This document shows positions 1 through 64,000 of a stretch of 64,000 bases of DNA, piece by piece. The DNA lies in NCBI GenBank assembly GCA_017798125.1, contig CP059070.1, positions 2,170,001-2,234,000 of the forward strand, read 5' to 3'. The notes under the pieces are model-generated. The model did no database searches. It saw nothing but the letters and a program-made list of their open reading frames with translations, and had not been told where the DNA came from. A program made the position numbers and the translations under genes. The stretch's first letter is position 1; every line of letters starts with the position of its first letter. The stretch is from Cryomorphaceae bacterium (lineage in GTDB: Bacteria; Bacteroidota; Bacteroidia; Flavobacteriales; ECT2AJA-044).

Positions 1-594
1 GCTGTTGAGCAGGATTCCGAAGGCGATGAACATCCCACCCATGATGATGGCCATTTGCCATTTCTGGGTTAGGCTCACGGCGCGTGTGCCGCCAGAAACG
101 GTATAGATGATGACCAGGATTCCGACAAAGAGGTTGGTAAAGGTGAGGTTCCAGCCGAGCATCGTTGACAGGATGATGGCCGGGGCGTAGATGGTGATTC
201 CGGCGGCTAGGCCACGTTGAATCAAGAATAAAAAGGCCGTAAAGAGCCTGGTTTTCAGGTCAAAGCGGCTTTCCAAGTATTCGTAGGCGGTGTAGACCTT
301 CAGCTTGTAGTACAAAGGAAGTACGAAGGCCGAAAGGATGACCATGGCGATGGGTAATCCAATGTAGAACTGGACGAACTCCATTCCGCTTTCATAGGCT
401 TTTCCTGGCGTGCTTAAGAAGGTGATGGCCGAAGCCTGTGTGGCCATGATGGATAAACCAATGGTGGCCCATCGCATCTGGTTATCTCCTTTTAGGTAGC
501 TGTCTAAGCTGTTTTGTTGACGGGTCTTCCAAGTACCATAACCAACAATAGTCCCAAGCGTTCCGAAAAGTACGATCCAATCGAGCGTCTCCAT
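1..594 (-). CDS. sodium:solute symporter, SSS family (N-terminal part, runs off the window)
   Basis: The first 198 residues of a multi-pass inner-membrane transporter of the sodium:solute symporter family; the C-terminus lies beyond the left edge. It starts METLDWIVLFGTLGTIVGYG, and residues about 35-70 carry the family-like segment with QASAITFLSTPGKAYESG. Several hydrophobic helices follow. The substrate cannot be read from sequence. The start codon overlaps by one base the stop of a 40-residue membrane protein, which itself overlaps the PIG-L deacetylase gene, so the three are almost certainly one operon. Transport of a sugar or amino-sugar product released by the deacetylase is possible but is inference only. 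Confidence 0.88.
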   Translation of the reverse strand, partial: METLDWIVLFGTLGTIVGYGTWKTRQQNSLDSYLKGDNQMRWATIGLSIMATQASAITFLSTPGKAYESGMEFVQFYIGLPIAMVILSAFVLPLYYKLKVYTAYEYLESRFDLKTRLFTAFLFLIQRGLAAGITIYAPAIILSTMLGWNLTFTNLFVGILVIIYTVSGGTRAVSLTQKWQMAIIMGGMFIAFGILLNS

Positions 595-716
595 TATTGG
601 TATAAGGTTGTGATCCAAAGGTAGAGTGCTACCTGCAGTAGCATCACTCCCAGGACAAAGAGGTACATTCTTGGCCAGGTCTTAAATCCGGGCGGCTTAC
701 TTACGGGATCGCTCAT
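594..716 (-). CDS. 40-residue single-pass membrane protein coupled to the symporter
   Basis: A short ORF beginning MSDPVSKPPGFKTWPRMYLF. It has a polar, Pro/Lys-containing N-terminus of about 17 residues, then one hydrophobic helix (about residues 18-38) rich in Leu/Val/Tyr/Trp. Its ATG overlaps the TGA of the deacetylase gene by four bases, and its TAA shares a base with the symporter ATG. Tight coupling on both sides is the main evidence that it is translated. Small membrane proteins next to SSS transporters are known, so an accessory or stabilising role is plausible, but no function is demonstrated. Confidence 0.72.
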   Translation of the reverse strand: MSDPVSKPPGFKTWPRMYLFVLGVMLLQVALYLWITTLYQ

Positions 717-3196
717 GGTTCGTAGCTCACGATGTTGGCCAATAGTCTAAAGGCTCCTGGAACTCCTGCTGGGATTTCGCGGAAAAAGGAAATACCCGTA
801 TAGATAAAGGCTCCCTCGCCGTATTCAGCGACAATCAGACCACCGTCCTTATCGCTCTCGCCTTTGTCGGCCCAACGGAGCAAGGGCGTGTATTCTTCAC
901 TCCATTCGTTTGGAAAGTACAAACCGCGCTCCTGAACCCATCCATCGAAGTCTGTGTCGCCCAAGGCATTAGGAGTGGTCATAATGGGGTGTTCTGGAGC
1001 TAACATAGTAGCCTTAGCATATTCATCTGTTACTCGGTCGCGGCTCAAGGCAAAGCTATAAGGCCCCATATCCGCAGGGTCCACTCCCCTGCTGGTGTTG
1101 TACTGAACGATGTAGTTTCCGCCGCCTTGGACGTATTCCATGAGCAGGTCTTTTTGATACTTGAGCCAAGGCAATGTGTTGTATGCACGAATACCGGCGA
1201 TGACGGCTTGAAACTGGCTTAAATCAGTTGTGGAAATGCTTGATTGGTCCAAAAGCACCACTTCATAGCCCAACTGTTCCAATCCCTTGGGGACATCGTC
1301 ACCAGAGCCCATGATGTAGCCGATCTTCTCGCCTACTTTCTCCACCTCAATTCGGACAGCCTTTACCCCATTCTTAGGTAGCAAGGTTTGAATCTCAATG
1401 TGTTCGTGGTCGATTTCGGTGAACCCTTGAACCAAGGTGTCTTCATCGACATAGATAAGGGCGCTCAAGCCTGATTCCAATCCCTCATCGGAAGGAGTAA
1501 CTTGAAACTTCAGGCGCTTCTCAGTTCCAGCCTCAGCAAGTTCTACGGTCATTTGCTCTGGCTCCACCGTCCAGTTTTCCGGGTAACAAGGCTCTATGAG
1601 GGCCGTCTTCTCCGAGTTGCTGTGGTTCTTCACCAGTAGCTCGACCGTGCGCGGTTCGGAGCTGGTAAATATGTAATTGTCTTCCGTGTAAGAAGCCGTT
1701 ACAGCCGGTAAAACATGAACAGGTCTGTATAGTCCTCCACGAACGCGATCCGTCCATTTGTATTCCACTGGGACTATCATGCGGAAATCATGGCCGTCAA
1801 TTTCAATATTGGCCCATACACTCATTGCTGGGTCTGACTCCGGCTTTCCTATGTTGTTGGGGTCATCTACCTGGAATACTCCGAAATAGGCTTTGTCTAG
1901 CCAATATGGAGTAGAATAAGCCTCAGGTGCTTTGAGCGTGAGCTTATTTTCATACATCTTGTTTTGCTCCGCTCCTTCATAAGAGGTTGATTGATCATCG
2001 CTAGCATCAACAGAATAACTCACAGGATAATCGGAACGCTTAATGAAGCTAAAGACGACTTCAAGGTCTTCCCCGGGTGCAACCGAATATACGGGAGCAA
2101 TGGCTTCAACGTATACTCCGACGCAGGCCAAGATGATACGATCCAATTCACCCTGCTTGAAGGCGATATCGGCATAGTCGATCTTTTCAGAACCGAGAGA
2201 TCTGCGGAGCTCGAGTAACGCTGGAATAGACTTTTCTGGGGCCGTAGCGTCGAAGTTGGATCGAATTTGCTCCCATTGATCGTGAATGCCCTGGCCGTTT
2301 TTCAAATCATCCCAGCTACGGGCAATTCCTTGAAATAGGTCTCCGTCGGTGACTTGATCTCCTTTGACATACTCGAGGTATTCCAGTTGTTCTCCACGGC
2401 TTTTCGATGAACCAAAACCCTGACTCTTATGCATGGACCGGCTCTCGGATGCAATCTCTGTATAACCCTGCCCCAAAAGTGGATTGTAGGCTCCTACATC
2501 TACCGTGAAAATTTTGTCGTCTCCAGCCGCCATGCGGTCCGGCAGGTCTCTAAACCACCAAGGGCTGGTATTCCAGTACAATCGCTTGACTTCGTGGACC
2601 GGCAATTCGCCTAATTCCTCGCTCATGAAATTCTTATCTGCTGCCGCGTCCATCGCCTCCTCAGCCAACATGGCCGAAGCGGTGTGGTGACCATGCCCAG
2701 CGCGTTCATTCGGAGGAAAACGTGTGATGATGACATCGGGCTTGAATTGACGAATCACTCGTACCGCATCGGCCAAGACCTTGTCCTTATCCCAAATCTC
2801 AAAAGTCTCTTCAGGATTCTTAGAATAACCAAAGTCTACTGCTCGAGAGAAAAACTGTTCTCCTCGATCAATGCTCCGCGCCTCAAGGAGTTCTTGCGTC
2901 CGAATGAGCCCTAGTTCTGCACCCTTCTCGGTCCCAATTAGGTTTTGACCACCGTCTCCGCGGGTTAGGGATAAATAAGCCGTTCTGGCGTAAGCTCCAT
3001 TATCGAGGTAGGCAATCAGCCGTGTATTTTCATCATCGGGGTGAGCGGCCATGTAAAGAACTCGCCCGAGGTGCCCGAATTTCTCGAGTGCCAAACGTAT
3101 TTCACTGGACGATAAATCGGTGCGTGTTTCTTGCGCCACGGCAATGTCGCCGAGCAGACCAATAACCAAAAGAATTCTGAGGATCTTGGGAAGCAT
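713..3196 (-). CDS. secreted PIG-L family deacetylase, large form
   Basis: 827 residues with a signal peptide (about residues 1-21, ending AVAQ). The PIG-L/LmbE zinc-binding motif AHPDDE is at about residues 51-56 and the distal histidine cluster HGHH at about 168-171. Enzymes of this family remove N-acetyl groups from sugars or sugar conjugates. The middle is beta-rich and looks like NEW3-type or Ig-like modules. The last 200 residues (from about GVKAVRIEVEKVGEKIGYIM) resemble a Rossmann-like, glutamine-amidotransferase/ThuA-like domain. It is first in a coupled run with a 40-residue membrane protein and a symporter, which suggests periplasmic hydrolysis followed by uptake. The substrate is unknown. 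Confidence 0.85.
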   Translation of the reverse strand: MLPKILRILLVIGLLGDIAVAQETRTDLSSSEIRLALEKFGHLGRVLYMAAHPDDENTRLIAYLDNGAYARTAYLSLTRGDGGQNLIGTEKGAELGLIRTQELLEARSIDRGEQFFSRAVDFGYSKNPEETFEIWDKDKVLADAVRVIRQFKPDVIITRFPPNERAGHGHHTASAMLAEEAMDAAADKNFMSEELGELPVHEVKRLYWNTSPWWFRDLPDRMAAGDDKIFTVDVGAYNPLLGQGYTEIASESRSMHKSQGFGSSKSRGEQLEYLEYVKGDQVTDGDLFQGIARSWDDLKNGQGIHDQWEQIRSNFDATAPEKSIPALLELRRSLGSEKIDYADIAFKQGELDRIILACVGVYVEAIAPVYSVAPGEDLEVVFSFIKRSDYPVSYSVDASDDQSTSYEGAEQNKMYENKLTLKAPEAYSTPYWLDKAYFGVFQVDDPNNIGKPESDPAMSVWANIEIDGHDFRMIVPVEYKWTDRVRGGLYRPVHVLPAVTASYTEDNYIFTSSEPRTVELLVKNHSNSEKTALIEPCYPENWTVEPEQMTVELAEAGTEKRLKFQVTPSDEGLESGLSALIYVDEDTLVQGFTEIDHEHIEIQTLLPKNGVKAVRIEVEKVGEKIGYIMGSGDDVPKGLEQLGYEVVLLDQSSISTTDLSQFQAVIAGIRAYNTLPWLKYQKDLLMEYVQGGGNYIVQYNTSRGVDPADMGPYSFALSRDRVTDEYAKATMLAPEHPIMTTPNALGDTDFDGWVQERGLYFPNEWSEEYTPLLRWADKGESDKDGGLIVAEYGEGAFIYTGISFFREIPAGVPGAFRLLANIVSYEP

Positions 3197-3249
3197 ATTG
3201 AAGGTTGTTTCGCTTAAGAAAAGCCTAAATTAGAGAAATTGTTGTGCTT

Positions 3250-3744
3250 ATGAAGAAAGCAGTGGTGCTCTTACTTTTGGCCCTTACGGGCCGATGCGTT
3301 CAGGCGCAGACCCCTGCCCCTTGCGATACCGAAGGTCATCGCCAGTTTCATTTTTGGGTTGGTGATTGGGCGGTGTTCGATACATCCGGGGTTCAAGTTG
3401 GTGAGAATCGGGTCGATTTAATTCTCAACGACTGCGTTTTAGCCGAGAATTGGACCGCATCCGCCGGAAGTGAAGGAAAGAGCTTTAATTCATATGATCC
3501 ATCGACGAATACATGGTCACAGACCTGGGTGGATGGAGCCGGCTCTACCCTCAGTTTCAAAGGACACTGGAAAGAAGACCGGATGGTCTTTATGGGACAA
3601 GGACACAATCATCAAGGCCCCATTTACTACAGAATGAATTTCATTCCCCAAGAAGACGGCAGTGTGGTTCAGCATTGGGCTGCTTCCAGTGACCTAGAAG
3701 AATGGCAGACTTTGTTTTACGGAATATACCGTCGTAAGCCATGA
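3250..3744 (+). CDS. secreted lipocalin/DUF1579-like protein
   Basis: 164 residues from the ATG at 3250; a GTG six bases upstream is less likely because MKKAVVLLLLAL is a normal signal-peptide start. The mature part has the pattern of DUF1579-like calycins: HFWVGDW near the N-terminus, then alternating beta strands with W and G. This suggests a small periplasmic or surface beta-barrel. Function is unknown. The gene overlaps the downstream GH113-like gene by four bases. One of the dispersed palindromes of this window (3279-3295) forms the end of the signal peptide coding region. Confidence 0.7.
   Translation: MKKAVVLLLLALTGRCVQAQTPAPCDTEGHRQFHFWVGDWAVFDTSGVQVGENRVDLILNDCVLAENWTASAGSEGKSFNSYDPSTNTWSQTWVDGAGSTLSFKGHWKEDRMVFMGQGHNHQGPIYYRMNFIPQEDGSVVQHWAASSDLEEWQTLFYGIYRRKP
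3279..3295 (-). repeat. dispersed palindrome, copy 1
   Basis: Minus-strand ATC-GGC-CCG-TA-AGG-GCC; arms pair fully. In the signal-peptide coding part of the 3250-3744 gene. Confidence 0.7.
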
Positions 3745-4754
3745 GGATTTGGTTGTTGTTGGTGCTCTTCGCGCATCTGGCCGTAGGCCAAAATACATCG
3801 GGCGAAAAGCATAAAAAAATACACGGAGTCAGTTGGGTAGCGAGTGGATCAAAGCCTACAGCTGATGTTATGAAATCAGTTGAGGAGGCATCGGTTAACT
3901 GGCTGTGCCTCATGCCTTATGGGTTTTCTTCGAATGATGATCCGAACCTCAGATTCAACAGCGAACGTCAATGGGTCGGGGAAACAAGTGAGGGCATCCG
4001 GCACTGCACGTCCATGGCACATGATTTAGGGTATTCCGTAGCAATCAAACCGCATATTTGGCTATTCAATGGCGCCTATACGGGGCATTGGTCCTTTGAT
4101 ACCGAAGAAGACTGGGCAACGCTAGAGGCATCGTACACGAAGTACATCATCACCTTTGCTGAAATAGCAGAAGATGAGGGTGCCGAACTCTTTATATTGG
4201 GTACTGAACTCGAGAAATTCGTCGAGCAACGTCCCGATTATTGGTTTGATTTGATTGATTCTGTTCGGGCCGTGTATTCGGGTATGGTCACCTACGCTGC
4301 GAATTGGGACGAATACGACCACGTTCCGTTTTGGAAGGAATTAGATTACATCGGTATCGACGCCTACTTTCCTTTGACGGATAATCCTAAAGCCACTGCT
4401 GAGAAAATTCGAAAGATCTGGCTTAAACAATATGCGGTCATCGATGGTTTTGCCAATGAGGTGGAGAGGCCTGTACTTTTTACAGAATACGGCTATCGCT
4501 CTGTATATGGAGGCTTTACGGAGCCTTGGGATTCGAGTCGTCGGAAGGAGTATGACATAGCTACGCAGCTGAATGGATATATCGGATTGTACAATGCCGT
4601 TTGGCAGCAAAAATCCTTCGCTGGGGGCTTCTTGTGGAAGTGGTTTGACCGTCCGGAAAGTGCTGGTGGAACTGGGCATACGGGATTTACACCTCAAAAC
4701 AAACCCTCTTTGGAGGTCATACGTGACTATTTTACTGACGCTATTGAACCATAA
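3741..4754 (+). CDS. secreted glycoside hydrolase-like TIM-barrel protein (GH113-type)
   Basis: 337 residues with a signal peptide ending VGQ. It has the features of the GH113 / beta-mannanase-like TIM-barrel group: GVSWVASG at the first strand, AIKPHIWL in the middle, ILGTELEKF with a likely acid/base Glu, DYIGIDAYFPL, and LFTEYGYRS with a likely nucleophile Glu near residue 250. Activity on a beta-mannose or related glycan is the family expectation, not something seen here. It is coupled to the upstream DUF1579-like gene. A short inverted repeat (AGGCC...GGCCT, about 4768-4785) lies just downstream. Confidence 0.78.
   Translation: MRIWLLLVLFAHLAVGQNTSGEKHKKIHGVSWVASGSKPTADVMKSVEEASVNWLCLMPYGFSSNDDPNLRFNSERQWVGETSEGIRHCTSMAHDLGYSVAIKPHIWLFNGAYTGHWSFDTEEDWATLEASYTKYIITFAEIAEDEGAELFILGTELEKFVEQRPDYWFDLIDSVRAVYSGMVTYAANWDEYDHVPFWKELDYIGIDAYFPLTDNPKATAEKIRKIWLKQYAVIDGFANEVERPVLFTEYGYRSVYGGFTEPWDSSRRKEYDIATQLNGYIGLYNAVWQQKSFAGGFLWKWFDRPESAGGTGHTGFTPQNKPSLEVIRDYFTDAIEP
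3775..3790 (+). repeat. dispersed palindrome, copy 2
   Basis: ATC-TGG-CCG-T-AGG-CCA; arms pair fully. In the signal-peptide coding part of the GH113-like gene. Confidence 0.65.
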
Positions 4755-4813
4755 CTAATCGATCTAGGCCTTATCTTAGGCCTCCACTTACGTTAACTAC
4801 TACTAATATTGCT

Positions 4814-7800
4814 ATGAAACTAACCCGAATCGCAGCGCTTCTCCTTTTTGTTTTGTCGGTAGGCACAGCCTCAGCGCAAAACCGTTCTGCGCAGCAACTA
4901 CACCTAAAAACAGGGGTTTACGACTGTCCAGCAAACCTGGATTCCTTCGTTCAAAACCCCTATCAAGCTGATGAATTGAGAAACGGAGTTTACTACCGCA
5001 TTCTTCAATTCAATGATCTTCCTACGGCTGCAGAAAAAGCAGAAATGGAAGCAGCTGGAATCGTACTAAACACCTATCTACCCCAAAATGCTTTTCAGGC
5101 ACGTATTTCTTCAGATGCGGCAATTGCCGATCTAGATCGCTGGGGTGTTCGAAGTGTTATGGTCATTGAGCCCGAATATAAAATGACGGTAAGCCTGGCC
5201 AATCGCGATTTTCCGGAACACGCTTTGAATGGTGAGAATGACATCCTACTCAGTGTCATTTACCAAAGCGACTTTACTGCAGATCAGGCATTGAACGTAT
5301 TTCGCTCCGCAGGAGCAGACATCATTGGTCGTTTCTCCAAACGGAATCAAATCGAACTGTCCGTCCCCATCACCGAAATTGAAGCGATTGCCGCTCTTCC
5401 TGAAGTATACTTCGTAGAGGCCATTGACCCCACCCCTGTTCCTGAGAACGATCGTGGCCGCACCAATCACCGCGTCAATTACAATCAAAACGGATCTGTT
5501 CAATACGGTGGATTTGACGGTTCTGGCGTTGTTGTTGCCATGGGAGATGACGGAGTCATTGGGCCGCACATCGATTATGAAGGACGCGTTGACCAGCGCT
5601 ATGCAGATCCTAGTTCTGGAAATCATGGGGACCATTGTGCCGGAATCATCTTTGGTTCTGGAAACTACGATCCAGACGGTCGCGGAAATGCACCCGGCGC
5701 TTACTTGTTCGCCTATGAGCCTTTTGACAATGTCGATAGCTCAGATTCGCACTACGATGTACACCAAGTTCGCATCACCTCTACTTCCTATGGAAATGGA
5801 TGTAATGCGGGATACACCTCGTACGCCAGTTTTGCTGATGAAACCATTTATGACAATCCAGGCCTTATGCACGTCTTTAGTGCGGGTAACAGCGGAACGT
5901 CCAATTGTGGATACGGAGCTGGTGCTGGTTGGGGAAATATTACCGGAGGAATCAAGGTGGGTAAGAATACCTTGGCGGTAGGTAATGTCCAGTTCAACGA
6001 TGCACTGGCGAACAGCAGTAGCCGTGGTCCTGCGGATGACGGTCGAATCAAACCAGATGTTTGTGCCGTAGGTACGAGCGTTTACTCTACGGTGGACGTA
6101 AATAGCTATGCTAGTTTTACAGGTACGTCTATGGCTTGTCCGGGTGTTGCTGGATCCTTGGCGACGATGTACCAAGCGTTCAAAGAAACCAACGGAGGAA
6201 CGGAGCCAACTTCAGCGTTGATGAAGGGAATTCTGATGAACTCGGCAGAAGACTTGGGAAATCCAGGTCCGGATTTCCGCTATGGATATGGTCGTGTTAA
6301 CGCACGACGCGCTCAGAAGACTATTCTTGAAGGAAACTTCTTCCAAGACTCTATTTCTACAGCCGAACTCGACAGTTTTAATATCACCTTGCCTGGAAGC
6401 GTTGGTGAAGTTAAAATTATGCTTTACTGGAATGATGTCGAAGGAAGTCCTTTCGCGGCTACACCATTAGTGAATGACCTGAAGTTGGTCGTGAAAGATC
6501 CTTCAGGGACTTCCTGGGATCCTTGGGTATTGGACGATACCCCAAATGCGACCAACCTTAATGCGAACGCTACACGTGGAATAGACAACATGAATAACGT
6601 TGAGCAGGTGACCTTGGACTTCCCTGCCGCTGGAACGTACACTATTGAAGTTTCTGGGGCCTCCATCCCGAATGGACCACAGCCCTATGTCGTGGTTTTT
6701 GAATATGCGATTGATGACGAAATCATCCTCACCTTCCCGAATGGCGGTGCGGCCCTTGAGCCTTCAACAACGGAAGTGATTCGCTGGGATGCGCTGAGCA
6801 ATGGTAACAGCTTTACTCTAGACTACAGTGATGACAACGGAACCACTTGGAACACCATTGGTACCGCCGGTGCGACGGCTCGTTTCCGTAACTGGAGTGT
6901 ACCCGCCTCTTTGGCCAGCGATGAAGTGTTGGTACGCGTTAGCCGAGGATCGGTAAGTGATGAAAGTGACAGCGTCAATACGGCTCTACGCCGTGTAGGT
7001 GGCTTCCAAGTACAGTCTATTTGCCCGGATTCCATAGCCTTTTCTTGGAATGCCGTAACCGGAGCCGCAAGCTATGAAATCATGCGGATGGATACCGCCT
7101 ATATGCAAGTGGTGGGTACTTCCACGACCACAACAGGCGCCGTATTGCAACATGACCCCTCCTTGGACTACTATTATACCATACGTGCTGTCGGTCCCAA
7201 CGGAGGACTTGGAGAGCGTCGTGACGCCTTCTTTGTAGGAGCGGGATTATCGAATTGTGCGTTAAACGATGATGTTCTTTTGGAGGTAATTACCCCATTT
7301 AATGGCCCACAGCCTGGATGTTCGGGAGGAGGATCTTCAGAGGTCGTCGTTCGCTTGACCAACCAGGGAGCCAACGATGTACACGGATTTAGTGCTAGTT
7401 ATGTGCATGACGGAGGGACACCTGTGACTCAGACGTGGACTGATACTCTTTCGTCGGGAAGTACTATGGACGTTACATTTACTCAGTCCTTTACTCCGAA
7501 TGTTGCGGGAACGAACAGTTTGGATGTATACCACAGTATTCTTTCGGATCAAAATAAATACAACGACACGGCTAAAGTCAGTTTCTACCTGCTGACTGGA
7601 AGTACAGTGTCCATGACCCCTTGGATGGACAATCTAGAATCCTTTACAGCGTGTAATACGAGCAGCGACTGCGGAGCCACCGTATGTCCCTTACCAGGCG
7701 GATGGTTGAATCTGACCAATGGAATCGACGACGATATCGATTGGAGAACAGACTTTGGTGGAACCCCATCGAACAATACAGGGCCGAATCAGGACTATAA

Positions 7801-9748
7801 CCCAGGAACATCCAACGGGAAGTATGTTTATCTCGAAGCGTCCAATGGATGTACGGGCCAGGAAGCCATTATGTATTCTCCTTGTGTGGCCATTCCTTCA
7901 ACTGGTTCATATGAATTGACTTATCGATACCACATGAATGGTACTGCAGTAGGAGAACTTCACACAGATGTTATAGTCAATGGACGTTTGATTGAAGACG
8001 TTCTTCCCGCGCTCTCCGGCGATCAAGGTTCCGCTTGGAATTTGGCAAGTTTGAGCCTAGCTCCTTACCTGGGAGATACATTAGTTGTTCGACTTAGAGG
8101 AGTTACCGGACCAGACTGGTCTTCGGACATCGCGCTGGATGACTTTAAAATCGAGGCTCCTTCAAATGCTCCATCTGCTGGATTTGACGCGAGCACGTTT
8201 GAAGGTTGCCCAGGACAAGTGGTTGATTTTATCAACACCTCCACAGGTGCGCCAACCGTTTTCGCATGGTACGTCAGTCCCGCTACCGGTTGGAGCTATG
8301 TTAACGGAACAAGTGCGACTTCCACGAATGTGAGTATTCAGTTCACTGCAGCTGGATCATATACTGTAGGTATGACCGCGGACAATGGTGTGGGTGTTGA
8401 TTCTGTGGGAATTGCACAGCCTGTTTTCATCGGAAGCACCTTACTCCCCTTCTTCGAAGACTTTGAGCAGGCGTCAGGCTTTGACCGATTCCGGGTGACA
8501 AACCCAGATGGAGACATTACCTGGGAGCGCCGTTCTGCCTCCGGCAACGGAGGGAATTGGGCCGCGGGAGTAAACAACTTCAACTATTCATCTGCCCAAA
8601 CTTCTGAGGTGGAAGACTGGTTGACAACCCCTACTCTTGACTTTACCGGAGCCGTAAATCCACATTTAACCTTCGATCACGCTTATGCAGGTTATAGCGT
8701 ATCGCTTTACGATAGTATGGCGGTATGGGTTTCTACAGACTGTGGAGCGACCTGGTCTCGAATTGCGAGCTACGATGGATCTCCCGGAGGAAACTTTGAA
8801 ACGGTTCCAAGTCAGAATACCGCATTTGCCCCATCCGCAAGCACGGATTGGTGTGGTTCGCTCAATGCCTGTACAGATATTGACCTATCGGCCTATATTG
8901 GACTAACGGACGTGCAGTTCCGATGGATTTCAAAGAGCGGTTACGGAAACAACGTATACATCGACAACATCAACATTGGACAGCCTCTCCCGGCTGCCAG
9001 CATTATTGCTAGTCAGCCTTCGGCTTGTGTGTTTGAAGGAATTGACTTTAGTGATGGTTCTGGTGGAGCGTTCTTGAATTACAATTGGGACTTTGGACCA
9101 AATGCATCTCCTCAAACAGCTACAGGGCCAGGACCGCACCAGGTATCCTTCGATGTCAGCGGTAGCATTACCGTAAACCTCTCTGCAGATAACGGAGGTG
9201 GTTCGGCCAATGCGAGTTATACCGTGCAAATTGACGCTCTAGAGTCTGCCGAGTTCACCATTGCCAACCCAAGCGTTGGAACGGTTGATTTCAACCCTAT
9301 CACCGCTCAAGCTAGTGCGGATTCACTCTATTGGGACTTTGGTGACGGAAATAACTCGAGCGCCTATTCACCACAGCATACCTATGCTTCAAATGGCACA
9401 TATCCTGTTGAGTTGATGCTCTGGAGTTCATGTGGCATTGACACGTACTCGCTTAACGTTTTGATTCAGGGTATCGGACTTGAGGAATGGTCTGAGGAGA
9501 GCTTCGTGCTCTTCCCTCAACCGACAAGCGATGTCATGAATCTCCAATACACGGGAACTGAGTTGAAAAGCGAAGTCGAAGTTCGCCTGATTGACGCTCA
9601 AGGACGCATTGTTCGCTCTGAAGCGGTGAACCCAAGTGATTTGAGTTCTGGATTGACTTGGTCCATTCAAGACTTGGCCGCAGGATGGTACCAAGTGCAA
9701 GCTCAAAGTGATACGCACTTCTGGCAATCACCTTTGATCAAGCAATAA
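4814..9748 (+). CDS. large secreted subtilase (S8) with C-terminal T9SS sorting domain
   Basis: 1644 residues with a signal peptide ending ASAQ. The subtilisin triad is visible: Asp near 245 (VAMGDDG), His near 271 (NHGDHCAG) and Ser near 439 (FTGTSMACPG), with oxyanion region SAGNSG near 356-361. After the catalytic domain come a P-domain-like segment, fibronectin/Ig-like repeats, a MAM- or jelly-roll-like segment and PKD-like repeats (for example YWDFGDGNNSS). The last 75 residues (LFPQPTSDVMNLQY ... GWYQVQ) are a type A T9SS sorting signal, so the protein should cross the outer membrane by type IX secretion and be anchored or released. It is a single-gene unit closed by a strong terminator. 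Confidence 0.92.
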   Translation: MKLTRIAALLLFVLSVGTASAQNRSAQQLHLKTGVYDCPANLDSFVQNPYQADELRNGVYYRILQFNDLPTAAEKAEMEAAGIVLNTYLPQNAFQARISSDAAIADLDRWGVRSVMVIEPEYKMTVSLANRDFPEHALNGENDILLSVIYQSDFTADQALNVFRSAGADIIGRFSKRNQIELSVPITEIEAIAALPEVYFVEAIDPTPVPENDRGRTNHRVNYNQNGSVQYGGFDGSGVVVAMGDDGVIGPHIDYEGRVDQRYADPSSGNHGDHCAGIIFGSGNYDPDGRGNAPGAYLFAYEPFDNVDSSDSHYDVHQVRITSTSYGNGCNAGYTSYASFADETIYDNPGLMHVFSAGNSGTSNCGYGAGAGWGNITGGIKVGKNTLAVGNVQFNDALANSSSRGPADDGRIKPDVCAVGTSVYSTVDVNSYASFTGTSMACPGVAGSLATMYQAFKETNGGTEPTSALMKGILMNSAEDLGNPGPDFRYGYGRVNARRAQKTILEGNFFQDSISTAELDSFNITLPGSVGEVKIMLYWNDVEGSPFAATPLVNDLKLVVKDPSGTSWDPWVLDDTPNATNLNANATRGIDNMNNVEQVTLDFPAAGTYTIEVSGASIPNGPQPYVVVFEYAIDDEIILTFPNGGAALEPSTTEVIRWDALSNGNSFTLDYSDDNGTTWNTIGTAGATARFRNWSVPASLASDEVLVRVSRGSVSDESDSVNTALRRVGGFQVQSICPDSIAFSWNAVTGAASYEIMRMDTAYMQVVGTSTTTTGAVLQHDPSLDYYYTIRAVGPNGGLGERRDAFFVGAGLSNCALNDDVLLEVITPFNGPQPGCSGGGSSEVVVRLTNQGANDVHGFSASYVHDGGTPVTQTWTDTLSSGSTMDVTFTQSFTPNVAGTNSLDVYHSILSDQNKYNDTAKVSFYLLTGSTVSMTPWMDNLESFTACNTSSDCGATVCPLPGGWLNLTNGIDDDIDWRTDFGGTPSNNTGPNQDYNPGTSNGKYVYLEASNGCTGQEAIMYSPCVAIPSTGSYELTYRYHMNGTAVGELHTDVIVNGRLIEDVLPALSGDQGSAWNLASLSLAPYLGDTLVVRLRGVTGPDWSSDIALDDFKIEAPSNAPSAGFDASTFEGCPGQVVDFINTSTGAPTVFAWYVSPATGWSYVNGTSATSTNVSIQFTAAGSYTVGMTADNGVGVDSVGIAQPVFIGSTLLPFFEDFEQASGFDRFRVTNPDGDITWERRSASGNGGNWAAGVNNFNYSSAQTSEVEDWLTTPTLDFTGAVNPHLTFDHAYAGYSVSLYDSMAVWVSTDCGATWSRIASYDGSPGGNFETVPSQNTAFAPSASTDWCGSLNACTDIDLSAYIGLTDVQFRWISKSGYGNNVYIDNINIGQPLPAASIIASQPSACVFEGIDFSDGSGGAFLNYNWDFGPNASPQTATGPGPHQVSFDVSGSITVNLSADNGGGSANASYTVQIDALESAEFTIANPSVGTVDFNPITAQASADSLYWDFGDGNNSSAYSPQHTYASNGTYPVELMLWSSCGIDTYSLNVLIQGIGLEEWSEESFVLFPQPTSDVMNLQYTGTELKSEVEVRLIDAQGRIVRSEAVNPSDLSSGLTWSIQDLAAGWYQVQAQSDTHFWQSPLIKQ

Positions 9749-9769
9749 GGCACACCTTATAATTTAGAA

Positions 9770-9799
9770 AAGCCCGCTCTTTTGAAGCGGGCTTTTTTT
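9770..9799 (+). terminator. bidirectional intrinsic terminator between the subtilase and cdaA
   Basis: AAGCCCGC at 9770-9777 pairs perfectly with GCGGGCTT at 9787-9794, followed by a run of T. The upstream A run (AAAA) lets it also work for the minus-strand cdaA transcript. Confidence 0.9.
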
Positions 9800-9821
9800 T
9801 ATTCGTTCAAAGCAGTTGAGT

Positions 9822-10598
9822 CTATCGAAGGTCTTTCTCCAATTGTTTTTGAAGCTCCATGGGTTCTAGGTTGACGCGGAGGTCACCTCCCACCGCGTAA
9901 CTGATCTTGCCCGTTTCTTCGGAAACGATGACGACTAAGGCATCGCTTTGTTCGCTTACCCCAAGGGCTGCGCGGTGGCGCATCCCAAAGTGGGCAGGAA
10001 CATCATTGCGTTCGGTTGTTGGCAATACAGCGCGTGCTGCAATGATCTTATCGTCACGAATGATCACGGCTCCATCATGGAGCGGACTGTTCTTGGCGAA
10101 GATGCTTTCTAAGAGTCTTTTGGAAAGCCCAGCTTCGATACGGTCACCGCTGTCCGATACTTGGTTCAATTCCGAGTTTCGAGTGATGACCATGAGGGCT
10201 CCTGTTTTTTCTGCAGCCATATCCTTGGAGGCCTCGACGATGGCGTCTACGTCTACAGTATGATCTTCCGTCTCCCGGTTGAAGTTGGCAATCTGCCGCA
10301 TGATGTTTCGCCGACTACTGAAACTGGTGGTTCCAATCATGAGCAGAAAACGTCTCAATTCTTGCTGGAAAACGATGATTAGTGCGATGACACCAACGCC
10401 GATGAACTGGCCGAGGATTTCGCTGAGGAGCTCCATTTTAAGGGCCTCTACGATCTTCCAAAGCAGGTAGATGGCGGTGACTCCAATTAAGATGTTGATG
10501 GCGACGGTTCCCTTGACCAGCTGGTAAAGCTGATACAGAAGGATGGCCACCAGAACGATGTCGATGATGTCCAGAATACCGAAGTCGATGAAACTCAC
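9822..10598 (-). CDS. cdaA: diadenylate cyclase CdaA
   Basis: 258 residues; makes cyclic di-AMP from two ATP at the inner membrane. The N-terminus has three hydrophobic segments (about residues 8-80) as in CdaA/DacA. The DAC domain follows, with the DGA motif at about 175-177 (SPLHDGAVII) and RHR at about 207-209 (GMRHRAALG). Length and order match the membrane-bound CdaA class. It lies just downstream of folP on the same strand (28-bp spacer), an arrangement common in Bacteroidota. No cdaR- or glmM-like gene is adjacent here. Confidence 0.93.
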   Translation of the reverse strand: MSFIDFGILDIIDIVLVAILLYQLYQLVKGTVAINILIGVTAIYLLWKIVEALKMELLSEILGQFIGVGVIALIIVFQQELRRFLLMIGTTSFSSRRNIMRQIANFNRETEDHTVDVDAIVEASKDMAAEKTGALMVITRNSELNQVSDSGDRIEAGLSKRLLESIFAKNSPLHDGAVIIRDDKIIAARAVLPTTERNDVPAHFGMRHRAALGVSEQSDALVVIVSEETGKISYAVGGDLRVNLEPMELQKQLEKDLR

Positions 10599-10626
10599 TG
10601 ACGCTTGGGCTTTGGCGCTAAGATAA

Positions 10627-11487
10627 TCAATCGGCCCGTAGGGCCTGAAACAGCTTTACAGCTTCGACTGCTTCACGAACATCATGCGCCCGGAGAATAG
10701 CTGCACCGCGCTCTAAGGCAAAGGCATGAAGCACCGAGGTGCCATTCAGGGCTTGGGCCGCTTTGATGTCCAGCACTTTGTTGATCATGCTTTTTCGACT
10801 CACGCCAACGAGCAAGGGAACACCCAAGGCATGGAATTGCCGTAGCTCACGAAGGAGTGCATAGTTCTGATCGACGGTTTTGCCAAAACCAAAGCCTACG
10901 TCGGCGATGATGTCGTGGACCCCAAGTTCGCGTAAGGTTCGGATTTTTTGAGCTAGGTAAAGGTTGACATCGCGCACGACGTCGCCGTAGGTGGGATTGT
11001 CTTGCATGTTTTGGGGCGTGCCTTGCATGTGCATCAAGATGTAAGGAGCACGAGACTGAGCCACAAGGGGAAACATATCCGGATCGGAGCCGCCAGAGAT
11101 GTCGTTGATGATGTCCGCTCCTTCCTCTAAAGCGCGGCGGGCTACCTCGGCCCGAAAGGTATCGATGCTGATGGGCGTGTCAATACCATCGGCTCGCAGG
11201 GCCAAAAGAATGCCTTCAATGCGACTCCACTCCTCCTCGACCGAAATGTCTTGAGCTCCCGGACGACTGGAGTAGGCACCGAAGTCCAGAATATGGGCTC
11301 CGGCGTCGAGGTGCTGGTCTACTTTACGGCGCACATCGTCCAGCTGCGTTGCGCGGCTTTCGGAGACAAAGGAATCGGGAGTGAGATTGACAATCCCCAT
11401 CACTTTGGGTGTGGAAAAATCAAGCAATTGACCTCCGATTCGGATCGAAGGCAGTTGGCCAAAAAGTGTACCTTTGGACGACGTCAT
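10627..11487 (-). CDS. folP: dihydropteroate synthase
   Basis: 286 residues. Condenses p-aminobenzoate with the pterin pyrophosphate in folate synthesis, in the cytoplasm. Motifs seen: GIVNLTPDSF near the N-terminus, DFGAYSSRPGA (pterin-site motif), SIDTFRAEVARRAL, NDISGG, and GVSRKSMI near residue 225. Length fits the family. Transcribed with cdaA. Its start is only 10 bp from the start of the divergent DUF1599 gene, whose -7 box lies within the first codons of folP. Two dispersed palindromes fall in this gene: one at its last codons, one near residue 97. Confidence 0.94.
   Translation of the reverse strand: MTSSKGTLFGQLPSIRIGGQLLDFSTPKVMGIVNLTPDSFVSESRATQLDDVRRKVDQHLDAGAHILDFGAYSSRPGAQDISVEEEWSRIEGILLALRADGIDTPISIDTFRAEVARRALEEGADIINDISGGSDPDMFPLVAQSRAPYILMHMQGTPQNMQDNPTYGDVVRDVNLYLAQKIRTLRELGVHDIIADVGFGFGKTVDQNYALLRELRQFHALGVPLLVGVSRKSMINKVLDIKAAQALNGTSVLHAFALERGAAILRAHDVREAVEAVKLFQALRAD
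10630..10645 (+). repeat. dispersed palindrome, copy 3
   Basis: ATC-GGC-CCG-T-AGG-GCC; arms pair fully. At the last codons of folP. Confidence 0.7.
11188..11203 (+). repeat. dispersed palindrome, copy 4 (one core mismatch)
   Basis: ATC-GGC-TCG-C-AGG-GCC; one core base differs and gives a G-U pair. Within folP. Confidence 0.5.
11469..11476 (+). promoter_or_regulatory. -7 promoter box for the DUF1599 gene, inside folP
   Basis: TACCTTTG matches TAnnTTTG of the Bacteroidota primary sigma factor exactly. It is 22 bases before the ATG at 11498. A convincing -33 TTTG at the usual spacing is not seen. Confidence 0.5.
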
Positions 11488-11497
11488 CAGCAGGAAT

Positions 11498-12043
11498 ATG
11501 AGTAAGACCGAAGCGCAGTACGACGCCGTGATTAGCGAGTGCCGCGACCTCTACACAAAGAAAGGGAAAGATTACGGAACCGCGTGGCGCATCCTGCGTT
11601 TGCCGTCCCTTACCGATCAGATTTTCATTAAAGCCCAGCGCATTCGCAGCATCGAAGACAAGGGTACCCAGAAGGTGGCCGATGGTATTCGGGGCGAGTT
11701 CATCGGGATTCTCAATTACAGCCTCATGGCCTTGATTCAAATGGATCTCGGTGTGGCGGAACAGCCCGATATGGACTTGGACGCGGCTACCGATGCTTTT
11801 GACGCACAAGCGCAAAAGGCCAAGGAGCTCATGATGGCCAAGAATCACGATTATGGGGAAGCATGGCGCGATATGCGGGTCAGTTCATTTACAGACCTGA
11901 TCCTCCAGAAACTCCTGCGCATCAAACAAATTGAAGATAATGCCGGTTTAACGCTGGTATCTGAAGGGATCGATGCCAATTACTTTGACATGGTCAATTA
12001 CAGCGTCTTTGCCCTGATTAAACTTAACGAAGCAGCAGCATGA
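11498..12043 (+). CDS. DUF1599 domain protein (two repeats)
   Basis: 181 residues from the ATG at 11498 (MSKTEAQYDAVISECRDLY); an in-frame TTG at 11474 is rejected because it would lie inside the predicted promoter. Two copies of the same motif are visible: KKGKDYGTAWRILRL...SLTDQI...RIRSIED, and then NHDYGEAWRDMRV...SFTDLI...RIKQIED, each followed by LNYSLMALIQ / VNYSVFALIK. This duplicated structure is the hallmark of DUF1599. The function of the family is not known to me. It overlaps the next gene by four bases, so the two are co-translated. Confidence 0.85.
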   Translation: MSKTEAQYDAVISECRDLYTKKGKDYGTAWRILRLPSLTDQIFIKAQRIRSIEDKGTQKVADGIRGEFIGILNYSLMALIQMDLGVAEQPDMDLDAATDAFDAQAQKAKELMMAKNHDYGEAWRDMRVSSFTDLILQKLLRIKQIEDNAGLTLVSEGIDANYFDMVNYSVFALIKLNEAAA

Positions 12044-13161
12044 ATTTCCTTGTTCAATTGGTCCGCGCCTTAACCGGTGCGCTGTTTATTTTCTCCGGTT
12101 TCATTAAGCTCAACGACCCTCTGGGATTCAGCTTTAAGCTCGAGGAGTACTTCACGGTATTTGGAACCGAATTCATGGTTCCCTTGGCCTTGACCTTGGC
12201 GGTGGTCATCTGCATTTTCGAAATTGTGGTGGGCCTTGCCCTTTTGATGGGAATCTACACCAAGTGGACGCTTTGGGGCCTCTTGCTCATGATGATCTTC
12301 TTCACCTTCCTCACCTTCTACTCTGCCTATTTCAACAAGGTGACGGATTGCGGTTGCTTCGGTGACGCCATTCCGCTGACGCCGTGGGAGAGTTTTACGA
12401 AGGACGTGATCTTGAGCGCCGCGGCTATATTCCTTTTTGTCCAGGCCAAACGCATTCAGCCCTTACTAGCTGTGCCTACGGCACGAATTATCTTGACCGT
12501 TTCCATTGTCCTGCAGGCCTTTATGGCGTACTACGTCCTGAATCACCTTCCACTGATTGATTTCCGCGCCTACAAGGTGGGGACCGATATTGTAGAAGAC
12601 ATGACGATTCCCGAAGGAGCACCCGTTGATGAATTCGAGATTACGTGGACCTACAAGGTTGACGGTGTGGATCAAGAGTTTTCAACAGAGGACGAGCCTT
12701 GGAACATCGAAGGAGCGGAATATGTCGCTCGCGATCAGAAACTCGTCAAGGAAGGATACCACGCTCCTATTCACGACTTCACCATGGCCATTGATGACGT
12801 GGACTACACGGAAAGCCTGATGCAGGAATCCGAGTTATTCCTCTTGGTTATGTATCGCATCAACGAGGCTCCGGTGAGTCCAAAGCTGCACAAGCGCGTG
12901 AACGACTTGGTTCGCAGCTGTGATGAGGCTGGTGTCATCTTCTTGGGCATGTCCAGTTCTGGATACGATCAAGTAGAAGAATATCGTCATCAAGTACAGG
13001 CCGCCTATCAGGTTGCTTTCTGTGATGAAACCACCTTGAAGACTATTGTGCGCAGCAACCCTGGATTGGTGTACATCAAGAATGGAGTCATTGCCGCAAA
13101 ATGGCATTACAACGACTTGCCTGCAGATCTGGAAGCTGCTCGTAAAGCTGTGGAAAACTAA
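12040..13161 (+). CDS. BT_3928-type membrane protein (DoxX-like N-terminus, thioredoxin-like C-terminus)
   Basis: 373 residues. The N-terminal half has four to five hydrophobic helices with the DoxX/MauE-like start LVRALTGALFIFSGFIKLNDPLG and a conserved-looking TDCGCFGDAIPL loop. After residue about 170 comes a soluble part with a thioredoxin-like fold pattern (FLLVMYRINEAP ... CDEAGVIFLGMSSSG ... LKTIVRSNPGLVYIKNGVIAAKWHYNDLP) but no CxxC. The family is widespread in Bacteroidota and may be involved in membrane redox chemistry, which is inference. Coupled to the DUF1599 gene. Confidence 0.78.
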   Translation: MNFLVQLVRALTGALFIFSGFIKLNDPLGFSFKLEEYFTVFGTEFMVPLALTLAVVICIFEIVVGLALLMGIYTKWTLWGLLLMMIFFTFLTFYSAYFNKVTDCGCFGDAIPLTPWESFTKDVILSAAAIFLFVQAKRIQPLLAVPTARIILTVSIVLQAFMAYYVLNHLPLIDFRAYKVGTDIVEDMTIPEGAPVDEFEITWTYKVDGVDQEFSTEDEPWNIEGAEYVARDQKLVKEGYHAPIHDFTMAIDDVDYTESLMQESELFLLVMYRINEAPVSPKLHKRVNDLVRSCDEAGVIFLGMSSSGYDQVEEYRHQVQAAYQVAFCDETTLKTIVRSNPGLVYIKNGVIAAKWHYNDLPADLEAARKAVEN

Positions 13162-13208
13162 GCTTCACCCTCATTCCATAAGACCTAGGAGCCCCGTATC
13201 TTAGCCAT

Positions 13209-14276
13209 ATGGCGAAAAGTTTGGGGTACAGTATTGCAGTGCTTTGGGGCGTGGCCACCGTCCTATTCTTGCTGTTTGCCGTTTTGCCGGGTGATCCTGC
13301 GCGCATGATGCTCGATCAACGGGAAGACGCCGAGCAATTGGCCGCTATTCGGGCCAAGTACGGCTTTGACTTGCCGCTGGGGCAACAGTACCTCTACTAT
13401 CTAAATGATCTTTCTCCAGTAAGCTGGCACCATCGTCAGAACGAGGCTGCTTTAAACTACCTGGAAAAGCCTGGCTATTCCGTGCTGGTTTCCGTACCGC
13501 TTGGTGCGCACGCGTTGGCTTTAAAAGCACCTTATCTACGTGAAAGTTTTCAACGAAACGGCACTCCGGTAAGCTCCATTATAGCGGATACTCTGCCCAA
13601 TACGGCTGTGCTGGCTGTTGCGAGCATTACTCTGGCCTTTATCCTAGGCGTATTCTTTGGTGTTCTTTCTGCCGTTTGGCCTAATGGCTGGCTGGATCGA
13701 GGACTTTCGGTCCTGAGTACTCTGGGGATGGCACTCCCCTCTTTCTTCTCGGCCATTTTAATGGCTTGGCTTTTTGGTTTTGTCTGGTCGGAGTGGACAG
13801 GACTCTCGATGACCGGAAGTCTGTATTCCGTGGATGATTTTGGTGAAGGCGTCTACATCAACTATAAGAACCTGATTCTTCCGGCACTCACTTTAGGGAT
13901 TCGGCCACTTGCGGTGATCACGCAATTGACCAGGAGTTCTATGTTGGACGTACTAAGTCAGGACTTTGTGCGCACGGCACAGTCTAAAGGCTTGAGCCGT
14001 GTTGTAGTGGTGCTTCGCCATGCGCTCCGAAACGCCTTGACACCTGTAGTGACGGCTACCAGTGGCTGGTTTGCTTCTCTTCTGGCCGGTGCGGTCTTTG
14101 TGGAATATATTTTTGGATGGAATGGACTTGGAAAAGAAATTGTAGGTGCCTTAAATCAGTTGGACCTACCCGTTGTAATGGGTGCGGTCTTGGTGGTTGG
14201 AGCCTTATTTGTATTGATTAATCTGGGAGTCGATGTCCTTTATCGATGGCTCGACCCTCGTTTGAAAACGACGTGA
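13209..14276 (+). CDS. ABC transporter permease, DppB/OppB type (orphan)
   Basis: 355 residues, inner-membrane permease of the peptide/nickel importer class. The N-terminal helix is followed by LPGDPARMMLDQ and LRAKYG-like text (IRAKYGFDLPLGQQYLYYL), typical of DppB. The binding-protein-dependent transport segment follows, with the EAA-like loop RTAQSKGLSRVVVVLRHALRNALTP near residue 255. No partner permease, ATPase or binding protein is adjacent, so the rest of the transporter must be elsewhere. It sits two bases before tpiA and is probably co-transcribed with it. Confidence 0.87.
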   Translation: MAKSLGYSIAVLWGVATVLFLLFAVLPGDPARMMLDQREDAEQLAAIRAKYGFDLPLGQQYLYYLNDLSPVSWHHRQNEAALNYLEKPGYSVLVSVPLGAHALALKAPYLRESFQRNGTPVSSIIADTLPNTAVLAVASITLAFILGVFFGVLSAVWPNGWLDRGLSVLSTLGMALPSFFSAILMAWLFGFVWSEWTGLSMTGSLYSVDDFGEGVYINYKNLILPALTLGIRPLAVITQLTRSSMLDVLSQDFVRTAQSKGLSRVVVVLRHALRNALTPVVTATSGWFASLLAGAVFVEYIFGWNGLGKEIVGALNQLDLPVVMGAVLVVGALFVLINLGVDVLYRWLDPRLKTT

Positions 14277-14277
14277 T

Positions 14278-15048
14278 ATGGGATCAAAAATGGTCGCTGG
14301 TAACTGGAAAATGAATCACGATTTCCCCACGGGAATTGATACCGTTACCGAAGTAGTAAAGCAATTGGAAGGAATGGAAACCCCTGATGTGGCAGTGGTG
14401 ATAGCACCATCGTATTTACACTTGGAAGCCATTCAACAGATGACGGAAGACTTTCCGAGCCTTCATGTATCTGCTCAGGATTGTTCTTCACATGAGTCAG
14501 GAGCGTTTACGGGCGAAGTTTCCGCAAATATGATTGCCTCTATTGGGGCGCAGTACGTCATTCTCGGACATAGTGAGCGACGAGCCTACCACGGAGAAGA
14601 CGGCGAATTGCTGCTCAAGAAACTCGAACAGGCCTTTGCTGCTGGCTTGCGCCCTATTTACTGTGTCGGGGAACAGCTTCAAGAACGGTACGATGGCAAA
14701 CAAGAAGCCGTGGTACAAAGTCAACTAGAAGAGGTTCTCGGGGATTTGACTGAGGAGCAAATGAATCGAGTGGTTATTGCCTATGAGCCTGTATGGGCCA
14801 TTGGTACAGGAGAAACAGCCACTGCAGAGCAGGCTCAAGAAATGCACGCTTTTATTCGTCAATGGCTTCGTGGTCGTTTTGGAGATGATATTGCAGAGAG
14901 CGTCTCTGTTTTATATGGCGGTAGCTGTAAGCCGAGCAATGCGGAAGAGTTATTCTCTCAGCCTGATGTTGACGGTGGGTTGATCGGAGGAGCTTCACTG
15001 AAAGCCGACGACTTTGTCAAACTCGTCGAGATCCGCGATCGAGTATGA
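14278..15048 (+). CDS. tpiA: triosephosphate isomerase
   Basis: 256 residues; interconverts dihydroxyacetone phosphate and glyceraldehyde 3-phosphate. Complete motif set: GNWKMN near the N-terminus (catalytic Lys), ILGHSERR (catalytic His), AYEPVWAIGTG (catalytic Glu and the flexible loop), and YGGSCKPSN plus GLIGGASLK (phosphate binding). Length is normal. Overlaps prmA by four bases. Confidence 0.97.
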   Translation: MGSKMVAGNWKMNHDFPTGIDTVTEVVKQLEGMETPDVAVVIAPSYLHLEAIQQMTEDFPSLHVSAQDCSSHESGAFTGEVSANMIASIGAQYVILGHSERRAYHGEDGELLLKKLEQAFAAGLRPIYCVGEQLQERYDGKQEAVVQSQLEEVLGDLTEEQMNRVVIAYEPVWAIGTGETATAEQAQEMHAFIRQWLRGRFGDDIAESVSVLYGGSCKPSNAEELFSQPDVDGGLIGGASLKADDFVKLVEIRDRV

Positions 15049-15875
15049 ATTACATCGAGGTACACTGGTCTTTAGCGGAAGATGCCGTAGAACGGCAGCT
15101 CCTTTTGGTTCTTCTTGAAGAAACTCAGGCGGAGAGCGTTGTGGAGGAAGCGGATGGCTTAAAGGCCTATTTCCCTGTGGACGCCTTCTCCGATGATGAT
15201 TGGAAGTCCATGTACCTCGGGACGTCGCTTCCTTCCTATTCTGTGCGTGAAGTAGAACAACAGAATTGGAATGAAGAGTGGGAGAAGAATTTTGAGCCCA
15301 TTGAGGTGGAAAATCGTCTTTATTTGCGCGCTTCTTTCCATCCTTCTCGACCCGATGACTTTGACCGCGAGATCATCATCACTCCAAAGATGAGTTTTGG
15401 TACAGGACATCACAGCACCACGTATTTAATGTTGACTTGGATGTTGGACGAGCCGGTTCCTCATGCTCCCATGTTGGATATGGGTGCCGGAACGGCTGTC
15501 TTGGCGATTTTGGCTGCTCAACAAGGCGCACCCAAAGTCTGGGCGGTAGATTACGATGAATGGGCCTATGAGAATGCGGTTGAAAATTGTACTCTGAATG
15601 GAGTATCCGAACAGGTTGAAGTTCGCCATGGAGGTGTCGAAGCCATTCAAGACATTCAGTGTCAAACCCTGTACGCGAATATTAATCGAAACATTCTATT
15701 GGACCAGCTGCCCACCTATGCCCGCATATTGAACGATGGCGGAGCGTTATACATGAGTGGCTTCTATACCGAGGACCTTGAAGTACTTAAGAGTGCAGCG
15801 GCTGCTTTAGGGCTTCACTTTGAAGGATGGCGCGAGCGTCAAAATTGGGTAGCCGCCAAATGGATTAAAAAATGA
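15045..15875 (+). CDS. prmA: ribosomal protein L11 methyltransferase
   Basis: 276 residues, SAM-dependent methyltransferase. The PrmA pattern is seen: an acidic N-terminal substrate-recognition domain, then ITPKMSFGTGHHSTTYLML, the SAM motif LDMGAGTAVLAILAAQ, and ANINRNILLDQLP where PrmA has its NxxxN motif. The product should methylate ribosomal protein L11. It is coupled on both sides by four-base overlaps, to tpiA and to a 1469-residue exported protein. Confidence 0.93.
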   Translation: MNYIEVHWSLAEDAVERQLLLVLLEETQAESVVEEADGLKAYFPVDAFSDDDWKSMYLGTSLPSYSVREVEQQNWNEEWEKNFEPIEVENRLYLRASFHPSRPDDFDREIIITPKMSFGTGHHSTTYLMLTWMLDEPVPHAPMLDMGAGTAVLAILAAQQGAPKVWAVDYDEWAYENAVENCTLNGVSEQVEVRHGGVEAIQDIQCQTLYANINRNILLDQLPTYARILNDGGALYMSGFYTEDLEVLKSAAAALGLHFEGWRERQNWVAAKWIKK

Positions 15876-18800
15876 AGAAGAGCTTAATTCTGTTGCTGAT
15901 TCTTTGGGCCAGTTCTGCTTGGGCGCAGCGCCTACGTGAATTCAGTGAGGATGGCCCTCAGTTCTTAGAGCAGTTGGGCACCTATATGCTGGAAGGGCAA
16001 AATGGGGAAACAACTGTAGCCACGATGGAGCTCTTCGCGGCTTATTGGAATTCGGGTGTTTATACCCCAGAAGAAGAGACGGCCATTATTGAGACCGCCA
16101 ATCGGATGCTCAAGAAGCGGGTACGCTCCTATCCTGGCTTCATTGATTATGTGGAGTCTTTGATCGCCGTTGTTGATCTTGGCAATGACCCCGTGACGAC
16201 GACCTGGTTTCAAGCGACCTCGGATATCGTTTCCGCGCAGAGTGGACGCCGTATTGATCAGTTCATGCTTCGATCGAAGGAATTGCTCCGAGATAGTGTG
16301 CTTTTTCGCTCTCAAGCCTTGGAATGGAAGTTTTTGGGCGACTTGCGGGCCTTTGTTCAAAGCGAGCCCGGTGTCATCGAAACAGAGGAAGGCGCCTTGG
16401 TTTGCTATGCCAAGGGAGACTCAAGTGTTGTCTTCAACACGGTCATTCGCTTTGACCTTATGGAAGACCGACTCACGGGAGTTGGCGGTGAAGTGTTTTG
16501 GACCCGTGCAGGAATCAGCGCGGACAGCCTACTGGCTCAGCTCGACGAATACGAGATACAAACGACCAAAACGAAGTGGTCCGCTGATTCGGTAACCCTG
16601 TACAGTCAATTCTATATTGCCGAACCAATGCTGGGCTCCTTTGAGGAGAATATTCTTGCATCGGCCCGTGAGGGCAATTACCGCTTCCCCATCTTCAATA
16701 GCTACAATAAGGAGTTTCAGATCCCAGACATTGTGGAAGGCGTATACTACGAAGGTGGATTTAGCGTGGAAGGCGATCGATTCATCGGATATGGAACTGA
16801 TGACCGAAAAGCGCTCATGCTTTTTGACTTTGAGGATGAAGCTCGGGTGAAGGCTTTGAGCAATCGATTTGTCCTACGGGACGATGAGATTCTAGGAGGG
16901 GACTGTCGTCTTACCATTCTGATTGAAGAGGATTCGATGTTTCACCCGAAGATTCAACTCCGATTCTTCAAAGAGGACCGTGTGCTTTCCCTTTTCCGGG
17001 AAGATGAGGGGCTAGCGCAACGCCCCTACTCCAACTCCTACCACAAAGTAGAGATGTACTTTGATCGTTTGGAATGGGACATGGACGAGCCCGTGATGAA
17101 GCTCTCCAACCTCCAGGCGGGTGAAGTAAATCCCGTGGTATTGGAGTCCGTTAACTTTTATCGAGACGAACGCTTTGATCAGCTCCAGGGAATGGATGAT
17201 TCCAATGTTCTGTACGTGTTAAAACGCATGTGGGAACGGGCGGATCATCAAGATGAGTTCTGGATTGAGGAAATTGCACAGTACCTTCAAATGGAGGAGT
17301 ATCAGTGTAAGCTCCTGATGATGGACATGACCATTATGGGTTTTGTCAACTACGATCTAGAGAAAGGTCGTGTGAAGTTTGAGCAGAAGATGTTTGACTA
17401 CATCAACGCTCGAGGAGGATTTATCGACTACGACATCATTCGCTTTATCTCCATGGCCGAGCAGCAAAATGGGCGTCTCAATCTTTTGAATCAAGATTTG
17501 GAATTGTACGGTGTGCGCCCCATTCTATTGAGTGATTCTCAGAAAGTAGTCCTCTTCCCTGCCGGCGGTCAAGTGGTGCTGAAAGAGAATCGCGATTTCA
17601 ATTTTGCGGGGGTCATTCAAGCGGGAAGATTCGATTTCATGGGGCGAGACTTCTTTTTTGAGTATCAGAATTTCCGGGTCAACATGAATGTGATTGACTC
17701 CATGAAGTTCTTGGTTCCCTCTTTTGATGCGGATGAATACGGTCGTCGTGAGCTGGTACCTATTCGGAATAAGCTGCAAAACATGACGGGCGAGCTCTTT
17801 ATTGACCGACCGAACAACAAGTCGAGCAGAGAGCGCTACCCGGAGTATCCGATCTTCAGATCTGGGAACGATAGCTATGTGTACTGGGATGATCGACGGA
17901 TCTACAATGGTGTATATGATCGATCAAAAGTCTATTTCCATGTAGAACCCTTTGAAATTGACAGTCTGGATACGTTCGAGACCGAAGGCTTGGCCTTTAA
18001 CGGGCAGTTCTATTCCGGTGATATCTTCCCGATGTTTGAGGAAGATCTCAAGGTTATGCGGGATTATTCGCTAGGATTCGTCACCACAACACCTGGAGGA
18101 GGATATCCGGCTTATGGAGGAAAAGGACGCTATCGGGATACCATCAAGGTGAGCAATGCTGGAATTGAAGGTAAAGGTGAACTGGATTACATCACCAGCA
18201 CGACCTATACTCGGAATTCTCTATTCTTCTTGGATTCGATGAACGCCGTCGCGGATACCTTCTTGTTGCGTCCTCAATTGTCGGGAACGGAATACCCTCC
18301 TGCTCGAGCGCTCGTGGCCTCTGTTCACTGGGAGCCGTATAACGATGTGATGTTCATCAACAATACCAAGGAAAATCCCTTTGATATCTTTGATGTGCAC
18401 GCGAGCCATCGTGGTTTCTTGGCTTTGCGCCCTAGTGGTCTTGAAGGGGGCGGCCGAACGGACTTTGAGAATGCCCAAACCAACGCTTCACTTTATCGCT
18501 TTGATCATCACCGCATTTACAGTGACCGCCTGAATTTCAAAGTGCGTTTGACGGCTGAGAGCCCCTGGGCCTTTGGCCTGGACAACGCACGCGGTGACAT
18601 TGATTTTGCCCAACGCCGAGGTGAATTCACTCTTCGTGATCCTGCCTTTGCCCTGCACGTGATTGAAAATCAGTATGATGTGTATATGGACCACGCCGTG
18701 TGGGATATGGATGCTAAGACTTTTGATTTGAACCAAATGACATCAGGCCGTCCCGCGTATATGGTTTCGACTCGTGAGGCTCAGGACAGCTTGAACTATA

Positions 18801-20281
18801 CGGCAGAAGCCGCTAAGTATTATATGGCCGATACCCTCCTTGAGGGTTATGGGGTTGAAAAAATGGCGGTGGCCGATGCCTGGATTTATCCGGACTCAGG
18901 TTTTGTAGCCATACGAGACAATGCCAAAATGGATCGATTGGATAATTCTCGTGTTGAAGTGCTGAGGGATGACCCCTACCATCAATTCTATGAAGCCAAT
19001 GTTCGTGTTCGAGGACGTCTGGATTATAGAGGTCGTTCGAAAATCGACTATCTAGATCGCTTTTCTGAGGCCTTCCCTATCCCGATCGACACCATGTGGG
19101 TCGATACGGCCTATCAGACCAACGCACACGGTGTTGTTCCGGCGGATCAGGAATTCTACCTCTCTCCTTTCTTCAGCTTTGAGGGCGAGGTCTTTATCTT
19201 GGGGAATGACCCGAACTACATCTTTGACGGATATACGGAAATCCAACATGCCTGTGAGGCTATTCTAACCGACAAAATTCCTTTCCGGTCCACCATTGAT
19301 CCAGAGCGGATTGCGGTTGATCTGAGCCGATTGGAGGCAGATCGTGCACGGAACCAGTTATTCTCGGGACTCTTCTATAATGCAGATCCCGTGGATATGA
19401 CCAGTAATTTTCTCTCCAAGAAGGCAAATGCCTATTCTGAGCCCAATTTCTCAAGTACCGGTTGGCTGATTTATGATGAGGGTAGCAATGAATATCGCAT
19501 TGCGAGTGAGGAGAAACTGGAAGATTCGGACCACCCGTCCCAACTCATGGCCTTCAACAACAAAACGTGTGAAGTTCGCGGAACAGGAACCTTTGATCTC
19601 GATAATGACCTGAGCGGTGTTGCCCTCAACACCTGGGGTGCGTATTCTCATGACCTTACTCGCGATACCATTGAAATGGACCTGTTTATGGGTATTGGAT
19701 TCTTCTTTACTGAGGAAGCCCTCGAACTCATGGCCGCGAACATCAACAATGACAATATTCTCAAAGGGATTGATCTAGATCGCGACGTCTATCGTGAGGC
19801 ATTGATTGCCCTACTGGGTAAAGAAGCGGCCTTAGTCTACATGGAGGAGATTCGCACCTATGGTTCCGTAGAGAAGCTGCCAAAAGAGCTCAGAACGATG
19901 ACGCTCGTGCTCACGGACGTGGAATGGGCTTGGAACGATTACACCAGCAGCTACCTTACCATAGGTGACATTGGTATCGGGAGCATTGGGCCCATTCAGG
20001 TCAATAAAAAGGTTCGAGGAAAGATTGAACTGGTGAGGAAACGGCGCCAAGACGAGTTCTACATGTACTTTGAGTTGGATCGACGCAATTGGTACTATTT
20101 CTCCCTTCGCAGGAACATAATGCAGTGCTTGTCTTCTGATGAAGCCTTTAATGATGTGATTAAGGACTTAAGCCTGAACAAGCGACAAGCGAAGCTGGAC
20201 GATGGAACGTATTTCCAATACACTATCTCAACTCGACGTCGTGTAGATCAGTGGCTTTCTCGATTCGAAGAATTCTATTAG
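15872..20281 (+). CDS. 1469-residue exported protein of unknown function
   Basis: Signal peptide MKKSLILLLILWASSAWAQ, then a short helical segment (to about residue 170) and a long beta-rich body with many aromatic and acidic residues and repeated short strands (for example YYEGGFSVEGDRFIGYG, AFNGQFYSGDIFPMFEEDL). Residues about 455-540 differ: a helical stretch with IEEIAQYLQMEEYQCKLLMMDMTI that resembles a winged-helix or small helical domain. No T9SS tail, TonB box or lipobox is recognised. It is coupled to prmA by a four-base overlap. It could be a periplasmic or cell-surface scaffold, but I do not recognise the family by name. Confidence 0.7.
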   Translation: MKKSLILLLILWASSAWAQRLREFSEDGPQFLEQLGTYMLEGQNGETTVATMELFAAYWNSGVYTPEEETAIIETANRMLKKRVRSYPGFIDYVESLIAVVDLGNDPVTTTWFQATSDIVSAQSGRRIDQFMLRSKELLRDSVLFRSQALEWKFLGDLRAFVQSEPGVIETEEGALVCYAKGDSSVVFNTVIRFDLMEDRLTGVGGEVFWTRAGISADSLLAQLDEYEIQTTKTKWSADSVTLYSQFYIAEPMLGSFEENILASAREGNYRFPIFNSYNKEFQIPDIVEGVYYEGGFSVEGDRFIGYGTDDRKALMLFDFEDEARVKALSNRFVLRDDEILGGDCRLTILIEEDSMFHPKIQLRFFKEDRVLSLFREDEGLAQRPYSNSYHKVEMYFDRLEWDMDEPVMKLSNLQAGEVNPVVLESVNFYRDERFDQLQGMDDSNVLYVLKRMWERADHQDEFWIEEIAQYLQMEEYQCKLLMMDMTIMGFVNYDLEKGRVKFEQKMFDYINARGGFIDYDIIRFISMAEQQNGRLNLLNQDLELYGVRPILLSDSQKVVLFPAGGQVVLKENRDFNFAGVIQAGRFDFMGRDFFFEYQNFRVNMNVIDSMKFLVPSFDADEYGRRELVPIRNKLQNMTGELFIDRPNNKSSRERYPEYPIFRSGNDSYVYWDDRRIYNGVYDRSKVYFHVEPFEIDSLDTFETEGLAFNGQFYSGDIFPMFEEDLKVMRDYSLGFVTTTPGGGYPAYGGKGRYRDTIKVSNAGIEGKGELDYITSTTYTRNSLFFLDSMNAVADTFLLRPQLSGTEYPPARALVASVHWEPYNDVMFINNTKENPFDIFDVHASHRGFLALRPSGLEGGGRTDFENAQTNASLYRFDHHRIYSDRLNFKVRLTAESPWAFGLDNARGDIDFAQRRGEFTLRDPAFALHVIENQYDVYMDHAVWDMDAKTFDLNQMTSGRPAYMVSTREAQDSLNYTAEAAKYYMADTLLEGYGVEKMAVADAWIYPDSGFVAIRDNAKMDRLDNSRVEVLRDDPYHQFYEANVRVRGRLDYRGRSKIDYLDRFSEAFPIPIDTMWVDTAYQTNAHGVVPADQEFYLSPFFSFEGEVFILGNDPNYIFDGYTEIQHACEAILTDKIPFRSTIDPERIAVDLSRLEADRARNQLFSGLFYNADPVDMTSNFLSKKANAYSEPNFSSTGWLIYDEGSNEYRIASEEKLEDSDHPSQLMAFNNKTCEVRGTGTFDLDNDLSGVALNTWGAYSHDLTRDTIEMDLFMGIGFFFTEEALELMAANINNDNILKGIDLDRDVYREALIALLGKEAALVYMEEIRTYGSVEKLPKELRTMTLVLTDVEWAWNDYTSSYLTIGDIGIGSIGPIQVNKKVRGKIELVRKRRQDEFYMYFELDRRNWYYFSLRRNIMQCLSSDEAFNDVIKDLSLNKRQAKLDDGTYFQYTISTRRRVDQWLSRFEEFY
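16660..16675 (+). repeat. dispersed palindrome, copy 5
   Basis: ATC-GGC-CCG-TG-AGG-GCA; outermost pair missing. Within the 1469-residue gene. Confidence 0.55.
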
Positions 20282-20290
20282 AGCTTTTCG

Positions 20291-20298
20291 TACTTTTG
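20291..20298 (+). promoter_or_regulatory. -7 promoter box upstream of clpS
   Basis: TACTTTTG fits TAnnTTTG exactly, 18 bases before the clpS ATG. No strong -33 partner is seen. Confidence 0.55.
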
Positions 20299-20315
20299 CA
20301 CTGTAAATCAAGACA

Positions 20316-20585
20316 ATGATAGAAGAAGTACTGGAAATAGTTGAGCAAAAAGAGAAGCTGGTTCGCAATCGAGAGCTTGTCTTGCACAATGATGAAGTGA
20401 ACACCTTTGATCACGTCATCGATTGCTTGATCCGAATTTGTGGTCATGATTTGCTCCAAGCAGAGCAATGTACCATGATTGTCCACTACAATGGAAAGTG
20501 CACAGTTAAGACGGCTGAATTTGACAAGCTCAAGCCTATGTGGTCTGCACTTGTAGAAGAAGGTTTGAACGCAGAGATTCAATAG
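20316..20585 (+). CDS. clpS: ATP-dependent Clp protease adaptor ClpS
   Basis: 89 residues. ClpS binds N-degron substrates and delivers them to ClpAP-type proteases. The core LHNDEVNTFDHVIDCLIRICGHDLLQAEQCTMIVHYNG reads as ClpS: the LxNDxxNTxxxV motif, then helix, then the HxxG-like segment. The N-terminal extension is short. It has its own -7 box and is closed by a strong terminator shared with the convergent tRNA gene. No clpA or clpC gene is in the window. Confidence 0.9.
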   Translation: MIEEVLEIVEQKEKLVRNRELVLHNDEVNTFDHVIDCLIRICGHDLLQAEQCTMIVHYNGKCTVKTAEFDKLKPMWSALVEEGLNAEIQ

Positions 20586-20608
20586 TAAGAACAAGACTTT
20601 TTAAATAG

Positions 20609-20650
20609 GAAAAGCCGCTGTATCCATTGATAACAGCGGCTTTTCTTTTC
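20609..20650 (+). terminator. bidirectional terminator between clpS and tRNA-Arg
   Basis: AAAAGCCGCTGT (20610-20621) pairs with ACAGCGGCTTTT (20633-20644), a perfect 12-bp stem with a T-rich tail on the plus strand and a T-rich tail on the minus strand as well. It starts four bases beyond the tRNA 3' end, so it should terminate both transcripts. Confidence 0.88.
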
Positions 20651-20652
20651 CG

Positions 20653-20726
20653 TGACCCCGCAGGGATTCGAACCCCGAACCTCCTGATCCGTAGTCAGGT
20701 GCTCTATCCAGTTAAGCTACGGAGCC
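20653..20726 (-). tRNA. tRNA-Arg(ACG)
   Basis: A 74-nt cloverleaf on the minus strand. The acceptor stem GGCTCCG pairs with CGGGGTC (with G-U pairs) and the discriminator is A. The anticodon loop CTACGGA, closed by CCTGA/TCAGG, gives anticodon ACG. The T arm has GGTTCGAATCC. CCA is not encoded. A promoter box CAAAGATA (TATCTTTG on the minus strand) lies 11 bases upstream. Confidence 0.96.
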
Positions 20727-20736
20727 ATTGGGACGG

Positions 20737-20765
20737 CAAAGATAAAACAATCCACCAAAAAACAA
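20737..20765 (-). promoter_or_regulatory. promoter of tRNA-Arg
   Basis: Minus-strand -7 box TATCTTTG (20737-20744) with a TTG at 20763-20765, an 18-base spacer. This fits the Bacteroidota TTTG / TAnnTTTG promoter. Confidence 0.6.
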
Positions 20766-20823
20766 GACCTAAGAAAGAAAAGATGGATTGTGAATAACTA
20801 ATAGCCTCTATTCCAAGTAAATA

Positions 20824-20855
20824 ATTGGAATTACAAAATCAATCTCCTATTTTTG
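20824..20855 (+). promoter_or_regulatory. promoter of a small RNA in the AT-rich island
   Basis: ATTG at 20824-20827, a 20-base spacer, then TATTTTTG at 20848-20855, a perfect Bacteroidota promoter layout. Transcription would start near 20861 and run to the terminator at 21028-21074. No long ORF follows within that distance. Confidence 0.6.
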
Positions 20856-20958
20856 TGAGGATTATAAAGCAAAAAAGGCCTCACCTTTTTGGGTGAAACC
20901 AATTTGCAGGTTTAATCAAGATTTCTAAATCCTACGCTCTGTGTAGAATTAGGAGGTC

Positions 20959-21009
20959 ATGAACACAATGAGTGAGCGTTTAACCTACGCAACGCTCAAA
21001 GGTGTGTAG
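20959..21009 (+). CDS. possible 16-residue peptide within the small RNA
   Basis: ATG at 20959 opens MNTMSERLTYATLKGV followed by TAG. AGGAGG sits at 20951-20956, an unusually strong ribosome-binding sequence for this phylum but only two bases from the ATG. The peptide may be spurious, since the same bases form the GAGCGTT/AACGCTC hairpin. Listed because of the AGGAGG and its position between promoter and terminator. Confidence 0.2.
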   Translation: MNTMSERLTYATLKGV

Positions 21010-21027
21010 CATAATTAGGAAAAAGCT

Positions 21028-21074
21028 ACGGTCATGAAACATTGTTTACGGCAGTTTCGTGGCCGTGGTTTTTT
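21028..21074 (+). terminator. strong intrinsic terminator ending the small RNA
   Basis: ACGGTCATGAAAC (21028-21040) pairs with GTTTCGTGGCCGT (21054-21066) over 13 pairs with two G-U, a 13-nt loop, then six T at 21069-21074. Confidence 0.8.
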
Positions 21075-21452
21075 ATATACCCCTGTGACTTATTAGAATA
21101 CGAAGCCTTCCATTTCTTTAGGATTGAGAGGGTTACTCTTAATTACTGCTCGTCTGGTAAAACGAATCCGAGATAGGCAAGAATAATTTGGATAAGAGAT
21201 GTCATGATATTTGTTTTTGCGATTAAACCTGAGACAAATATCGAACAAGGTACAGTTACCCAACAGGAGAAAATATTCCAATTTGGACAACGCTAGTCAA
21301 GTAGCGCTCCTTCAAAGAACTATTACGGACTTTTTCAGTACGTTTACGAACAGCCTTAAAAAACGAATCCTTCCATCTTCATTTTCTTACACTACAAACA
21401 TCGTTAGTCCAAAGTACTAGGGAAACGATACTTTTTCATATTTTGGACAACG
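21075..21452. other. AT-rich non-coding stretch upstream of the first helical-repeat gene
   Basis: No convincing gene. It holds a perfect 8-bp inverted repeat (GATATTTG at 21206-21213, CAAATATC at 21234-21241), a possible 20-residue hydrophobic peptide on the minus strand (21143-21205), and two copies of TTTGGACAACG (21283-21293 and 21442-21452). The second copy directly precedes the ATG at 21453. Confidence 0.5.
21143..21205 (-). CDS. possible 20-residue hydrophobic peptide
   Basis: Minus-strand ATG at 21205 opens MTSLIQIILAYLGFVLPDEQ followed by TAA: one hydrophobic helix and a charged tail, the look of a small membrane peptide. Upstream on the minus strand is GATATTTG (at 21234-21241), one base off the -7 consensus, with TTG 18 bases before it. 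It overlaps a 65-codon ORF in another frame that looks non-coding. Very short, so it may be chance. Confidence 0.25.
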   Translation of the reverse strand: MTSLIQIILAYLGFVLPDEQ

Positions 21453-22865
21453 ATGGACAATCTTGAAAGGTGGAATCGCCTTAACCGATTCAACGCTAAA
21501 CTCTCTGATGCTGAAAAAGAAGTTGTAAGGCTTTATATGTCAGTGTTTTACGACAAGTATTCAAATGGTCCTTCCGTATACTCTCGACTATTTGAAGCTC
21601 TAGAGAGTAATATTGAATTCGCGAATTTACAATCAGAATTTTCAGACGATGCACTCAGAAAGAACCTAGATCGATTGGAGGAAAAGGTTCTTGAAGGTAT
21701 GAGCCTTGATGTCAATACTTCTAGACGAACCAGTTTTGATCAGGTAGATAGAGATTTCCTGCGCGTACTTACTTTGCTCAAGCATTATAAGGTTTTGGCG
21801 CTTTCAGGAAATGCGGTTGATACTATCCCTATACTTAGAAGACTCCTCAAGATTGCGAAGAGAATTGAGCAGTTTGATTTTGCCTTATTTGCATTATATC
21901 AGCTTGCAGATATATCCATTATGCGCGGTATGACACTTAAGTCCTTGGATGTTTTTCATCAAATAGAAAAATATGAGCGATTCAGAAGTTTATATGGAAA
22001 GGCCTTAACAACAAAACATCGCCTGTTCAAGATCTATACCATTGATAGCCCAAGTAAAAAACAAAAAGACTGGCTAGATTCATTGAATCAGGATCTAGAT
22101 GCTGTTACCACTGATGATGCCCCACCCTCAGCACTTAGAAACGCTTACTATGGGAAGCTTCTTTACTATGATAAGCTTAAAGACTACAAAAGCTGTCTTG
22201 AGATATGTGAATCTCTCGAAGTCTTGGTTAATGACAATTACGCTATTAGAAAAGAACGTGAGGTCACTACTATTCGAATTAATCGAGCACTATTTGGCAT
22301 CTTGGGTTATCAGTTCCAAGAATCACTCGAATTGATTGAGGATATTCTAAAGGCAGATCGATTAACTGACATCAATAAGTCCTTTCTATTTGCGCAGAGG
22401 TCCAGAATTCAGTTAATCCTTGGCGAATATGAGAACTGCCTGGAAGAATTACTTGGTTATATTCATTCGGATTGGTTCTCTAATACTTATGCGCCTCAAG
22501 TTCATTTTACCGCTGCAATGTGCCATTTCAAACTTGAACAATATCAAGATGCAATGAGGGTAATATCCGATCAGCCGGAGTTAAGAAAAGATAAATCCGG
22601 TTGGAACTTTTATTCTAGGGTTCTTCTAGTTCTCGGTTATTACCTATCTGGAAATGAGGATAGCGCAATCAACGAGTTGGAGAACTTCACGAGATACCTT
22701 CACGGTAAGGACTTAAATGAAAGGCAAAAGTTCCAGCGAAAAGTCTTGTCGCACTTGATTGAGGGTAAAGAGAAGGGAGATCTAGAATTCAATGGGAAAT
22801 TGGATTGGGATCCAACTTCTTCGGAGATTATTGATTTCAATGAATACATAGTTGGCCACCTGTAG
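21453..22865 (+). CDS. helical-repeat (TPR-like) protein, first of a paralogous pair
   Basis: 470 residues, no signal peptide, almost entirely helical. The N-terminus (LSDAEKEVVRLYMSVF...YSRLFEALES) resembles a Bacteroidota family of about 500-residue TPR-like proteins that begin with an SEKRYFKL-type segment followed by YxxLFxAI. Degenerate TPR helices follow, for example IAKRIEQFDFALFALYQLADISIMRG and RSRIQLILGEYENCLEELLGYI. Codon use is distinctly AT-richer than in flanking genes. The downstream gene (23031-24503) keeps the same order of segments (LLKIAKRIEQFDFALFALYQL here, ALRLAVKWGQFDLVSNILRQL there), so they are paralogues. Probably cytoplasmic protein or peptide binding; true role unknown. 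Confidence 0.75.
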   Translation: MDNLERWNRLNRFNAKLSDAEKEVVRLYMSVFYDKYSNGPSVYSRLFEALESNIEFANLQSEFSDDALRKNLDRLEEKVLEGMSLDVNTSRRTSFDQVDRDFLRVLTLLKHYKVLALSGNAVDTIPILRRLLKIAKRIEQFDFALFALYQLADISIMRGMTLKSLDVFHQIEKYERFRSLYGKALTTKHRLFKIYTIDSPSKKQKDWLDSLNQDLDAVTTDDAPPSALRNAYYGKLLYYDKLKDYKSCLEICESLEVLVNDNYAIRKEREVTTIRINRALFGILGYQFQESLELIEDILKADRLTDINKSFLFAQRSRIQLILGEYENCLEELLGYIHSDWFSNTYAPQVHFTAAMCHFKLEQYQDAMRVISDQPELRKDKSGWNFYSRVLLVLGYYLSGNEDSAINELENFTRYLHGKDLNERQKFQRKVLSHLIEGKEKGDLEFNGKLDWDPTSSEIIDFNEYIVGHL

Positions 22866-23030
22866 GTCGTTTTATCGATAGTAGAGGACATGAGTTGATT
22901 TTGGACTAAATAAGTCAAAAATCGAATTCTAATTATAGGATATTTTCTATTCATTTCATTCAAGGTGACACTTCAACTTTCAGTGCAGAACAATTCCTGT
23001 TTATACGACTCATTCAAAATCTCTTGCCAT

Positions 23031-24503
23031 ATGATCTTCCCAATTGAAATAAAGGAGATAATCGAGTGCAGTACTCCAAGAGAGCTCGGATACATAGAAC
23101 ATTTTCTACATTCCTTTAATTCGAAAATTGGCTCCACGAATAAATACATTGAGGATCTCTCTTGGATAGAGGATTCGAGTATTCAAGAAATTGAGTCCAT
23201 TGGAGGAACAAGAAGAAAAAGCTTTGAAAGGCTCTTTCTAAAATGCTACGAAGTACTAGCGTTTGGTTTTAATGTAACCAACCCCGATTCATTCAGGCGA
23301 TATGAAAAAGGAAAAATATTGATATATAAGTACTTACTGTTTTCTCAAGTTGCTTTGGCAAAAGAGAAACGAAGTCATTACCAGTACTTCCAAAAAAGGG
23401 CGTTGAGATTAGCAGTTAAATGGGGGCAATTTGATTTAGTATCAAATATTTTACGCCAGTTACATAAAGACTCGAAGTACCACGGTGAAGTAAAAAAGGC
23501 CCACTACTATAAAAGAAGGCTAGATCAGAACTCTGAACTAGAGAGAGGATACGGCACCATTGTCGAGCTCCTTAGTCGAGCAAACCTTCCTGACTTTTCT
23601 GGAATTAAGAAAGAGTCTGAGAAAGTTGAAATACTTCGTATGTACAACAGTCCAGTAGGACATGTAAGACTCAGAAGGGTCGTACTGTATGGCGTTATCA
23701 TGTTGTACTCGAAAGAAATTCACAAGAGTCTCGATCATTTGAAATATTCAAGTGAGGCAATTATTGAGTTGATCAATATCATTAAATCAAACCCTGAATA
23801 CTTCAATGAACGAGAGCTACCAATGGCCCTGAACAACAATCATATATTGAGTGCTTACAAGGGGGCTCTAGACCAGTCTTTCACAGGCTTCCAAGAGGAC
23901 ATTTCAAAACTACTGAAGTACAGGGCCGTGTATAGGCTTTATAGAATGAATGTCATGGTCGTGTCATTTTACCATGGAGAGTCTCCAATATTTTTGAATG
24001 ATGAAGACTGTAATTACAAGAGTGAAGAGAAGCTTATTTTGGCCGCATCTACTTTGGTAGTCGGTGAAACGAGTTTATCAGAATTAAACAGAATTCAAAT
24101 AGAAAGGAATGAAGAGGAAATCGATTTTTTCGTTAGAGTATACCAAATCCTCTGCTTTATAGGAAAGGATGACCTTGATCAGGCTGATCGTCTAATTTTC
24201 TCACTAAGGAAGTCCCTCTTGCTTACTAAGCCATTCTATGAAGAGTTTCATTCTATTATTCTTCAACTACTTTGGGAATGGTCAAATAAAGGCTTTCTAG
24301 GAGAAATAGATGACCTCTCCCCTGATCTATTTCAAGCCTTAAAGGAGCATTATGAAACAACTTGGAATCCCTTCTCCCCTGACCTCATTCCTCTTCATTT
24401 ATGGCGCAAAAAAGAAGGCATCCCGAATTACAGGGATGCCTATGCTCATTTGTTCGCTTGCAAACGGGAACGAGCCCGTAAGCAAGGAATTCTCTTTAAT
24501 TAG
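23031..24503 (+). CDS. helical-repeat (TPR-like) protein, second of the pair
   Basis: 490 residues from the ATG at 23031 (MIFPIEIKEIIECSTPRELG). A GTG at 22965 would add 22 residues with no homology to the first copy, so I prefer the ATG. Same architecture as its neighbour: EYIxxFLxSF-like start, YEVLAFG segment, ALRLAVKWGQFDL, and charged helices. AT-rich like its neighbour. The final 30 codons run over a terminator hairpin of the convergent minus-strand gene, and the stop codons of the two genes overlap. Function unknown. Confidence 0.72.
   Translation: MIFPIEIKEIIECSTPRELGYIEHFLHSFNSKIGSTNKYIEDLSWIEDSSIQEIESIGGTRRKSFERLFLKCYEVLAFGFNVTNPDSFRRYEKGKILIYKYLLFSQVALAKEKRSHYQYFQKRALRLAVKWGQFDLVSNILRQLHKDSKYHGEVKKAHYYKRRLDQNSELERGYGTIVELLSRANLPDFSGIKKESEKVEILRMYNSPVGHVRLRRVVLYGVIMLYSKEIHKSLDHLKYSSEAIIELINIIKSNPEYFNERELPMALNNNHILSAYKGALDQSFTGFQEDISKLLKYRAVYRLYRMNVMVVSFYHGESPIFLNDEDCNYKSEEKLILAASTLVVGETSLSELNRIQIERNEEEIDFFVRVYQILCFIGKDDLDQADRLIFSLRKSLLLTKPFYEEFHSIILQLLWEWSNKGFLGEIDDLSPDLFQALKEHYETTWNPFSPDLIPLHLWRKKEGIPNYRDAYAHLFACKRERARKQGILFN
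24408..24440 (-). terminator. terminator of the LVIVD/T9SS gene, nested in the helical-repeat gene
   Basis: On the minus strand GGCATCCC and GGGATGCC pair perfectly over 8 bp with an 8-nt loop, then TTCTTTTTTG. It is 60 bases past the stop of the minus-strand gene and inside the last codons of the plus-strand gene. A second hairpin (CTTGC/GCAAG and ACGGG/CCCGT, 24457-24486) lies between. Confidence 0.8.
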
Positions 24504-26881
24504 AGCTTAACCCAGCGATGTACTTCTCCATTTTCAGAACGGATGAAGTATACACCAGCTTCATATTCACTTACATTCAATTTTACGTGCGTTTCAGTGG
24601 CCTCCATTGAAATGCTCTGGATGAGTCGGCCCTGAACATCAACAATGCTCAAAATGGCTGAATTGCCATCAACAGAACGCTCAACGTTTAATTGATCTGC
24701 TGCGGGATTAGGATAGACAGACCACATGCTGAATTCATTCTCGCCAATACCTATGGAAGAAGCAGCGCTATCCACTACTTCAAATTGGTCGATACCTGCT
24801 TCTACCAAGTGACCTCCGTTACCGGCCAAGTCCGCCACATATGCACGGAACTGCACGCTGCTTAGGTTGTTGGTATAGTCTAAGATGCGGTAGCTCGATT
24901 GGATCCATTGAGCTTGTGGGGAAGACTGATCAATTCGATCAATTTCATAAGTAGCCGAACCATCTGTCAAGTACAGAATCAACGTGTCGTTTGGATTACC
25001 TGATCCACCTTCATTAGCAAACCAATGGAATACGCTTAACCAAGGATCGGTATATGCATTCAAGTTCATAGAAGGTGAACGAAGTGTTGTGAATCCATCA
25101 TCTACATCATCACCTCCTGCTCCACCGCTGGCGTCGTTACCCGTAACATATGCTTGGTCAAGGCAATCACCTTGAACATCCTGATCCGGTGCAAAGGGTC
25201 CGCCGTTAAATACAGTTCCAGCAGGCTCACCTCGCTCCCAGCGTCCAGTAGAGGCTGTGCTCAGTTCGGTCCAGCCGAAGTCCATAGAGAAATCATCGTA
25301 ATAGCCTGTTTCCAAATCAATGGTGATTGCAGAAGTATTGGCGTCAACGACCACTTGAGAGCAATCGGTTTGATATCCCCAAGCTCCTGCGGTCACCTGA
25401 TAAGTTCCGTAGAACACTGGAGAGAAAGTCACCTGACCATTTGCGTCAGTCGTAGAAGAATAGGTGTTGAAACCGTCCGTCATAACTACAGTGATCCCAG
25501 ACAATGAAGTGCCGTTCGAATCAACGACAGAACCGTCTATACTTGTGCTGCCAAGAGGATTCAAAGCAACATCTTGTGTTACTAAAGTTCCGTTGGTCAA
25601 AGTTGTAGAAAGGGTATCTGCCGTATATCCAGGTGCAGAATATACCACGTCAAAAGTTCCAGGTGTCGCTGATCCAGTCGCGTAGAATCCACTGAGATCC
25701 GTTGCTTTTGAAATATTCGTGGTCAGCAGTTGGATAGTAGCTGTGGCAATAGGCGCTGAAGTTGTAGCATCCGTCACTGTACCTTCAAGGTAGCAAGCCT
25801 GAGTTGGGGTATACCCGATGATAAAAAGGCCTTGCTCCATATCAGATACGTAGATGTTTCCGCTTGGCGCAAAAGGATATGCGCCCCATGCTCCGTTAAA
25901 TCCGCTTCCTGAAAGTGGCGAAGTATCGTATTGACCGGTACGGATCACGTTATAAGGATAAGTGACATCGTGCACTAGAATACCACTGCGGTACCAGCTG
26001 GTATAGATGTACTGACCTTTAACGTGGGTGTTGTGCGGAATAACCTGATTGTCATTCTCGGGTTGCACACGATCAACTTCGGTAATGTTGCTCAAGTTGG
26101 TCACGTCGTAAGAACCTACATAAGCACCAGAAACCTCGTCTGTTGTGAATACATGCGTACCATCTTGGCTGATCCAGGCATTGTGGGTAAATACATCAGG
26201 CGTTGAGGCTGAACCCATATTGGGTCCAATTGAGGAGTGGTTGCTCACGTCAATAGCTACGAGCTCTCCTTGATAAATAGCTCCTCCCCATAAGGTATCG
26301 CCACGAGCCATACCATCGTGCAAGTAATACTCATCGTAAATACCGACTACAGGTGGCGCCGTATCGTTCACGGTTGGATCCAAGAGCAATGCTCCACCCA
26401 CACCGATGTTTGCTCCAAAGAGGTAAATAATCCCATTCTCATCAATGTAGATGTTGTGGGCACGCGTGTAGTTCTCGTTATTATACGTAAAGAAGTAGTT
26501 CCAATAATCCGGATTGGGATTCGTAGCGATATCGCTCAAATCCACGATCAACAGACCGTCACTTGGATTACCTGGAGAACAGTTCGGCGAGTCATGTGTC
26601 ACATACGCTTTGTCACCCCAAACTTTGACATCACGCCATGTACTACACACACCCCCGATGTAGGCCTTTTCAACCGGAGTTGCAGGCACGGTAACATCGA
26701 CGATACTGAATCCATTTTGAGTACCGACAAGGGCGTACTCATTCCCATTTCCATCCGCGTATCCCCATATATCATTGAGAATTTCGGTGTACGTTAACTG
26801 ACCTAGTGAGGTCATGTTTAAGTTCTGTCCCTGTGCAAGTGTCGCCACGCTCAGGAAACAAACAAATAGCAATCGCTTCAT
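24500..26881 (-). CDS. secreted choice-of-anchor B / LVIVD-repeat protein with T9SS tail
   Basis: 793 residues from the ATG at 26881 (MKRLLFVCFLSVATLAQGQ, a signal peptide); an upstream in-frame start would add 18 residues before it. The N-terminal half has LVIVD-like beta-propeller repeats (FSIVDVTVPATPVEKAYIGG, LLIVDLSDIATNPNP, VAIDVSNHSSIG). Two carboxypeptidase-regulatory-like domains follow (LEGTVTDATTSAPIATATIQ; IDGSVVDSNGTSLSGITVV), then a jelly-roll segment. The C-terminus (VYPNPAADQLNVER ... GVYFIRSENG) is a type A T9SS sorting signal. Surface or secreted; role unknown. A perfect -7 box is 22 bases upstream. Confidence 0.87.
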   Translation of the reverse strand: MKRLLFVCFLSVATLAQGQNLNMTSLGQLTYTEILNDIWGYADGNGNEYALVGTQNGFSIVDVTVPATPVEKAYIGGVCSTWRDVKVWGDKAYVTHDSPNCSPGNPSDGLLIVDLSDIATNPNPDYWNYFFTYNNENYTRAHNIYIDENGIIYLFGANIGVGGALLLDPTVNDTAPPVVGIYDEYYLHDGMARGDTLWGGAIYQGELVAIDVSNHSSIGPNMGSASTPDVFTHNAWISQDGTHVFTTDEVSGAYVGSYDVTNLSNITEVDRVQPENDNQVIPHNTHVKGQYIYTSWYRSGILVHDVTYPYNVIRTGQYDTSPLSGSGFNGAWGAYPFAPSGNIYVSDMEQGLFIIGYTPTQACYLEGTVTDATTSAPIATATIQLLTTNISKATDLSGFYATGSATPGTFDVVYSAPGYTADTLSTTLTNGTLVTQDVALNPLGSTSIDGSVVDSNGTSLSGITVVMTDGFNTYSSTTDANGQVTFSPVFYGTYQVTAGAWGYQTDCSQVVVDANTSAITIDLETGYYDDFSMDFGWTELSTASTGRWERGEPAGTVFNGGPFAPDQDVQGDCLDQAYVTGNDASGGAGGDDVDDGFTTLRSPSMNLNAYTDPWLSVFHWFANEGGSGNPNDTLILYLTDGSATYEIDRIDQSSPQAQWIQSSYRILDYTNNLSSVQFRAYVADLAGNGGHLVEAGIDQFEVVDSAASSIGIGENEFSMWSVYPNPAADQLNVERSVDGNSAILSIVDVQGRLIQSISMEATETHVKLNVSEYEAGVYFIRSENGEVHRWVKL

Positions 26882-26902
26882 ATTGAGTAGATAAAAGAGT
26901 CT

Positions 26903-26910
26903 CAAAGATA
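26903..26910 (-). promoter_or_regulatory. -7 promoter box for the LVIVD-repeat gene
   Basis: Minus-strand TATCTTTG, an exact TAnnTTTG, 22 bases before the ATG at 26881 and just past the parC stop. A TTG lies about 22 bases further upstream. Confidence 0.55.
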
Positions 26911-26921
26911 ACAAACTGACC

Positions 26922-29579
26922 TTAATCCCATTCAAGGGTTATTTGCCCGTCGTCATCCGCAGACATGTCTTCATTATTAGTAGACGTAACATCTTCCTTA
27001 GACGTTAGGTTCTGGCCCTCTCGGGCCGATGATTCAGGCGCTTCTTCTTCCACCACCTCTGGTTTAGGAGGATCCTTTTCGATCGGTTCTAATAAGCTAA
27101 TACTGCGCACTTTCAACTTCGTCAGTTGATTACCAAGCGCCTTCAGTCCTTTAACGGAAATGAACTCACTTAAATTGACCGTTTCATTCGGTTTGCGCTC
27201 CTTATTGGGCAGCTTGGTGTATTCGATTTCAATTTGTGGGATGTAATCAGTGGTCACCAATTCCAACAACGTGCCTTCAGTCTCTGGTAAAAACTCCACT
27301 TTCTTGGTCTTGTCGACCAACTCGGGAATAAAGCGCTTAACGTAATACAGGCTCTTTTCTCCTTCGAAGTAGACGACGCTCAGAGGTTTCTCCGGATAGT
27401 GTTTTTCCAACAAGACCATGTCATCCTCAAAATGAGTGGTCAATTCAAAGCCGAGCAAGCGATACGTACCGTTCTGGCTGACTTCTAGAATACGGTCATC
27501 TCCGCTAAACTCACCCAAGAGCTCTCCCCTGCCTTCCGTATTCAACTTGCGAACGGTATCGTCAAACCAAATCTTTTGCGGTTTTAAGGTGCTCACTCCT
27601 TCTTCACGCAGCTCTATACGCTTGATCGGATTCTTGGAAACCAAGTTCCCCTTCACCCCTCTTCCCTTAATCAAGAGATCAGCGAAATTCAGCTCAAAGT
27701 TGGTTTTCTTCAGGCGCTTAAGCTGGCGCAAATAGACCATCACCATCTCAGCCTCTCCGTTCGGATTAGCCGTAAAGTACTCTATATAAGAGCCCTTGGT
27801 TCCTGCTGTTAAATCGTACTCCCGATCACGAGTGATACTGGTCACGCTGAAACGCTTGACGTAATAGGCTCCTTTGGGCCCATCTCGATAGATCATATTG
27901 TACACCGTCCGGGCGTCTTTCTTCTTCCAGACGGCCACGTGCAAGATGTCTTTTCCAACAAAGGTCTTCTTGTCTACGCGAGTCACCATCATCTTTCCGT
28001 CCTTCCGGAAGACGATAATGTCATCAATGTCTGAGCATTCGGTCACAAACTCATCCCGTCGCAAAGAGGTTCCAATAAACCCTTCTTCACGGTTCACATA
28101 CAAGCGCTCGTTGGCAATAGCCACCTTGGTCGCAACGATATCGGCGAATACACGGATCTCTGTTTTCCGCTCCTTACCCTCCTTGTACTTCGCCTTGATG
28201 TTCTTGAAATAATCAATGGCAAAATCAACCAGGTTATCCAAATTGTGCTTGACTTGTTCAATCTTGCCTTCAAGGGCCTCAATTTGTTGTTGGGCTTTAT
28301 CCAAGTCGAATTTTGAAATACGCTTGATTCGAATCTCGGTCAAACGAACAATGTCTTCCTCGGTTACCGCACGCTTCAAGTGCTTGGTGTGTGGCTTGAG
28401 TCCTTTATCAATGGCCTTGATGACCCCTTCCCAGGTTTCCTCTTCCTCAATATCCCGGTAGATTCGATTCTCAATAAAGATGCGCTCCAAATTGGCAAAG
28501 TGCCATTGCTCCTCGAGTTCGTCGAGCTCTACCTCCAATTCACGCTTGAGAATATCGAGGGTGTGTTCTGTACTCAAGCGAATCAAATCGCTTACGCCAG
28601 CAAAGAAGGGACGATCGTTTTCAATGACGCAGCACAGAGGGCTAATGGATACCTCACAATCCGTAAAGGCATATAGGGCATCTATAGTCTTGTCCGGAGA
28701 TAAATTGGACGGTATATGAATAAGGATTTCTACGTGCTCTGCAGTATTGTCCTCAATGCGCTTGATTTTAATCTTACCTCGATCATTCGCCTTAAGAACA
28801 GAGTCGATCAATGAAGTCGTGGTGGTCCCAAAGGGAATCTCACTAATCTTCAGCAGGTTCTTGTCTTCTACGCTGATTCGCGCCCGGACCTTGATTCGTG
28901 ATCCGCGCTTTCCATCGTCATACTGACTGAAATCGGCGATTCCGCCTGTCGGGAAATCCGGTAAGAGTTTTGGTTTCTTTCCGCGGAGCACATCCACACT
29001 GGCATCGATTAACTCGATGAAGTTGTGGGGCATAATTTTCGTCGACAATCCAACGGCTATACCCTCTACCCCCTGGGCTAATAGCAACGGGAACTTTACC
29101 GGCAGAAAGACGGGTTCCTTTCCTCGACCGTCGTAGGACGCTTGCCAAGTGGTCACCTTCGGTGAAAAGACTACATCCAGAGCAAACTTGGACAATCGCG
29201 CCTCAATGTATCGGGGAGCTGCAGCCCGATCACCAGTATAAATGTTACCCCAGTTTCCTTGGCAGTCAATCAAGAGGTCTTTCTGACCCAATTGGACCAA
29301 GGCATCAGCAATAGAAGCATCTCCATGTGGATGATACTTCATCGTGTGTCCGATCAGGTTCGCCACCTTGTGGTAGCGTCCATCTTCCATTTCCCGCATA
29401 CTGTGCAACAAACGTCGCTGCACGGGTTTTAGCCCATCTTCAAGCGCAGGAACAGCCCGTTCCAAGATTACATAAGATGCGTAATCCAGAAACCAGTCCT
29501 TATACATGCCCGAAACCTTCGTGCTGGTCGCGGCGCCTTCTCCTCCTACTTCTTCGGGTTCAAGCTCTTCTGCCATCAA
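26922..29579 (-). CDS. parC: DNA topoisomerase IV subunit A
   Basis: 885 residues; with ParE it decatenates daughter chromosomes. The breakage-reunion domain is clear: YASYVILERAVPALEDGLKPVQRRLLH, KYHPHGD, GNWGNIYTGDRAAAPRYIEARLS with the catalytic Tyr near residue 124. A long coiled coil is near 400-460 and a beta-pinwheel-like C-terminal domain follows. The last 70 residues are acidic and low-complexity. The order parE, membrane protein, parC, with four-base overlaps, shows one operon. It could be called gyrase A by a weak search, but the paired ParE-like neighbour and the short C-terminal domain favour ParC. Confidence 0.9.
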   Translation of the reverse strand: MMAEELEPEEVGGEGAATSTKVSGMYKDWFLDYASYVILERAVPALEDGLKPVQRRLLHSMREMEDGRYHKVANLIGHTMKYHPHGDASIADALVQLGQKDLLIDCQGNWGNIYTGDRAAAPRYIEARLSKFALDVVFSPKVTTWQASYDGRGKEPVFLPVKFPLLLAQGVEGIAVGLSTKIMPHNFIELIDASVDVLRGKKPKLLPDFPTGGIADFSQYDDGKRGSRIKVRARISVEDKNLLKISEIPFGTTTTSLIDSVLKANDRGKIKIKRIEDNTAEHVEILIHIPSNLSPDKTIDALYAFTDCEVSISPLCCVIENDRPFFAGVSDLIRLSTEHTLDILKRELEVELDELEEQWHFANLERIFIENRIYRDIEEEETWEGVIKAIDKGLKPHTKHLKRAVTEEDIVRLTEIRIKRISKFDLDKAQQQIEALEGKIEQVKHNLDNLVDFAIDYFKNIKAKYKEGKERKTEIRVFADIVATKVAIANERLYVNREEGFIGTSLRRDEFVTECSDIDDIIVFRKDGKMMVTRVDKKTFVGKDILHVAVWKKKDARTVYNMIYRDGPKGAYYVKRFSVTSITRDREYDLTAGTKGSYIEYFTANPNGEAEMVMVYLRQLKRLKKTNFELNFADLLIKGRGVKGNLVSKNPIKRIELREEGVSTLKPQKIWFDDTVRKLNTEGRGELLGEFSGDDRILEVSQNGTYRLLGFELTTHFEDDMVLLEKHYPEKPLSVVYFEGEKSLYYVKRFIPELVDKTKKVEFLPETEGTLLELVTTDYIPQIEIEYTKLPNKERKPNETVNLSEFISVKGLKALGNQLTKLKVRSISLLEPIEKDPPKPEVVEEEAPESSAREGQNLTSKEDVTSTNNEDMSADDDGQITLEWD
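27014..27030 (-). repeat. dispersed palindrome, copy 6
   Basis: Minus-strand ATC-GGC-CCG-AG-AGG-GCC; arms pair fully. In the acidic low-complexity tail of parC. Confidence 0.7.
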
Positions 29580-30055
29580 TCTTTTTCTTTCCCGGCTCTA
29601 TTTTGTCTCTTGATCTTGTCCAAGGACTTCTTCAAGTGCCGCTGCTTACTGCGTGACAAAAACGTGATGTTAAAGTGACGTACGGTAACGCCCTTCTTAC
29701 TTTTTATCCTAATGGTGACGGTCCGACGAACAATTCCTCTGATCTTGTAATCAATGAGTTTTCGCTTGGGAAACTCAGCGGTCTTCGTTAGGCTAGGGAA
29801 AATCTTCTCGCCTAGGAAATATCGAGACTTGAATATCAACACTTCACCGTCACTGTCGTACTCGAAATAGGGTTTTCCCAGCAAAAACAAAAGAACCACA
29901 ACACCCAAACTCCCAATGCTCAGCAAGTGGCTTTGGAAGTACTCGGTAATGGTACCGTCTACACCACTCACGAGCAAGTCAATGAGTATGCCCAAGGCCA
30001 AAATGGCGTAGAGCAGGACAAAGCGTTCCTTCAACTGTTCGTTGGTCAGTCTCAT
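29576..30055 (-). CDS. 159-residue membrane protein between parE and parC
   Basis: Two hydrophobic segments (about residues 12-32 and 44-61), then a basic C-terminal part rich in Lys/Arg ([33 protein letters not shown]). It overlaps parE by four bases and parC by four bases, so it is translated with the topoisomerase subunits. I do not recognise a named family. The basic tail could contact membrane lipids or nucleic acid, which is speculation. Confidence 0.75.
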
Positions 30056-31908
30056 GAGGCCTCTTCTTCAACCAGGTCTTTTTCGACCCGTAGATTTTCA
30101 ATAATAAATTCCTGACGCTGCGGTGTATTCTTACCCATGTAGAATTTGAGGAGGTCGTCAATGGTCGAATCCTTGCCGATCAAGACCGGGTCAAGGCGAA
30201 TATCCTTTCCGATGAAGTGCTTGAACTCATCAGGAGAAATCTCACCAAGCCCCTTAAATCGGGTGATTTCAATCTTACCCTTTAATTCATTCATCGCAGA
30301 TTGCTTCTCCCCTTCATCATAGCAGTAGATGGTCTTCTGCTTGTTCCGAACGCGGAATAACGGTGTCTGAAGGATATAAAGATGTCCTTCACGAATCAAC
30401 TCAGGGAAGAACTGCAAGAAGAAGGTGATCAGTAGAAGGCGTATGTGCATTCCATCTACATCGGCATCCGTCGCGATCACCACATTGTTGTAGCGCAAAC
30501 CTTCAAGGCCGTCCTCGATATTGAGTGCCGCCTGAAGAAGGTTGAATTCTTCATTTTCGTAGACCACTTTTTTGGTGAGTCCGTAGCTGTTGAGTGGTTT
30601 CCCTTTGAGACTGAAGACCGCCTGTGTCCGGACACTTCGCGCCTTTGTAATGGACCCAGAAGCAGAATCTCCCTCCGTAATGAACAGGGTTGTTTCTAAA
30701 CGATCATCGTTTTTCTGGTTGTCGTAATGGGATCGACAATCTCGCAGCTTTTTGTTGTGCAGATTTGATTTCTTCTGACGCTCACGAGCCAACTTCTTAA
30801 TTCCTTGAAGTTCCTTTCGCTCCCGCTCTGCTTGAAGAATTTGCTTCAACCAAATTTCAGCAACCTCTCCATTCTTGTGCAGATAGTTGTCGAGTTCGGT
30901 TTTAATAAAGTCATTGATAAAGGTCCTTACGGTAGGCCCATCGGGTCCCATGTCAGCAGATCCTAACTTGGTCTTGGTCTGACTTTCAAATACAGGCTCA
31001 ATGACCTTGATGCTCACCGCAGCAACGATTCCCTGACGGATATCCGCCGCTTCAAATCCTTTGTTGAAAAATTCACGAGCCGTTTTCACAATGGCTTCAC
31101 GGAAGGCCCCTTGATGCGTACCTCCTTGAGTGGTGTGTTGACCATTGACAAAACTGTAGTACTGCTCACCATACTGCTTACCACTCACGGTCATGGCCAC
31201 TTCAATGTCCTCGCCGCGCAAGTGAATGACAGGGAACAAGACTTCCCCGTCAAGGTTGTTTTCCAAGAGATCCTTCAGGCCATTCTCGGAATACATCTTC
31301 TCGCCGTTGTAGAGAATGGTTAGCCCTGGATTCAAATAGACGTAATTCCAGAGCATCTTCTCAACGTACTCTGTGCGGTAGGCGTAGTTTCCAAAGATCT
31401 CTGGATCTGGCACAAAGAACACCTTGGTTCCCTTGCGCAAAGAAGATTCTCCGATTGGATCATCTACCGTTAGGGCACCGCGTTCAAACTCTGCAATCTT
31501 GGTTTGGTTGTCCCGAACACTTTGGATGCGGAACTGCTCAGAAAGGGCATTAACCGCTTTGGTTCCTACCCCATTCAGTCCAACGGACTTCTTAAAAACC
31601 TTGGAATCGTACTTGGCTCCGGTATTGATCTTAGATACCACGTCAACGACCTTTCCCAATGGAACACCGCGACCGTAGTCCCGAATAGTTACCGTATTGT
31701 TCTTGATGGAAACCTCAATGGTTTTCCCATTGCCCATGACAAACTCATCGATCGAGTTGTCCAAGACTTCCTTCAGGAGAATATAGATACCGTCGTCGTG
31801 CGCAGATCCATCTCCTAACTTCCCAATGTACATCCCTGGACGCAGCCGGATATGCTCCTTCCAGTCGAGTGACCGGATGCTGTCCTCATTATACTGATTC
31901 TCCGCCAT
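30052..31908 (-). CDS. parE: DNA topoisomerase IV subunit B
   Basis: 618 residues; the ATPase and TOPRIM subunit. GHKL motifs are seen: [33 protein letters not shown]. The TOPRIM start is [11 protein letters not shown], with [12 protein letters not shown] further on. Length fits ParE rather than GyrB. First gene of the parE - membrane protein - parC operon. Confidence 0.93.
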
Positions 31909-31932
31909 ACGGAGTAAAAATAGAGAATTGGG

Positions 31933-31951
31933 AGCGCCTCAGCGGCGCGAT
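31933..31951 (-). repeat. dispersed palindrome, copy 7
   Basis: Minus-strand ATC-GCG-CCG-CTG-AGG-CGC; arms pair fully. In the spacer between parE and ychF. Identical over 19 bases to the copy at 40100. Confidence 0.75.
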
Positions 31952-31985
31952 GCAACCTGAGTTTTTAACAGGTTTTTCAAAACTC

Positions 31986-33080
31986 TTAGACGTTGAAGCG
32001 GAAGTGCATGACATCACCGTCTTGAACGACGTATTCCTTCCCTTCAATATGGATTTTTCCTGCCTCACGGCACGATGCCTCGCTTCCGTACTGCACATAA
32101 TCCTCGTAGTGAATCACTTCGGCCCGGATAAATCCCTTCTCAAAGTCCGTGTGGATAACCCCAGCAGATTGAGGAGCCGTTGCTCCGACAGGAATGGTCC
32201 AAGCGCGAACTTCCTTTTCTCCCGCTGTGAAATAGGTTTGGAGATGAAGCAAACGGTAAGCCGCACGAATCAGCTTATTCACGCCTGGCTCATCCAAGCC
32301 CAAATCATCCAAGAACATCTCGCGTTCTTCGAAGGTCTCTAATTCCGAGATGTCGGCTTCCGTTCCAGCGGCAATCACCAATACTTCGGCATTTTCTCCA
32401 GCTACCGCCTCACGAACCTTATCCACAAAGGCGTTGCCTTCTCGAATGGAATTTTCGTCGACATTGCAGACATACATAATCGGCTTATCGGTCAACAAGA
32501 ACATGTCATCGACGAATTCTTCTCTTTCGCTTTCGGTCAATTCCACGGCACGAGCACTGACGCCGCTCAGCAAGGAAGACTTTACCTTCTCCAAGACCCC
32601 CATCCCCTTGACGGCATTCTTGTCGCCGATCTTGACCAGCTTTTGGAGCTTGTCCATCTTCTTTTCGACGGTCTCCAAATCTTTCAACTGAAGCTCAATG
32701 TCAATGGTTTCTTTGTCGCGCACCGGATCAATGCTTCCGTCAACGTGTACAATGTTATCGTTGTCAAAGCATCGAAGAACATGAAGGATGGCATTGGTCT
32801 CGCGGATATTACCCAAGAATTGGTTTCCGAGTCCTTCCCCTTTTGAAGCTCCTTTAACGAGACCTGCGATGTCCACAATTTCTACGGTGGCCGGAACTAC
32901 ACGCTCTGGGTTTACTAGGCTCTCGAGTTTGGCGATGCGGTCATCGGGAACGTTGATAACACCGACGTTTGGTTCAATGGTACAGAAGGGATAGTTGGCC
33001 GATTGAGCCTTGGCATTGCTCAAACAATTAAAGAGTGTTGACTTCCCCACATTCGGTAACCCGACAATTCCACATTTCAT
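31986..33080 (-). CDS. ychF: redox-regulated ATPase YchF (Obg-like)
   Basis: 364 residues. P-loop GLPNVGKSTLFNCLSNAKAQ, DIAGLVKGASKGEGLGNQFL, and the C-terminal TGS-like domain ending EGKEYVVQDGDVMHFRFNV. These are YchF/OLA1 signatures; the protein binds ATP and ribosomes. Own promoter (minus-strand TATTTTTG at 33100-33107). Confidence 0.95.
   Translation of the reverse strand: MKCGIVGLPNVGKSTLFNCLSNAKAQSANYPFCTIEPNVGVINVPDDRIAKLESLVNPERVVPATVEIVDIAGLVKGASKGEGLGNQFLGNIRETNAILHVLRCFDNDNIVHVDGSIDPVRDKETIDIELQLKDLETVEKKMDKLQKLVKIGDKNAVKGMGVLEKVKSSLLSGVSARAVELTESEREEFVDDMFLLTDKPIMYVCNVDENSIREGNAFVDKVREAVAGENAEVLVIAAGTEADISELETFEEREMFLDDLGLDEPGVNKLIRAAYRLLHLQTYFTAGEKEVRAWTIPVGATAPQSAGVIHTDFEKGFIRAEVIHYEDYVQYGSEASCREAGKIHIEGKEYVVQDGDVMHFRFNV
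32061..32076 (-). repeat. dispersed palindrome, copy 8
   Basis: Minus-strand ATC-GTG-CCG-TG-AGG-CA; outermost pair missing. Near the 3' end of ychF. Confidence 0.5.
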
Positions 33081-33099
33081 GCTCTCGTGATTTAGGCCG

Positions 33100-33107
33100 C
33101 AAAAATA
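33100..33107 (-). promoter_or_regulatory. -7 promoter box of ychF
   Basis: Minus-strand TATTTTTG, an exact match, 20 bases before the ychF ATG; TTTG about 22 bases further upstream. Confidence 0.6.
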
Positions 33108-33171
33108 GGAATTGCCGACATGTATTTATCAAAAGAAGTCAACATCACTTCCTCTTTACCAATGAATCAGA

Positions 33172-33179
33172 TAATTTTG
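33172..33179 (+). promoter_or_regulatory. -7 promoter box of the transketolase N-terminal gene
   Basis: TAATTTTG, an exact match, 16 bases before the ATG at 33195. A start this close means a very short leader. Confidence 0.6.
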
Positions 33180-33194
33180 CACAAAATTTTTTCC

Positions 33195-34043
33195 ATGGCC
33201 GATCTTGCTCAACTCAAAGACATCGTGACGCAGACCCGTCGCGACATCGTTCGTATGGTACACGCCAATAACTCTGGACACCCCGGAGGATCTCTAGGAT
33301 GTGCCGAATATTTCGTGGCGCTCTACCACGAGATCATGAACTATAAGGAATCAGGTTTCGACATGGACGGGAAAGGCGAAGACTTGTTCTTCCTTTCCAA
33401 CGGACACATTTCACCTGTCTACTACTCTACCCTCGCCCGACGAGGATTCTTCCCCGTGGACGAACTGGGTACCTTCCGCAAGATTGACTCCCGTCTTCAA
33501 GGACATCCCACAACACACGAAGGACTCCCAGGAGTGCGTATTGCTTCGGGATCATTGGGACAGGGAATGTCTGTAGCTATTGGCGCCGCGTTGACCAAGA
33601 AGCTCAACGGTGACGATTCAACAGTGTACAGTCTTCACGGTGACGGAGAATTGCAAGAGGGACAAATCTGGGAGGCCGCTATGTATGCTGCACACAACAA
33701 GGTGGACAATCTTATTGCTACCGTTGACTGGAACAGCAAGCAGATAGACGGAGATATTTCTGATGTCTTAGACCTCGGTGACCTTGAAGCCAAGTTTAAG
33801 GCCTTTGGATGGACGGTATTGGTGGAAACCAAGGGCAATGACCTCGAAAGTGTTATTGCTGCTCTAAATGCCGCTAAGGCAGAGACTGGAAAAGGTAAAC
33901 CCATCGTTATTCTTATGAAGACCGAGATGGGACATGGTGTTGACTATATGATGGGAACACACGCATGGCACGGTGTTGCTCCTAACGACGAGCAGTTGGC
34001 CAGCGCCCTGGATCAAAACCCTGAAACGCTCGGAGACTACTAA
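33195..34043 (+). CDS. transketolase, N-terminal (TPP-binding) subunit
   Basis: 282 residues from MADLAQLKDIVTQTRRD; the longer in-frame start at 33120 would place the promoter inside the gene and is rejected. Thiamine-pyrophosphate motif SLHGDGELQEGQIWEAAMYAAH...VDWNSKQIDG. Ends where the TPP half of a fused transketolase would end; the second half is a separate gene at 35450. The two halves should form one enzyme moving two-carbon units in the pentose phosphate pathway. A von Willebrand A gene lies between them, 3 bp downstream. Confidence 0.92.
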   Translation: MADLAQLKDIVTQTRRDIVRMVHANNSGHPGGSLGCAEYFVALYHEIMNYKESGFDMDGKGEDLFFLSNGHISPVYYSTLARRGFFPVDELGTFRKIDSRLQGHPTTHEGLPGVRIASGSLGQGMSVAIGAALTKKLNGDDSTVYSLHGDGELQEGQIWEAAMYAAHNKVDNLIATVDWNSKQIDGDISDVLDLGDLEAKFKAFGWTVLVETKGNDLESVIAALNAAKAETGKGKPIVILMKTEMGHGVDYMMGTHAWHGVAPNDEQLASALDQNPETLGDY

Positions 34044-34046
34044 TTA

Positions 34047-35441
34047 ATGCCGAAGCTTCGACTCATAGCGATCATCGCGTATCTCGCCGTAGGCGGTCCT
34101 TTCCTCCTTCAAGCGCAAGAGCCCGAAAAACCAAGACCTCCCAAGACGAGGATTCTTTTTGTTTTTGATGCTTCGCAGAGTATGTATGCGCAGTGGGAAA
34201 GCGGTACCAAGATTGATATTGCAGAGCGTTTGATGAATACCATGTTGGACAGTTTGGCCGAAGTGCCGGATCCCAACTTTGAGCTTGCCTTGCGCGTGTA
34301 TGGTCATCAAAAACCAGTTCCTCCTCAAGATTGCTCTGATACGCGATTGGAAGTACCCTTTTCGGGCAACAACATTCGCCGTATCAAGCAGAAGCTGAGC
34401 GAGCTTCGTCCCAAAGGAACCACTCCAATTGCCCGCTCATTGGAGCGCGCGGCCTATGACTTCCCGAGCAACTGTTCCAATTGCCGCAATGTCATCATCT
34501 TGATTACTGACGGTGTTGAGGCCTGTGACGGAGATCCCTGTGCGGTGAGTCGGGCGCTGCAAAAGCAAGGGATTATTTTGAAACCCTTTGTTATTGGAAT
34601 TGGTCTGGACGATCAGTTCAAGGAGAGCTTCGAATGCGTGGGGCAATACTACGACGCCTCCAATGAGCAGACCTTCAAGAACATCCTGGGGCTGGTTATA
34701 TCTCAGGCGCTGAACAACACAACCGCCCAAGTGAACCTCTTGGATGAGCGCGGCTTGCCGACAGAGACCGATGTCAACATGAGCTTTTATGACATCACCT
34801 CAAGTCAGTTGAAGTACAACTACATCCACACCATCAACCACCGGGGTAATCCTGATACGGTTATCCTAGATCCACTCATCGAATACCGTATGGTCGTCCA
34901 CACCATTCCCCCCGTGAGAAAGGACAGCATCAAGATCATTCCGGGAACACACAACGTCATTGCTGTAGACGCGCCACAAGGGTGGCTTCAATTGAGGGTA
35001 GGCGGAATAGGTGGTAACCGGAATTTCCAGTGCATTGTCCGACGAGCGGGCAGCATGCGGACATTGAATGTGCAGCAGTTCAACGAATCGGAGAAATATC
35101 TCACCGGTAAATACGACCTTGAAATTCTGACGGTTCCGCGGTACATGGAATACGGCGTACAGATCAATCAAAGCACGACGACCAAGATTGAGATCCCTGC
35201 CCCTGGCCTCGTCACTCTGAATGCTCCGTCCTACGGATCGGGAAGTATCTATGTTGAGGATGGGAATGAGTTGGTTTGGGTCTTGAATATGCCCAACAAC
35301 AAAAGGCAAAACACCTATTACTTGCAGCCTGGAAGATACCGAGTGGTTTATCGTCCACAGAACGCAAAAGAGTCTATTTATACCATTGAAAAGAAATTCC
35401 GCATTGAGTCAGGTGGCTCAACCGTGGTGAATTTGAAATAA
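34047..35441 (+). CDS. exported von Willebrand factor type A domain protein
   Basis: 464 residues with a signal-peptide-like start ([21 protein letters not shown]). VWA domain from about residue 30: [13 protein letters not shown] (DxSxS metal-site motif), [11 protein letters not shown] (the Thr), and [11 protein letters not shown] (the Asp). After about residue 220 there is a beta-rich region of unknown fold. Several Cys residues in the VWA part fit an oxidising periplasm. It lies between the two transketolase genes, 3 bp after the first and 8 bp before the second, so co-transcription is near certain though a functional link is not obvious. Confidence 0.85.
34081..34096 (+). repeat. dispersed palindrome, copy 9
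   Basis: ATC-TCG-CCG-T-AGG-CGG; one wobble pair. In the signal-peptide coding part of the VWA gene. Confidence 0.5.
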
Positions 35442-35449
35442 CCCTACCC

Positions 35450-36400
35450 ATGAAAGAGTATATCGACCAAGGAAAGAAAGACACCCGCTCAGGCTTCGGC
35501 GCTGGATTGAGTGAATTGGGCGAAAAGAACGAGAACGTTGTTGCGCTTTGTGCGGATTTGACCGGATCGTTGAAGATGAACGATTTTGCCGGACGCTGGC
35601 CAGAACGCTTCTTCCAAGTGGGTATTGCGGAAGCCAACATGATGGGCATCGCTGCTGGATTGACCATTGGAGGGAAAATTCCTTTCACCGGTACGTTTGC
35701 GAACTTCTCTACCGGTCGGGTTTACGATCAGATTCGTCAGTCCATTGCCTACAGTGGAAAGAACGTAAAGATCTGTGCTTCGCACGCGGGATTGACCTTG
35801 GGTGAAGATGGTGCGACGCACCAAATCCTAGAGGATGTAGGTATGATGCGTATGTTGCCAGGCATGACGGTGATTGTGCCGTGTGACTACAATCAAACCA
35901 AGGCGGCCACGCTTGCCATCGCCGATCACGAAGGACCGGTATACCTTCGATTTGGACGTCCCAAGGTGGCCAACTTTACGGAAGCAGATGCTCCATTTGA
36001 AATTGGAAAAGCACAACTCTTGCAAGAAGGTAGTGATGTGACCATCATTGCCAACGGACACTTGGTCTGGAAGGCCTTGGAAGCGGCTAAAGAATTGCAC
36101 GGCAAAGGAATCTCTGCCGAAGTGATCAACATGCACACCGTTAAGCCACTGGATGAAGAAGCGATCTTGGCTTCAGCCCGCAAGACGGGTCGTGTGGTGA
36201 CTGCTGAAGAGCATCAGCGCAATGGTGGTCTGGGTGATGCGGTGGCTCAAGTATTGGCGATGCACGCTCCTACTTCTATGGAAATGGTCGCGGTCAATGA
36301 TTCATTTGGAGAGAGCGGCACCCCGGATCAGCTCTTGGAGAAATACGGTCTTGGGACCAAAGACGTGCTCTCTGCCGTTGATCGCATCATGCAGCGTTAA
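35450..36400 (+). CDS. transketolase, C-terminal subunit
   Basis: 316 residues. Pyrimidine-binding and C-terminal domains of transketolase: [70 protein letters not shown], and [16 protein letters not shown]. Partner of the N-terminal half at 33195. Separated from it by the VWA gene. Confidence 0.92.
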
Positions 36401-36442
36401 ACTTCTGGCCAAAGACTGCATCTTTGTGTAAAACCGACCAGG

Positions 36443-36988
36443 TTGGACACAAAGGAATTCTTAAATCTTAGGAACGAACAAGGCGCGGAGCGCGCGTATA
36501 CCGTATTGGTGCGCGAGCATTCGAAGGCGATCTATTTCCATATCCGTCATATGCTGTTTGACCACAGCGTAACGGATGACCTCGTTCAAGAAACCTTTTT
36601 GAAAGCTTGGAAAAACATTCATTCGTTCCGCGGACCCGGTTCCGTGGAAGGCTGGCTGCGCCGTATTGCAACAAATGAAGTGTTGCAGCATTTAAGGAAG
36701 AGTAAGTCTAGGATTTCGATGGTTTCGAATGAAGTTGAAGATGAGGAAGGCGTTTATTCTATCGAGCCGCAGGCTCCGACCTACTGGAACCCACAAGATG
36801 GAGAAGAGAAATTCCTTGCGGCGATCGAACGCCTACCGGAAAAGCAGCGACTGGTATTTAGCATGAAGTATTTTGAAGACATCACCTACGGTGAGATGGC
36901 CGAGCAACTTGGAGGATCCGTGGGGTCCTTAAAGGCCAGCTATCACCATGCGGTGCAAAAAATTAAAGCAGATCTAGGGGAAGATTAA
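36443..36988 (+). CDS. ECF-type RNA polymerase sigma factor
   Basis: 181 residues. Region 2: HIRHMLFDHSVTDDLVQETFLKAWKNIHSFRG. Region 4: AIERLPEKQRLVFSMKYFEDITYGEMAEQLGGSVGSLKASYHHAVQKIK. Start is a TTG at 36443; no in-frame ATG gives a complete region 2. A CATCTTTG box (one base off TAnnTTTG) ends about 15 bases upstream, so the leader is very short. It is first in a module with a single-pass membrane protein and a Spy/CpxP-like protein, a common envelope-stress arrangement in this phylum. Confidence 0.85.
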   Translation: MDTKEFLNLRNEQGAERAYTVLVREHSKAIYFHIRHMLFDHSVTDDLVQETFLKAWKNIHSFRGPGSVEGWLRRIATNEVLQHLRKSKSRISMVSNEVEDEEGVYSIEPQAPTYWNPQDGEEKFLAAIERLPEKQRLVFSMKYFEDITYGEMAEQLGGSVGSLKASYHHAVQKIKADLGED

Positions 36989-37017
36989 ACCCTTGGAGCG
37001 AACAAACATCTTGGTAC

Positions 37018-37422
37018 ATGATGAAGGACATGAACTCATATCAAAAGCCTGGATTTGAACCTGATGAGGCCTATTGGAAGCAGTTGGAGAACCGATTGCT
37101 CGACATTCCCTCAGAGGTAGCACCAGACCCTAAAGTGCGTCCGATGCGCAGGGCGCGATGGTGGGCAGCTGCAGCGGTGATCGCGCTGTTGTTGACGGCG
37201 GTTCCTTTTATCCCTCGGGATACAGAGGTAAGCTTAACCGCAGAAGATATTGAGCTGTACCTAGAGGGCGAAGGTGCGTGGATGATCGAGGACTTGGCGT
37301 TCTATGAAGAAGTTCAGGACGTAGACTTTGTCACGGATGCGCAAGAAGAGTCAAATGACTACGACCTCCTCTATTTAGAGGATGCCGATGAGTTCATGGA
37401 CTTCATGGAAATGGATATTTAA
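37018..37422 (+). CDS. single-pass membrane protein, possible anti-sigma or sensor
   Basis: 134 residues: an N-terminal cytoplasmic part of about 45 residues, one helix (about 48-65, WWAAAAVIALLLTAVPFI), then an acidic outer part (many Asp/Glu). The position after an ECF sigma gene and before a Spy/CpxP-like gene suggests anti-sigma or sensing, but there is no recognised zinc anti-sigma motif. Start could also be the ATG three bases downstream. Confidence 0.65.
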   Translation: MMKDMNSYQKPGFEPDEAYWKQLENRLLDIPSEVAPDPKVRPMRRARWWAAAAVIALLLTAVPFIPRDTEVSLTAEDIELYLEGEGAWMIEDLAFYEEVQDVDFVTDAQEESNDYDLLYLEDADEFMDFMEMDI

Positions 37423-37446
37423 CAGACACACAAAACCACATTCAAT

Positions 37447-37980
37447 ATGAAAACGAAGATTTTAACCTTAGCACTGCTTGTAGGCGTTGTGGCTTGGGCC
37501 CAACCGGATCGAGAGCGCATGCGCATGAGCATGGAAAAGGTAGAAGCAAAGAAAATCGCTTTCATCACAGATCGCTTGGACTTGAGTCCCGAACAGGCGC
37601 AGACCTTTTGGCCCGTATACAATGAGTACAACGACAAGGTCAACGCTGCGCGCAAAGAGCAGTTAGAGTCTATTCGACCTAAAGGAGATGAAAAGAAGCG
37701 CCTTGAAGACTTGAGCGATAAGGAGATCGATGAGATGATGAAGATGCGCTTTCAAATGGAGCGCAAAGAGCTCGACCTCAAAATGGAGTACCACGAGCGT
37801 TTTAAAGACGTCTTGGAAATCCGTCAGGTGGCTGAATTGTACCGAGCCGAACACGAGTTTAAGCGGGTGTTGTTCGAAACCATGCGCAGCGAGCATCGGG
37901 GTTCCGGAAAGCCTCCAAAGACGACTAAACCGTTCAAGGAGGAGAAACCAATGAAGGATGACAAACCTTTTGAGGAATAA
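37447..37980 (+). CDS. Spy/CpxP-like periplasmic protein
   Basis: 177 residues with a signal peptide (MKTKILTLALLVGVVAWAQ). Helical and highly charged, with LSPEQAQTFWPVYNEYNDKV resembling the LTxxQ motif of Spy/CpxP chaperones, and KMRFQMERKELDLKMEYHERFKDVL. C-terminus is a Lys/Glu/Pro-rich tail. Likely an envelope-stress effector or sensor for the upstream sigma factor. Confidence 0.72.
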   Translation: MKTKILTLALLVGVVAWAQPDRERMRMSMEKVEAKKIAFITDRLDLSPEQAQTFWPVYNEYNDKVNAARKEQLESIRPKGDEKKRLEDLSDKEIDEMMKMRFQMERKELDLKMEYHERFKDVLEIRQVAELYRAEHEFKRVLFETMRSEHRGSGKPPKTTKPFKEEKPMKDDKPFEE

Positions 37981-38019
37981 ATAAGGCGAAAAAAAGCTGT
38001 TGGACTGTATCTTTACGGC

Positions 38020-39204
38020 ATGAGCCAACGCGAGGACTTCCTCCAGTTTCAAGCACAGACTACAGATTACGCCTCGGGATTTGAGGTGGACCGCGCCGAA
38101 GGATGTTACATCTATGGGCGCGATGGAAAACGATACCTCGACCTTGTGGCCGGGGTATCGGCCTGTAATATGGGGCATGGTCATCCAAGCATAAACAAAG
38201 CCATCAAAGATCAGGTAGATCAATACCTGCACGTGATGGTCTATGGAGAATACGCACAGGACAAGCCTATTGAACTGTCCAAGCGACTGGCTTCTCTCCT
38301 TCCCGAACCCTTGCAGTCGGTGTACTTAGTGAACTCAGGTACGGAGGCCATTGAAGGGGCCTTGAAACTAGCCAAGCGATATACACGGAGATCCGAAATA
38401 GTAGCCGCTAAAGGGGCTTACCACGGTGCAACTCATGGGGCTTTGAGTGTGACGGGTAATGATGAGTGGACCCGATCCATGCGCCCCTTGCTGCCTGGAG
38501 TACGCTTCCTCGAATTCAACCGAGCGGAAGATTTAGAGCTGATTACGGACCAAACGGCAGCAGTAATCCTGGAGACGATTCAGGGAGCTAATGGATTCGT
38601 TACCCCTGAAAACGACTACCTCAAGCGCGTACGGGAACGGTGCAATGAAACGGGAGCGCTGCTCATCTTGGATGAAATTCAGCCCGGCTTTGGTCGTACA
38701 GGCAAGTTATTCGGCTTTCAGCAGTACGGTATTGTACCAGACATCCTGGTAGTGGGAAAAGCCATGGGCGGTGGTTTACCGATCGGTGCCTTTATCAGTT
38801 CACCAAAGATCATGGATGTCTTGAGGCGGAACCCGATGCTGGGGCACATCACCACCTTTGGAGGACACCCCGTGCCCGCAGCGGCAGCATTGGCACACTT
38901 GGATGCCTTGCATCACGAAGGAGTGATGGATCAAATCGAAAGGAAAGAAGCGCTTTTAAGATCGGAATTGGCGCATCGGGCCGTGAAGGCCCAAACCGGT
39001 AAAGGACTGATGCTTGCCCTGCACCTGGAAAGCGCAGAGCTGGTTCAAGCAGTGGCCAAACGCGCCATGGACAAGGGCGTGATTCTATTCTGGTTATTGT
39101 TTACGGGCAATGCGCTTCGGATAACACCACCTTTAACCATTTCGGAAGATCAGATTAAAGAAGGTTGTCGGGTGATCCGGGAATGCTTAGACGAGCTCAG
39201 CTAA
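38020..39204 (+). CDS. class III aminotransferase (acetylornithine/ornithine type)
   Basis: 394 residues, PLP enzyme. LDLVAGVSACNMGHGHP near the N-terminus; LVNSGTEAIEGALKLAKRYT; AKGAYHGATHGAL; LLILDEIQPGFGRTGKLFGFQQYGIVPDILVVGKAMGGGLPIG, the PLP-binding Lys being in VVGKAMGG. Substrate specificity is not settled. The last 18 bases overlap the convergent thioredoxin gene. Confidence 0.88.
   Translation: MSQREDFLQFQAQTTDYASGFEVDRAEGCYIYGRDGKRYLDLVAGVSACNMGHGHPSINKAIKDQVDQYLHVMVYGEYAQDKPIELSKRLASLLPEPLQSVYLVNSGTEAIEGALKLAKRYTRRSEIVAAKGAYHGATHGALSVTGNDEWTRSMRPLLPGVRFLEFNRAEDLELITDQTAAVILETIQGANGFVTPENDYLKRVRERCNETGALLILDEIQPGFGRTGKLFGFQQYGIVPDILVVGKAMGGGLPIGAFISSPKIMDVLRRNPMLGHITTFGGHPVPAAAALAHLDALHHEGVMDQIERKEALLRSELAHRAVKAQTGKGLMLALHLESAELVQAVAKRAMDKGVILFWLLFTGNALRITPPLTISEDQIKEGCRVIRECLDELS
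38975..38992 (+). repeat. dispersed palindrome, copy 10
   Basis: ATC-GGG-CCG-TGA-AGG-CCC; arms pair fully. In the 3' part of the class III aminotransferase gene. Confidence 0.7.
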
Positions 39205-39504
39205 TTCGGTCAACTGCTCATTTAGCTCTGGCATCTTCATGTAGGCACCAAGGCGCTTTTGCTCCTCGCCGTTCACCATCAAAATAAGCGTCGGAACCCC
39301 CATGATATGCAGTGGGCCAGCGAGACTGGGTAGATGCATCAAGTTCACCCGAGCCACAGGAAGTTCGCGATTCTTAAAGACTTCCGTTACCTGGGGTTTG
39401 AGCACCTCACAAGTGTGGCACGTGGTGGTGGTGTAGTACATTCCACATAAGGCGTGATTCGCCAGGAATTCGTGATACTCCTCTACGGTGTGTATTTCAA
39501 TCAT
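39187..39504 (-). CDS. thioredoxin-family protein
   Basis: 105 residues from the ATG at 39504. Catalytic motif YTTTTCHTCEVLKP with CHTC rather than the usual CGPC, then the cis-Pro region IMGVPTLILMVNGE. Short, without a signal peptide. Start shares a base with the stop of the upstream CoA-binding gene. Confidence 0.85.
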   Translation of the reverse strand: MIEIHTVEEYHEFLANHALCGMYYTTTTCHTCEVLKPQVTEVFKNRELPVARVNLMHLPSLAGPLHIMGVPTLILMVNGEEQKRLGAYMKMPELNEQLTELAELV

Positions 39505-39869
39505 CAGTATTGACCAGTGCTGAGGAGAACGAGTGTGCACGCGATCTCCGTTTCAATTCCATTTTCCCTTGCCAAGCGCATCAGCTCGGGATTTTCTGTT
39601 CCGGGGTTGAATATAATTCGCTTGGGCGCCAAGTCCATGAGGTAATCATAGTACTCCGGCTGTCTGGCGGGACCCACGTATAAGGTGACGGTCTCTACGT
39701 CATCGACAACGGGCTTTCCCTTTATGATGTCTTCTCCGCCGATTTGCCCATTTCGAATGCCCACAGGCACTACTGGAATATCGTTGGCCTGCAACATCGT
39801 TGTGGCTCGATAGGCGTATCGTCCCGAGTTTGGCGTAGCGCCCAAGACCAATGTTTTCCCTTGATTCAT
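39504..39869 (-). CDS. CoA-binding (Rossmann) domain protein
   Basis: 121 residues from MNQGKTLVLGATPNSGRYAYRA; eight extra in-frame codons upstream would overlap priA. Typical CoA-binding layout: GATPNxxRYA, VPVGIRNGQIGGEDI, and the RIIFNPGTENPEL segment. Likely a small nucleotide or CoA-binding protein. Between priA and the thioredoxin gene. Confidence 0.82.
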   Translation of the reverse strand: MNQGKTLVLGATPNSGRYAYRATTMLQANDIPVVPVGIRNGQIGGEDIIKGKPVVDDVETVTLYVGPARQPEYYDYLMDLAPKRIIFNPGTENPELMRLARENGIETEIACTLVLLSTGQY

Positions 39870-39876
39870 GCCTCTA

Positions 39877-42330
39877 TTACTGTGGATCAACATCTACAAC
39901 AACCCGAACACCCTTAAAATCGTCGTGCTCTTTCAATTGTTCGATGAGCTGACGAATGCGCTCCTTAGCCTGCTGTAGGTTGTCCCCTAACGCCAGTTTC
40001 AGTAAGATGTTCTTGTGGTACTGATTCCGAACACGTGCGATCGTCGGAAATTCTGGTCCAAGGACTTCTTTGGGGTATATTTTTCTGAGCGGTCTCGCCA
40101 GCGCCTCAGCGGCGCGATTCGTTCTATCTAAGTCTCTGTGTCTCACATTTAGTCGGATTAGACGGTAAAAGGGCGGGTAATGGAAGTGTTTTCGTTTTTC
40201 CAACTCCACTCCTGCTCGGTGTTCGTAGTCTCCCCTTTGTACATCGAGCAACAAGGGGTGCTCGGTCTTGTACGATTGCACGTATACATGTCCGCGTTCG
40301 CCTTTTCTCCCCGCTCGGCCTGCTACCTGGACCATCAGCTGAAAGGCGCGCTCAAAGGCCCTGAAATCCGGATACTGCATCATGGTGTCCGCAGCCAGAA
40401 TGCCCACCATACGTACATGGTCAAAGTCTAGGCCTTTTGTTAGCATCTGGGTACCCACAAGGATGTCGATCTCGCGACGCGCAAAGCGGTCTATAATGTC
40501 TTGGTAGGCGTACTTCCTTCTTGTGGTATCCCAGTCCATACGGCCGACACGAGCTTCTGGGAACCTAATCCGCAATTCTTCCTCAATCCGCTCGGTGCCG
40601 AAACTCTTGGTTCGAAGGTCCGTATGGCCACAGGCTCCGCATTTCTTAGGGAACTGCTGGCTAAAGCCGCAGTAGTGGCATTTCAAGGTGTGAATGTGCT
40701 TGTGGTAAGTCAAACTCACATCGCAGTTTTGACATTGGGGAGCCCACCCACACCTCTGGCATTCTACAAAGGGTGCGAATCCTCTACGATTCTGAAATAG
40801 AATAACTTGACCGTCACTACTTAAAGTATCTTCAATCTTCTTTTTCATCACCTCAGTCAAGATAAGAGGTTGCCCTGCCTGCTTCTTTTCACGCTGTAAA
40901 TCAATGAAGTGGATCTGGGGAAGTTGAAGGTCTCCATACCGTTCCGTAAGGGGGATGTAGTCGTACTTGCCTACTCGAGCATTGTGGTAGCTTTCGAGGC
41001 TCGGGGTTGCAGATCCCAGGATGCACGAAGCCTTGTGGACATGAGCCATGTATACGGCAGCGTCGCGTCCATTATACCGGGGAGCGGGATCAAACTGCTT
41101 GTAGCTCGATTCATGTTCTTCATCGACAATGACCAAGCCGAGCTTTTGAAATGGAAGAAAGACTGCTGAGCGTGCTCCTAATATAATGTCGTAGCTGTTC
41201 TCCTGGGGAAAACGAGCAACAGCCTGCCAGACCTCTGCCCGTTCATTTTGGCTGTAGTGGCTGTGGAAAACGCCAATTCGATCTCCAAAATATTTCTTGA
41301 GGCGTTGTATGATCTGCGTGGTCAAGGCTATCTCAGGGAGGAGATAGAGTACTTGCTCGCCCCTCTTGAGGGCCTCTTCCATAAGGTGGATGTAAATCTC
41401 GGTTTTCCCACTTCCTGTGACACCATGCAGCAATTGAACTCTGCCCTGCTCCAAACCGTGCTTAATCCCTTTTAGGGCTTCTTCTTGAGCAGGGTTGAGC
41501 GCTTTGGCTTCTTCGCTGGAGTCGTTACCAAAGGATAAACGGGAAACTTCATGCTCATAAGATTCGGCAATTCCCTTTTCTCTCATTCCCTGAAGTACGG
41601 CCCTACTTATTCGGAAGCGCTTTTGCCATTCTGTAGCAGTGCGCCCTGGATGTAAGGCTCGCGCATCATCAAGTAATTGAAAGAGCGCTGTTCTTTGTTT
41701 AGGAGCTCGGGCCACCGTGTTGAATGCTGTTTCCAACAATTCCTCATTATCCGGAAGGAAAGCCAAGCGCCAAAGAATTTCTTTTTTGGCCGTATATTTC
41801 TCTTCTACTCGCTCAACGATATCGATGAGCCCAGCATCAAGCATACGTTTGATTAGGGGCTGGACCGTCACTTTCCCAATAATGTCGGAGATTTCAGCTA
41901 GGCTTAATTCATCTTGATTCTCCAGAGCTTGAGCCACCAAAAACTGATCGTCTGGTAATTCGTCAGATGGGATAGGATCTGAGAGCGCCCACCGGACGCG
42001 TGTTTCGCTTTCGAGCTTCAGTCCCGCGGGCAGTGCGGCTGTCATAACCTCGCCTAAGCTGCATACGTAGTATTCGGACATCCAATCCCAGAAATCCAAT
42101 TGCTTTTCGCTGATCAAGGGTGCTGGATCAAGAACCTCCATCACCTCCTTTGGCTTGTACTGGTCCGGTGCATTGTCGTGGACATAACGGACGACGCCGG
42201 TATAGATCTTGCGTCTGCCTAAGGGAACAAGCACCCGGCATCCAGCCGTAAGGCTGTCTCCTTCTGGGATTTTATACGTGAAGGTGCGCGGTAAAGGAAC
42301 CGGAACGATGACATCGACATAGCGACTCAT
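39877..42330 (-). CDS. priA: primosomal protein N' (PriA helicase)
   Basis: 817 residues. Restarts stalled replication forks. Walker A HGVTGSGKTEIY, DEEHESSYKQFDPAPRYNGRDAA, and a zinc site in CQRCGWAPQCQNC...CHYC...CGACG. C-terminal helicase motifs ILVGTQMLTKGLDFDHVRMV and QVAGRAGRKGERG. Length fits. Overlaps the upstream methyltransferase gene by four bases. Confidence 0.95.
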   Translation of the reverse strand: MSRYVDVIVPVPLPRTFTYKIPEGDSLTAGCRVLVPLGRRKIYTGVVRYVHDNAPDQYKPKEVMEVLDPAPLISEKQLDFWDWMSEYYVCSLGEVMTAALPAGLKLESETRVRWALSDPIPSDELPDDQFLVAQALENQDELSLAEISDIIGKVTVQPLIKRMLDAGLIDIVERVEEKYTAKKEILWRLAFLPDNEELLETAFNTVARAPKQRTALFQLLDDARALHPGRTATEWQKRFRISRAVLQGMREKGIAESYEHEVSRLSFGNDSSEEAKALNPAQEEALKGIKHGLEQGRVQLLHGVTGSGKTEIYIHLMEEALKRGEQVLYLLPEIALTTQIIQRLKKYFGDRIGVFHSHYSQNERAEVWQAVARFPQENSYDIILGARSAVFLPFQKLGLVIVDEEHESSYKQFDPAPRYNGRDAAVYMAHVHKASCILGSATPSLESYHNARVGKYDYIPLTERYGDLQLPQIHFIDLQREKKQAGQPLILTEVMKKKIEDTLSSDGQVILFQNRRGFAPFVECQRCGWAPQCQNCDVSLTYHKHIHTLKCHYCGFSQQFPKKCGACGHTDLRTKSFGTERIEEELRIRFPEARVGRMDWDTTRRKYAYQDIIDRFARREIDILVGTQMLTKGLDFDHVRMVGILAADTMMQYPDFRAFERAFQLMVQVAGRAGRKGERGHVYVQSYKTEHPLLLDVQRGDYEHRAGVELEKRKHFHYPPFYRLIRLNVRHRDLDRTNRAAEALARPLRKIYPKEVLGPEFPTIARVRNQYHKNILLKLALGDNLQQAKERIRQLIEQLKEHDDFKGVRVVVDVDPQ
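40100..40118 (-). repeat. dispersed palindrome, copy 11
   Basis: Minus-strand ATC-GCG-CCG-CTG-AGG-CGC; arms pair fully. In the 3' part of priA. Confidence 0.75.
42240..42256 (+). repeat. dispersed palindrome, copy 12
   Basis: ATC-CAG-CCG-TA-AGG-CTG; arms pair fully. In the 5' part of priA. Confidence 0.65.
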
Positions 42331-43490
42331 TGTTCTTTCTTCTTCCCTTTAAAGAGTTGATAGCCCAAGTAACGACAGTCAATAGACCCATTGACCATGG
42401 ACACGCGCTTGTTTGGACGAAGTCCAATGTGTCGACTGGCATTGACTTCTCCGTCGGGTGCCAGAATAAAGGCATTCCATCCTGGGAAGTCGTGTTTTAG
42501 CCATCGGCCAATACTTCCGTAAAGCGGTTCGATATTGGCCGCAATACGCTTGTCGTAAGGTGGGTTGGTCACAATAAAGCCGAAGGGACTCGTTTTCTTC
42601 ACGTCGCGAAAGTCGCAGGTATCGAGCTGAACGTAGTCGTCTACGAGGGCGTGCTCTAAGTTCTCTTGAGTCTCCCGAACGCTGCGGCCATTGCGATCTG
42701 ATCCGTAAATGGTATAATCGAAATCCCGGATTCGATTCATAAGACCGTCCCAGATTTTGTCTTGAAGTGCCGCGTCAAAGACGGGCCAGTTCTGGTAGGA
42801 ATACTTCGATCTGAAAACGTTGGCCGGTATGTTTTTCGCAATAAGGGCCGCTTCCGTGAGCAAGGTTCCCGACCCGCAAAAAGGATCAATGAAATCACCT
42901 TTGCCATCCCAATGGGTCATCATGACCATTCCAGCGGCAAGGACTTCATTCAGAGGAGCCATACCTTGATTCACCTTATATCCCCTTCTATGCAGTGAAT
43001 CACCCGAACTGTCTAAGGAGATTTGAACTCGGTCACCGCTCCAAAGAACATGAATACTCCAGTCTGGATTCTTAGTGTCCACCGACGGACGCTTGCCTTT
43101 GTCCGCCTGAATGCGATCAACAATAGCATCCTTTACTTTAAGTGCGGCAAAATGAGAGTGCGTGACCGGAGCTTTTACCAATATAGCGTGAACCGCCAAG
43201 GTTTGGTCTAATCCAATCCACTCCGACCAAGGCATAGCCTTAACCGCATCGTAAAGTCCGGCTTCATTGGCCGCGTAGAACTTATTGATGGGTACCAAAA
43301 TGCGCAGAGCTGTACGTAGGCTGCGATTCGCCTTGTAGATGAATCCCAAGTCACCTTGAAACTTAACTGCGCGTTTGAGGGGCTCTATTTTTTGGGCGCC
43401 AAGACGTAGCAATTCAGCAGCTAGCGTTTCTTCCAATCCCTGGAGGGTGGTGGCCACCATTTCCCTCAAATCATCATTCTGTGGTAACAT
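42327..43490 (-). CDS. THUMP-domain class I rRNA methyltransferase (RlmL-type)
   Basis: 387 residues. N-terminal THUMP-like region; then FIDPFCGSGTLLTEAALIAKN and FIVTNPPYDKRIA, the NPPY motif of N2-guanine rRNA methyltransferases. Likely modifies 23S rRNA. Coupled to priA. Confidence 0.87.
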   Translation of the reverse strand: MLPQNDDLREMVATTLQGLEETLAAELLRLGAQKIEPLKRAVKFQGDLGFIYKANRSLRTALRILVPINKFYAANEAGLYDAVKAMPWSEWIGLDQTLAVHAILVKAPVTHSHFAALKVKDAIVDRIQADKGKRPSVDTKNPDWSIHVLWSGDRVQISLDSSGDSLHRRGYKVNQGMAPLNEVLAAGMVMMTHWDGKGDFIDPFCGSGTLLTEAALIAKNIPANVFRSKYSYQNWPVFDAALQDKIWDGLMNRIRDFDYTIYGSDRNGRSVRETQENLEHALVDDYVQLDTCDFRDVKKTSPFGFIVTNPPYDKRIAANIEPLYGSIGRWLKHDFPGWNAFILAPDGEVNASRHIGLRPNKRVSMVNGSIDCRYLGYQLFKGKKKEQ

Positions 43491-43512
43491 CGTTCAAATG
43501 TAGCTAAATGTA

Positions 43513-43520
43513 TAGTTTTG
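43513..43520 (+). promoter_or_regulatory. -7 promoter box of the second sodium:solute symporter
   Basis: TAGTTTTG, an exact TAnnTTTG, ending six bases before the ATG at 43526. This favours the ATG at 43526 over the one at 43508 and predicts an almost leaderless message. Confidence 0.5.
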
Positions 43521-43525
43521 GGGTC

Positions 43526-45256
43526 ATGCATTTATCGACCCTTGATTGGATACTTCTCTTCTCCTTTTTTGCCCTGTCCACGGGGATCGGACTCTACTTT
43601 AGACGTCGGGCCGGAAAAAACTTAGCGGAGTTCTTTCTGGGCGGAAGACAGTTCCCTTGGTACTTAGCCGGTGTATCCATGGTCGCTACGACGTTCGCAG
43701 CGGATACACCTTTAGCCGTGACTGAATTGGTTGGGCAATATGGGATAAGTGGAAACTGGTTGTGGTGGAGCTATTTGATGGGTGGAATGCTCACAACATT
43801 TTTCTTCGCCAGACTGTGGCGGAGAGCCAATATCCTCACAGAAGTAGAATTCATAGAGCTGCGTTACAGCGGAAAAGCCGCCGCCTTTCTTCGAGGATTC
43901 AAAGCTGTCTATTTAGGGCTATTCATGAATGTACTGGTCATCGGCTGGGTCAATCTGGCCTTGATGTCTCTTCTTCAGGTCTTCTTCGGCCTATCTGAAT
44001 CTTCAGCGCTGTGGTATACTGCAGCCGCCATGTTGCTCGCGGCTTCGTACAGTTCACTATCCGGATTATGGGGCGTGGCCGTTACCGATGCGCTTCAGTT
44101 CGTTATCGCCATGACGGGCACCATAGTATTAGCAGTGCTCGTGCTAAACGCTCCAGAAATAGGCGGACTAGACGGTCTAACAGCTCAAGTTCCTGATTGG
44201 AGTCTCGAATTCTTCCCCCGCATTTCAGGAGCCACCGATGCAGTAGGTGCGCTTTCCATCTCTGTCGGTGCCTTTCTTGCATACGTTGGTGTTCAATGGT
44301 GGGCCAGTTGGTACCCTGGAATGGAGCCCGGAGGAGGCGGTTATGCCGCACAGCGCATGATGAGTGTTCGCAAAGAAGAAGGCGCATTATACGCGACGCT
44401 GTTTTTCCAGATTGCACACTACTGCCTTCGCCCCTGGCCATGGATTCTAGTCGCACTATCTGCTATGGTTCTTTATCCTGAGTTGAGCGATGGGGATCTA
44501 AAACTAGGCTATGTGATGGCCATGAAAGACTATTTACCAAACGGATGGCGAGGACTGCTATTGGTTGCCTTTTTTGCTGCATATATGAGCACGATAAGCA
44601 CTCAGTTAAATTGGGGTGCAGGCTATTTAGTCAATGACGGGTATAAACGCTTTTTAAAACCCAATGGCACAGATAAAGAATATGTTCGAGTCAGTCGATT
44701 AACGACACTACTCCTTATGGCCGTAGCCCTATTCGCGACTACTCAAATGGACAGCATCAGCGGGGTATGGAGCTTCTTGATTGAATGCGGTGCCGGATTA
44801 GGTGGCGTACTAATTCTACGTTGGTACTGGTGGCGCATCAATGCTTGGAGTGAAATCAGCGCCACTATTGCACCCATAGTGTCTTATGCAATCGCACATT
44901 TCGTCTTTGACTGGGCCTTCCCGAATTCCTTCTTCTTCACTGTGGCCGTTACAACGGTTACGTGGCTCCTGACGACCCTTTTGACTGCCCCTGAAGACAA
45001 GGAACATTTGACTGCGTTTGTCAAGCAAGTGCGACCTGGAGGTTGGTGGCCTTCCACCTTCGGAACATATGAGAAGCCTCGGTTGGGACTTCTGATACTT
45101 GCTTGGTTTGGAGCCGTTGTGCTCACATATTCTGTACTATTTGCCACAGGTAAATGGTTGCTCTTTGGTTGGGGCGAGGCCTGGCCATTTGTGACATCCG
45201 CAATTATAGGCCTACTCTTGCTTCGATTCGGAATGAAAAAAACTACCTTTTCTTAA
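43526..45256 (+). CDS. sodium:solute symporter family protein
   Basis: 576 residues from MHLSTLDWILLFSFFALSTG; the ATG six codons upstream overlaps the -7 box. Multi-pass membrane protein with the SSS text GGRQFPWYLAGVSMVATTFAADTPLAVTELVG near the N-terminus and FLKPNGTDKEYVRVSRLTT in the middle. About 12-14 helices. Substrate unknown. Its stop shares a base with the next gene start. Confidence 0.87.
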   Translation: MHLSTLDWILLFSFFALSTGIGLYFRRRAGKNLAEFFLGGRQFPWYLAGVSMVATTFAADTPLAVTELVGQYGISGNWLWWSYLMGGMLTTFFFARLWRRANILTEVEFIELRYSGKAAAFLRGFKAVYLGLFMNVLVIGWVNLALMSLLQVFFGLSESSALWYTAAAMLLAASYSSLSGLWGVAVTDALQFVIAMTGTIVLAVLVLNAPEIGGLDGLTAQVPDWSLEFFPRISGATDAVGALSISVGAFLAYVGVQWWASWYPGMEPGGGGYAAQRMMSVRKEEGALYATLFFQIAHYCLRPWPWILVALSAMVLYPELSDGDLKLGYVMAMKDYLPNGWRGLLLVAFFAAYMSTISTQLNWGAGYLVNDGYKRFLKPNGTDKEYVRVSRLTTLLLMAVALFATTQMDSISGVWSFLIECGAGLGGVLILRWYWWRINAWSEISATIAPIVSYAIAHFVFDWAFPNSFFFTVAVTTVTWLLTTLLTAPEDKEHLTAFVKQVRPGGWWPSTFGTYEKPRLGLLILAWFGAVVLTYSVLFATGKWLLFGWGEAWPFVTSAIIGLLLLRFGMKKTTFS

Positions 45257-45984
45257 TGGAATGGTTCGAATCCTGGTTTGATACGCCCTACTATCACCTC
45301 TTGTACCAACACAGGGATGATGAGGAAGCGCAAACGTTCATAGACCGATTGGTTCGCCATTTGAACATTAATGAAGATCAAAGGGTCTTGGACGTGGCTT
45401 GCGGAAGAGGGCGTCATGCGATTTACCTGAACCAAAAGGGTCTCCAGGTTACCGGAATTGACCTATCCGAGAAGAGCATTACCCACGCACAACAGTTCGC
45501 CAATGAACGACTCCGATTTTTTGTTCGGGATATGCGTGAGCCCTTGAAGCATGTGTACGATGTTATGCTGAACATGTTTACGAGTTTCGGATACTTCAAA
45601 ACACAGGAAGAAAACCGTATTGCGATAGGTCATTTAGCCAATGCCCTTGCTCCTGAAGGAGTCTTGGTCATTGATTTCTTGAACAGTAAGAAAGCTCAAT
45701 TGAACCTTGTGGAGGAAGAGGAAATACAAGCCGGAGGTATAGCGTTCAAGATTCATCGCAGTTTTGAAAATGGGTGTTTTATCAAAAAGATCGTCTTTGA
45801 GGACCAGGGAGAGCGCCACGAATACACCGAACACGTTCATGCTTTAACCCTTTCAGACTTTAATGATTGTTTTCGGGACGCAGGATTGCAAATTGTAGAT
45901 ACCTTTGGCGATTACAATTTGAATCCTTTTCACGCCGCTCAGTCGGATCGTTTGATTCTGATCGCACAAAAAACTGGCATATGA
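45256..45984 (+). CDS. class I SAM-dependent methyltransferase
   Basis: 242 residues from MEWFESWFDTPYYHLLYQHR; longer in-frame starts would lie inside the symporter. SAM motif VLDVACGRGRHAIYLNQKGLQVTGIDLSEKSI, then LNMFTSFGYFKTQEENRIAI and LVIDFLNS. Small-molecule methyltransferase with unknown substrate. Coupled by overlap to both neighbours. Confidence 0.87.
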   Translation: MEWFESWFDTPYYHLLYQHRDDEEAQTFIDRLVRHLNINEDQRVLDVACGRGRHAIYLNQKGLQVTGIDLSEKSITHAQQFANERLRFFVRDMREPLKHVYDVMLNMFTSFGYFKTQEENRIAIGHLANALAPEGVLVIDFLNSKKAQLNLVEEEEIQAGGIAFKIHRSFENGCFIKKIVFEDQGERHEYTEHVHALTLSDFNDCFRDAGLQIVDTFGDYNLNPFHAAQSDRLILIAQKTGI

Positions 45985-46679
45985 CCTTTGCCTTACTTTT
46001 CTTATCTGTGGCCTTAGGTGTGGGAGGAGCTTTCCTGTTTCCTGCTGAAGGTAGAGGCATCAAGTATTTTACTGCTTTTTGCGGTGGTTTTCTGATGGCC
46101 ATTAGTTTTCTAGAACTCATTCCACAGAGCTTTGCGGAAATGGGATCATCCATGGGCTTTTGGATTCTAGTCGGTTTTTTCATGCAAATTCTTCTCGACT
46201 TCCTATCCCGAGGTTTAGAGCACGGACATATACACTTGCATGACGAGAAGCACGGTCGCGTCCCTTATTTGCTTTTGGTTGGCTTGTATCTCCATGCTCT
46301 ACTTGAAGGAATTCCTTTAGCTGGTGGAGGTGAAACACACGACCATTCACACAGTCTGCTTTGGGGAATAGTGGTCCACAAGATTCCAGTAGCATTGATT
46401 CTCTTTCAATTTCTCAGGATAAAAGGCGTAAAGCCCTTAGCACTGGTGCTGCTTATGGCCTTCTTTGCACTGATGAGCCCACTGGGCAGCTACTTGGCAG
46501 AAATCATTGAACCACTGCGCCTGGTGCTGCCTCAGCTGAGAGCCCTCGTCCTAGGGATCTTCCTACACATCGCTACAACCATCCTTTACGAGTCTACCGA
46601 GTCCCATCAATTCAACGCCCTGAAGTTGTTTGCCGTTGGCGTCGGAATAGCCGCTGGTGCCATGGCCATTTTCATTTGA
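45981..46679 (+). CDS. ZIP-family metal transporter
   Basis: 232 residues from MTFALLFLSVALGVGGAFLF. Hydrophobic helices with GGFLMAISFLELIPQSF, a His-rich loop GHIHLHDEKHGR, HALLEGIPLAGGGETHDHSHSLLWGIVVHKIPVALILF, and LGIFLHIATTILYESTESH. The HALLEG / HKIP pattern is that of ZIP zinc/iron permeases. Likely imports a divalent metal. Overlaps the methyltransferase by four bases. Confidence 0.87.
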   Translation: MTFALLFLSVALGVGGAFLFPAEGRGIKYFTAFCGGFLMAISFLELIPQSFAEMGSSMGFWILVGFFMQILLDFLSRGLEHGHIHLHDEKHGRVPYLLLVGLYLHALLEGIPLAGGGETHDHSHSLLWGIVVHKIPVALILFQFLRIKGVKPLALVLLMAFFALMSPLGSYLAEIIEPLRLVLPQLRALVLGIFLHIATTILYESTESHQFNALKLFAVGVGIAAGAMAIFI

Positions 46680-46751
46680 TGCTTTATAAGCGATAAAGAC
46701 TATTTATCGAAGTTTTCCTTTCTCACAGGCCCTATTGGGCGTGCAGTTTCC

Positions 46752-46759
46752 TAATTTTG
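46752..46759 (+). promoter_or_regulatory. -7 promoter box of the peroxiredoxin gene
   Basis: TAATTTTG, exact, 37 bases before the ATG at 46796. A short inverted repeat GCCC/GGGC lies at about 46730-46740. Confidence 0.55.
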
Positions 46760-46795
46760 AATCGTTGAATTGAATAATCATTAAATCAGAATACA

Positions 46796-47428
46796 ATGGG
46801 CGTTTTAGTAGGTAAAAAAGCTCCTTCATTCAAAGCTGCGGCTGTCATTAACGGAGAAGAAATCGTTGAAGACTTTTCATTGGACCAGTTCATTGGGAAC
46901 AAGTACGTGATCTTGTTTTTCTATCCGAAAGACTTCACGTTTGTGTGCCCAACTGAGCTTCATGCTTTTCAAGCTCGTCTAGCAGATTTCCAAGCTAAAG
47001 GAGTTGAAGTGGTTGCCGTTTCTACGGATACAGAGCAGTCTCACTGGGGTTGGTTGCAAATGACCAAAGACCAAGGTGGAATTCAAGGTGTAACATACCC
47101 AGTTGTGGCGGACACCAACAAAACGATTGCTAGCAACTTCGATGTACTTGCAGGAGAATACTTCTACAACGAGAACAACGAACTGGAAGCAGATGGCGAA
47201 TTGGTCGCGTACCGCGGATTGTTCTTGATTGACAAAGAAGGTATTGTTCAGCACCAGATTGTAAACAACATGCCTTTAGGTCGTAATGTAGACGAAGCTA
47301 TGCGCATGGTGGATGCATTGCAGTTCTTTGAAGAGAAAGGTGAAGTTTGCCCAGCAAACTGGAGCGAAGGAAAAGAAGGTATGAAGGACACCCATGATGG
47401 TGTAGCCGATTACTTGGCCGCTCACTAA
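46796..47428 (+). CDS. 2-Cys peroxiredoxin (AhpC/Prx1 type)
   Basis: 210 residues. FFYPKDFTFVCPTELHAF with the peroxidatic Cys, VVAVSTDTEQSHWGWL, YRGLFLIDKEGIVQHQIVNNMPLGRN, and the resolving Cys in KGEVCPANW. Reduces peroxides with electrons from thioredoxin-like partners. Own promoter and a terminator immediately after. First of a redox cluster (peroxiredoxin, thiol peroxidase, thioredoxin, TlpA-like). Confidence 0.95.
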   Translation: MGVLVGKKAPSFKAAAVINGEEIVEDFSLDQFIGNKYVILFFYPKDFTFVCPTELHAFQARLADFQAKGVEVVAVSTDTEQSHWGWLQMTKDQGGIQGVTYPVVADTNKTIASNFDVLAGEYFYNENNELEADGELVAYRGLFLIDKEGIVQHQIVNNMPLGRNVDEAMRMVDALQFFEEKGEVCPANWSEGKEGMKDTHDGVADYLAAH

Positions 47429-47445
47429 GCAACCTTAAACATTTC

Positions 47446-47476
47446 AAAAGCCCATGCGTTGAGCGTGGGCTTTTTC
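47446..47476 (+). terminator. intrinsic terminator after the peroxiredoxin gene
   Basis: AAAGCCCATGC pairs with GCGTGGGCTTT (one G-U) with a short loop and a T run. It separates the peroxiredoxin and thiol peroxidase transcripts. Confidence 0.85.
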
Positions 47477-47506
47477 ATTTCAAGCAACTCAAAAAACAAA
47501 TCAAAC

Positions 47507-48007
47507 ATGGCCGAAATTAAATTGGGCGAAAACACCGTCCATACGACTGGAAATCTTCCTGCCGCAGGCAGTGATGCTCCTGATGCAACTTTAGTTGCCA
47601 ACGACTTAAGCGAAGTGCAATTGAGCAGCCACGCTGGAAAACGCGTGATCCTCAACATCTTCCCTTCTATTGATACGGGAGTTTGCGCTGCCTCTGTGCG
47701 TAAGTTTAATGAGGAAGCAGCTGGCCTTGACAATACCGCTGTCTTAAACATTTCATTGGATCTCCCATTCGCCCAAAAGCGCTTCTGCGGAGCTGAGGGA
47801 ATTGAAAATGCCCAGACGCTGAGCGCTTTCCGCAGTTCTTCTTTTGAAGAGGCTTATGGCGTAACAATGACTGATGGTGCTCTGAAAGGACTCTTTTCTA
47901 GAGCCGTAGTTGTGGTAAATGAAAATGGGGACGTTGTCCATTCAGAACAAGTCCCCAGTATTGGTCAAGAGCCGAACTACGAAGCAGCTTTAGCTTCGCT
48001 CAGCTAA
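47507..48007 (+). CDS. tpx: thiol peroxidase (Tpx)
   Basis: 166 residues from [16 protein letters not shown]; upstream in-frame ATGs lie in the terminator. [24 protein letters not shown] carries the peroxidatic Cys, and [12 protein letters not shown] the resolving Cys, the Tpx layout. Convergent with and overlapping the DUF6952 gene by eight bases; its terminator lies inside that gene. Confidence 0.93.
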
Positions 48008-48236
48008 TTGAATTTCTCACCTTCTTGGTGAAGGCGCGGAGGGCTTCTTTTTCCTCTGCGCCTTTTTTTATCTCTTCTTTGATCCAAATGGCACCAAAGA
48101 CATTGGTGAGTTGATCACCTTCATCCACCCCTCCTACTTCAATTTCGGGAGTCTCTCCTTCTTCGATGGCCTGTTCTGCCTTTCTCAGGGTATCCAAATC
48201 GTAGGCCAACAGAGCCTTTATTGCTGGGATCTTCAT
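48000..48236 (-). CDS. DUF6952-type small protein
   Basis: 78 residues beginning [20 protein letters not shown], then an acidic middle and a charged helical C-terminus ([20 protein letters not shown]). This matches the DUF6952 type found beside a thioredoxin gene in Flavobacteriia. Function unknown. The codons for [12 protein letters not shown] also encode the terminator of the convergent tpx gene. Confidence 0.7.
48031..48069 (+). terminator. terminator of tpx, nested in the DUF6952 gene
   Basis: AAGGCGCGGAGG (48031-48042) pairs with CCTCTGCGCCTT (48053-48064), 12 pairs with one G-U, a 10-nt loop, then seven T with the last stem bases. Oriented for tpx (plus) and located within the coding part of the minus-strand neighbour. 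Confidence 0.85.
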
Positions 48237-48238
48237 GA

Positions 48239-48556
48239 TTATCGGTTTTCTTCGATGATTTTGCGCAAGTATTCCTCTTTGCTACTAGCGCTCCCAATCT
48301 TCAATTCTCCTCCCTTGAAGAAGGCCATGAAGGGCAAGTTATCTACCCCGGCCATCTTCCTTACTTCAGGATTCTCCTCCGCATTGACATCGAGAAATAC
48401 GACATCCTGCATTTCGTCTTCGTTGCTGACCCGCTTGTATTTTGGCGCGAAGAGTCGACAGTTTCCACACCAATCGGCATAGAACTTTACGACGACATTC
48501 TCGTTCTCGCTCAAGTACGTTTTAAAATCTTGGTCAGTTGCTGTATGTACGGCCAT
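48239..48556 (-). CDS. thioredoxin
   Basis: 105 residues from MAVHTATDQDFKTYLSENEN; an upstream start is rejected. Active site VKFYADWCGNCRLFAPKYK (CGNC) and cis-Pro region NLPFMAFFKGGEL. Paired with the DUF6952 gene two bases downstream. Minus-strand promoter box TATTTTTG at 48584-48591. Confidence 0.9.
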   Translation of the reverse strand: MAVHTATDQDFKTYLSENENVVVKFYADWCGNCRLFAPKYKRVSNEDEMQDVVFLDVNAEENPEVRKMAGVDNLPFMAFFKGGELKIGSASSKEEYLRKIIEENR

Positions 48557-48583
48557 GATGCTTTGTTTTATCTTTGAACAGTA

Positions 48584-48591
48584 CAAAAATA
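48584..48591 (-). promoter_or_regulatory. -7 promoter box of the thioredoxin-DUF6952 pair
   Basis: Minus-strand TATTTTTG, exact match, 28 bases before the ATG at 48556. Confidence 0.55.
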
Positions 48592-48656
48592 AAGGAGTTC
48601 AATCGCCTGCAGAATTCTGGGCAGATGTTTCTCTCGATAATCTATAAGTTCACTTT

Positions 48657-49913
48657 ATGCGCCGCATTATAGGCTTCACAGCCCTCCTACTCGTCTTTGC
48701 TCTAACGGCTTGCTCGCCTTCAACAGATTCAGATTCCTCGGGAGATGAATCACGTGAATTCAATCGGCCTACGGCCGGATTCTGGAGAGGCGTGCTTTCC
48801 TTGAGCGATACCGTACAGCGTGAATTACCCTTTCAATTTATCTTGGATGGAACGGGTGCGGAGCAGCGCATGGTTATTCAAAATGCCAGTGAGGCAATCG
48901 TGCTGAATCGTATGATTGAACGGGACGATAGCCTTGAAATCGTCTGGCCTGTTTTTGAAAGTGGCTTTGTCGTTTCCTTCACGGACTCTACCATGGAAGG
49001 ATATTGGTATGATCTAAGCCGTGGAGATCAGTACAAGATTCCCTTTAGCGCTGTTTACGGTTCTACCATGCGCTTTTCTACAGACGAAGCTCCTTCAGAG
49101 GACTTTGCGGGGCGCTGGCGAACACATTTTGGAGAAGGCGAAGCGAATGCCCTCGGAATCTTCACGGTGAACCAGTACATCGCCATGGGAAGTTTTGCTA
49201 CGGAGACGGGTGATTATCGCTTCCTCGAAGGGGTTATTGACGGTAGCACGTTCAAGCTATCCACTTTGGATGGCGCTCATGCCTTTTTGTTTGAAGGGAC
49301 CATATACGGAGATAGCCTTTGGGGTATCTTCTACAGCGGGAATCACTACAGCAATACATTCTATGCAATCAGAGATGACGAATACTCTTTAACAGATGCT
49401 GATTCCTTAACCTTCTTGAATGAGGGCTACAGCGGCCTGTCCTTTGCCTTTCCTGATGTGAGCGGCGATACCGTTCGGTTAACGGATTCACAATTCGAGA
49501 ATAAGGCTGTGATTGTGCAGCTATTCGGATCCTGGTGCCCGAACTGTATGGATGAGTCTAAGTACTTGGTCAAGTTGTATGAAGAAAAATACGATCAAGG
49601 ATTACGCGTTGTTGGGCTCGGGTTCGAACGTCACAAAGAATTTGATCGCGCTGCTCAGGCCATTATTAAAATGCGTCAAGACTTATTGATTCCTTACCCC
49701 TTGTTGGTGGCCGGAAGAGCGAGCAAAACAGAGGCCGCTGAAAAACTCCCAATGCTCAATCACGTCTTGAGCTTTCCAACGGCAATTGTACTGAATCGTC
49801 AACATGAAGTCGTGGCCATTCATACGGGGTTCTACGGTCCTGGCACAGGCGATTACTACGATGAATTTGTCGAAGAGTTTGGCGCCGTGGTAGATAGAGC
49901 TTTAGCCCAGTAG
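48657..49913 (+). CDS. TlpA-type thioredoxin lipoprotein
   Basis: 418 residues. Signal peptide with lipobox LTAC near residue 19, so a lipoprotein. Residues about 40-250 are beta-rich with unknown fold. From about residue 270 there is a TlpA/ResA-like redox domain with VQLFGSWCPNCMDESKYLVKLYEEKY (CPNC) and LSFPTAIVLNRQHEVV. Likely thiol-disulphide exchange in the periplasm. Just before its lipobox end begins one of the dispersed palindromes (48765-48780). Confidence 0.87.
   Translation: MRRIIGFTALLLVFALTACSPSTDSDSSGDESREFNRPTAGFWRGVLSLSDTVQRELPFQFILDGTGAEQRMVIQNASEAIVLNRMIERDDSLEIVWPVFESGFVVSFTDSTMEGYWYDLSRGDQYKIPFSAVYGSTMRFSTDEAPSEDFAGRWRTHFGEGEANALGIFTVNQYIAMGSFATETGDYRFLEGVIDGSTFKLSTLDGAHAFLFEGTIYGDSLWGIFYSGNHYSNTFYAIRDDEYSLTDADSLTFLNEGYSGLSFAFPDVSGDTVRLTDSQFENKAVIVQLFGSWCPNCMDESKYLVKLYEEKYDQGLRVVGLGFERHKEFDRAAQAIIKMRQDLLIPYPLLVAGRASKTEAAEKLPMLNHVLSFPTAIVLNRQHEVVAIHTGFYGPGTGDYYDEFVEEFGAVVDRALAQ
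48765..48780 (-). repeat. dispersed palindrome, copy 13
   Basis: Minus-strand ATC-CGG-CCG-T-AGG-CCG; arms pair fully. In the linker just after the lipobox of the TlpA-like gene. Confidence 0.65.
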
Positions 49914-49931
49914 GAAGCCCCTTTAAACGTC

Positions 49932-49957
49932 GAAACCACGGCTTACACCGTGGTTTC
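49932..49957 (+). terminator. hairpin after the TlpA-like gene
   Basis: GAAACCACGG (49932-49941) pairs perfectly with CCGTGGTTTC (49948-49957), six-nt loop. No real T run follows, so it is a likely but atypical terminator or mRNA end-stabiliser. Confidence 0.5.
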
Positions 49958-50141
49958 TATCGCGATCGATTAATAAGACAAAACATCAACGAGTAACCTT
50001 CATTCGCGGCGTTTTGAGGACATCGATTTCGTTCGGTAAACGAATTGAGAAAGTCATTGAAACACCATAAACCTTTCTCAAGCTGACCAAATATACAAAT
50101 ATTCCCTTATTATAAAAGTCATTGTCGGAAAAAAAAAGAAG

Positions 50142-50149
50142 TACTTTTG
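50142..50149 (+). promoter_or_regulatory. -7 promoter box of prfC
   Basis: TACTTTTG, exact, 25 bases before the ATG at 50174; ATTG at 50121-50124 is a possible -33 with a 17-base spacer. Confidence 0.6.
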
Positions 50150-50173
50150 CGGCCCTAGTTTGAGTCGAATCTG

Positions 50174-51760
50174 ATGGGTTTTAAAGAAGAAATAGAACGC
50201 CGTAGAACCTTCGCGGTTATTAGTCACCCGGATGCCGGGAAAACCACGCTCACGGAGAAACTTCTGCTCTTTGGAGGTGCTATTCAGGTAGCCGGAGCCG
50301 TGAAGTCGAACAAGATAAAAAAGAGCGCCACCTCTGACTTTATGGAGATAGAGCGTCAACGGGGTATTTCCGTAGCCACTTCTGTAATGGGATTCGAGTA
50401 CCGCGGGAAGAAAATCAATATTCTAGATACTCCTGGTCACCAAGACTTTGCTGAGGACACCTACCGCACGTTAACAGCCGTTGATAGTGTTATTGTAGTA
50501 ATCGACGTTGCCAAAGGTGTGGAGGCTCAAACAGAGAAACTGGTCAAGGTTTGCCGGATGCGCAATACACCGGTTATTGTGTTCATCAACAAGTTGGATC
50601 GCATGGGTAAGGATGCCTTTGATCTTCTCGATGAAATTGAAACGAAGTTGGGCCTAACGGTTTCACCCTTGAGTTGGCCTATAGGTATGGGACAGGAACT
50701 AAAGGGTGTTTACAGCCTATTCGAAAAGCAAGTTGTGCTCTTTTCCGCTCATGGAAAACAAGAAGAGGAGAGTTCAGTTGTCATCGACGATCTTGCTGAC
50801 GAGCAATTGGATAATCTTGTCGATACTCATTTTGCCGATACGCTTAGAAACGAACTCGAGTTAGTCCAAGGGGTATATCCCGAATTTGACTTGGAGGAAT
50901 ATCGAAACGGGTTCATATCTCCTGTCTTCTTTGGGTCAGCCATCAACAATTTTGGCGTTCGAGAACTTCTCGACTGCTTTATAGACGTAGCCCCTCCTCC
51001 ACAGCCCACCACGACTGAAGAGCGCGTGGTCGAACCTATGGAGGATAAATTTGCCGGATTTGTATTCAAGATTCACGCGAATATGGATCCCAAACACCGG
51101 GATCGCATTGCCTTCGTCAAGGTGTGTAGCGGAAACTTCAAGAGAAACACCAACTACCTTCATGTCCGGAACAACAAGCAATTGAAATTCAGCAATCCGA
51201 CTTCGTTCATGGCCGAGAAGAAGGAAATCGTCGAATTATCCTATCCTGGCGATATTGTTGGACTTCACGACACAGGCAACTTCAAGATTGGCGATACGTT
51301 AACCGAAGGGGAAGCCCTTCACTTTACGGGTATTCCGAGCTTCTCTCCTGAGCAATTCAAAATCATTGAGAACGCTGACCCCATGAAGTACAAGCAATTG
51401 GCTAAAGGGATTGAACAGCTCATGGATGAAGGTGTGGCTCAGCTTTTCACACTCAAGCAGAACAACCGCAAGATCATTGGAACAGTAGGACAATTGCAGT
51501 TTGAAGTGATCCAGTATCGCTTGGAACATGAATATGGAGCCAAGTGCCGGTACGAACCCATCAATGTACACAAGGCCGTATGGATTTCCGGCTCAAAAGA
51601 GGACTTGGACGAATTTACCAAGCAGAAGTATCGGAATATGGCCATGGACAAAGATGACCGCTTGGTTTTCATGGCGGATACCTCTTTCGCTTTACAAATG
51701 GCCCAGGACAAATTCCCCGACGTCCAATTTCATTTCACTTCTGAATTCGAAACCGCTTAA
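50174..51760 (+). CDS. prfC: peptide chain release factor 3
   Basis: 528 residues. GTPase that recycles RF1/RF2. G1 [20 protein letters not shown]2 region [13 protein letters not shown]3 [17 protein letters not shown]4 NKLDRMG, and the RF3-typical [19 protein letters not shown] near the C-terminus. Length is right. Confidence 0.97.
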
Positions 51761-51805
51761 CAGCGTTCCTTTTTTTTCTACATTTCTTGGACTGAAGTCT
51801 AGGAC

Positions 51806-53719
51806 ATGGGAGAAAAGAACGTAAGACAGGAGTCAACGGCTGGTGAACTGAAGCAGTTCATGAAGCACTTGATCAAGGATATTCGAGCATTGGAGATCAT
51901 GATTGATCGAGGAATGATCGAAGAAGGGATTCATCGAATTGGAGCAGAGCAAGAACTCTGCTTGATAGATAAAAGCTATCGACCAGCTCCGCGAGCCCTC
52001 GAAATGCTGGAAAAGTTGAATCACGATAAGTTTACTCATGAATTGAGTCGATTCAATTTAGAAGTGAATCTTGATCCAGCTGAATTCAAGGGCGGCTGCC
52101 TGAAGCAGATGGAGGATCAGCTTCGAAATTGTCTTGAATGCCTTCACAAAGAGCTTGAGCCGCACGAGCTCGATTATATTCTGGTCGGCATTCTCCCGAG
52201 TATTCGACTCTCGGATATGACCTTGGACAATTTGACTCCACTCCCCCGCTATTTTGCGTTGAACGATCGTTTATCCGATCTCCGAGGAGAAGCATATGAG
52301 TTTCGGATTGAAGGAACGGACGAACTCATCACCAAACATGATTCCCTGATGTTCGAAAGCTGCAATACGAGCTTTCAAATCCATTTTCAAGTAGGCGCAG
52401 AAGACTTCACTTCTTACTACAATTGGGCTCAAGCCATTACTGGTCCAGTACTAAGCGCATGTACCAACTCCCCTATTCTATTCGGACGTCGATTGTGGCG
52501 GGAGACCAGAATAGCCTTATTTCAACAGTCCACAGATACACGAAGTAATCACCAATATACCCGAGAAGACGCGCCTAGAGTGTTGTTGGGGAATTCTTGG
52601 CTGAATGGAAGTATCGTCGATTTGTACAAAGAAGATATAGCACGATACCGGGTATTGATTAGTTCTGAAATTGAAGAGGATTCCTTAGAGCAATTAAAGG
52701 AAGGCGCTATCCCAAATTTGTCCGCCCTTAAAATGCACAACGGTACCATTTATAAATGGAACCGGGCCTGCTTCGGTGCGACGAACGGGATTCCGCATTT
52801 GCGCATTGAGAACAGATACATCCCTTCTGGACCATCGGTGCTGGATGAGATGGCCAATATGGCATTCTGGTTAGGACTCATGCACGGAATGCCGGACGAG
52901 TACCGCAACCTCCATGAAACCCATGACTTCGATACGGTAAAAGCCAACTTTAACCGAGCTTGCCGCATGGGCATGGGTTCCATGTTCCGTTGGTTAGATG
53001 GCAAAGTCTACAGCGCTCATGATTTGATCTTACAAATCCTCATTCCATTGGCCAAGGATGGACTTCGCAAGGCTAAAATTCACGAAAAGGATATCACGCG
53101 TTATTTGAAGGTCATTGAAGGGCGCGTGGAAACGGGAATGTCCGGTAGTCAGTGGATTCTTGATTCTTTTGACAAGCTCAAGAATACAGGAACTAAAGAT
53201 GAAATCATGTTGGCGATTACTGCTGGAATTGCGCGTCGTCAAAAAAAGAATACACCAATCCACAAATGGTCTTTGAGCAAAATTGACGAGGCCGGTAGTT
53301 GGATCAATAGGTATTGGCGAATTGATCAAATCATGTCCGTGAACTTGATTACGGTTAATGAAAATGATTTGTTGGACATTGTACCGAACATCATGAATTG
53401 GCGCCAAATAAGACACGTTCTCGTTGAAAACAACAAGAACGAGCTTGTAGGGCTGTTGACTTCTGGAAATCTGATTCACTACTACTCCACTCGACTGACC
53501 GATGAAACGCAAGAGGCGCTGGTCAAGGATGTAATGATCAAGAAACCCATTTGCGTCACACCGGATACGCTGACCAAGGATGCCATCTCTATTATGCGTA
53601 AGCACAAGATTGGATGCCTTCCTGTAGTCCGGAGTAAAAAAGAGCTTATCGGCATTGTTACAGAACATGATTTCGTTAATGTTGCAGACCATTTTCTACA
53701 GGAATTCTTGAAAGAATAA
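51806..53719 (+). CDS. GCS2-type carboxylate-amine ligase fused to two CBS domains
   Basis: 637 residues. Residues about 20-400 look like the glutamate-cysteine ligase type 2 (GCS2) fold: RIGAEQELCLID, FNLEVNLDPAEF, then FESCNTSFQIHFQV and NRYIPSGPSVLDEMANMAFW. The last 130 residues form a CBS pair (DQIMSVNLITVNENDLLDIVPNIMNWRQIRHVLVEN; VKDVMIKKPICVTPDTLTKDAISIMRKHKIGCLPVV). CBS pairs usually bind adenosine nucleotides and could regulate the ligase. Followed after two bases by an aspartoacylase-like hydrolase. The substrate is unknown; simple glutathione synthesis is not implied. Confidence 0.82.
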   Translation: MGEKNVRQESTAGELKQFMKHLIKDIRALEIMIDRGMIEEGIHRIGAEQELCLIDKSYRPAPRALEMLEKLNHDKFTHELSRFNLEVNLDPAEFKGGCLKQMEDQLRNCLECLHKELEPHELDYILVGILPSIRLSDMTLDNLTPLPRYFALNDRLSDLRGEAYEFRIEGTDELITKHDSLMFESCNTSFQIHFQVGAEDFTSYYNWAQAITGPVLSACTNSPILFGRRLWRETRIALFQQSTDTRSNHQYTREDAPRVLLGNSWLNGSIVDLYKEDIARYRVLISSEIEEDSLEQLKEGAIPNLSALKMHNGTIYKWNRACFGATNGIPHLRIENRYIPSGPSVLDEMANMAFWLGLMHGMPDEYRNLHETHDFDTVKANFNRACRMGMGSMFRWLDGKVYSAHDLILQILIPLAKDGLRKAKIHEKDITRYLKVIEGRVETGMSGSQWILDSFDKLKNTGTKDEIMLAITAGIARRQKKNTPIHKWSLSKIDEAGSWINRYWRIDQIMSVNLITVNENDLLDIVPNIMNWRQIRHVLVENNKNELVGLLTSGNLIHYYSTRLTDETQEALVKDVMIKKPICVTPDTLTKDAISIMRKHKIGCLPVVRSKKELIGIVTEHDFVNVADHFLQEFLKE

Positions 53720-53721
53720 AG

Positions 53722-54912
53722 GTGCTCCAAACCGAACTGAAAACTACCTTGGTCGATCGCGTCATTCTCGAAATAGACAGTGGCATTCCTGGACCTACCC
53801 TTTTGGTCATAGGAGGAATACACGGAAACGAGCCTTCTGGTGTTGAAGCGCTCGAAAGAATACGCGAGGCCTTTAATCGTGGCACGATAAAGCTAAATCA
53901 GGGAAGAATTCTTGCATTACGAGGCAATCGCAGAGCACTCACTGAAGAAGTTCGCTATATCAAAAGAGATTTAAACCGCCTTTGGAAATGGGACTTTCAA
54001 CATCAATGTCCTATTGATCCAACTTCGGAAGATCCAGATGATGAATACGACGAATACTGTGATCTTCAATACCGAATTCATCGGGCCATTGAAGAACGCG
54101 AAGGCCCTATCTGCTTCTTAGACCTACACACGACGTCTGCAGTCAGCCCTCCCTTCATCATGGTCGGAGATACTCTTAGAAATAGGGACTTGGTCGACGG
54201 GATTCCGGTTCCCATAGTCTTAGGCGTAGAAGAGCAGTTGGATGGCCCTCTCTTGAGCTATATCAATGAACTAGGGCATCTGTCGGTGGGATTTGAAGCT
54301 GGGCAGCATCAGGCTGAAGAATCAGCTGACGCCCATGAGGCCTTAGTCAAGGTCATTCTTTATCGACTAGGAATGCTCAACGAAGAGTACGTAGCTGTTG
54401 TGGATAGTGCTCTAGACCAATTGGCGGAACTGGGCGGTCATTTGTCTAATTTCTTTGAAGTTCGACATCGACATGGTATTACTGCGGAAGACGAATTTGT
54501 CATGAAGCCGGGCTATGCCAACTTCCAAAAGGTCGAACGCGGTCAAATACTTGCAAAGGATAAAGATGGAATGATTCAAATGCCAGAGGAAGGCCGTGTA
54601 TTCATGCCGCTATATCAGAAGCAAGGAAATGACGGGTTCTTCCAGATCCGGCGGATCAAACGCTTCTGGCTCGGACTATCTAGAATTCTTCGAAGACTAG
54701 GTGTTTACAGGATTCTGCCCCTGCTGCCAGGAGTTCAGAGGGCTGACAAGAATCCTCTCCTCTTGACGATAAACACCAAGATTGCCGGCATTTATCCACG
54801 AGAAATATTCCATCTATTGGGATATCGAAAAATTCGGAAAAGCGAAGGTGTTTTGTCCATGCAAAAAAGGCCCTTCGATTTCGAAGAGCCTCCTTTACCT
54901 AATAGGTCATAA
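53722..54912 (+). CDS. succinylglutamate desuccinylase/aspartoacylase family protein
   Basis: 396 residues with a GTG start at 53722. Zinc carboxypeptidase-like motif LVIGGIHGNEPSGVEALERI near the N-terminus, RGNRRAL, IKRDLNRLW, FLDLHTTSA, and VGFEAGQHQAEESADAHEAL. The family hydrolyses N-acyl amino acids or peptides. Two bases after the GCS2-CBS gene. Its last codons overlap the terminator of the convergent YceI-like gene. Confidence 0.8.
   Translation: MLQTELKTTLVDRVILEIDSGIPGPTLLVIGGIHGNEPSGVEALERIREAFNRGTIKLNQGRILALRGNRRALTEEVRYIKRDLNRLWKWDFQHQCPIDPTSEDPDDEYDEYCDLQYRIHRAIEEREGPICFLDLHTTSAVSPPFIMVGDTLRNRDLVDGIPVPIVLGVEEQLDGPLLSYINELGHLSVGFEAGQHQAEESADAHEALVKVILYRLGMLNEEYVAVVDSALDQLAELGGHLSNFFEVRHRHGITAEDEFVMKPGYANFQKVERGQILAKDKDGMIQMPEEGRVFMPLYQKQGNDGFFQIRRIKRFWLGLSRILRRLGVYRILPLLPGVQRADKNPLLLTINTKIAGIYPREIFHLLGYRKIRKSEGVLSMQKRPFDFEEPPLPNRS
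54863..54890 (-). terminator. terminator of the YceI-like gene, nested in the aspartoacylase-like gene
   Basis: On the minus strand GGCTCTTCG and CGAAGGGCC pair with minor mismatch, AAAT loop, then six T. It lies 27 bases past the YceI-like stop and within the last codons of the plus-strand gene. Confidence 0.75.
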
Positions 54913-54916
54913 GCTT

Positions 54917-55561
54917 TTATTCGCAGACGGTGTCGAACACGGCGTTTAATTCAATTTTAACGTCGGGCCATAGCTTAGAAACGCCATCCGCACTCTTGTG
55001 AAGATCGTAGCAGGCTTCATTCAAGCGCTCTACGCCCATTTGGCCATTCCATTCGAAGATGTCAATGACCGCAGACATGTTCAATACGCCATCCTGGAAA
55101 GTATAGGGCATAATCACCTGAACCTCTTGATTATTCATGGTGATAATGACTTCCGCCTCTCCGCTTTGTTCCGTACCTGAAAGACCAGCTACACGACCGT
55201 AAATCACTTCCGTATTTATGCTCCCGAAAAAATAATCGATGATCTTCTTATTGCGATCCTCATTGTTGGACTCTACAGATGTAATCGGAATCTTAAACTC
55301 GGTGTTGGCCACTGCATCCATTATACTGGGTGCATTTTGGATATTGGCGGTAACTATCTCGGTAAACGTCCCGCTAACCCCTACTTTTTCCGTGAACTTA
55401 TATCCAGTCCAAGTCATGCTTGTTGAATCTGCATTGAACACGTAGTAGCAGTTCTCACCTTTCGCTTCTTCCGTTTCCGAGGTTCCTTCGTTGCCTCCTG
55501 AGTTTGGTGCACATGAGGCTGCTAACAAGGCGATGCAAAGGGTGTAAATAAATCTTTTCAT
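54917..55561 (-). CDS. YceI-like lipoprotein
   Basis: 214 residues with lipobox LAASC near residue 17, then a Ser/Gly/Glu-rich linker and a YceI-like beta-barrel pattern (STSMTWTGYKFTEKVGVSGTF, ITSVESNNEDRNKKIIDYFFG). YceI folds bind isoprenoid-like lipids; the cargo is unknown. Nine bases after folD on the same strand, likely co-transcribed. Confidence 0.82.
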   Translation of the reverse strand: MKRFIYTLCIALLAASCAPNSGGNEGTSETEEAKGENCYYVFNADSTSMTWTGYKFTEKVGVSGTFTEIVTANIQNAPSIMDAVANTEFKIPITSVESNNEDRNKKIIDYFFGSINTEVIYGRVAGLSGTEQSGEAEVIITMNNQEVQVIMPYTFQDGVLNMSAVIDIFEWNGQMGVERLNEACYDLHKSADGVSKLWPDVKIELNAVFDTVCE

Positions 55562-55570
55562 GAGGGAGGG

Positions 55571-56440
55571 TTATTGTTTAATCGCTTTTAAAGTATTCAA
55601 CAGCAGTGCTGCTCTTGTCATGGGGCCCACTCCACCAGGAACGGGTGTCAGAGCGGAGGCCTTGGCCGAAACGCTAGAGAACTCCACATCGCCTTTGAGT
55701 CGATAGCCACTTTTGGTTTCTGTCGAAGGGACTCGCGTGGTCCCGACGTCAATGACAACAGCGCCTTCCTTGACCATATCCGCAGTGACGAACTCGGGTT
55801 TGCCGATGCCTACAATAAGTATATCTGCGGATTGCGTCAATTCTGTTAGGTTTTGTGTACGGCTGTGAGCCATGGTAACTGTAGCATTTCCAGGGTAGCT
55901 GTTTTGACCCATCAGAACAGCCATCGGCGCTCCGACAATGTGACTACGTCCAAGGACAACGCAATGTTTTCCTGAGGTTTCAATTTCGTAACGCTTCAAT
56001 AGCTCGAGAATCCCCATAGGCGTAGCGGGCAAAAAGGCATCTAAGCCCAGAGCCATACGTCCGTAGTTCGAAGGGTGAAAACCGTCGACATCCTTCCGGG
56101 GGTCCACGGCCTCAATGACCTTCTGCTCATCAATATGTTTTGGAAGAGGTAGCTGAACAATAAAACCGTCAATGTCCTCATCGGCGTTTAGAGCGGCCAC
56201 TTCATCGAGCAGTTGCTCTTCGGTGACCGAATCGTCCATGGTAATGAGCGTAGAGTTGAAACCAACTTGCTCGCAGTCGCGGATTTTCCCCGCGACATAG
56301 CTCTTAGAACCTCCGTCCTCTCCTACGAGTATGACGGCTAAATGCGGGATTTTGTGACCATCGGCCCGCAGGGCCTTTACTTCTTCGGCAATTTCTTCTT
56401 TAATGGCCGCCGCCGTGGCTTTTCCGTCAATCAGCTGCAT
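55571..56440 (-). CDS. folD: methylenetetrahydrofolate dehydrogenase/cyclohydrolase
   Basis: 289 residues. [28 protein letters not shown] with the catalytic Lys, [45 protein letters not shown], and [18 protein letters not shown]. Bifunctional one-carbon enzyme. Nine bases after ffh on the same strand. Confidence 0.96.
56360..56375 (+). repeat. dispersed palindrome, copy 14
   Basis: ATC-GGC-CCG-C-AGG-GCC; arms pair fully. In the 5' part of folD. Confidence 0.7.
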
Positions 56441-56449
56441 AGTTTGCTT

Positions 56450-57796
56450 TTACATGCCGGGCATCTTCCCGCGCATGGCATTCATCATATTCATCATTTT
56501 GCGACCACCGCCGCCTTGCATCATCCGCATCATTTTGCTCATTTCGCTAAACTGCTTGAGCAAACGGTTCACCTCCTGAACACTGGTTCCAGAGCCCTTG
56601 GCAATACGCTTCTTGCGAGATCCATTGATGATTTTAGGGTCTTGGCGCTCCTTGGGGGTCATGGATTTAATGACCGCTTCAATGTGCTTAAAGGCATCGT
56701 CATCGATTTCCACGTCGCGCATTGCCTTCCCCATTCCGGGGATCATGCCCAACAAGTCCTTGGTGGAGCCCATCTTCTTGATCTGTTCGATTTGCTTCAG
56801 GAAGTCGTCGAAATCGAACTTGTTTTGAGCAATTTTCTTTTGGACACGACGCGCCTCTTCTTCGTCAAATTGCTCTTGAGCTTTTTCTACGAGGCTCACC
56901 ACATCCCCCATTCCGAGGATTCGGTCCGCCATCCGTTCCGGATAGAAAATGTCCAAGGCGTCCATCTTCTCTCCCGTTCCGACAAATTTGATCGGCTTAT
57001 TGACTACCGTTCGAATCGAAAGTGCGGCTCCACCTCGGGTATCACCATCTAATTTGGTAAGAACGACACCGTCGAAGTCCAGTAGATCGTTGAAGGCTTT
57101 GGCAGTATTCACGGCGTCCTGTCCCGTCATGGAATCTACCACGAATAGGATTTCATCAGGGTTCACCGCGTCTTTGATGTTCGAAATCTCGTTCATCATC
57201 TCCTGGTCCACAGCCAAACGACCTGCGGTATCCACGATGACAAGATTCTTACCATTTGCCTTGGCATAGGCCACCCCTTTTTGGGCTAGGTCAACTGGAT
57301 TCTGGTTTCCTTCTTCAGAAAACACCTCTACGCCAATTTGCTCTCCGAGTACTTTAAGCTGATCAATCGCCGCTGGACGATAAACATCACCAGCCACCAA
57401 TAGCGAGTGCTGTGCACGTTTGCTCTTCAAATACTTCGCAAACTTGGCACTGAAGGTGGTCTTACCTGAACCCTGGAGCCCAGCAATCAAAACGACTGTT
57501 GGCTTTCCAGAGAGATCAACTTCTTCGTGCTCGCCGCCCATCAATTCGGTCAATTCGTCTTTGACGATTTTGACCATCAATTGACTTGGCTTCAAACTGG
57601 TCAGCACCTTCTCTCCAATGGCCTTTTCCTTCACGCGGTTGGTGAAGTCTTTGGCGATCTTGAAGTTGACGTCAGCGTCCAACAAGGCGCGACGGACTTC
57701 TTTCAAAGTGTCCGCTACATTGACCTCCGTAATTTGCCCATGGCCCTTGAGGACCTGAAAGGCTTTCTCGAGCTTATCGTTAAGATTTTCAAACAT
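56450..57796 (-). CDS. ffh: signal recognition particle protein Ffh
   Basis: 448 residues. NG domain GLQGSGKTTFSAKFAKYL, DTAGRLAVDQEMM, TKLDGDTRGGAALS; M domain with FLKQIEQIKKMG, GSGTSVQEVNRLLKQF and a Met-rich C-terminus. Part of the arginase-argS-ffh-folD run. Confidence 0.96.
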   Translation of the reverse strand: MFENLNDKLEKAFQVLKGHGQITEVNVADTLKEVRRALLDADVNFKIAKDFTNRVKEKAIGEKVLTSLKPSQLMVKIVKDELTELMGGEHEEVDLSGKPTVVLIAGLQGSGKTTFSAKFAKYLKSKRAQHSLLVAGDVYRPAAIDQLKVLGEQIGVEVFSEEGNQNPVDLAQKGVAYAKANGKNLVIVDTAGRLAVDQEMMNEISNIKDAVNPDEILFVVDSMTGQDAVNTAKAFNDLLDFDGVVLTKLDGDTRGGAALSIRTVVNKPIKFVGTGEKMDALDIFYPERMADRILGMGDVVSLVEKAQEQFDEEEARRVQKKIAQNKFDFDDFLKQIEQIKKMGSTKDLLGMIPGMGKAMRDVEIDDDAFKHIEAVIKSMTPKERQDPKIINGSRKKRIAKGSGTSVQEVNRLLKQFSEMSKMMRMMQGGGGRKMMNMMNAMRGKMPGM

Positions 57797-57807
57797 CTCT
57801 TATCTGC

Positions 57808-59589
57808 TTACATCTGATCGGGAACCGTGATACCCAACGTCTTCATGGACGATTTGATCACGTGCCCCACAAATTTACTCAATTGGACCCTAAAGGCCAC
57901 TTGTTCTGCTTCTTCCGCTCCAAAGATGGACACCTGCTGATAAAAGCCATTGTACGCCTTGACCAACTCATAGGTGTAGTTGGCCATTAAAGCCGGGCTC
58001 ATCTCCGCAGCAGCTTGCTGCACCACTTGCGGGTATTCCGCCAATTGCTTGATCACATCCTTTTCCGAAGGGTGCAGCGTTTTGACCCTCACGGGTCGAT
58101 GGTGCTCATCCCCTGCACGACGCAACAAGCTTTGGATTCGCGCGTGCGCATATTGGATGAAAGGGCCTGTATGTCCATTAAAATCAATCGATTCCTCTGG
58201 ATTAAACATCATTCGCTTCTTGGGATCTACCTTGAGAATAAAGTACTTGAGCGCACCCATGCCGATGTTGTGAAACAATTCGGCCTGCGCTTCTTCACTC
58301 ATGCCGTCCAACTTACCCAAATCCTCAGCGATTTCGCGAGCGCTATCGTCCATGCCCTTCATCAGATCATCCGCATCGACAACCGTGCCTTCTCTGGATT
58401 TCATTTTTCCTGAAGGAAGGTCGACCATACCATAACTCAGATGATGCAATTCCTTCGCCCAAGAATAACCCAGTTTACCCAAAATGAGGAAGAGGACCTT
58501 GAAGTGATAGTCCTGTTCGTTACCGACGGTGTAGATAAGTTGATCTATATTGTAGTCTTCAAAACGCTGCACTGCAGTACCCAAGTCTTGTGTCATGTAC
58601 ACAGCCGTTCCATCGGATCGAAGCAAGAGCTTTTCATCGAGTCCGTCTTCCCGCAGGTCGCACCAAACCGATCCATCTTCGCGCTGATAGAACACTCCTT
58701 TAGCCAAACCTTCATCCACCAAGGATTTCCCGAGTTTATAGGTGTCGCTTTCGTAGTAGTTTTGGTCAAAGTCTACCCCTAGGCGCTCATAAGTCTGATC
58801 AAAACCTGCATAAACCCAGGTATTCATCTGTTCCCAAAGGGCAGTTACCTCTGCATCACCAGACTCCCAAGCGCGAAGCATCTCTTGAGCTTCCAAAAGG
58901 AGGGGTGCTTGTTTTTTAGCTTCCTCCTCTTCCATTCCACTTTCGACTAGGTGGGCCACTTCCGCTCTGTATTCTTGATCGAAACGGACGTAGTACTTAC
59001 CGACCAAATGATCTCCTTTCAGGCCTGAGGATTCGGGGGTCTCCCCTTCTCCAAACTTTTTCCAGGCCAACATGCTCTTGCAGATGTGAATTCCGCGATC
59101 GTTAATGATCTGGACCTTCAATACACGTTTTCCTGCGGCCTTGTACAGCTCGGAGACGGAATAACCAAGAAGGCAATTTCGGATGTGACCTAAATGAAGC
59201 GGTTTGTTGGTGTTTGGAGAACTGTACTCCACCATCACGGCAGGTGCTGATTCATCGGGTTCAACCAACCCAAAGGAATTATCCGCAGCATGATCGCTGA
59301 AAAAATCCAACCAAACAGAATCCTCCAATTCGAGGTTCAAGAATCCTTTAACCACATTAAATCCAGCTACCCAATCGTGATGCTCCACGAGGTAATTGCC
59401 GATCTCTTCTCCGGTTTCTTCCGGTTTCTTCTTGGATACTCGAAGCAAAGGAAAAGTCACCAGAGTGATTTCACCAGGAAACTCCTTCCGGGTCTTCTGA
59501 AAATTGAGTTGGGTTTCGGGCAACTCGGTCCCGTATAGTTTTGAAATGGCCTCAGCTACAGCTGGTCCCATTTGGACCTCTAGGTTCAT
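57808..59589 (-). CDS. argS: arginyl-tRNA synthetase
   Basis: 593 residues from MNLEVQMGPAVAEAISKLYG; the longer ORF start is rejected because it would overlap the arginase by 90 bases. HIGH-like SSPNTNKPLHLGHIRNCLLGYSV; KMSKS-like GKMKSREGTVV; DALR anticodon domain at the C-terminus. Its ATG overlaps the arginase stop by four bases. A dispersed palindrome (58084-58100) lies in its C-terminal part. Confidence 0.95.
   Translation of the reverse strand: MNLEVQMGPAVAEAISKLYGTELPETQLNFQKTRKEFPGEITLVTFPLLRVSKKKPEETGEEIGNYLVEHHDWVAGFNVVKGFLNLELEDSVWLDFFSDHAADNSFGLVEPDESAPAVMVEYSSPNTNKPLHLGHIRNCLLGYSVSELYKAAGKRVLKVQIINDRGIHICKSMLAWKKFGEGETPESSGLKGDHLVGKYYVRFDQEYRAEVAHLVESGMEEEEAKKQAPLLLEAQEMLRAWESGDAEVTALWEQMNTWVYAGFDQTYERLGVDFDQNYYESDTYKLGKSLVDEGLAKGVFYQREDGSVWCDLREDGLDEKLLLRSDGTAVYMTQDLGTAVQRFEDYNIDQLIYTVGNEQDYHFKVLFLILGKLGYSWAKELHHLSYGMVDLPSGKMKSREGTVVDADDLMKGMDDSAREIAEDLGKLDGMSEEAQAELFHNIGMGALKYFILKVDPKKRMMFNPEESIDFNGHTGPFIQYAHARIQSLLRRAGDEHHRPVRVKTLHPSEKDVIKQLAEYPQVVQQAAAEMSPALMANYTYELVKAYNGFYQQVSIFGAEEAEQVAFRVQLSKFVGHVIKSSMKTLGITVPDQM
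58084..58100 (-). repeat. dispersed palindrome, copy 15
   Basis: Minus-strand ATC-GAC-CCG-TG-AGG-GTC; arms pair fully. In the 3' part of argS. Confidence 0.7.
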
Positions 59590-60536
59590 CCTTTTAAACG
59601 GTTCTCGAGGGTTAATGCAGTTTTTTCTAGCAATTGAAAGGCAGTATCGGCCATCACATTGCCTTTGGTATCCAAACACGGATTGATCTCAACAAATTCC
59701 ATGCAGCAGACCTTGTCATATGAAGCGAACTCGGTTAACAAGTCTTCCGCCTCGCTTTCCCAAATTCCATTGTGCACGGGTGTGCCTGTCCCCATGGAAA
59801 TGGTCGCGTCCATGGAATCTACATCGAAACTGATGTAAACCCGATCACAATCAGACAGGCGCTCCATGATTTCACGTGCGATGGGACGTCCTCCGCGGTT
59901 ATGAACCTCTCCAACTCGATAGTTCACGATGTTCTGATCCGCGATCAAGTTGTCTTCTGGCTCTTCAGTGTCTCGTACAGCAATAAAGAACAGGTCTTCT
60001 GGACGAACACGAGGTGCGTCTCCCTTCATTCGGTTCCAAGCTTCAAGGGTTTCCCCTCGGACGTCATTGATCTGATTGGCTTCATTATTCATGGCCAGTG
60101 CTGTAGCTAAAGGCATTCCGTGTACGTTCCCGCTCGGGGTCGTGTAGGGCGAATGAAGATCCGCATGGGCGTCGATCCAAACCACTCCTATTCTTTCGTT
60201 CGGATAGGCTTTGTGGATTCCCGCAAGTGTTCCGCCCGCTACACTGTGGTCTCCACCGATGATCAATGGAAGATCCCCTTCTCCGAGTACACGAGATACT
60301 ACCGCTTCAATTCGATCGAACTGATCGGCAATAGCCGAGATGCGAATTCCGTTTGGTGTATCAACAGGATCTAATAGATGCTCGTTGGCTGTGGGAATGT
60401 CCTCCCATTTGTGACGCGCAAAAAACTTGCTTTCTGCATTGAATGCAGAAACTTTAAGCGCTTCAAAACCAAGGCTTGCCCCTCGTGTTCCCGCACCGAG
60501 TTCAGAAAGGGAAGTCAACAGCTTCAATCGGTTCAT
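59586..60536 (-). CDS. arginase family enzyme
   Basis: 316 residues. Binuclear manganese motifs GGDHSVAGGT, WIDAHADLHSP, and YISFDVDSMDA; GNVHGMPLA is typical of true arginases. It would hydrolyse arginine to ornithine and urea; agmatinase or formimidoylglutamase cannot be ruled out. Coupled by a four-base overlap to argS. Confidence 0.85.
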   Translation of the reverse strand: MNRLKLLTSLSELGAGTRGASLGFEALKVSAFNAESKFFARHKWEDIPTANEHLLDPVDTPNGIRISAIADQFDRIEAVVSRVLGEGDLPLIIGGDHSVAGGTLAGIHKAYPNERIGVVWIDAHADLHSPYTTPSGNVHGMPLATALAMNNEANQINDVRGETLEAWNRMKGDAPRVRPEDLFFIAVRDTEEPEDNLIADQNIVNYRVGEVHNRGGRPIAREIMERLSDCDRVYISFDVDSMDATISMGTGTPVHNGIWESEAEDLLTEFASYDKVCCMEFVEINPCLDTKGNVMADTAFQLLEKTALTLENRLKG

Positions 60537-60603
60537 AAATTCCGTTAATTAGGAGCGCAAATCTACGGAATTCCCATGGCCTGTAGCGATGGGTTAACTT
60601 TTG

Positions 60604-60611
60604 TATTTTTG
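60604..60611 (+). promoter_or_regulatory. -7 promoter box of ftsK
   Basis: TATTTTTG, exact, 17 bases before the ATG at 60628. Confidence 0.55.
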
Positions 60612-60627
60612 ACGCTGACCGATACCT

Positions 60628-62619
60628 ATGGCCCAAGCAAAAAAAACCAAGAAGACCTCCAAAAGAAAGAAGAAGATCAACGAGAACGCGTGGTATCGTC
60701 GAAAGAGTACGCATACCATCGTAGGTCTTGTTTTGCTCTTTGCAAGCGTCTTTATGTTCATATCCTTCGTTAGCTTTTTCTTCTATTGGAGTTACGACCA
60801 AAGCGAACTCGGGAAAGGAGTACTGGCCAGCGATGTACGTAATCTACTAGGCCAAGCTGGAGCCCTGGTAAGTCATTTCTTTGTTTGGCGATACTTCGGT
60901 GTCAGCGCTTTCTTTATTCCCTACTTCCTGTTGATTCTGAGCATTAAGGTGCTCTTCCAGTCCGAACGCGTGAAACCCCGGAAACTCCTTTGGAGAGGTC
61001 TACTAGCGATGGTCTGGTTTGTCGCTTTGACCGGTTTGCTCTTTAGCGAAACGCATCCCGTATGGGCCGGTGGAGCTGGAAATGCCATTTTCTTATGGAT
61101 GCGTCAAGGAATAGGAACGGTAGGTACAGCACTGGTTTTGTTCTTTACCGTTTTGGTCGGAGTGGTTCGGTTCTTTAATATCTCTCCAGCACATGTCCAA
61201 GGCTGGTTCCGTCGTCCAAAGAAAGAAGAAGTTCGTGAAGAAGAGGCTGGATCAAATGCCGCTGAAGATGCGCTTCCTGAATTGGAACCGGAACCCGAAG
61301 CACAAAGCATAGACTTGAGTGCTGCTCCCCCAACTCCAGAACCCATTCCAGAGCCGGAGCCTGCTGTTGAGCTACCCGTTGAGGAGGAAATGACTCCCAA
61401 AGTTGAAGATCGTGCCGTTGAGGCACCAAAACCAGAAGCAGCAGATGACGTCGAGCTCAGCGTTGAGGAAACGGTTGAAGAAGAGGTCAGTGACGCGGAT
61501 GCCAAGGCAAAGCGTAAAGTGGAGGATTACGGTGCGTATGATCCACGACTTGATCTTTCGAAATTCAAGTTTCCGACAATTGACCTTCTCAATGACTACG
61601 GCAAGGCCAACATCACCGTCGATCAGGATGAGCTGGAGGCGAATAAGAATCGGATTGTTGAGACACTTCGGAACTACAAGATTGAAATCGCCAAGATTAA
61701 GGCAACCATAGGTCCAACGATTACGCTCTATGAAATCGTCCCCGAAGCGGGTATTCGAATTTCGAAGATTAAGAACTTGGAAGATGATATTGCACTCAGT
61801 CTTTCTGCGCTTGGAATTCGAATCATTGCCCCTATTCCCGGTCGCGGAACCATAGGTATAGAAGTACCCAATACCAAGAAGAACATTGTTTCGATGCGTT
61901 CGGTGATTGCCTCGGAGAAGTTCCAAAATTCAGACATGGAACTACCAATTGCAATGGGTAAGACCATCTCGAACGAGACCTTTATTACGGACTTGGCCAA
62001 GTTGCCTCACCTTCTCATGGCTGGTGCCACTGGGCAAGGAAAATCGGTTGGACTCAATGCCATTCTCGTCTCTATACTTTACAAGAAGCATCCATCTCAG
62101 GTCAAGTTTGTATTGGTAGACCCGAAGAAGGTGGAACTCACGCTCTTCAATAAGATAGAGCGACACTTCTTGGCCAAACTGCCCGGTGCAGAGGAGCCCA
62201 TCATAACAGACACGTCCAAAGTGGTTAATACCGTTAACTCACTCTGTATTGAAATGGATGAGCGCTATGAGCTATTAAAAGAAGCTCAATGCCGAAACAT
62301 CAAGGAATACAATAAGAAGTTCATCGAGCGGCGGTTGAACCCGGAGAAAGGACATCGATTCCTACCATATATCGTGTTGGTGATTGATGAGTTTGCCGAC
62401 TTGATCATGACCGCTGGCAAGGAGATTGAGACACCAATAGCCAGATTAGCCCAACTGGCCCGGGCGATTGGGATTCATTTGATTGTAGCCACACAAAGAC
62501 CATCGGTCAATGTCATTACAGGCATCAATCAAGCCAACTTCCCGGCCAGGATTGCCTTCAGGGTTACATCCAAAATCGACTCCAGAACTATTCTTGACGC
62601 TGGGGTGCCGACCAATTGA
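60628..62619 (+). CDS. ftsK: DNA translocase FtsK, main part (frame broken near its end)
   Basis: 663 residues. Basic N-terminus, four membrane helices (about residues 30-190), a Glu/Pro-rich linker with PEPEP repeats (about 190-300), then the motor: FPTIDLLNDYG, LLMAGATGQGKSVGLNAIL (Walker A), IVLVIDEFADLIM (Walker B) and HLIVATQRPSVNVITG. It moves DNA at the division septum. The normal text DAGGADQLIGRGDM is broken: this frame reads DAGVPTN and stops, while the -1 frame continues correctly at 62605. See the frameshift finding. Confidence 0.9.
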   Translation: MAQAKKTKKTSKRKKKINENAWYRRKSTHTIVGLVLLFASVFMFISFVSFFFYWSYDQSELGKGVLASDVRNLLGQAGALVSHFFVWRYFGVSAFFIPYFLLILSIKVLFQSERVKPRKLLWRGLLAMVWFVALTGLLFSETHPVWAGGAGNAIFLWMRQGIGTVGTALVLFFTVLVGVVRFFNISPAHVQGWFRRPKKEEVREEEAGSNAAEDALPELEPEPEAQSIDLSAAPPTPEPIPEPEPAVELPVEEEMTPKVEDRAVEAPKPEAADDVELSVEETVEEEVSDADAKAKRKVEDYGAYDPRLDLSKFKFPTIDLLNDYGKANITVDQDELEANKNRIVETLRNYKIEIAKIKATIGPTITLYEIVPEAGIRISKIKNLEDDIALSLSALGIRIIAPIPGRGTIGIEVPNTKKNIVSMRSVIASEKFQNSDMELPIAMGKTISNETFITDLAKLPHLLMAGATGQGKSVGLNAILVSILYKKHPSQVKFVLVDPKKVELTLFNKIERHFLAKLPGAEEPIITDTSKVVNTVNSLCIEMDERYELLKEAQCRNIKEYNKKFIERRLNPEKGHRFLPYIVLVIDEFADLIMTAGKEIETPIARLAQLARAIGIHLIVATQRPSVNVITGINQANFPARIAFRVTSKIDSRTILDAGVPTN

Positions 62620-63038
62620 TCGGTCGGGGTGATATGCTGATGTCCACCGGAAACGATCTTATTCGTCTGCAATGTGCTTTTGTGGACACACCTGAGGTGG
62701 AGAAGATTACGGACTTTATTGGTGGCCAGCGCGCCTATCCCGAAGCCCACCTACTTCCAGAGTATGTAGGTGAAGAAGGCGGCGGTGTCGGGGACCTTGA
62801 TTTGGACGATCGAGATAGCATGTTTGAAGATGCGGCACGCATTTTGGTTCAACATCAGCAGGGATCAGCCAGTCTCCTGCAACGAAAGTTAAAGCTTGGA
62901 TACAACCGAGCTGGTCGTATCGTTGATCAACTCGAAGCTGCCGGCATCATTGGTCCTTTTGAAGGATCGAAGGCTCGGAAAGTATTGATCCCCGATGAAA
63001 TGGCTCTAGAAGAGCATTTGAGAAAAGAAAAAGAATAG
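62616..63038 (+). CDS. ftsK: FtsK C-terminal part in a shifted frame
   Basis: The 140-residue remainder: (L)IGRGDMLMSTGNDLIRLQCAFV, then the gamma winged-helix domain KLKLGYNRAGRIVDQLEAAGIIGPFEGSKARKVLI. In normal FtsK this is continuous with the motor. The frame is open back past the G run at 62602-62605, so one extra G would fuse both parts into about 800 residues. It ends one base before the lolA ATG. Confidence 0.88.
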   Translation: MIGRGDMLMSTGNDLIRLQCAFVDTPEVEKITDFIGGQRAYPEAHLLPEYVGEEGGGVGDLDLDDRDSMFEDAARILVQHQQGSASLLQRKLKLGYNRAGRIVDQLEAAGIIGPFEGSKARKVLIPDEMALEEHLRKEKE

Positions 63039-63039
63039 A

Positions 63040-63690
63040 ATGAAACGAGTTATTGTAATTTTTGCGCTCTTGATGAGTTCTGTGGTTTACGGCCAACAGG
63101 ATCCAGCTGCCAAAGCGCTCTTGGATGAAGTATCGGCTACAACCCGAGGGTATGAGAATATCGATTTGGACTTTTCCTTTTCATTGGTCAACACTTCGGC
63201 CAGTATACCTCCGGCAACGATGGAGGGATCGATCTTGATTCAAGGAGAATCCTATCACCTAGAATTAGAAGGAAACGAGCAAATCAGCGATGGAGAACGC
63301 ATATGGCGCGTGCTTCCCGATGATGAAGTTGTAGAAACCATGGGCGTTGACGACATGGAAGAGGAAGGATTAACCCCTAGTCGCTTACTGACCATGTACG
63401 AATCCGGGTTCAAATACAAGCTCGGCGACAAAAAGGCGTTCCGTGATGGTGAGGTACAGTTGGTGTACTTGTTTCCAGAAAACCCAGAGGCCGTTCCCTA
63501 CAGCAGTGTTGAACTGGCCATTGATGCGGACAAGAAACAGATCATGTACCTCATGGAGAACGGAAAAGATGGTACGGTCACTACGTACGAGATCTTGTCC
63601 TTTGAAACAGATGTGGAGGTTCCTGCAGGGTCCTTTACCTTTGATTCCAACAAGTACCCAGGCTTCGAAGTGATCGACGTCGGGTTCTAA
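63040..63690 (+). CDS. lolA: outer-membrane lipoprotein carrier LolA-like
   Basis: 216 residues with a signal peptide (MKRVIVIFALLMSSVVYGQQ). LolA fold pattern: DPAAKALLDEVSATTRGYENIDLDFSFSL, GSILIQGESYHLELEG, SDGERIWRVLPDDEVVETMGVD. Carries lipoproteins across the periplasm. Between ftsK and an LptF/G-like permease. Confidence 0.86.
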   Translation: MKRVIVIFALLMSSVVYGQQDPAAKALLDEVSATTRGYENIDLDFSFSLVNTSASIPPATMEGSILIQGESYHLELEGNEQISDGERIWRVLPDDEVVETMGVDDMEEEGLTPSRLLTMYESGFKYKLGDKKAFRDGEVQLVYLFPENPEAVPYSSVELAIDADKKQIMYLMENGKDGTVTTYEILSFETDVEVPAGSFTFDSNKYPGFEVIDVGF

Positions 63691-63705
63691 AACCGGCGCG
63701 CCGAT

Positions 63706-64000
63706 TTGAAAGTCATTTCCAAATTTACGCTCAAGGCTTTTGTTAGCCCTTTTGTGATCTCCTTTCTGGTGATCCTTTTCATCCTGCTCATGCAATTCGT
63801 GTGGAAGTACGTGGATGATCTCGTCGGAAAAGGACTCGAATGGTACGTCATTGCCGAGCTCCTGGTCTATACTTCCGCCAGCTTAGTGCCTCTTGCTCTA
63901 CCCCTTGCCGTTTTACTAGCCAGCATCATGACCTTTGGGCGTATGGGTGAAAACTACGAGCTCGTGGCCTTTAAAAGCTCAGGAGTATCCTTTTTCAGGG
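63706..64000 (+). CDS. LptF/LptG-family permease (start only)
   Basis: First 98 residues of a membrane protein beginning (TTG start) M/LKVISKFTLKAFVSPFVISF, then a helix, WKYVDDLVGKGLEW and SLVPLALPLAVLLASIMTFGRMGENYELVAFKSSG. This is the YjgP/YjgQ (LptF/G) pattern of the lipopolysaccharide transporter. The rest is outside the window. Confidence 0.82.
   Translation, partial: MKVISKFTLKAFVSPFVISFLVILFILLMQFVWKYVDDLVGKGLEWYVIAELLVYTSASLVPLALPLAVLLASIMTFGRMGENYELVAFKSSGVSFFR

Follow-up and report, generated by a model that had tools for sequence, protein, structure and literature searches.

The locus described here lies in a window of 64,000 nucleotides taken from the single-contig, 2.84 Mb genome of a Cryomorphaceae bacterium. 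It was compared with G001, the only other genome available from the same genus, and from the same family, which we call the sister species. Two adjacent plus-strand genes, A and B, follow a tRNA gene, a structured RNA and a stretch that carries candidate micro-ORFs on the minus strand as well as a direct repeat. Positions are those of the window.

20316–20585, plus strand: ClpS-like protein (by sequence), a syntenic flank with 84% identity to the sister species
20652–20726, minus strand: tRNA-Arg (ACG), syntenic in the sister species
20857–21076, plus strand: structured non-coding RNA of roughly 220 nt between tRNA-Arg and A, preceded by a TATTTTTG promoter-like box (about 20848) and closed by a strong intrinsic terminator
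21093–21113, minus strand: candidate micro-ORF MEGFVF, copy 1; the single difference from the orthologue is at a third codon position
21143–21205, minus strand: candidate micro-ORF p20, MTSLIQIILAYLGFVLPDEQ (sister species: MQSLVQLIIAFFAGIDASFVFPDDQ); its start and stop align between the genomes
21281–21292, plus strand: direct repeat, copy 1, ATTTGGACAACG
21356–21376, minus strand: candidate micro-ORF MEGFVF, copy 2; the two differences from the orthologue are both at third codon positions
21441–21452, plus strand: direct repeat, copy 2, TTTTGGACAACG, ending at the base that precedes the ATG of A
21453–22865, plus strand: gene A, 470 aa, predicted all-helical TPR-superhelix protein with the N-terminal helical domain of the SEKRYFKL family (ORF, orthologue, AlphaFold (AF2) model)
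23031–24503, plus strand: gene B, 490 aa, paralogue of A with a conserved basic/aromatic C-terminal extension (ORF, orthologue, AF2 model)

A and B are distant, AT-rich paralogues

Both ORFs were confirmed at the lengths given in the original prediction. The ATG that yields 490 aa for B aligns with the start of its orthologue, and an alternative GTG at 22965 would yield 512 aa. The two proteins had been proposed to share their segment order while being strongly diverged. Direct comparison of A with B by BLASTP was not significant (E 0.37), and profile-profile comparison (hhalign), with each protein joined by its orthologue, gave a probability of 96.7 and an E value of 4.6e-10 over 416 columns. 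The alignment runs colinearly from the N- to the C-terminus and matches up both of the segments that the prediction had quoted. In addition, A matched the B protein of the sister species directly (E 1.1e-6; about 1e-8 by blastp). On the strength of this alignment and this match the claim of paralogy was right, and A and B are, by profile comparison, distant paralogues over their full length. The C-terminal extension of B is highly conserved and reads HLW[RK]KKEGIPNY[RK]DAYA.LFA.KR.

The pair also proved AT-richer than the flanking genes, as had been noticed: the G+C content is 0.387 for A and 0.385 for B against 0.478 for the window, and GC3 is 0.37 and 0.40. All other large genes of the window have at least about 0.44 G+C, which makes A and B its most AT-rich genes. 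Neither protein has a recognised enzymatic domain, again as predicted; searches of Pfam and NCBIfam gave nothing above the curated cut-offs for A or B, all Pfam TPR hits in A being sub-threshold. The GC skew of the window switches sign near 24 kb (window 16001–32000), where plus-strand genes meet minus-strand genes just past B, and gene orientation may explain this switch.

The locus is syntenic in the sister species

In the sister species a 1485-aa protein, ClpS, tRNA-Arg, the RNA, A and B follow each other in the same order as in the window. The orthologues are thus in place at the same locus, but their composition is not ordinary: the G+C content of A and B is 0.36 in the sister species as well, so their AT-richness is old. 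There the two genes overlap by 4 nt. The contig stops 57 nt past B, without the C-terminus of the window's next gene, and the comparison covers the left flank. A distant homologue in a genome from another family of the order (G283, family f12) sits between YchF-ParE and transketolase, and the same ParE-YchF-transketolase block starts two genes past B in the window. Identity between the two species is 40% for A and 37% for B, compared with 67–87% for the upstream neighbours, which argues that A and B are old and fast-evolving. We read the locus as one of vertical descent with fast divergence.

A and B belong to a wider Bacteroidota family

A profile of four sequences (A, B and their orthologues) found homologues of about 500 aa in family f8; in f12 its matches were C-terminal. 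Extended by the f8 sequences, it reached SEKRHFRLF- and EKRYFKL-type proteins across the phylum. When the A/B profile was compared with five SEKRYFKL-type proteins by hhalign, the E value was 1.6e-9, and 9.3e-15 with the f8 homologues included. The similarity is colinear over the full length, N-terminal domain included, and generic TPR proteins gave no score against the A/B profile in a rough control run end-to-end against truncated single sequences. The proposed resemblance to a TPR-like SEKRYFKL-type family was therefore well founded: as judged from these profiles, A and B are members of a family of helical-repeat proteins in Bacteroidota, about 500 aa long, to which the SEKRYFKL type also belongs.

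The SEKRYFKL-type proteins combine an N-terminal helical domain with a TPR-like solenoid in about 500 aa. A and B stand apart from them by their strong divergence, by the loss of the SEKRYFKL string and by their tandem arrangement beside micro-ORFs. Neither A and B nor the SEKRYFKL-type solenoids are covered by a Pfam or NCBIfam model, and we know of no function for the latter. The profile with f8 found homologues in 39 of 392 sampled genomes, some of them being generic TPR proteins. Scans with A and with B of a genome contig set, apparently without this genus, found no relative, and a strict SEKRYFKL DNA pattern applied to 13 genomes gave unrelated matches. In the frames read, the N-terminal half of the f12 homologues (L042 5825–6373 and L043 4573–5379) does not appear open, and these genes are perhaps truncated or in decay; they retain the C-terminal motif W..[SR]TPE[LI]..F.

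Predicted folds

The AF2 model of A (mean pLDDT 80.6) is all helical and forms a TPR superhelix. Its best match by VIA-align was the peptide sensor RapI (Z 16.9, 289 residues, 6.1 Å), closely followed by LGN, a protein of cell polarity (Z 15.5, 247 residues, 3.9 Å), with NprR (15.3), pLS20 Rap (14.1), kinesin light chain (about 14) and RapH and PlcR (Z 13.4) among the further matches. As RapI stands only about 1.4 Z above unrelated TPR proteins, these matches support a TPR superhelix for A and just hint at an affinity to peptide sensors. Residues 3–90, which the structure search hardly reached, are modelled as six helices. The model of B is weaker (mean pLDDT 70.7) and its structural matches are generic, peptide sensors not being favoured. 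Of the two helical-repeat proteins that had been proposed, A is modelled as a TPR superhelix, and B is less clear in this respect. Sequence searches of the PDB gave chance-level matches only, none to a solved structure below E 0.15, and Foldseek against viral models returned generic TPR proteins only. No HTH was identified.

A conserved RNA, candidate micro-ORFs and a repeat precede A

A small RNA and short ORFs directly upstream of the pair had been part of the original prediction. The RNA is real: it has a mean column identity of 96% to the sister species, and nothing else between the genes here is as well conserved; its fold z is -6.2, and it carries its own terminator. The box upstream of it resembles the Bacteroidota -7 element. 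The terminator hairpin has a z of -7.2 on the plus strand against -1.6 on the minus strand; with a minus-strand value of only -1.6, a bidirectional terminator common to the RNA and the peptide strand is unsupported. Rfam gave no match for the RNA. The 6S model RF00013 did not match it either, a model that likewise gives no hit in any of five Bacteroidota genomes to which it was applied. A search of 246 genomes of the order found the RNA in this genus only. Its strong conservation suggests that it has a function apart from A and B.

Conserved short ORFs were indeed found, on the minus strand. Three ORFs with 6 or more codons on this strand keep their start and stop in alignment between the two species, compared with a mean of 0.22 in shuffled alignments (P 0.002), a null that disregards local conservation blocks. 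Of the 23 differences between the two genomes in these ORFs, 14 are in third codon positions (P 0.006), and the three predicted peptides have a common [GS]FV[LF] core. In the window the p20 ORF would encode 20 aa, as against 25 aa for its counterpart in the sister species; the two are set apart by a 15-nt in-frame indel, and their differences fall 6:3:11 on the three codon positions. The predicted peptide is hydrophobic, shows mostly conservative replacements, and ends in FV[LF]PD[DE]Q. A degenerate MEGFVF pattern gave 2+2 hits in the two genomes, at this locus only, and controls gave 0. The mutual similarity of the MEGFVF copies ends at the ATG and at the stop codon. In the window only, an in-frame ATG at 21382 would extend copy 2 to MKMEGFVF.

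The 12-bp direct repeat (WTTTGGACAACG) occurs in exactly two copies per genome in both species, all of them at this locus. Before B, at 22900–22918, lies a third, degenerate copy of this TTTGGAC repeat, TTTGGACTAAATAAGTCAA; the sister species has no gap between A and B.

A peptide-sensing pair is tentatively favoured

We tentatively favour the reading of A and B as a peptide-sensing pair whose ligands would be the candidate micro-ORF peptides, a plain scaffold role being nearly as likely. The pair might work in an RRNPP-like manner, and membership of RRNPP is not claimed. Several observations led us to this reading: the peptide sensors RapI, NprR, pLS20 Rap, RapH and PlcR among the structural matches of A; micro-ORFs conserved above the null, with third-position bias and with MEGFVF unique to the locus; the fast divergence of A and B, as for receptors that track a changing ligand; a locus-specific repeat in front of A; and a size and adjacency that match the published RRNPP signature. 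The proposed function in peptide sensing thus gains some support from the conserved micro-ORFs.

We infer the following mechanism. A and B, old and vertically inherited paralogues that diverge fast, would act as receptors inside the cell, with a short linear peptide bound in the TPR groove. The ligand would be encoded adjacent to them on the opposite strand and translated there. One source would be p20, a hydrophobic precursor of 20–25 aa that would be exported and whose polar C-terminus (GFVLPDEQ or SFVFPDDQ) would be the active end; the two MEGFVF hexapeptides, carrying the same FV core as p20, would be ready-made. Peptide binding would alter what A and B bind, possibly their own promoter region with the 12-bp repeat before A, in which case the pair would be autoregulated.

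Some observations weigh against peptide sensing. LGN and kinesin light chain match the model of A almost equally, and the model of B does not favour peptide sensors. The arrangement of A and B with micro-ORFs is carried by two genomes only, and three further homologous gene pairs from the wider family showed no micro-ORFs next to them. MEGFVF may instead represent a DNA motif; for its four variable sites all to fall in the codon-third phase has a chance probability of about 1 in 27. Sec signals usually carry a basic N-terminus, which p20 lacks, and no HTH was identified.

Linear-peptide sensing by TPR receptors has been described in Firmicutes, and to our knowledge no pair of this kind has been described outside that phylum. 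RRNPP systems are characterised by a TPR receptor of about 250–500 aa and a directly neighbouring secreted propeptide of 10–100 aa (PMC10075063), which is secreted by Sec or PptAB. A and B, with 470 and 490 aa, have the size of such receptors, and the predicted p20 ORF (20/25 aa), divergent from A, has that of the propeptide. As to peptide-binding TPRs, A is predicted to form a TPR superhelix with Pfam TPR hits below cut-off, and B is less clear. A and B resemble Rap, NprR, PlcR, PrgX and Rgg in receptor size, in the TPR fold predicted for A and in the adjacent small hydrophobic peptide ORF, with RapI as the best structural match of A. They differ in coming from another phylum, with no sequence homology found, and in having no identified HTH or Rap-type effector domain. 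Moreover, there are two putative receptors and three putative peptides here, and the hexapeptide ORFs have no leader. The full scheme, an RRNPP-type peptide-sensing system of Bacteroidota in which two SEKRYFKL solenoids serve as receptors for leaderless intracellular MEGFVF ligands and an exported precursor, is rather unlikely.

The TPR domains of LGN/Pins and kinesin light chain likewise form superhelices that bind linear peptides, as the predicted fold of A might; these proteins are eukaryotic and have only the fold in common with A. The microcin C7 precursor gene mccA has 7 codons. It is comparable to the MEGFVF ORFs as a few-codon gene apparently kept by selection, whereas the MEGFVF ORFs have no adjacent modification enzyme and are unrelated to it in sequence. 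If translated, the six-codon MEGFVF genes would be among the smallest genes known. If peptide sensing by A and B is true, a counterpart in a diderm phylum would represent a new signalling route, and the locus offers a first testable idea on the ligand of a SEKRYFKL-type member.

Alternative readings of the locus

A and B may instead be solenoids that serve as scaffolds or adaptors for protein partners; their rapid evolution would then reflect weak constraint, and the micro-ORFs and RNA would be unrelated neighbours or leader peptides. This possibility fits a family with a wide distribution in Bacteroidota, where most members are single genes in unremarkable parts of the chromosome, and the generic TPR proteins, whose match to A is nearly as good as that of peptide sensors. 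In addition, the homologue was adjacent to and divergent from a pseudopilin/GspE-type ATPase operon in all five f8 genomes read (L037–L041), which suggests a machine-linked role in f8. However, neither of the two genomes with A and B contains the pilus ATPase, so this operon link does not transfer and a pilus-operon role for A and B was discarded. The conservation of three aligned micro-ORFs on one strand, which is above the null, also speaks against this reading.

It is improbable that the micro-ORF strand and the RNA form a convergent type I toxin-antitoxin-like pair, separate from A and B, in which the RNA would silence a small hydrophobic peptide. Such a peptide does face a stable RNA with its own terminator, the two being convergent and the end of the RNA no more than about 20 nt away from the micro-ORF strand, but the RNA is much more conserved than the peptide strand. 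The poor terminator on the minus strand (z -1.6) leaves a 3' overlap unassured, and usual type I toxins are longer than peptides of 20 or 6 aa.

Least probable is a recently acquired accessory or defence island, an accessory island having been part of the original prediction: low G+C beside a tRNA gene, strong pairwise divergence and the lack of close orthologues found outside the genus would suit it, but it is largely refuted already by synteny, with locus, order and low G+C shared by the sister species. Also against it are the lack of a mobility gene or integrase among the neighbouring genes, the lack of relatives in the collections of phages, plasmids and viral contigs searched, and PADLOC, which gave no significant match for A or B and hence no support for defence. 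Relative to tRNA-Arg, A and B are on its 5' side, and no duplicate of the tRNA 3' end turned up within the window. Further along the window (33120–36400) each half of transketolase has a gene of its own, with a von Willebrand-like ORF in the middle; the f12 genome G283 (L043) shows this order too.

Follow-up and report, generated by a model that had tools for sequence, protein, structure and literature searches.

A GCS2-CBS ligase gene beside an AstE/AspA-type hydrolase gene: a candidate make-and-break amide module of Bacteroidota

We analysed a 64,000-nucleotide stretch of a Cryomorphaceae bacterium genome (contig CP059070.1, positions 2,170,001 to 2,234,000 of the forward strand; hereafter the window) and found two adjacent genes, whose domain families, folds, intact catalytic motifs and conserved adjacency were established by computation. 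The first encodes a GCS2-fold ligase that carries a pair of CBS domains, the second an AstE/AspA-type zinc-dependent amidohydrolase. Our best explanation is a two-gene make-and-break module, in which the CBS-regulated ligase would make an amide that the paired hydrolase would break down or trim; we judge this reading about evenly balanced between right and wrong. The ligase occurs in 88 of 296 genomes of a large phylum, yet we could link neither half of the pair to a characterised function.

The two genes and their products

The ligase open reading frame (ORF) occupies positions 51806-53719 on the plus strand and encodes 637 amino acids. Its TAA stop codon (53717-53719) is separated by 2 nt from the GTG start at 53722 of the hydrolase ORF (53722..54912, plus strand, 396 amino acids), and the sequence confirmed the first-pass annotation of two ORFs with two bases between them. 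Upstream, prfC (RF3_C and elongation-factor domains) ends 45 bases before the ligase; 3′ of the pair, the opposite strand encodes a YceI-like protein, FolD and then Ffh, the last assigned from reading its translation. The order prfC-ligase-hydrolase is retained in a genome of the same genus (L101). Compared with L101, the ligase shows 320 synonymous and 71 non-synonymous codon differences and the hydrolase 165 and 96, respectively. On these counts, both ORFs look real and under purifying selection, not like chance reading frames.

The GCS2-fold (YbdK-like) ATP-dependent carboxylate-amine ligase domain comprises residues 1-491 (51806..53278, plus strand). The Pfam model GCS2 (PF04107) scored 17-18 bits on the window ligase, under the gathering cut-off of 21, and a PF04107 search of the whole host genome returned nothing at E ≤ 1, missing the window ligase itself; the protein therefore lies far from that model. 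When relatives were scanned as single sequences, 14 of 17 family members matched GCS2 at E ≤ 1, the best at 1.4e-11. No NCBIfam model matched the N-terminal half of the ligase at E ≤ 0.001, and a DUF438 match at residues 8-44 (E 0.02-0.04) was taken as chance.

Active-site conservation was read from an alignment of 72 rows, comprising the window ligase and 71 of 75 cluster members (four under 470 amino acids were dropped), in which L014 and L054 appear to be one locus counted twice. Thirteen positions are invariant in all 72 rows: G46, E48, E50, E79, N84, E86, E184, Q191, H193, Q195, E233, R235 and R258. R333, E335 and R337 are kept in 71 of 72. A passage in PMC2588565 describes GhExE as the signature of the Mg/ATP site in GCS2 and PafA; the GAEQE of the ligase (G46, E48, E50) fits this signature in 72/72 rows.

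An AlphaFold2 model of the whole ligase, built from 14 sequences (mean pLDDT 83.0, pTM 0.80), adopts the glutamine-synthetase-type ligase fold. The closest matches are 1tt4, a Salmonella protein titled predicted glutathione synthase (Z 36.1, 345 residues, rmsd 2.8), and YbdK (1r8g; Z 36.0, residues 25-480 aligned), followed by plant glutamate-cysteine ligase (2gwc; Z 30.1, residues 16-479), yeast and other ligases (Z 21-26) and the Dop/PafA group (Z 17-21). Foldseek likewise placed the plant ligase and YbdK within its first five rows. Identity is 11-17% in the YbdK and plant-ligase rows, and does not exceed 17% for any ligase-fold structure among the matches listed. A profile of the ligase half gave only two chance-level matches among PDB sequences, and the single sequence of YbdK did not match the family profile significantly, although its GIELE pairs with the family GAEQE. 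Fold comparison thus settled the kinship with YbdK and GCS2 where sequence comparison did not. Owing to the GCS2 matches of its relatives, the invariant GAEQE and the fold, we consider the ligase to be a GCS2-fold enzyme with an apparently intact active site, a call that rests on structure and motif while the Pfam threshold itself is not reached.

The C-terminus of the ligase, about residues 506-637 (53321..53719, plus strand, stop codon included), forms a CBS-domain pair, matched by PF00571 at 82.7 bits in two stretches. Structures of the CBS-pair fold match this region at Z about 19, among them AcuB, including AcuB structures with AMP, ADP and ATP. CBS repeats bind adenosine nucleotides through the motif S/T-x-x-D/N. 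Of the 65 rows that bear CBS domains, 62 keep T619 of repeat 2 and 61 keep D or N at position 622. The corresponding stretch of repeat 1 is T-S-G-N in the window, and its position 555 (N555 in the window) varies across the family. The conservation of T619 and D/N622 suggests at least one conserved putative adenosine-nucleotide site per CBS pair.

The hydrolase matches AstE_AspA_cat (PF24827) at 63.5 bits, above the cut-off of 25. It falls far short of the NCBIfam equivalog cut-offs for succinylglutamate desuccinylase (TIGR03242; 47.4 versus 305.65 bits) and aspartoacylase (NF002601; 46 versus 180 bits). H34, E37, H136, R78, N85, R86 and E192 are invariant in all ten aligned rows. We take H-E-H (H34, E37, H136) to be the zinc ligands and R-N-R (R78, N85, R86) to be substrate binders, as in aspartoacylase. 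A structure model (mean pLDDT 81.3) matches succinylglutamate desuccinylases at Z 21.3-23.8, DoeB at 21.8, aspartoacylase at about 20.9 and the cyanophycin dipeptide hydrolase CphZ at 18.7. The first-pass annotation had named a GCS2 ligase fused to two CBS domains and an AstE/AspA-type hydrolase. Each of these assignments stands: the ligase by its relatives, GAEQE and fold, the CBS pair by the two PF00571 repeats, and the hydrolase by its PF24827 score, fold and conserved residues. The comparison of active sites that it had proposed found the catalytic motifs of both proteins intact.

Pairing across Bacteroidota and other partners

We sampled 296 genomes of the phylum. A ligase match (E ≤ 1e-20) came up in 88 of them, and a search with the window AstE as the query found a close relative (E ≤ 1e-10) in 49. 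The ligase is also present in 47 of these 49, and in 42 of the 47 the close AstE relative lies directly downstream of it on the same strand, with 5-169 nt between the matches. The other five, all of family f6, carry the AstE relative unlinked to the ligase; an HhH-GPD repair gene beside one of them was set aside. We also searched PF24827 in 48 genomes: the 41 ligase genomes without a close AstE relative, the five from f6 in which that relative is unlinked, and G054 and G274. This search added 15 adjacent ligase-AstE cases, all in family f18. Altogether, an AstE-type gene comes immediately after the ligase on its strand in 57 of the 88 ligase genomes, from 5 families and 18 genera, and 31 of the 88 show no AstE-type match beside the ligase. 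Twelve of the 41 ligase genomes without a close AstE relative gave no PF24827 match genome-wide (E ≤ 0.001), which argues that the hydrolase is not always needed. CBS control is not universal: the 16 ligase matches of family f18 reach only to residue about 490 and do not extend into the CBS pair.

Outside the sample, a narrow scan of 84,980 species genomes for short peptide patterns, which is no census, found 15 loci, 14 of them titled Bacteroidota and one from a Balneolales MAG. Among cultured organisms, Aestuariivivens marinum (L017) carries a GCS2-CBS protein.

The outer flanks of the pair differ between families in the loci that we read. Family f24 has PriA upstream and ScpB, a pseudouridine synthase and an alpha/beta hydrolase downstream, and in other families divergent flanking genes encode TPR, DUF4292 and M23 peptidase proteins. 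These outer neighbours, typed from one representative each, are probably unrelated to the pair and were not considered further. Within the pair itself, tandem GCS2-CBS copies precede one AstE in five g85 genomes (G109, G120, G172, G204 and G267) and one g116 genome (G212); the extra copy is fragmentary in G172, and both copies keep their motifs in G109.

The first-pass annotation had noted the absence of a RimK-like ATP-grasp ligase near the pair, which holds, and had proposed a search of the genome for such a partner. In the host genome, the RimK model (PF08443) gave two weak matches, at 22.6 bits (cut-off 21) and 20.5 bits, both to proteins of another type. CPSase_L_D2 fits far better, at 277.9 bits on the first protein, whose Pfam domains mark it as a biotin carboxylase, and at 50.4 bits on the matched stretch of the second. 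A RimK partner in the host was therefore rejected, as both weak hits fit the ATP-grasp domain of carbamoyl-phosphate synthase and biotin carboxylase.

Its further statement, of RimK as a frequent companion of such pairs, found no support in the survey. A RimK-family match (E ≤ 1e-15) is present somewhere in the genome in 52 of the 88 ligase genomes; the 15 kb on either side of the ligase hold one in 0/88. Where RimK does lie beside an AstE-type gene, that AstE is of another lineage: the two were found on the same strand, no more than 1.5 kb apart, at 10 places among the genomes searched, a count that may miss further places because the PF24827 search covered 48 genomes. A gene for a PF05618 (RimB-type) protease precedes RimK in all three of the RimK-AstE loci checked; PMC12239564 gives an account of RimB and related proteins.

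A tree of 57 AstE proteins, with pieces under 290 amino acids left out, separates these lineages. In one group of 35 rows (branch 99/96), 28 GCS2-linked proteins fall together with the five from f6 and two linked to GSH-S. The 10 RimK-linked proteins and six paralogues lie on another side (16 rows, branch 100/98). Six f18 proteins sit apart on a long branch and have diverged too far for a placement with the lineage of the window AstE. The RimK-linked AstE is a different lineage from the GCS2-linked AstE, with f18 apart, and a 'RimK trio' accordingly mixes two systems.

The two GSH-S-linked proteins come from G054 and G274, which have a close AstE relative and in which we found no relative of the ligase. 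In G054, the AstE neighbours are a GshB-type ATP-grasp protein, which PF02955 matches at 171.8 bits, and a MATCAP-type peptidase, which PF08014 matches at 263.6 bits; the neighbours in G274 belong to the same clusters, typed in G054. PF08014 gave no match in the host genome at E ≤ 1. The context in G054 and G274 indicates that the AstE lineage is not tied to one ligase. It fits an AstE lineage that works with amide ligases in general and makes a strict one-to-one link less likely.

Proposed function and alternative readings

For the substrates, the direction of the reactions, the nucleotide control and the action of the hydrolase on the ligase product, we infer the following scheme. The ligase would activate a carboxylate with ATP, most probably the gamma-carboxylate of glutamate or of a similar acidic amino acid, and link it to an amine, which is the reaction type of other GCS2-fold ligases. 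The product would be a gamma-glutamyl- or aspartyl-type amide. The CBS pair may sense an adenosine nucleotide and adjust ligase activity. The zinc amidohydrolase would then cleave this amide or a derivative of it. Through ligation and cleavage, the pair would set the level of a small metabolite of the gamma-glutamyl or isopeptide type.

This make-and-break scheme is supported by the intact motifs of both proteins, the YbdK fold, the nucleotide-type motif of CBS repeat 2, the adjacency in 57/88 genomes with varied outer flanks, the co-occurrence in 47/49, the separation of the linked AstE proteins (f18 apart) from the RimK-linked ones in the tree and the precedent of AstE-type enzymes in cyanophycin clusters. 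It is weakened by the 31/88 genomes without an adjacent AstE, the 12 ligase genomes with no PF24827 match, the unlinked f6 cases, G054 and G274, the f18 genomes with their CBS-less ligase matches and divergent AstE, the variable repeat 1 and the non-significant sequence comparison with YbdK. The suggestion of the first-pass annotation that the pair makes and trims a compound under nucleotide control is plausible. If it is true, carriers of the pair hold an unknown metabolite pool linked to energy state. A more elaborate version, which we put forward only tentatively, is an undescribed metabolite cycle of Bacteroidota under the control of energy charge. Here, the CBS-gated ligase would form a gamma-glutamyl or beta-aspartyl conjugate that stores nitrogen, acts as an osmolyte or carries a signal, and a dedicated AstE-lineage isopeptidase would recover the amino acids. 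Some relatives would have swapped the ligase for a GshB-type ATP-grasp enzyme, and doubled ligases would build longer chains.

Other readings give the two proteins different roles. In a sequential pathway, the ligase would add a gamma-glutamyl-like carrier or protecting group, another enzyme would alter the amine, and the AstE-type hydrolase would release the product. AstE and DoeB are late deacylases in multi-step pathways. Structures of both are among the fold matches of the hydrolase, and the tandem ligase copies ahead of one AstE in g85 and g116 also speak for this reading. However, no third gene consistently accompanies the pair: the genes around it change between loci, and in f24 the typed ones are housekeeping genes such as PriA, ScpB and the pseudouridine synthase. 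We regard a sequential pathway as possible but not probable.

An enzyme of glutathione or low-molecular-weight thiol synthesis, with the ligase acting as a gamma-glutamylcysteine ligase, would account for the fold matches to plant glutamate-cysteine ligase (Z 30.1) and YbdK (Z 36.0). The host genome argues against it. GSH-S_ATP (PF02955) has no match there at E ≤ 1, the two weak RimK-model hits are both other ATP-grasp proteins, and BshC of the bacillithiol pathway is present (E 7.3e-116). Orthology to a characterised glutathione enzyme, which the first-pass annotation had held to count against its reading, gave no match in NCBIfam (E ≤ 0.001), where the N-terminal half of the ligase lacks any hit, or, for the ligase half, among PDB sequences. 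Because GSH-S is unmatched and BshC present, glutathione synthesis by the ligase appears unlikely, and we give the thiol-enzyme reading a slim chance. Just as improbable is an adjacency that only reflects history, with no pathway shared by the two genes: the 31/88 ligase genomes without an adjacent AstE-type match would fit, but 57/88 keep the order across 18 genera with varied outer flanks, and 47/49 close-AstE genomes have the ligase compared with 88/296 overall.

In the open literature searched, none of the titles listed is on a GCS2-CBS ligase or its AstE pairing. The novelty of the pair is provisional, as the main amidoligase survey (Iyer 2009, PMC3268129), outside the literature covered, could already mention it.

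Likeness to known systems

The window ligase has the fold of the YbdK/GCS2 family and of plant glutamate-cysteine ligase, and a GAEQE of the GhExE type in common with them. It differs from YbdK and GCS2 in its CBS pair, which is part of no listed GCS2-fold match as described, and in its AstE-type neighbour. Outside the phylum, three records in a plasmid collection hold a CBS-less Actinomycetota 'glutamate-cysteine ligase family protein' with 31-37% identity over residues about 17-490, the matches ending at residue 488-490. In the two annotated Actinomycetota records, the coding sequences are 1479 and 1509 nt long, about the length of the ligase half alone, and the gene table, which is incomplete, shows no AstE in the surrounding 5 kb.

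With the AstE/AspA family (succinylglutamate desuccinylase, aspartoacylase, DoeB and CphZ), the window hydrolase shares the fold, H-E-H, R-N-R and PF24827, whereas it lies far under the NCBIfam cut-offs and sits with a GCS2-CBS ligase. The RimB-RimK-AstE loci of the same phylum likewise combine a gene for an amide ligase with a neighbour of the AstE type. Their ligase, however, is of the ATP-grasp and not the GCS2 type, their AstE belongs to the other lineage, and a PF05618 gene stands before RimK.

Cyanophycin clusters offer a precedent for the hydrolase. According to a passage in PMC10206079, which cites a further study, some enzymes annotated as M14 or AstE/AspA in cyanophycin (synthetase) clusters are reported isoaspartyl dipeptidases. 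Together with the clear gene order and the intact active sites, this precedent makes the pair directly testable with two purified proteins.

Ligase copies and CBS domains

Among the loci of relatives compared with the window (L-numbers), L085, L086, L087, L102 and L103 carry a tandem pair of genes for the GCS2-CBS ligase (GCS2-fold domain with a C-terminal CBS pair) upstream of a single AstE gene, and the catalytic motifs are intact in both copies of L086. A tandem GCS2-CBS arrangement also precedes AstE in L098, where the extra copy is fragmentary. In L077–L080, L099 and L100, loci of family f18, the ligase lacks the CBS pair and the AstE-type gene next downstream has diverged strongly. At L015, a stand-alone CBS protein (5576–5986), sharing 28% identity with the CBS region of the window ligase, lies 14 nt upstream of GCS2-CBS. 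The ligase and hydrolase frames of L021 (6424–9046) are each in pieces, owing to frameshifts or sequencing errors.

Redox genes upstream in the window

Three redox genes, read by eye as peroxiredoxin-like, thioredoxin-like and TlpA-like, cluster at 47459–49913, upstream of prfC, the gene that itself lies upstream of the ligase.

AstE beside ATP-grasp ligases

In L090 (3713–7620) and L091, an AstE of the window's lineage adjoins a GshB-type ATP-grasp gene and a MATCAP-type (PF08014) peptidase gene; genome-wide searches of both genomes found no relative of the GCS2-CBS ligase. RimK is another ATP-grasp ligase; at the three RimK–AstE loci checked (L112, L115 and L121), genes for a PF05618 (RimB-type) protease, RimK and an AstE-type protein are consecutive on the same strand. 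RimK and AstE-type genes are neighbours at seven other places, and the AstE of RimK–AstE places belongs to a lineage other than that of the window AstE.
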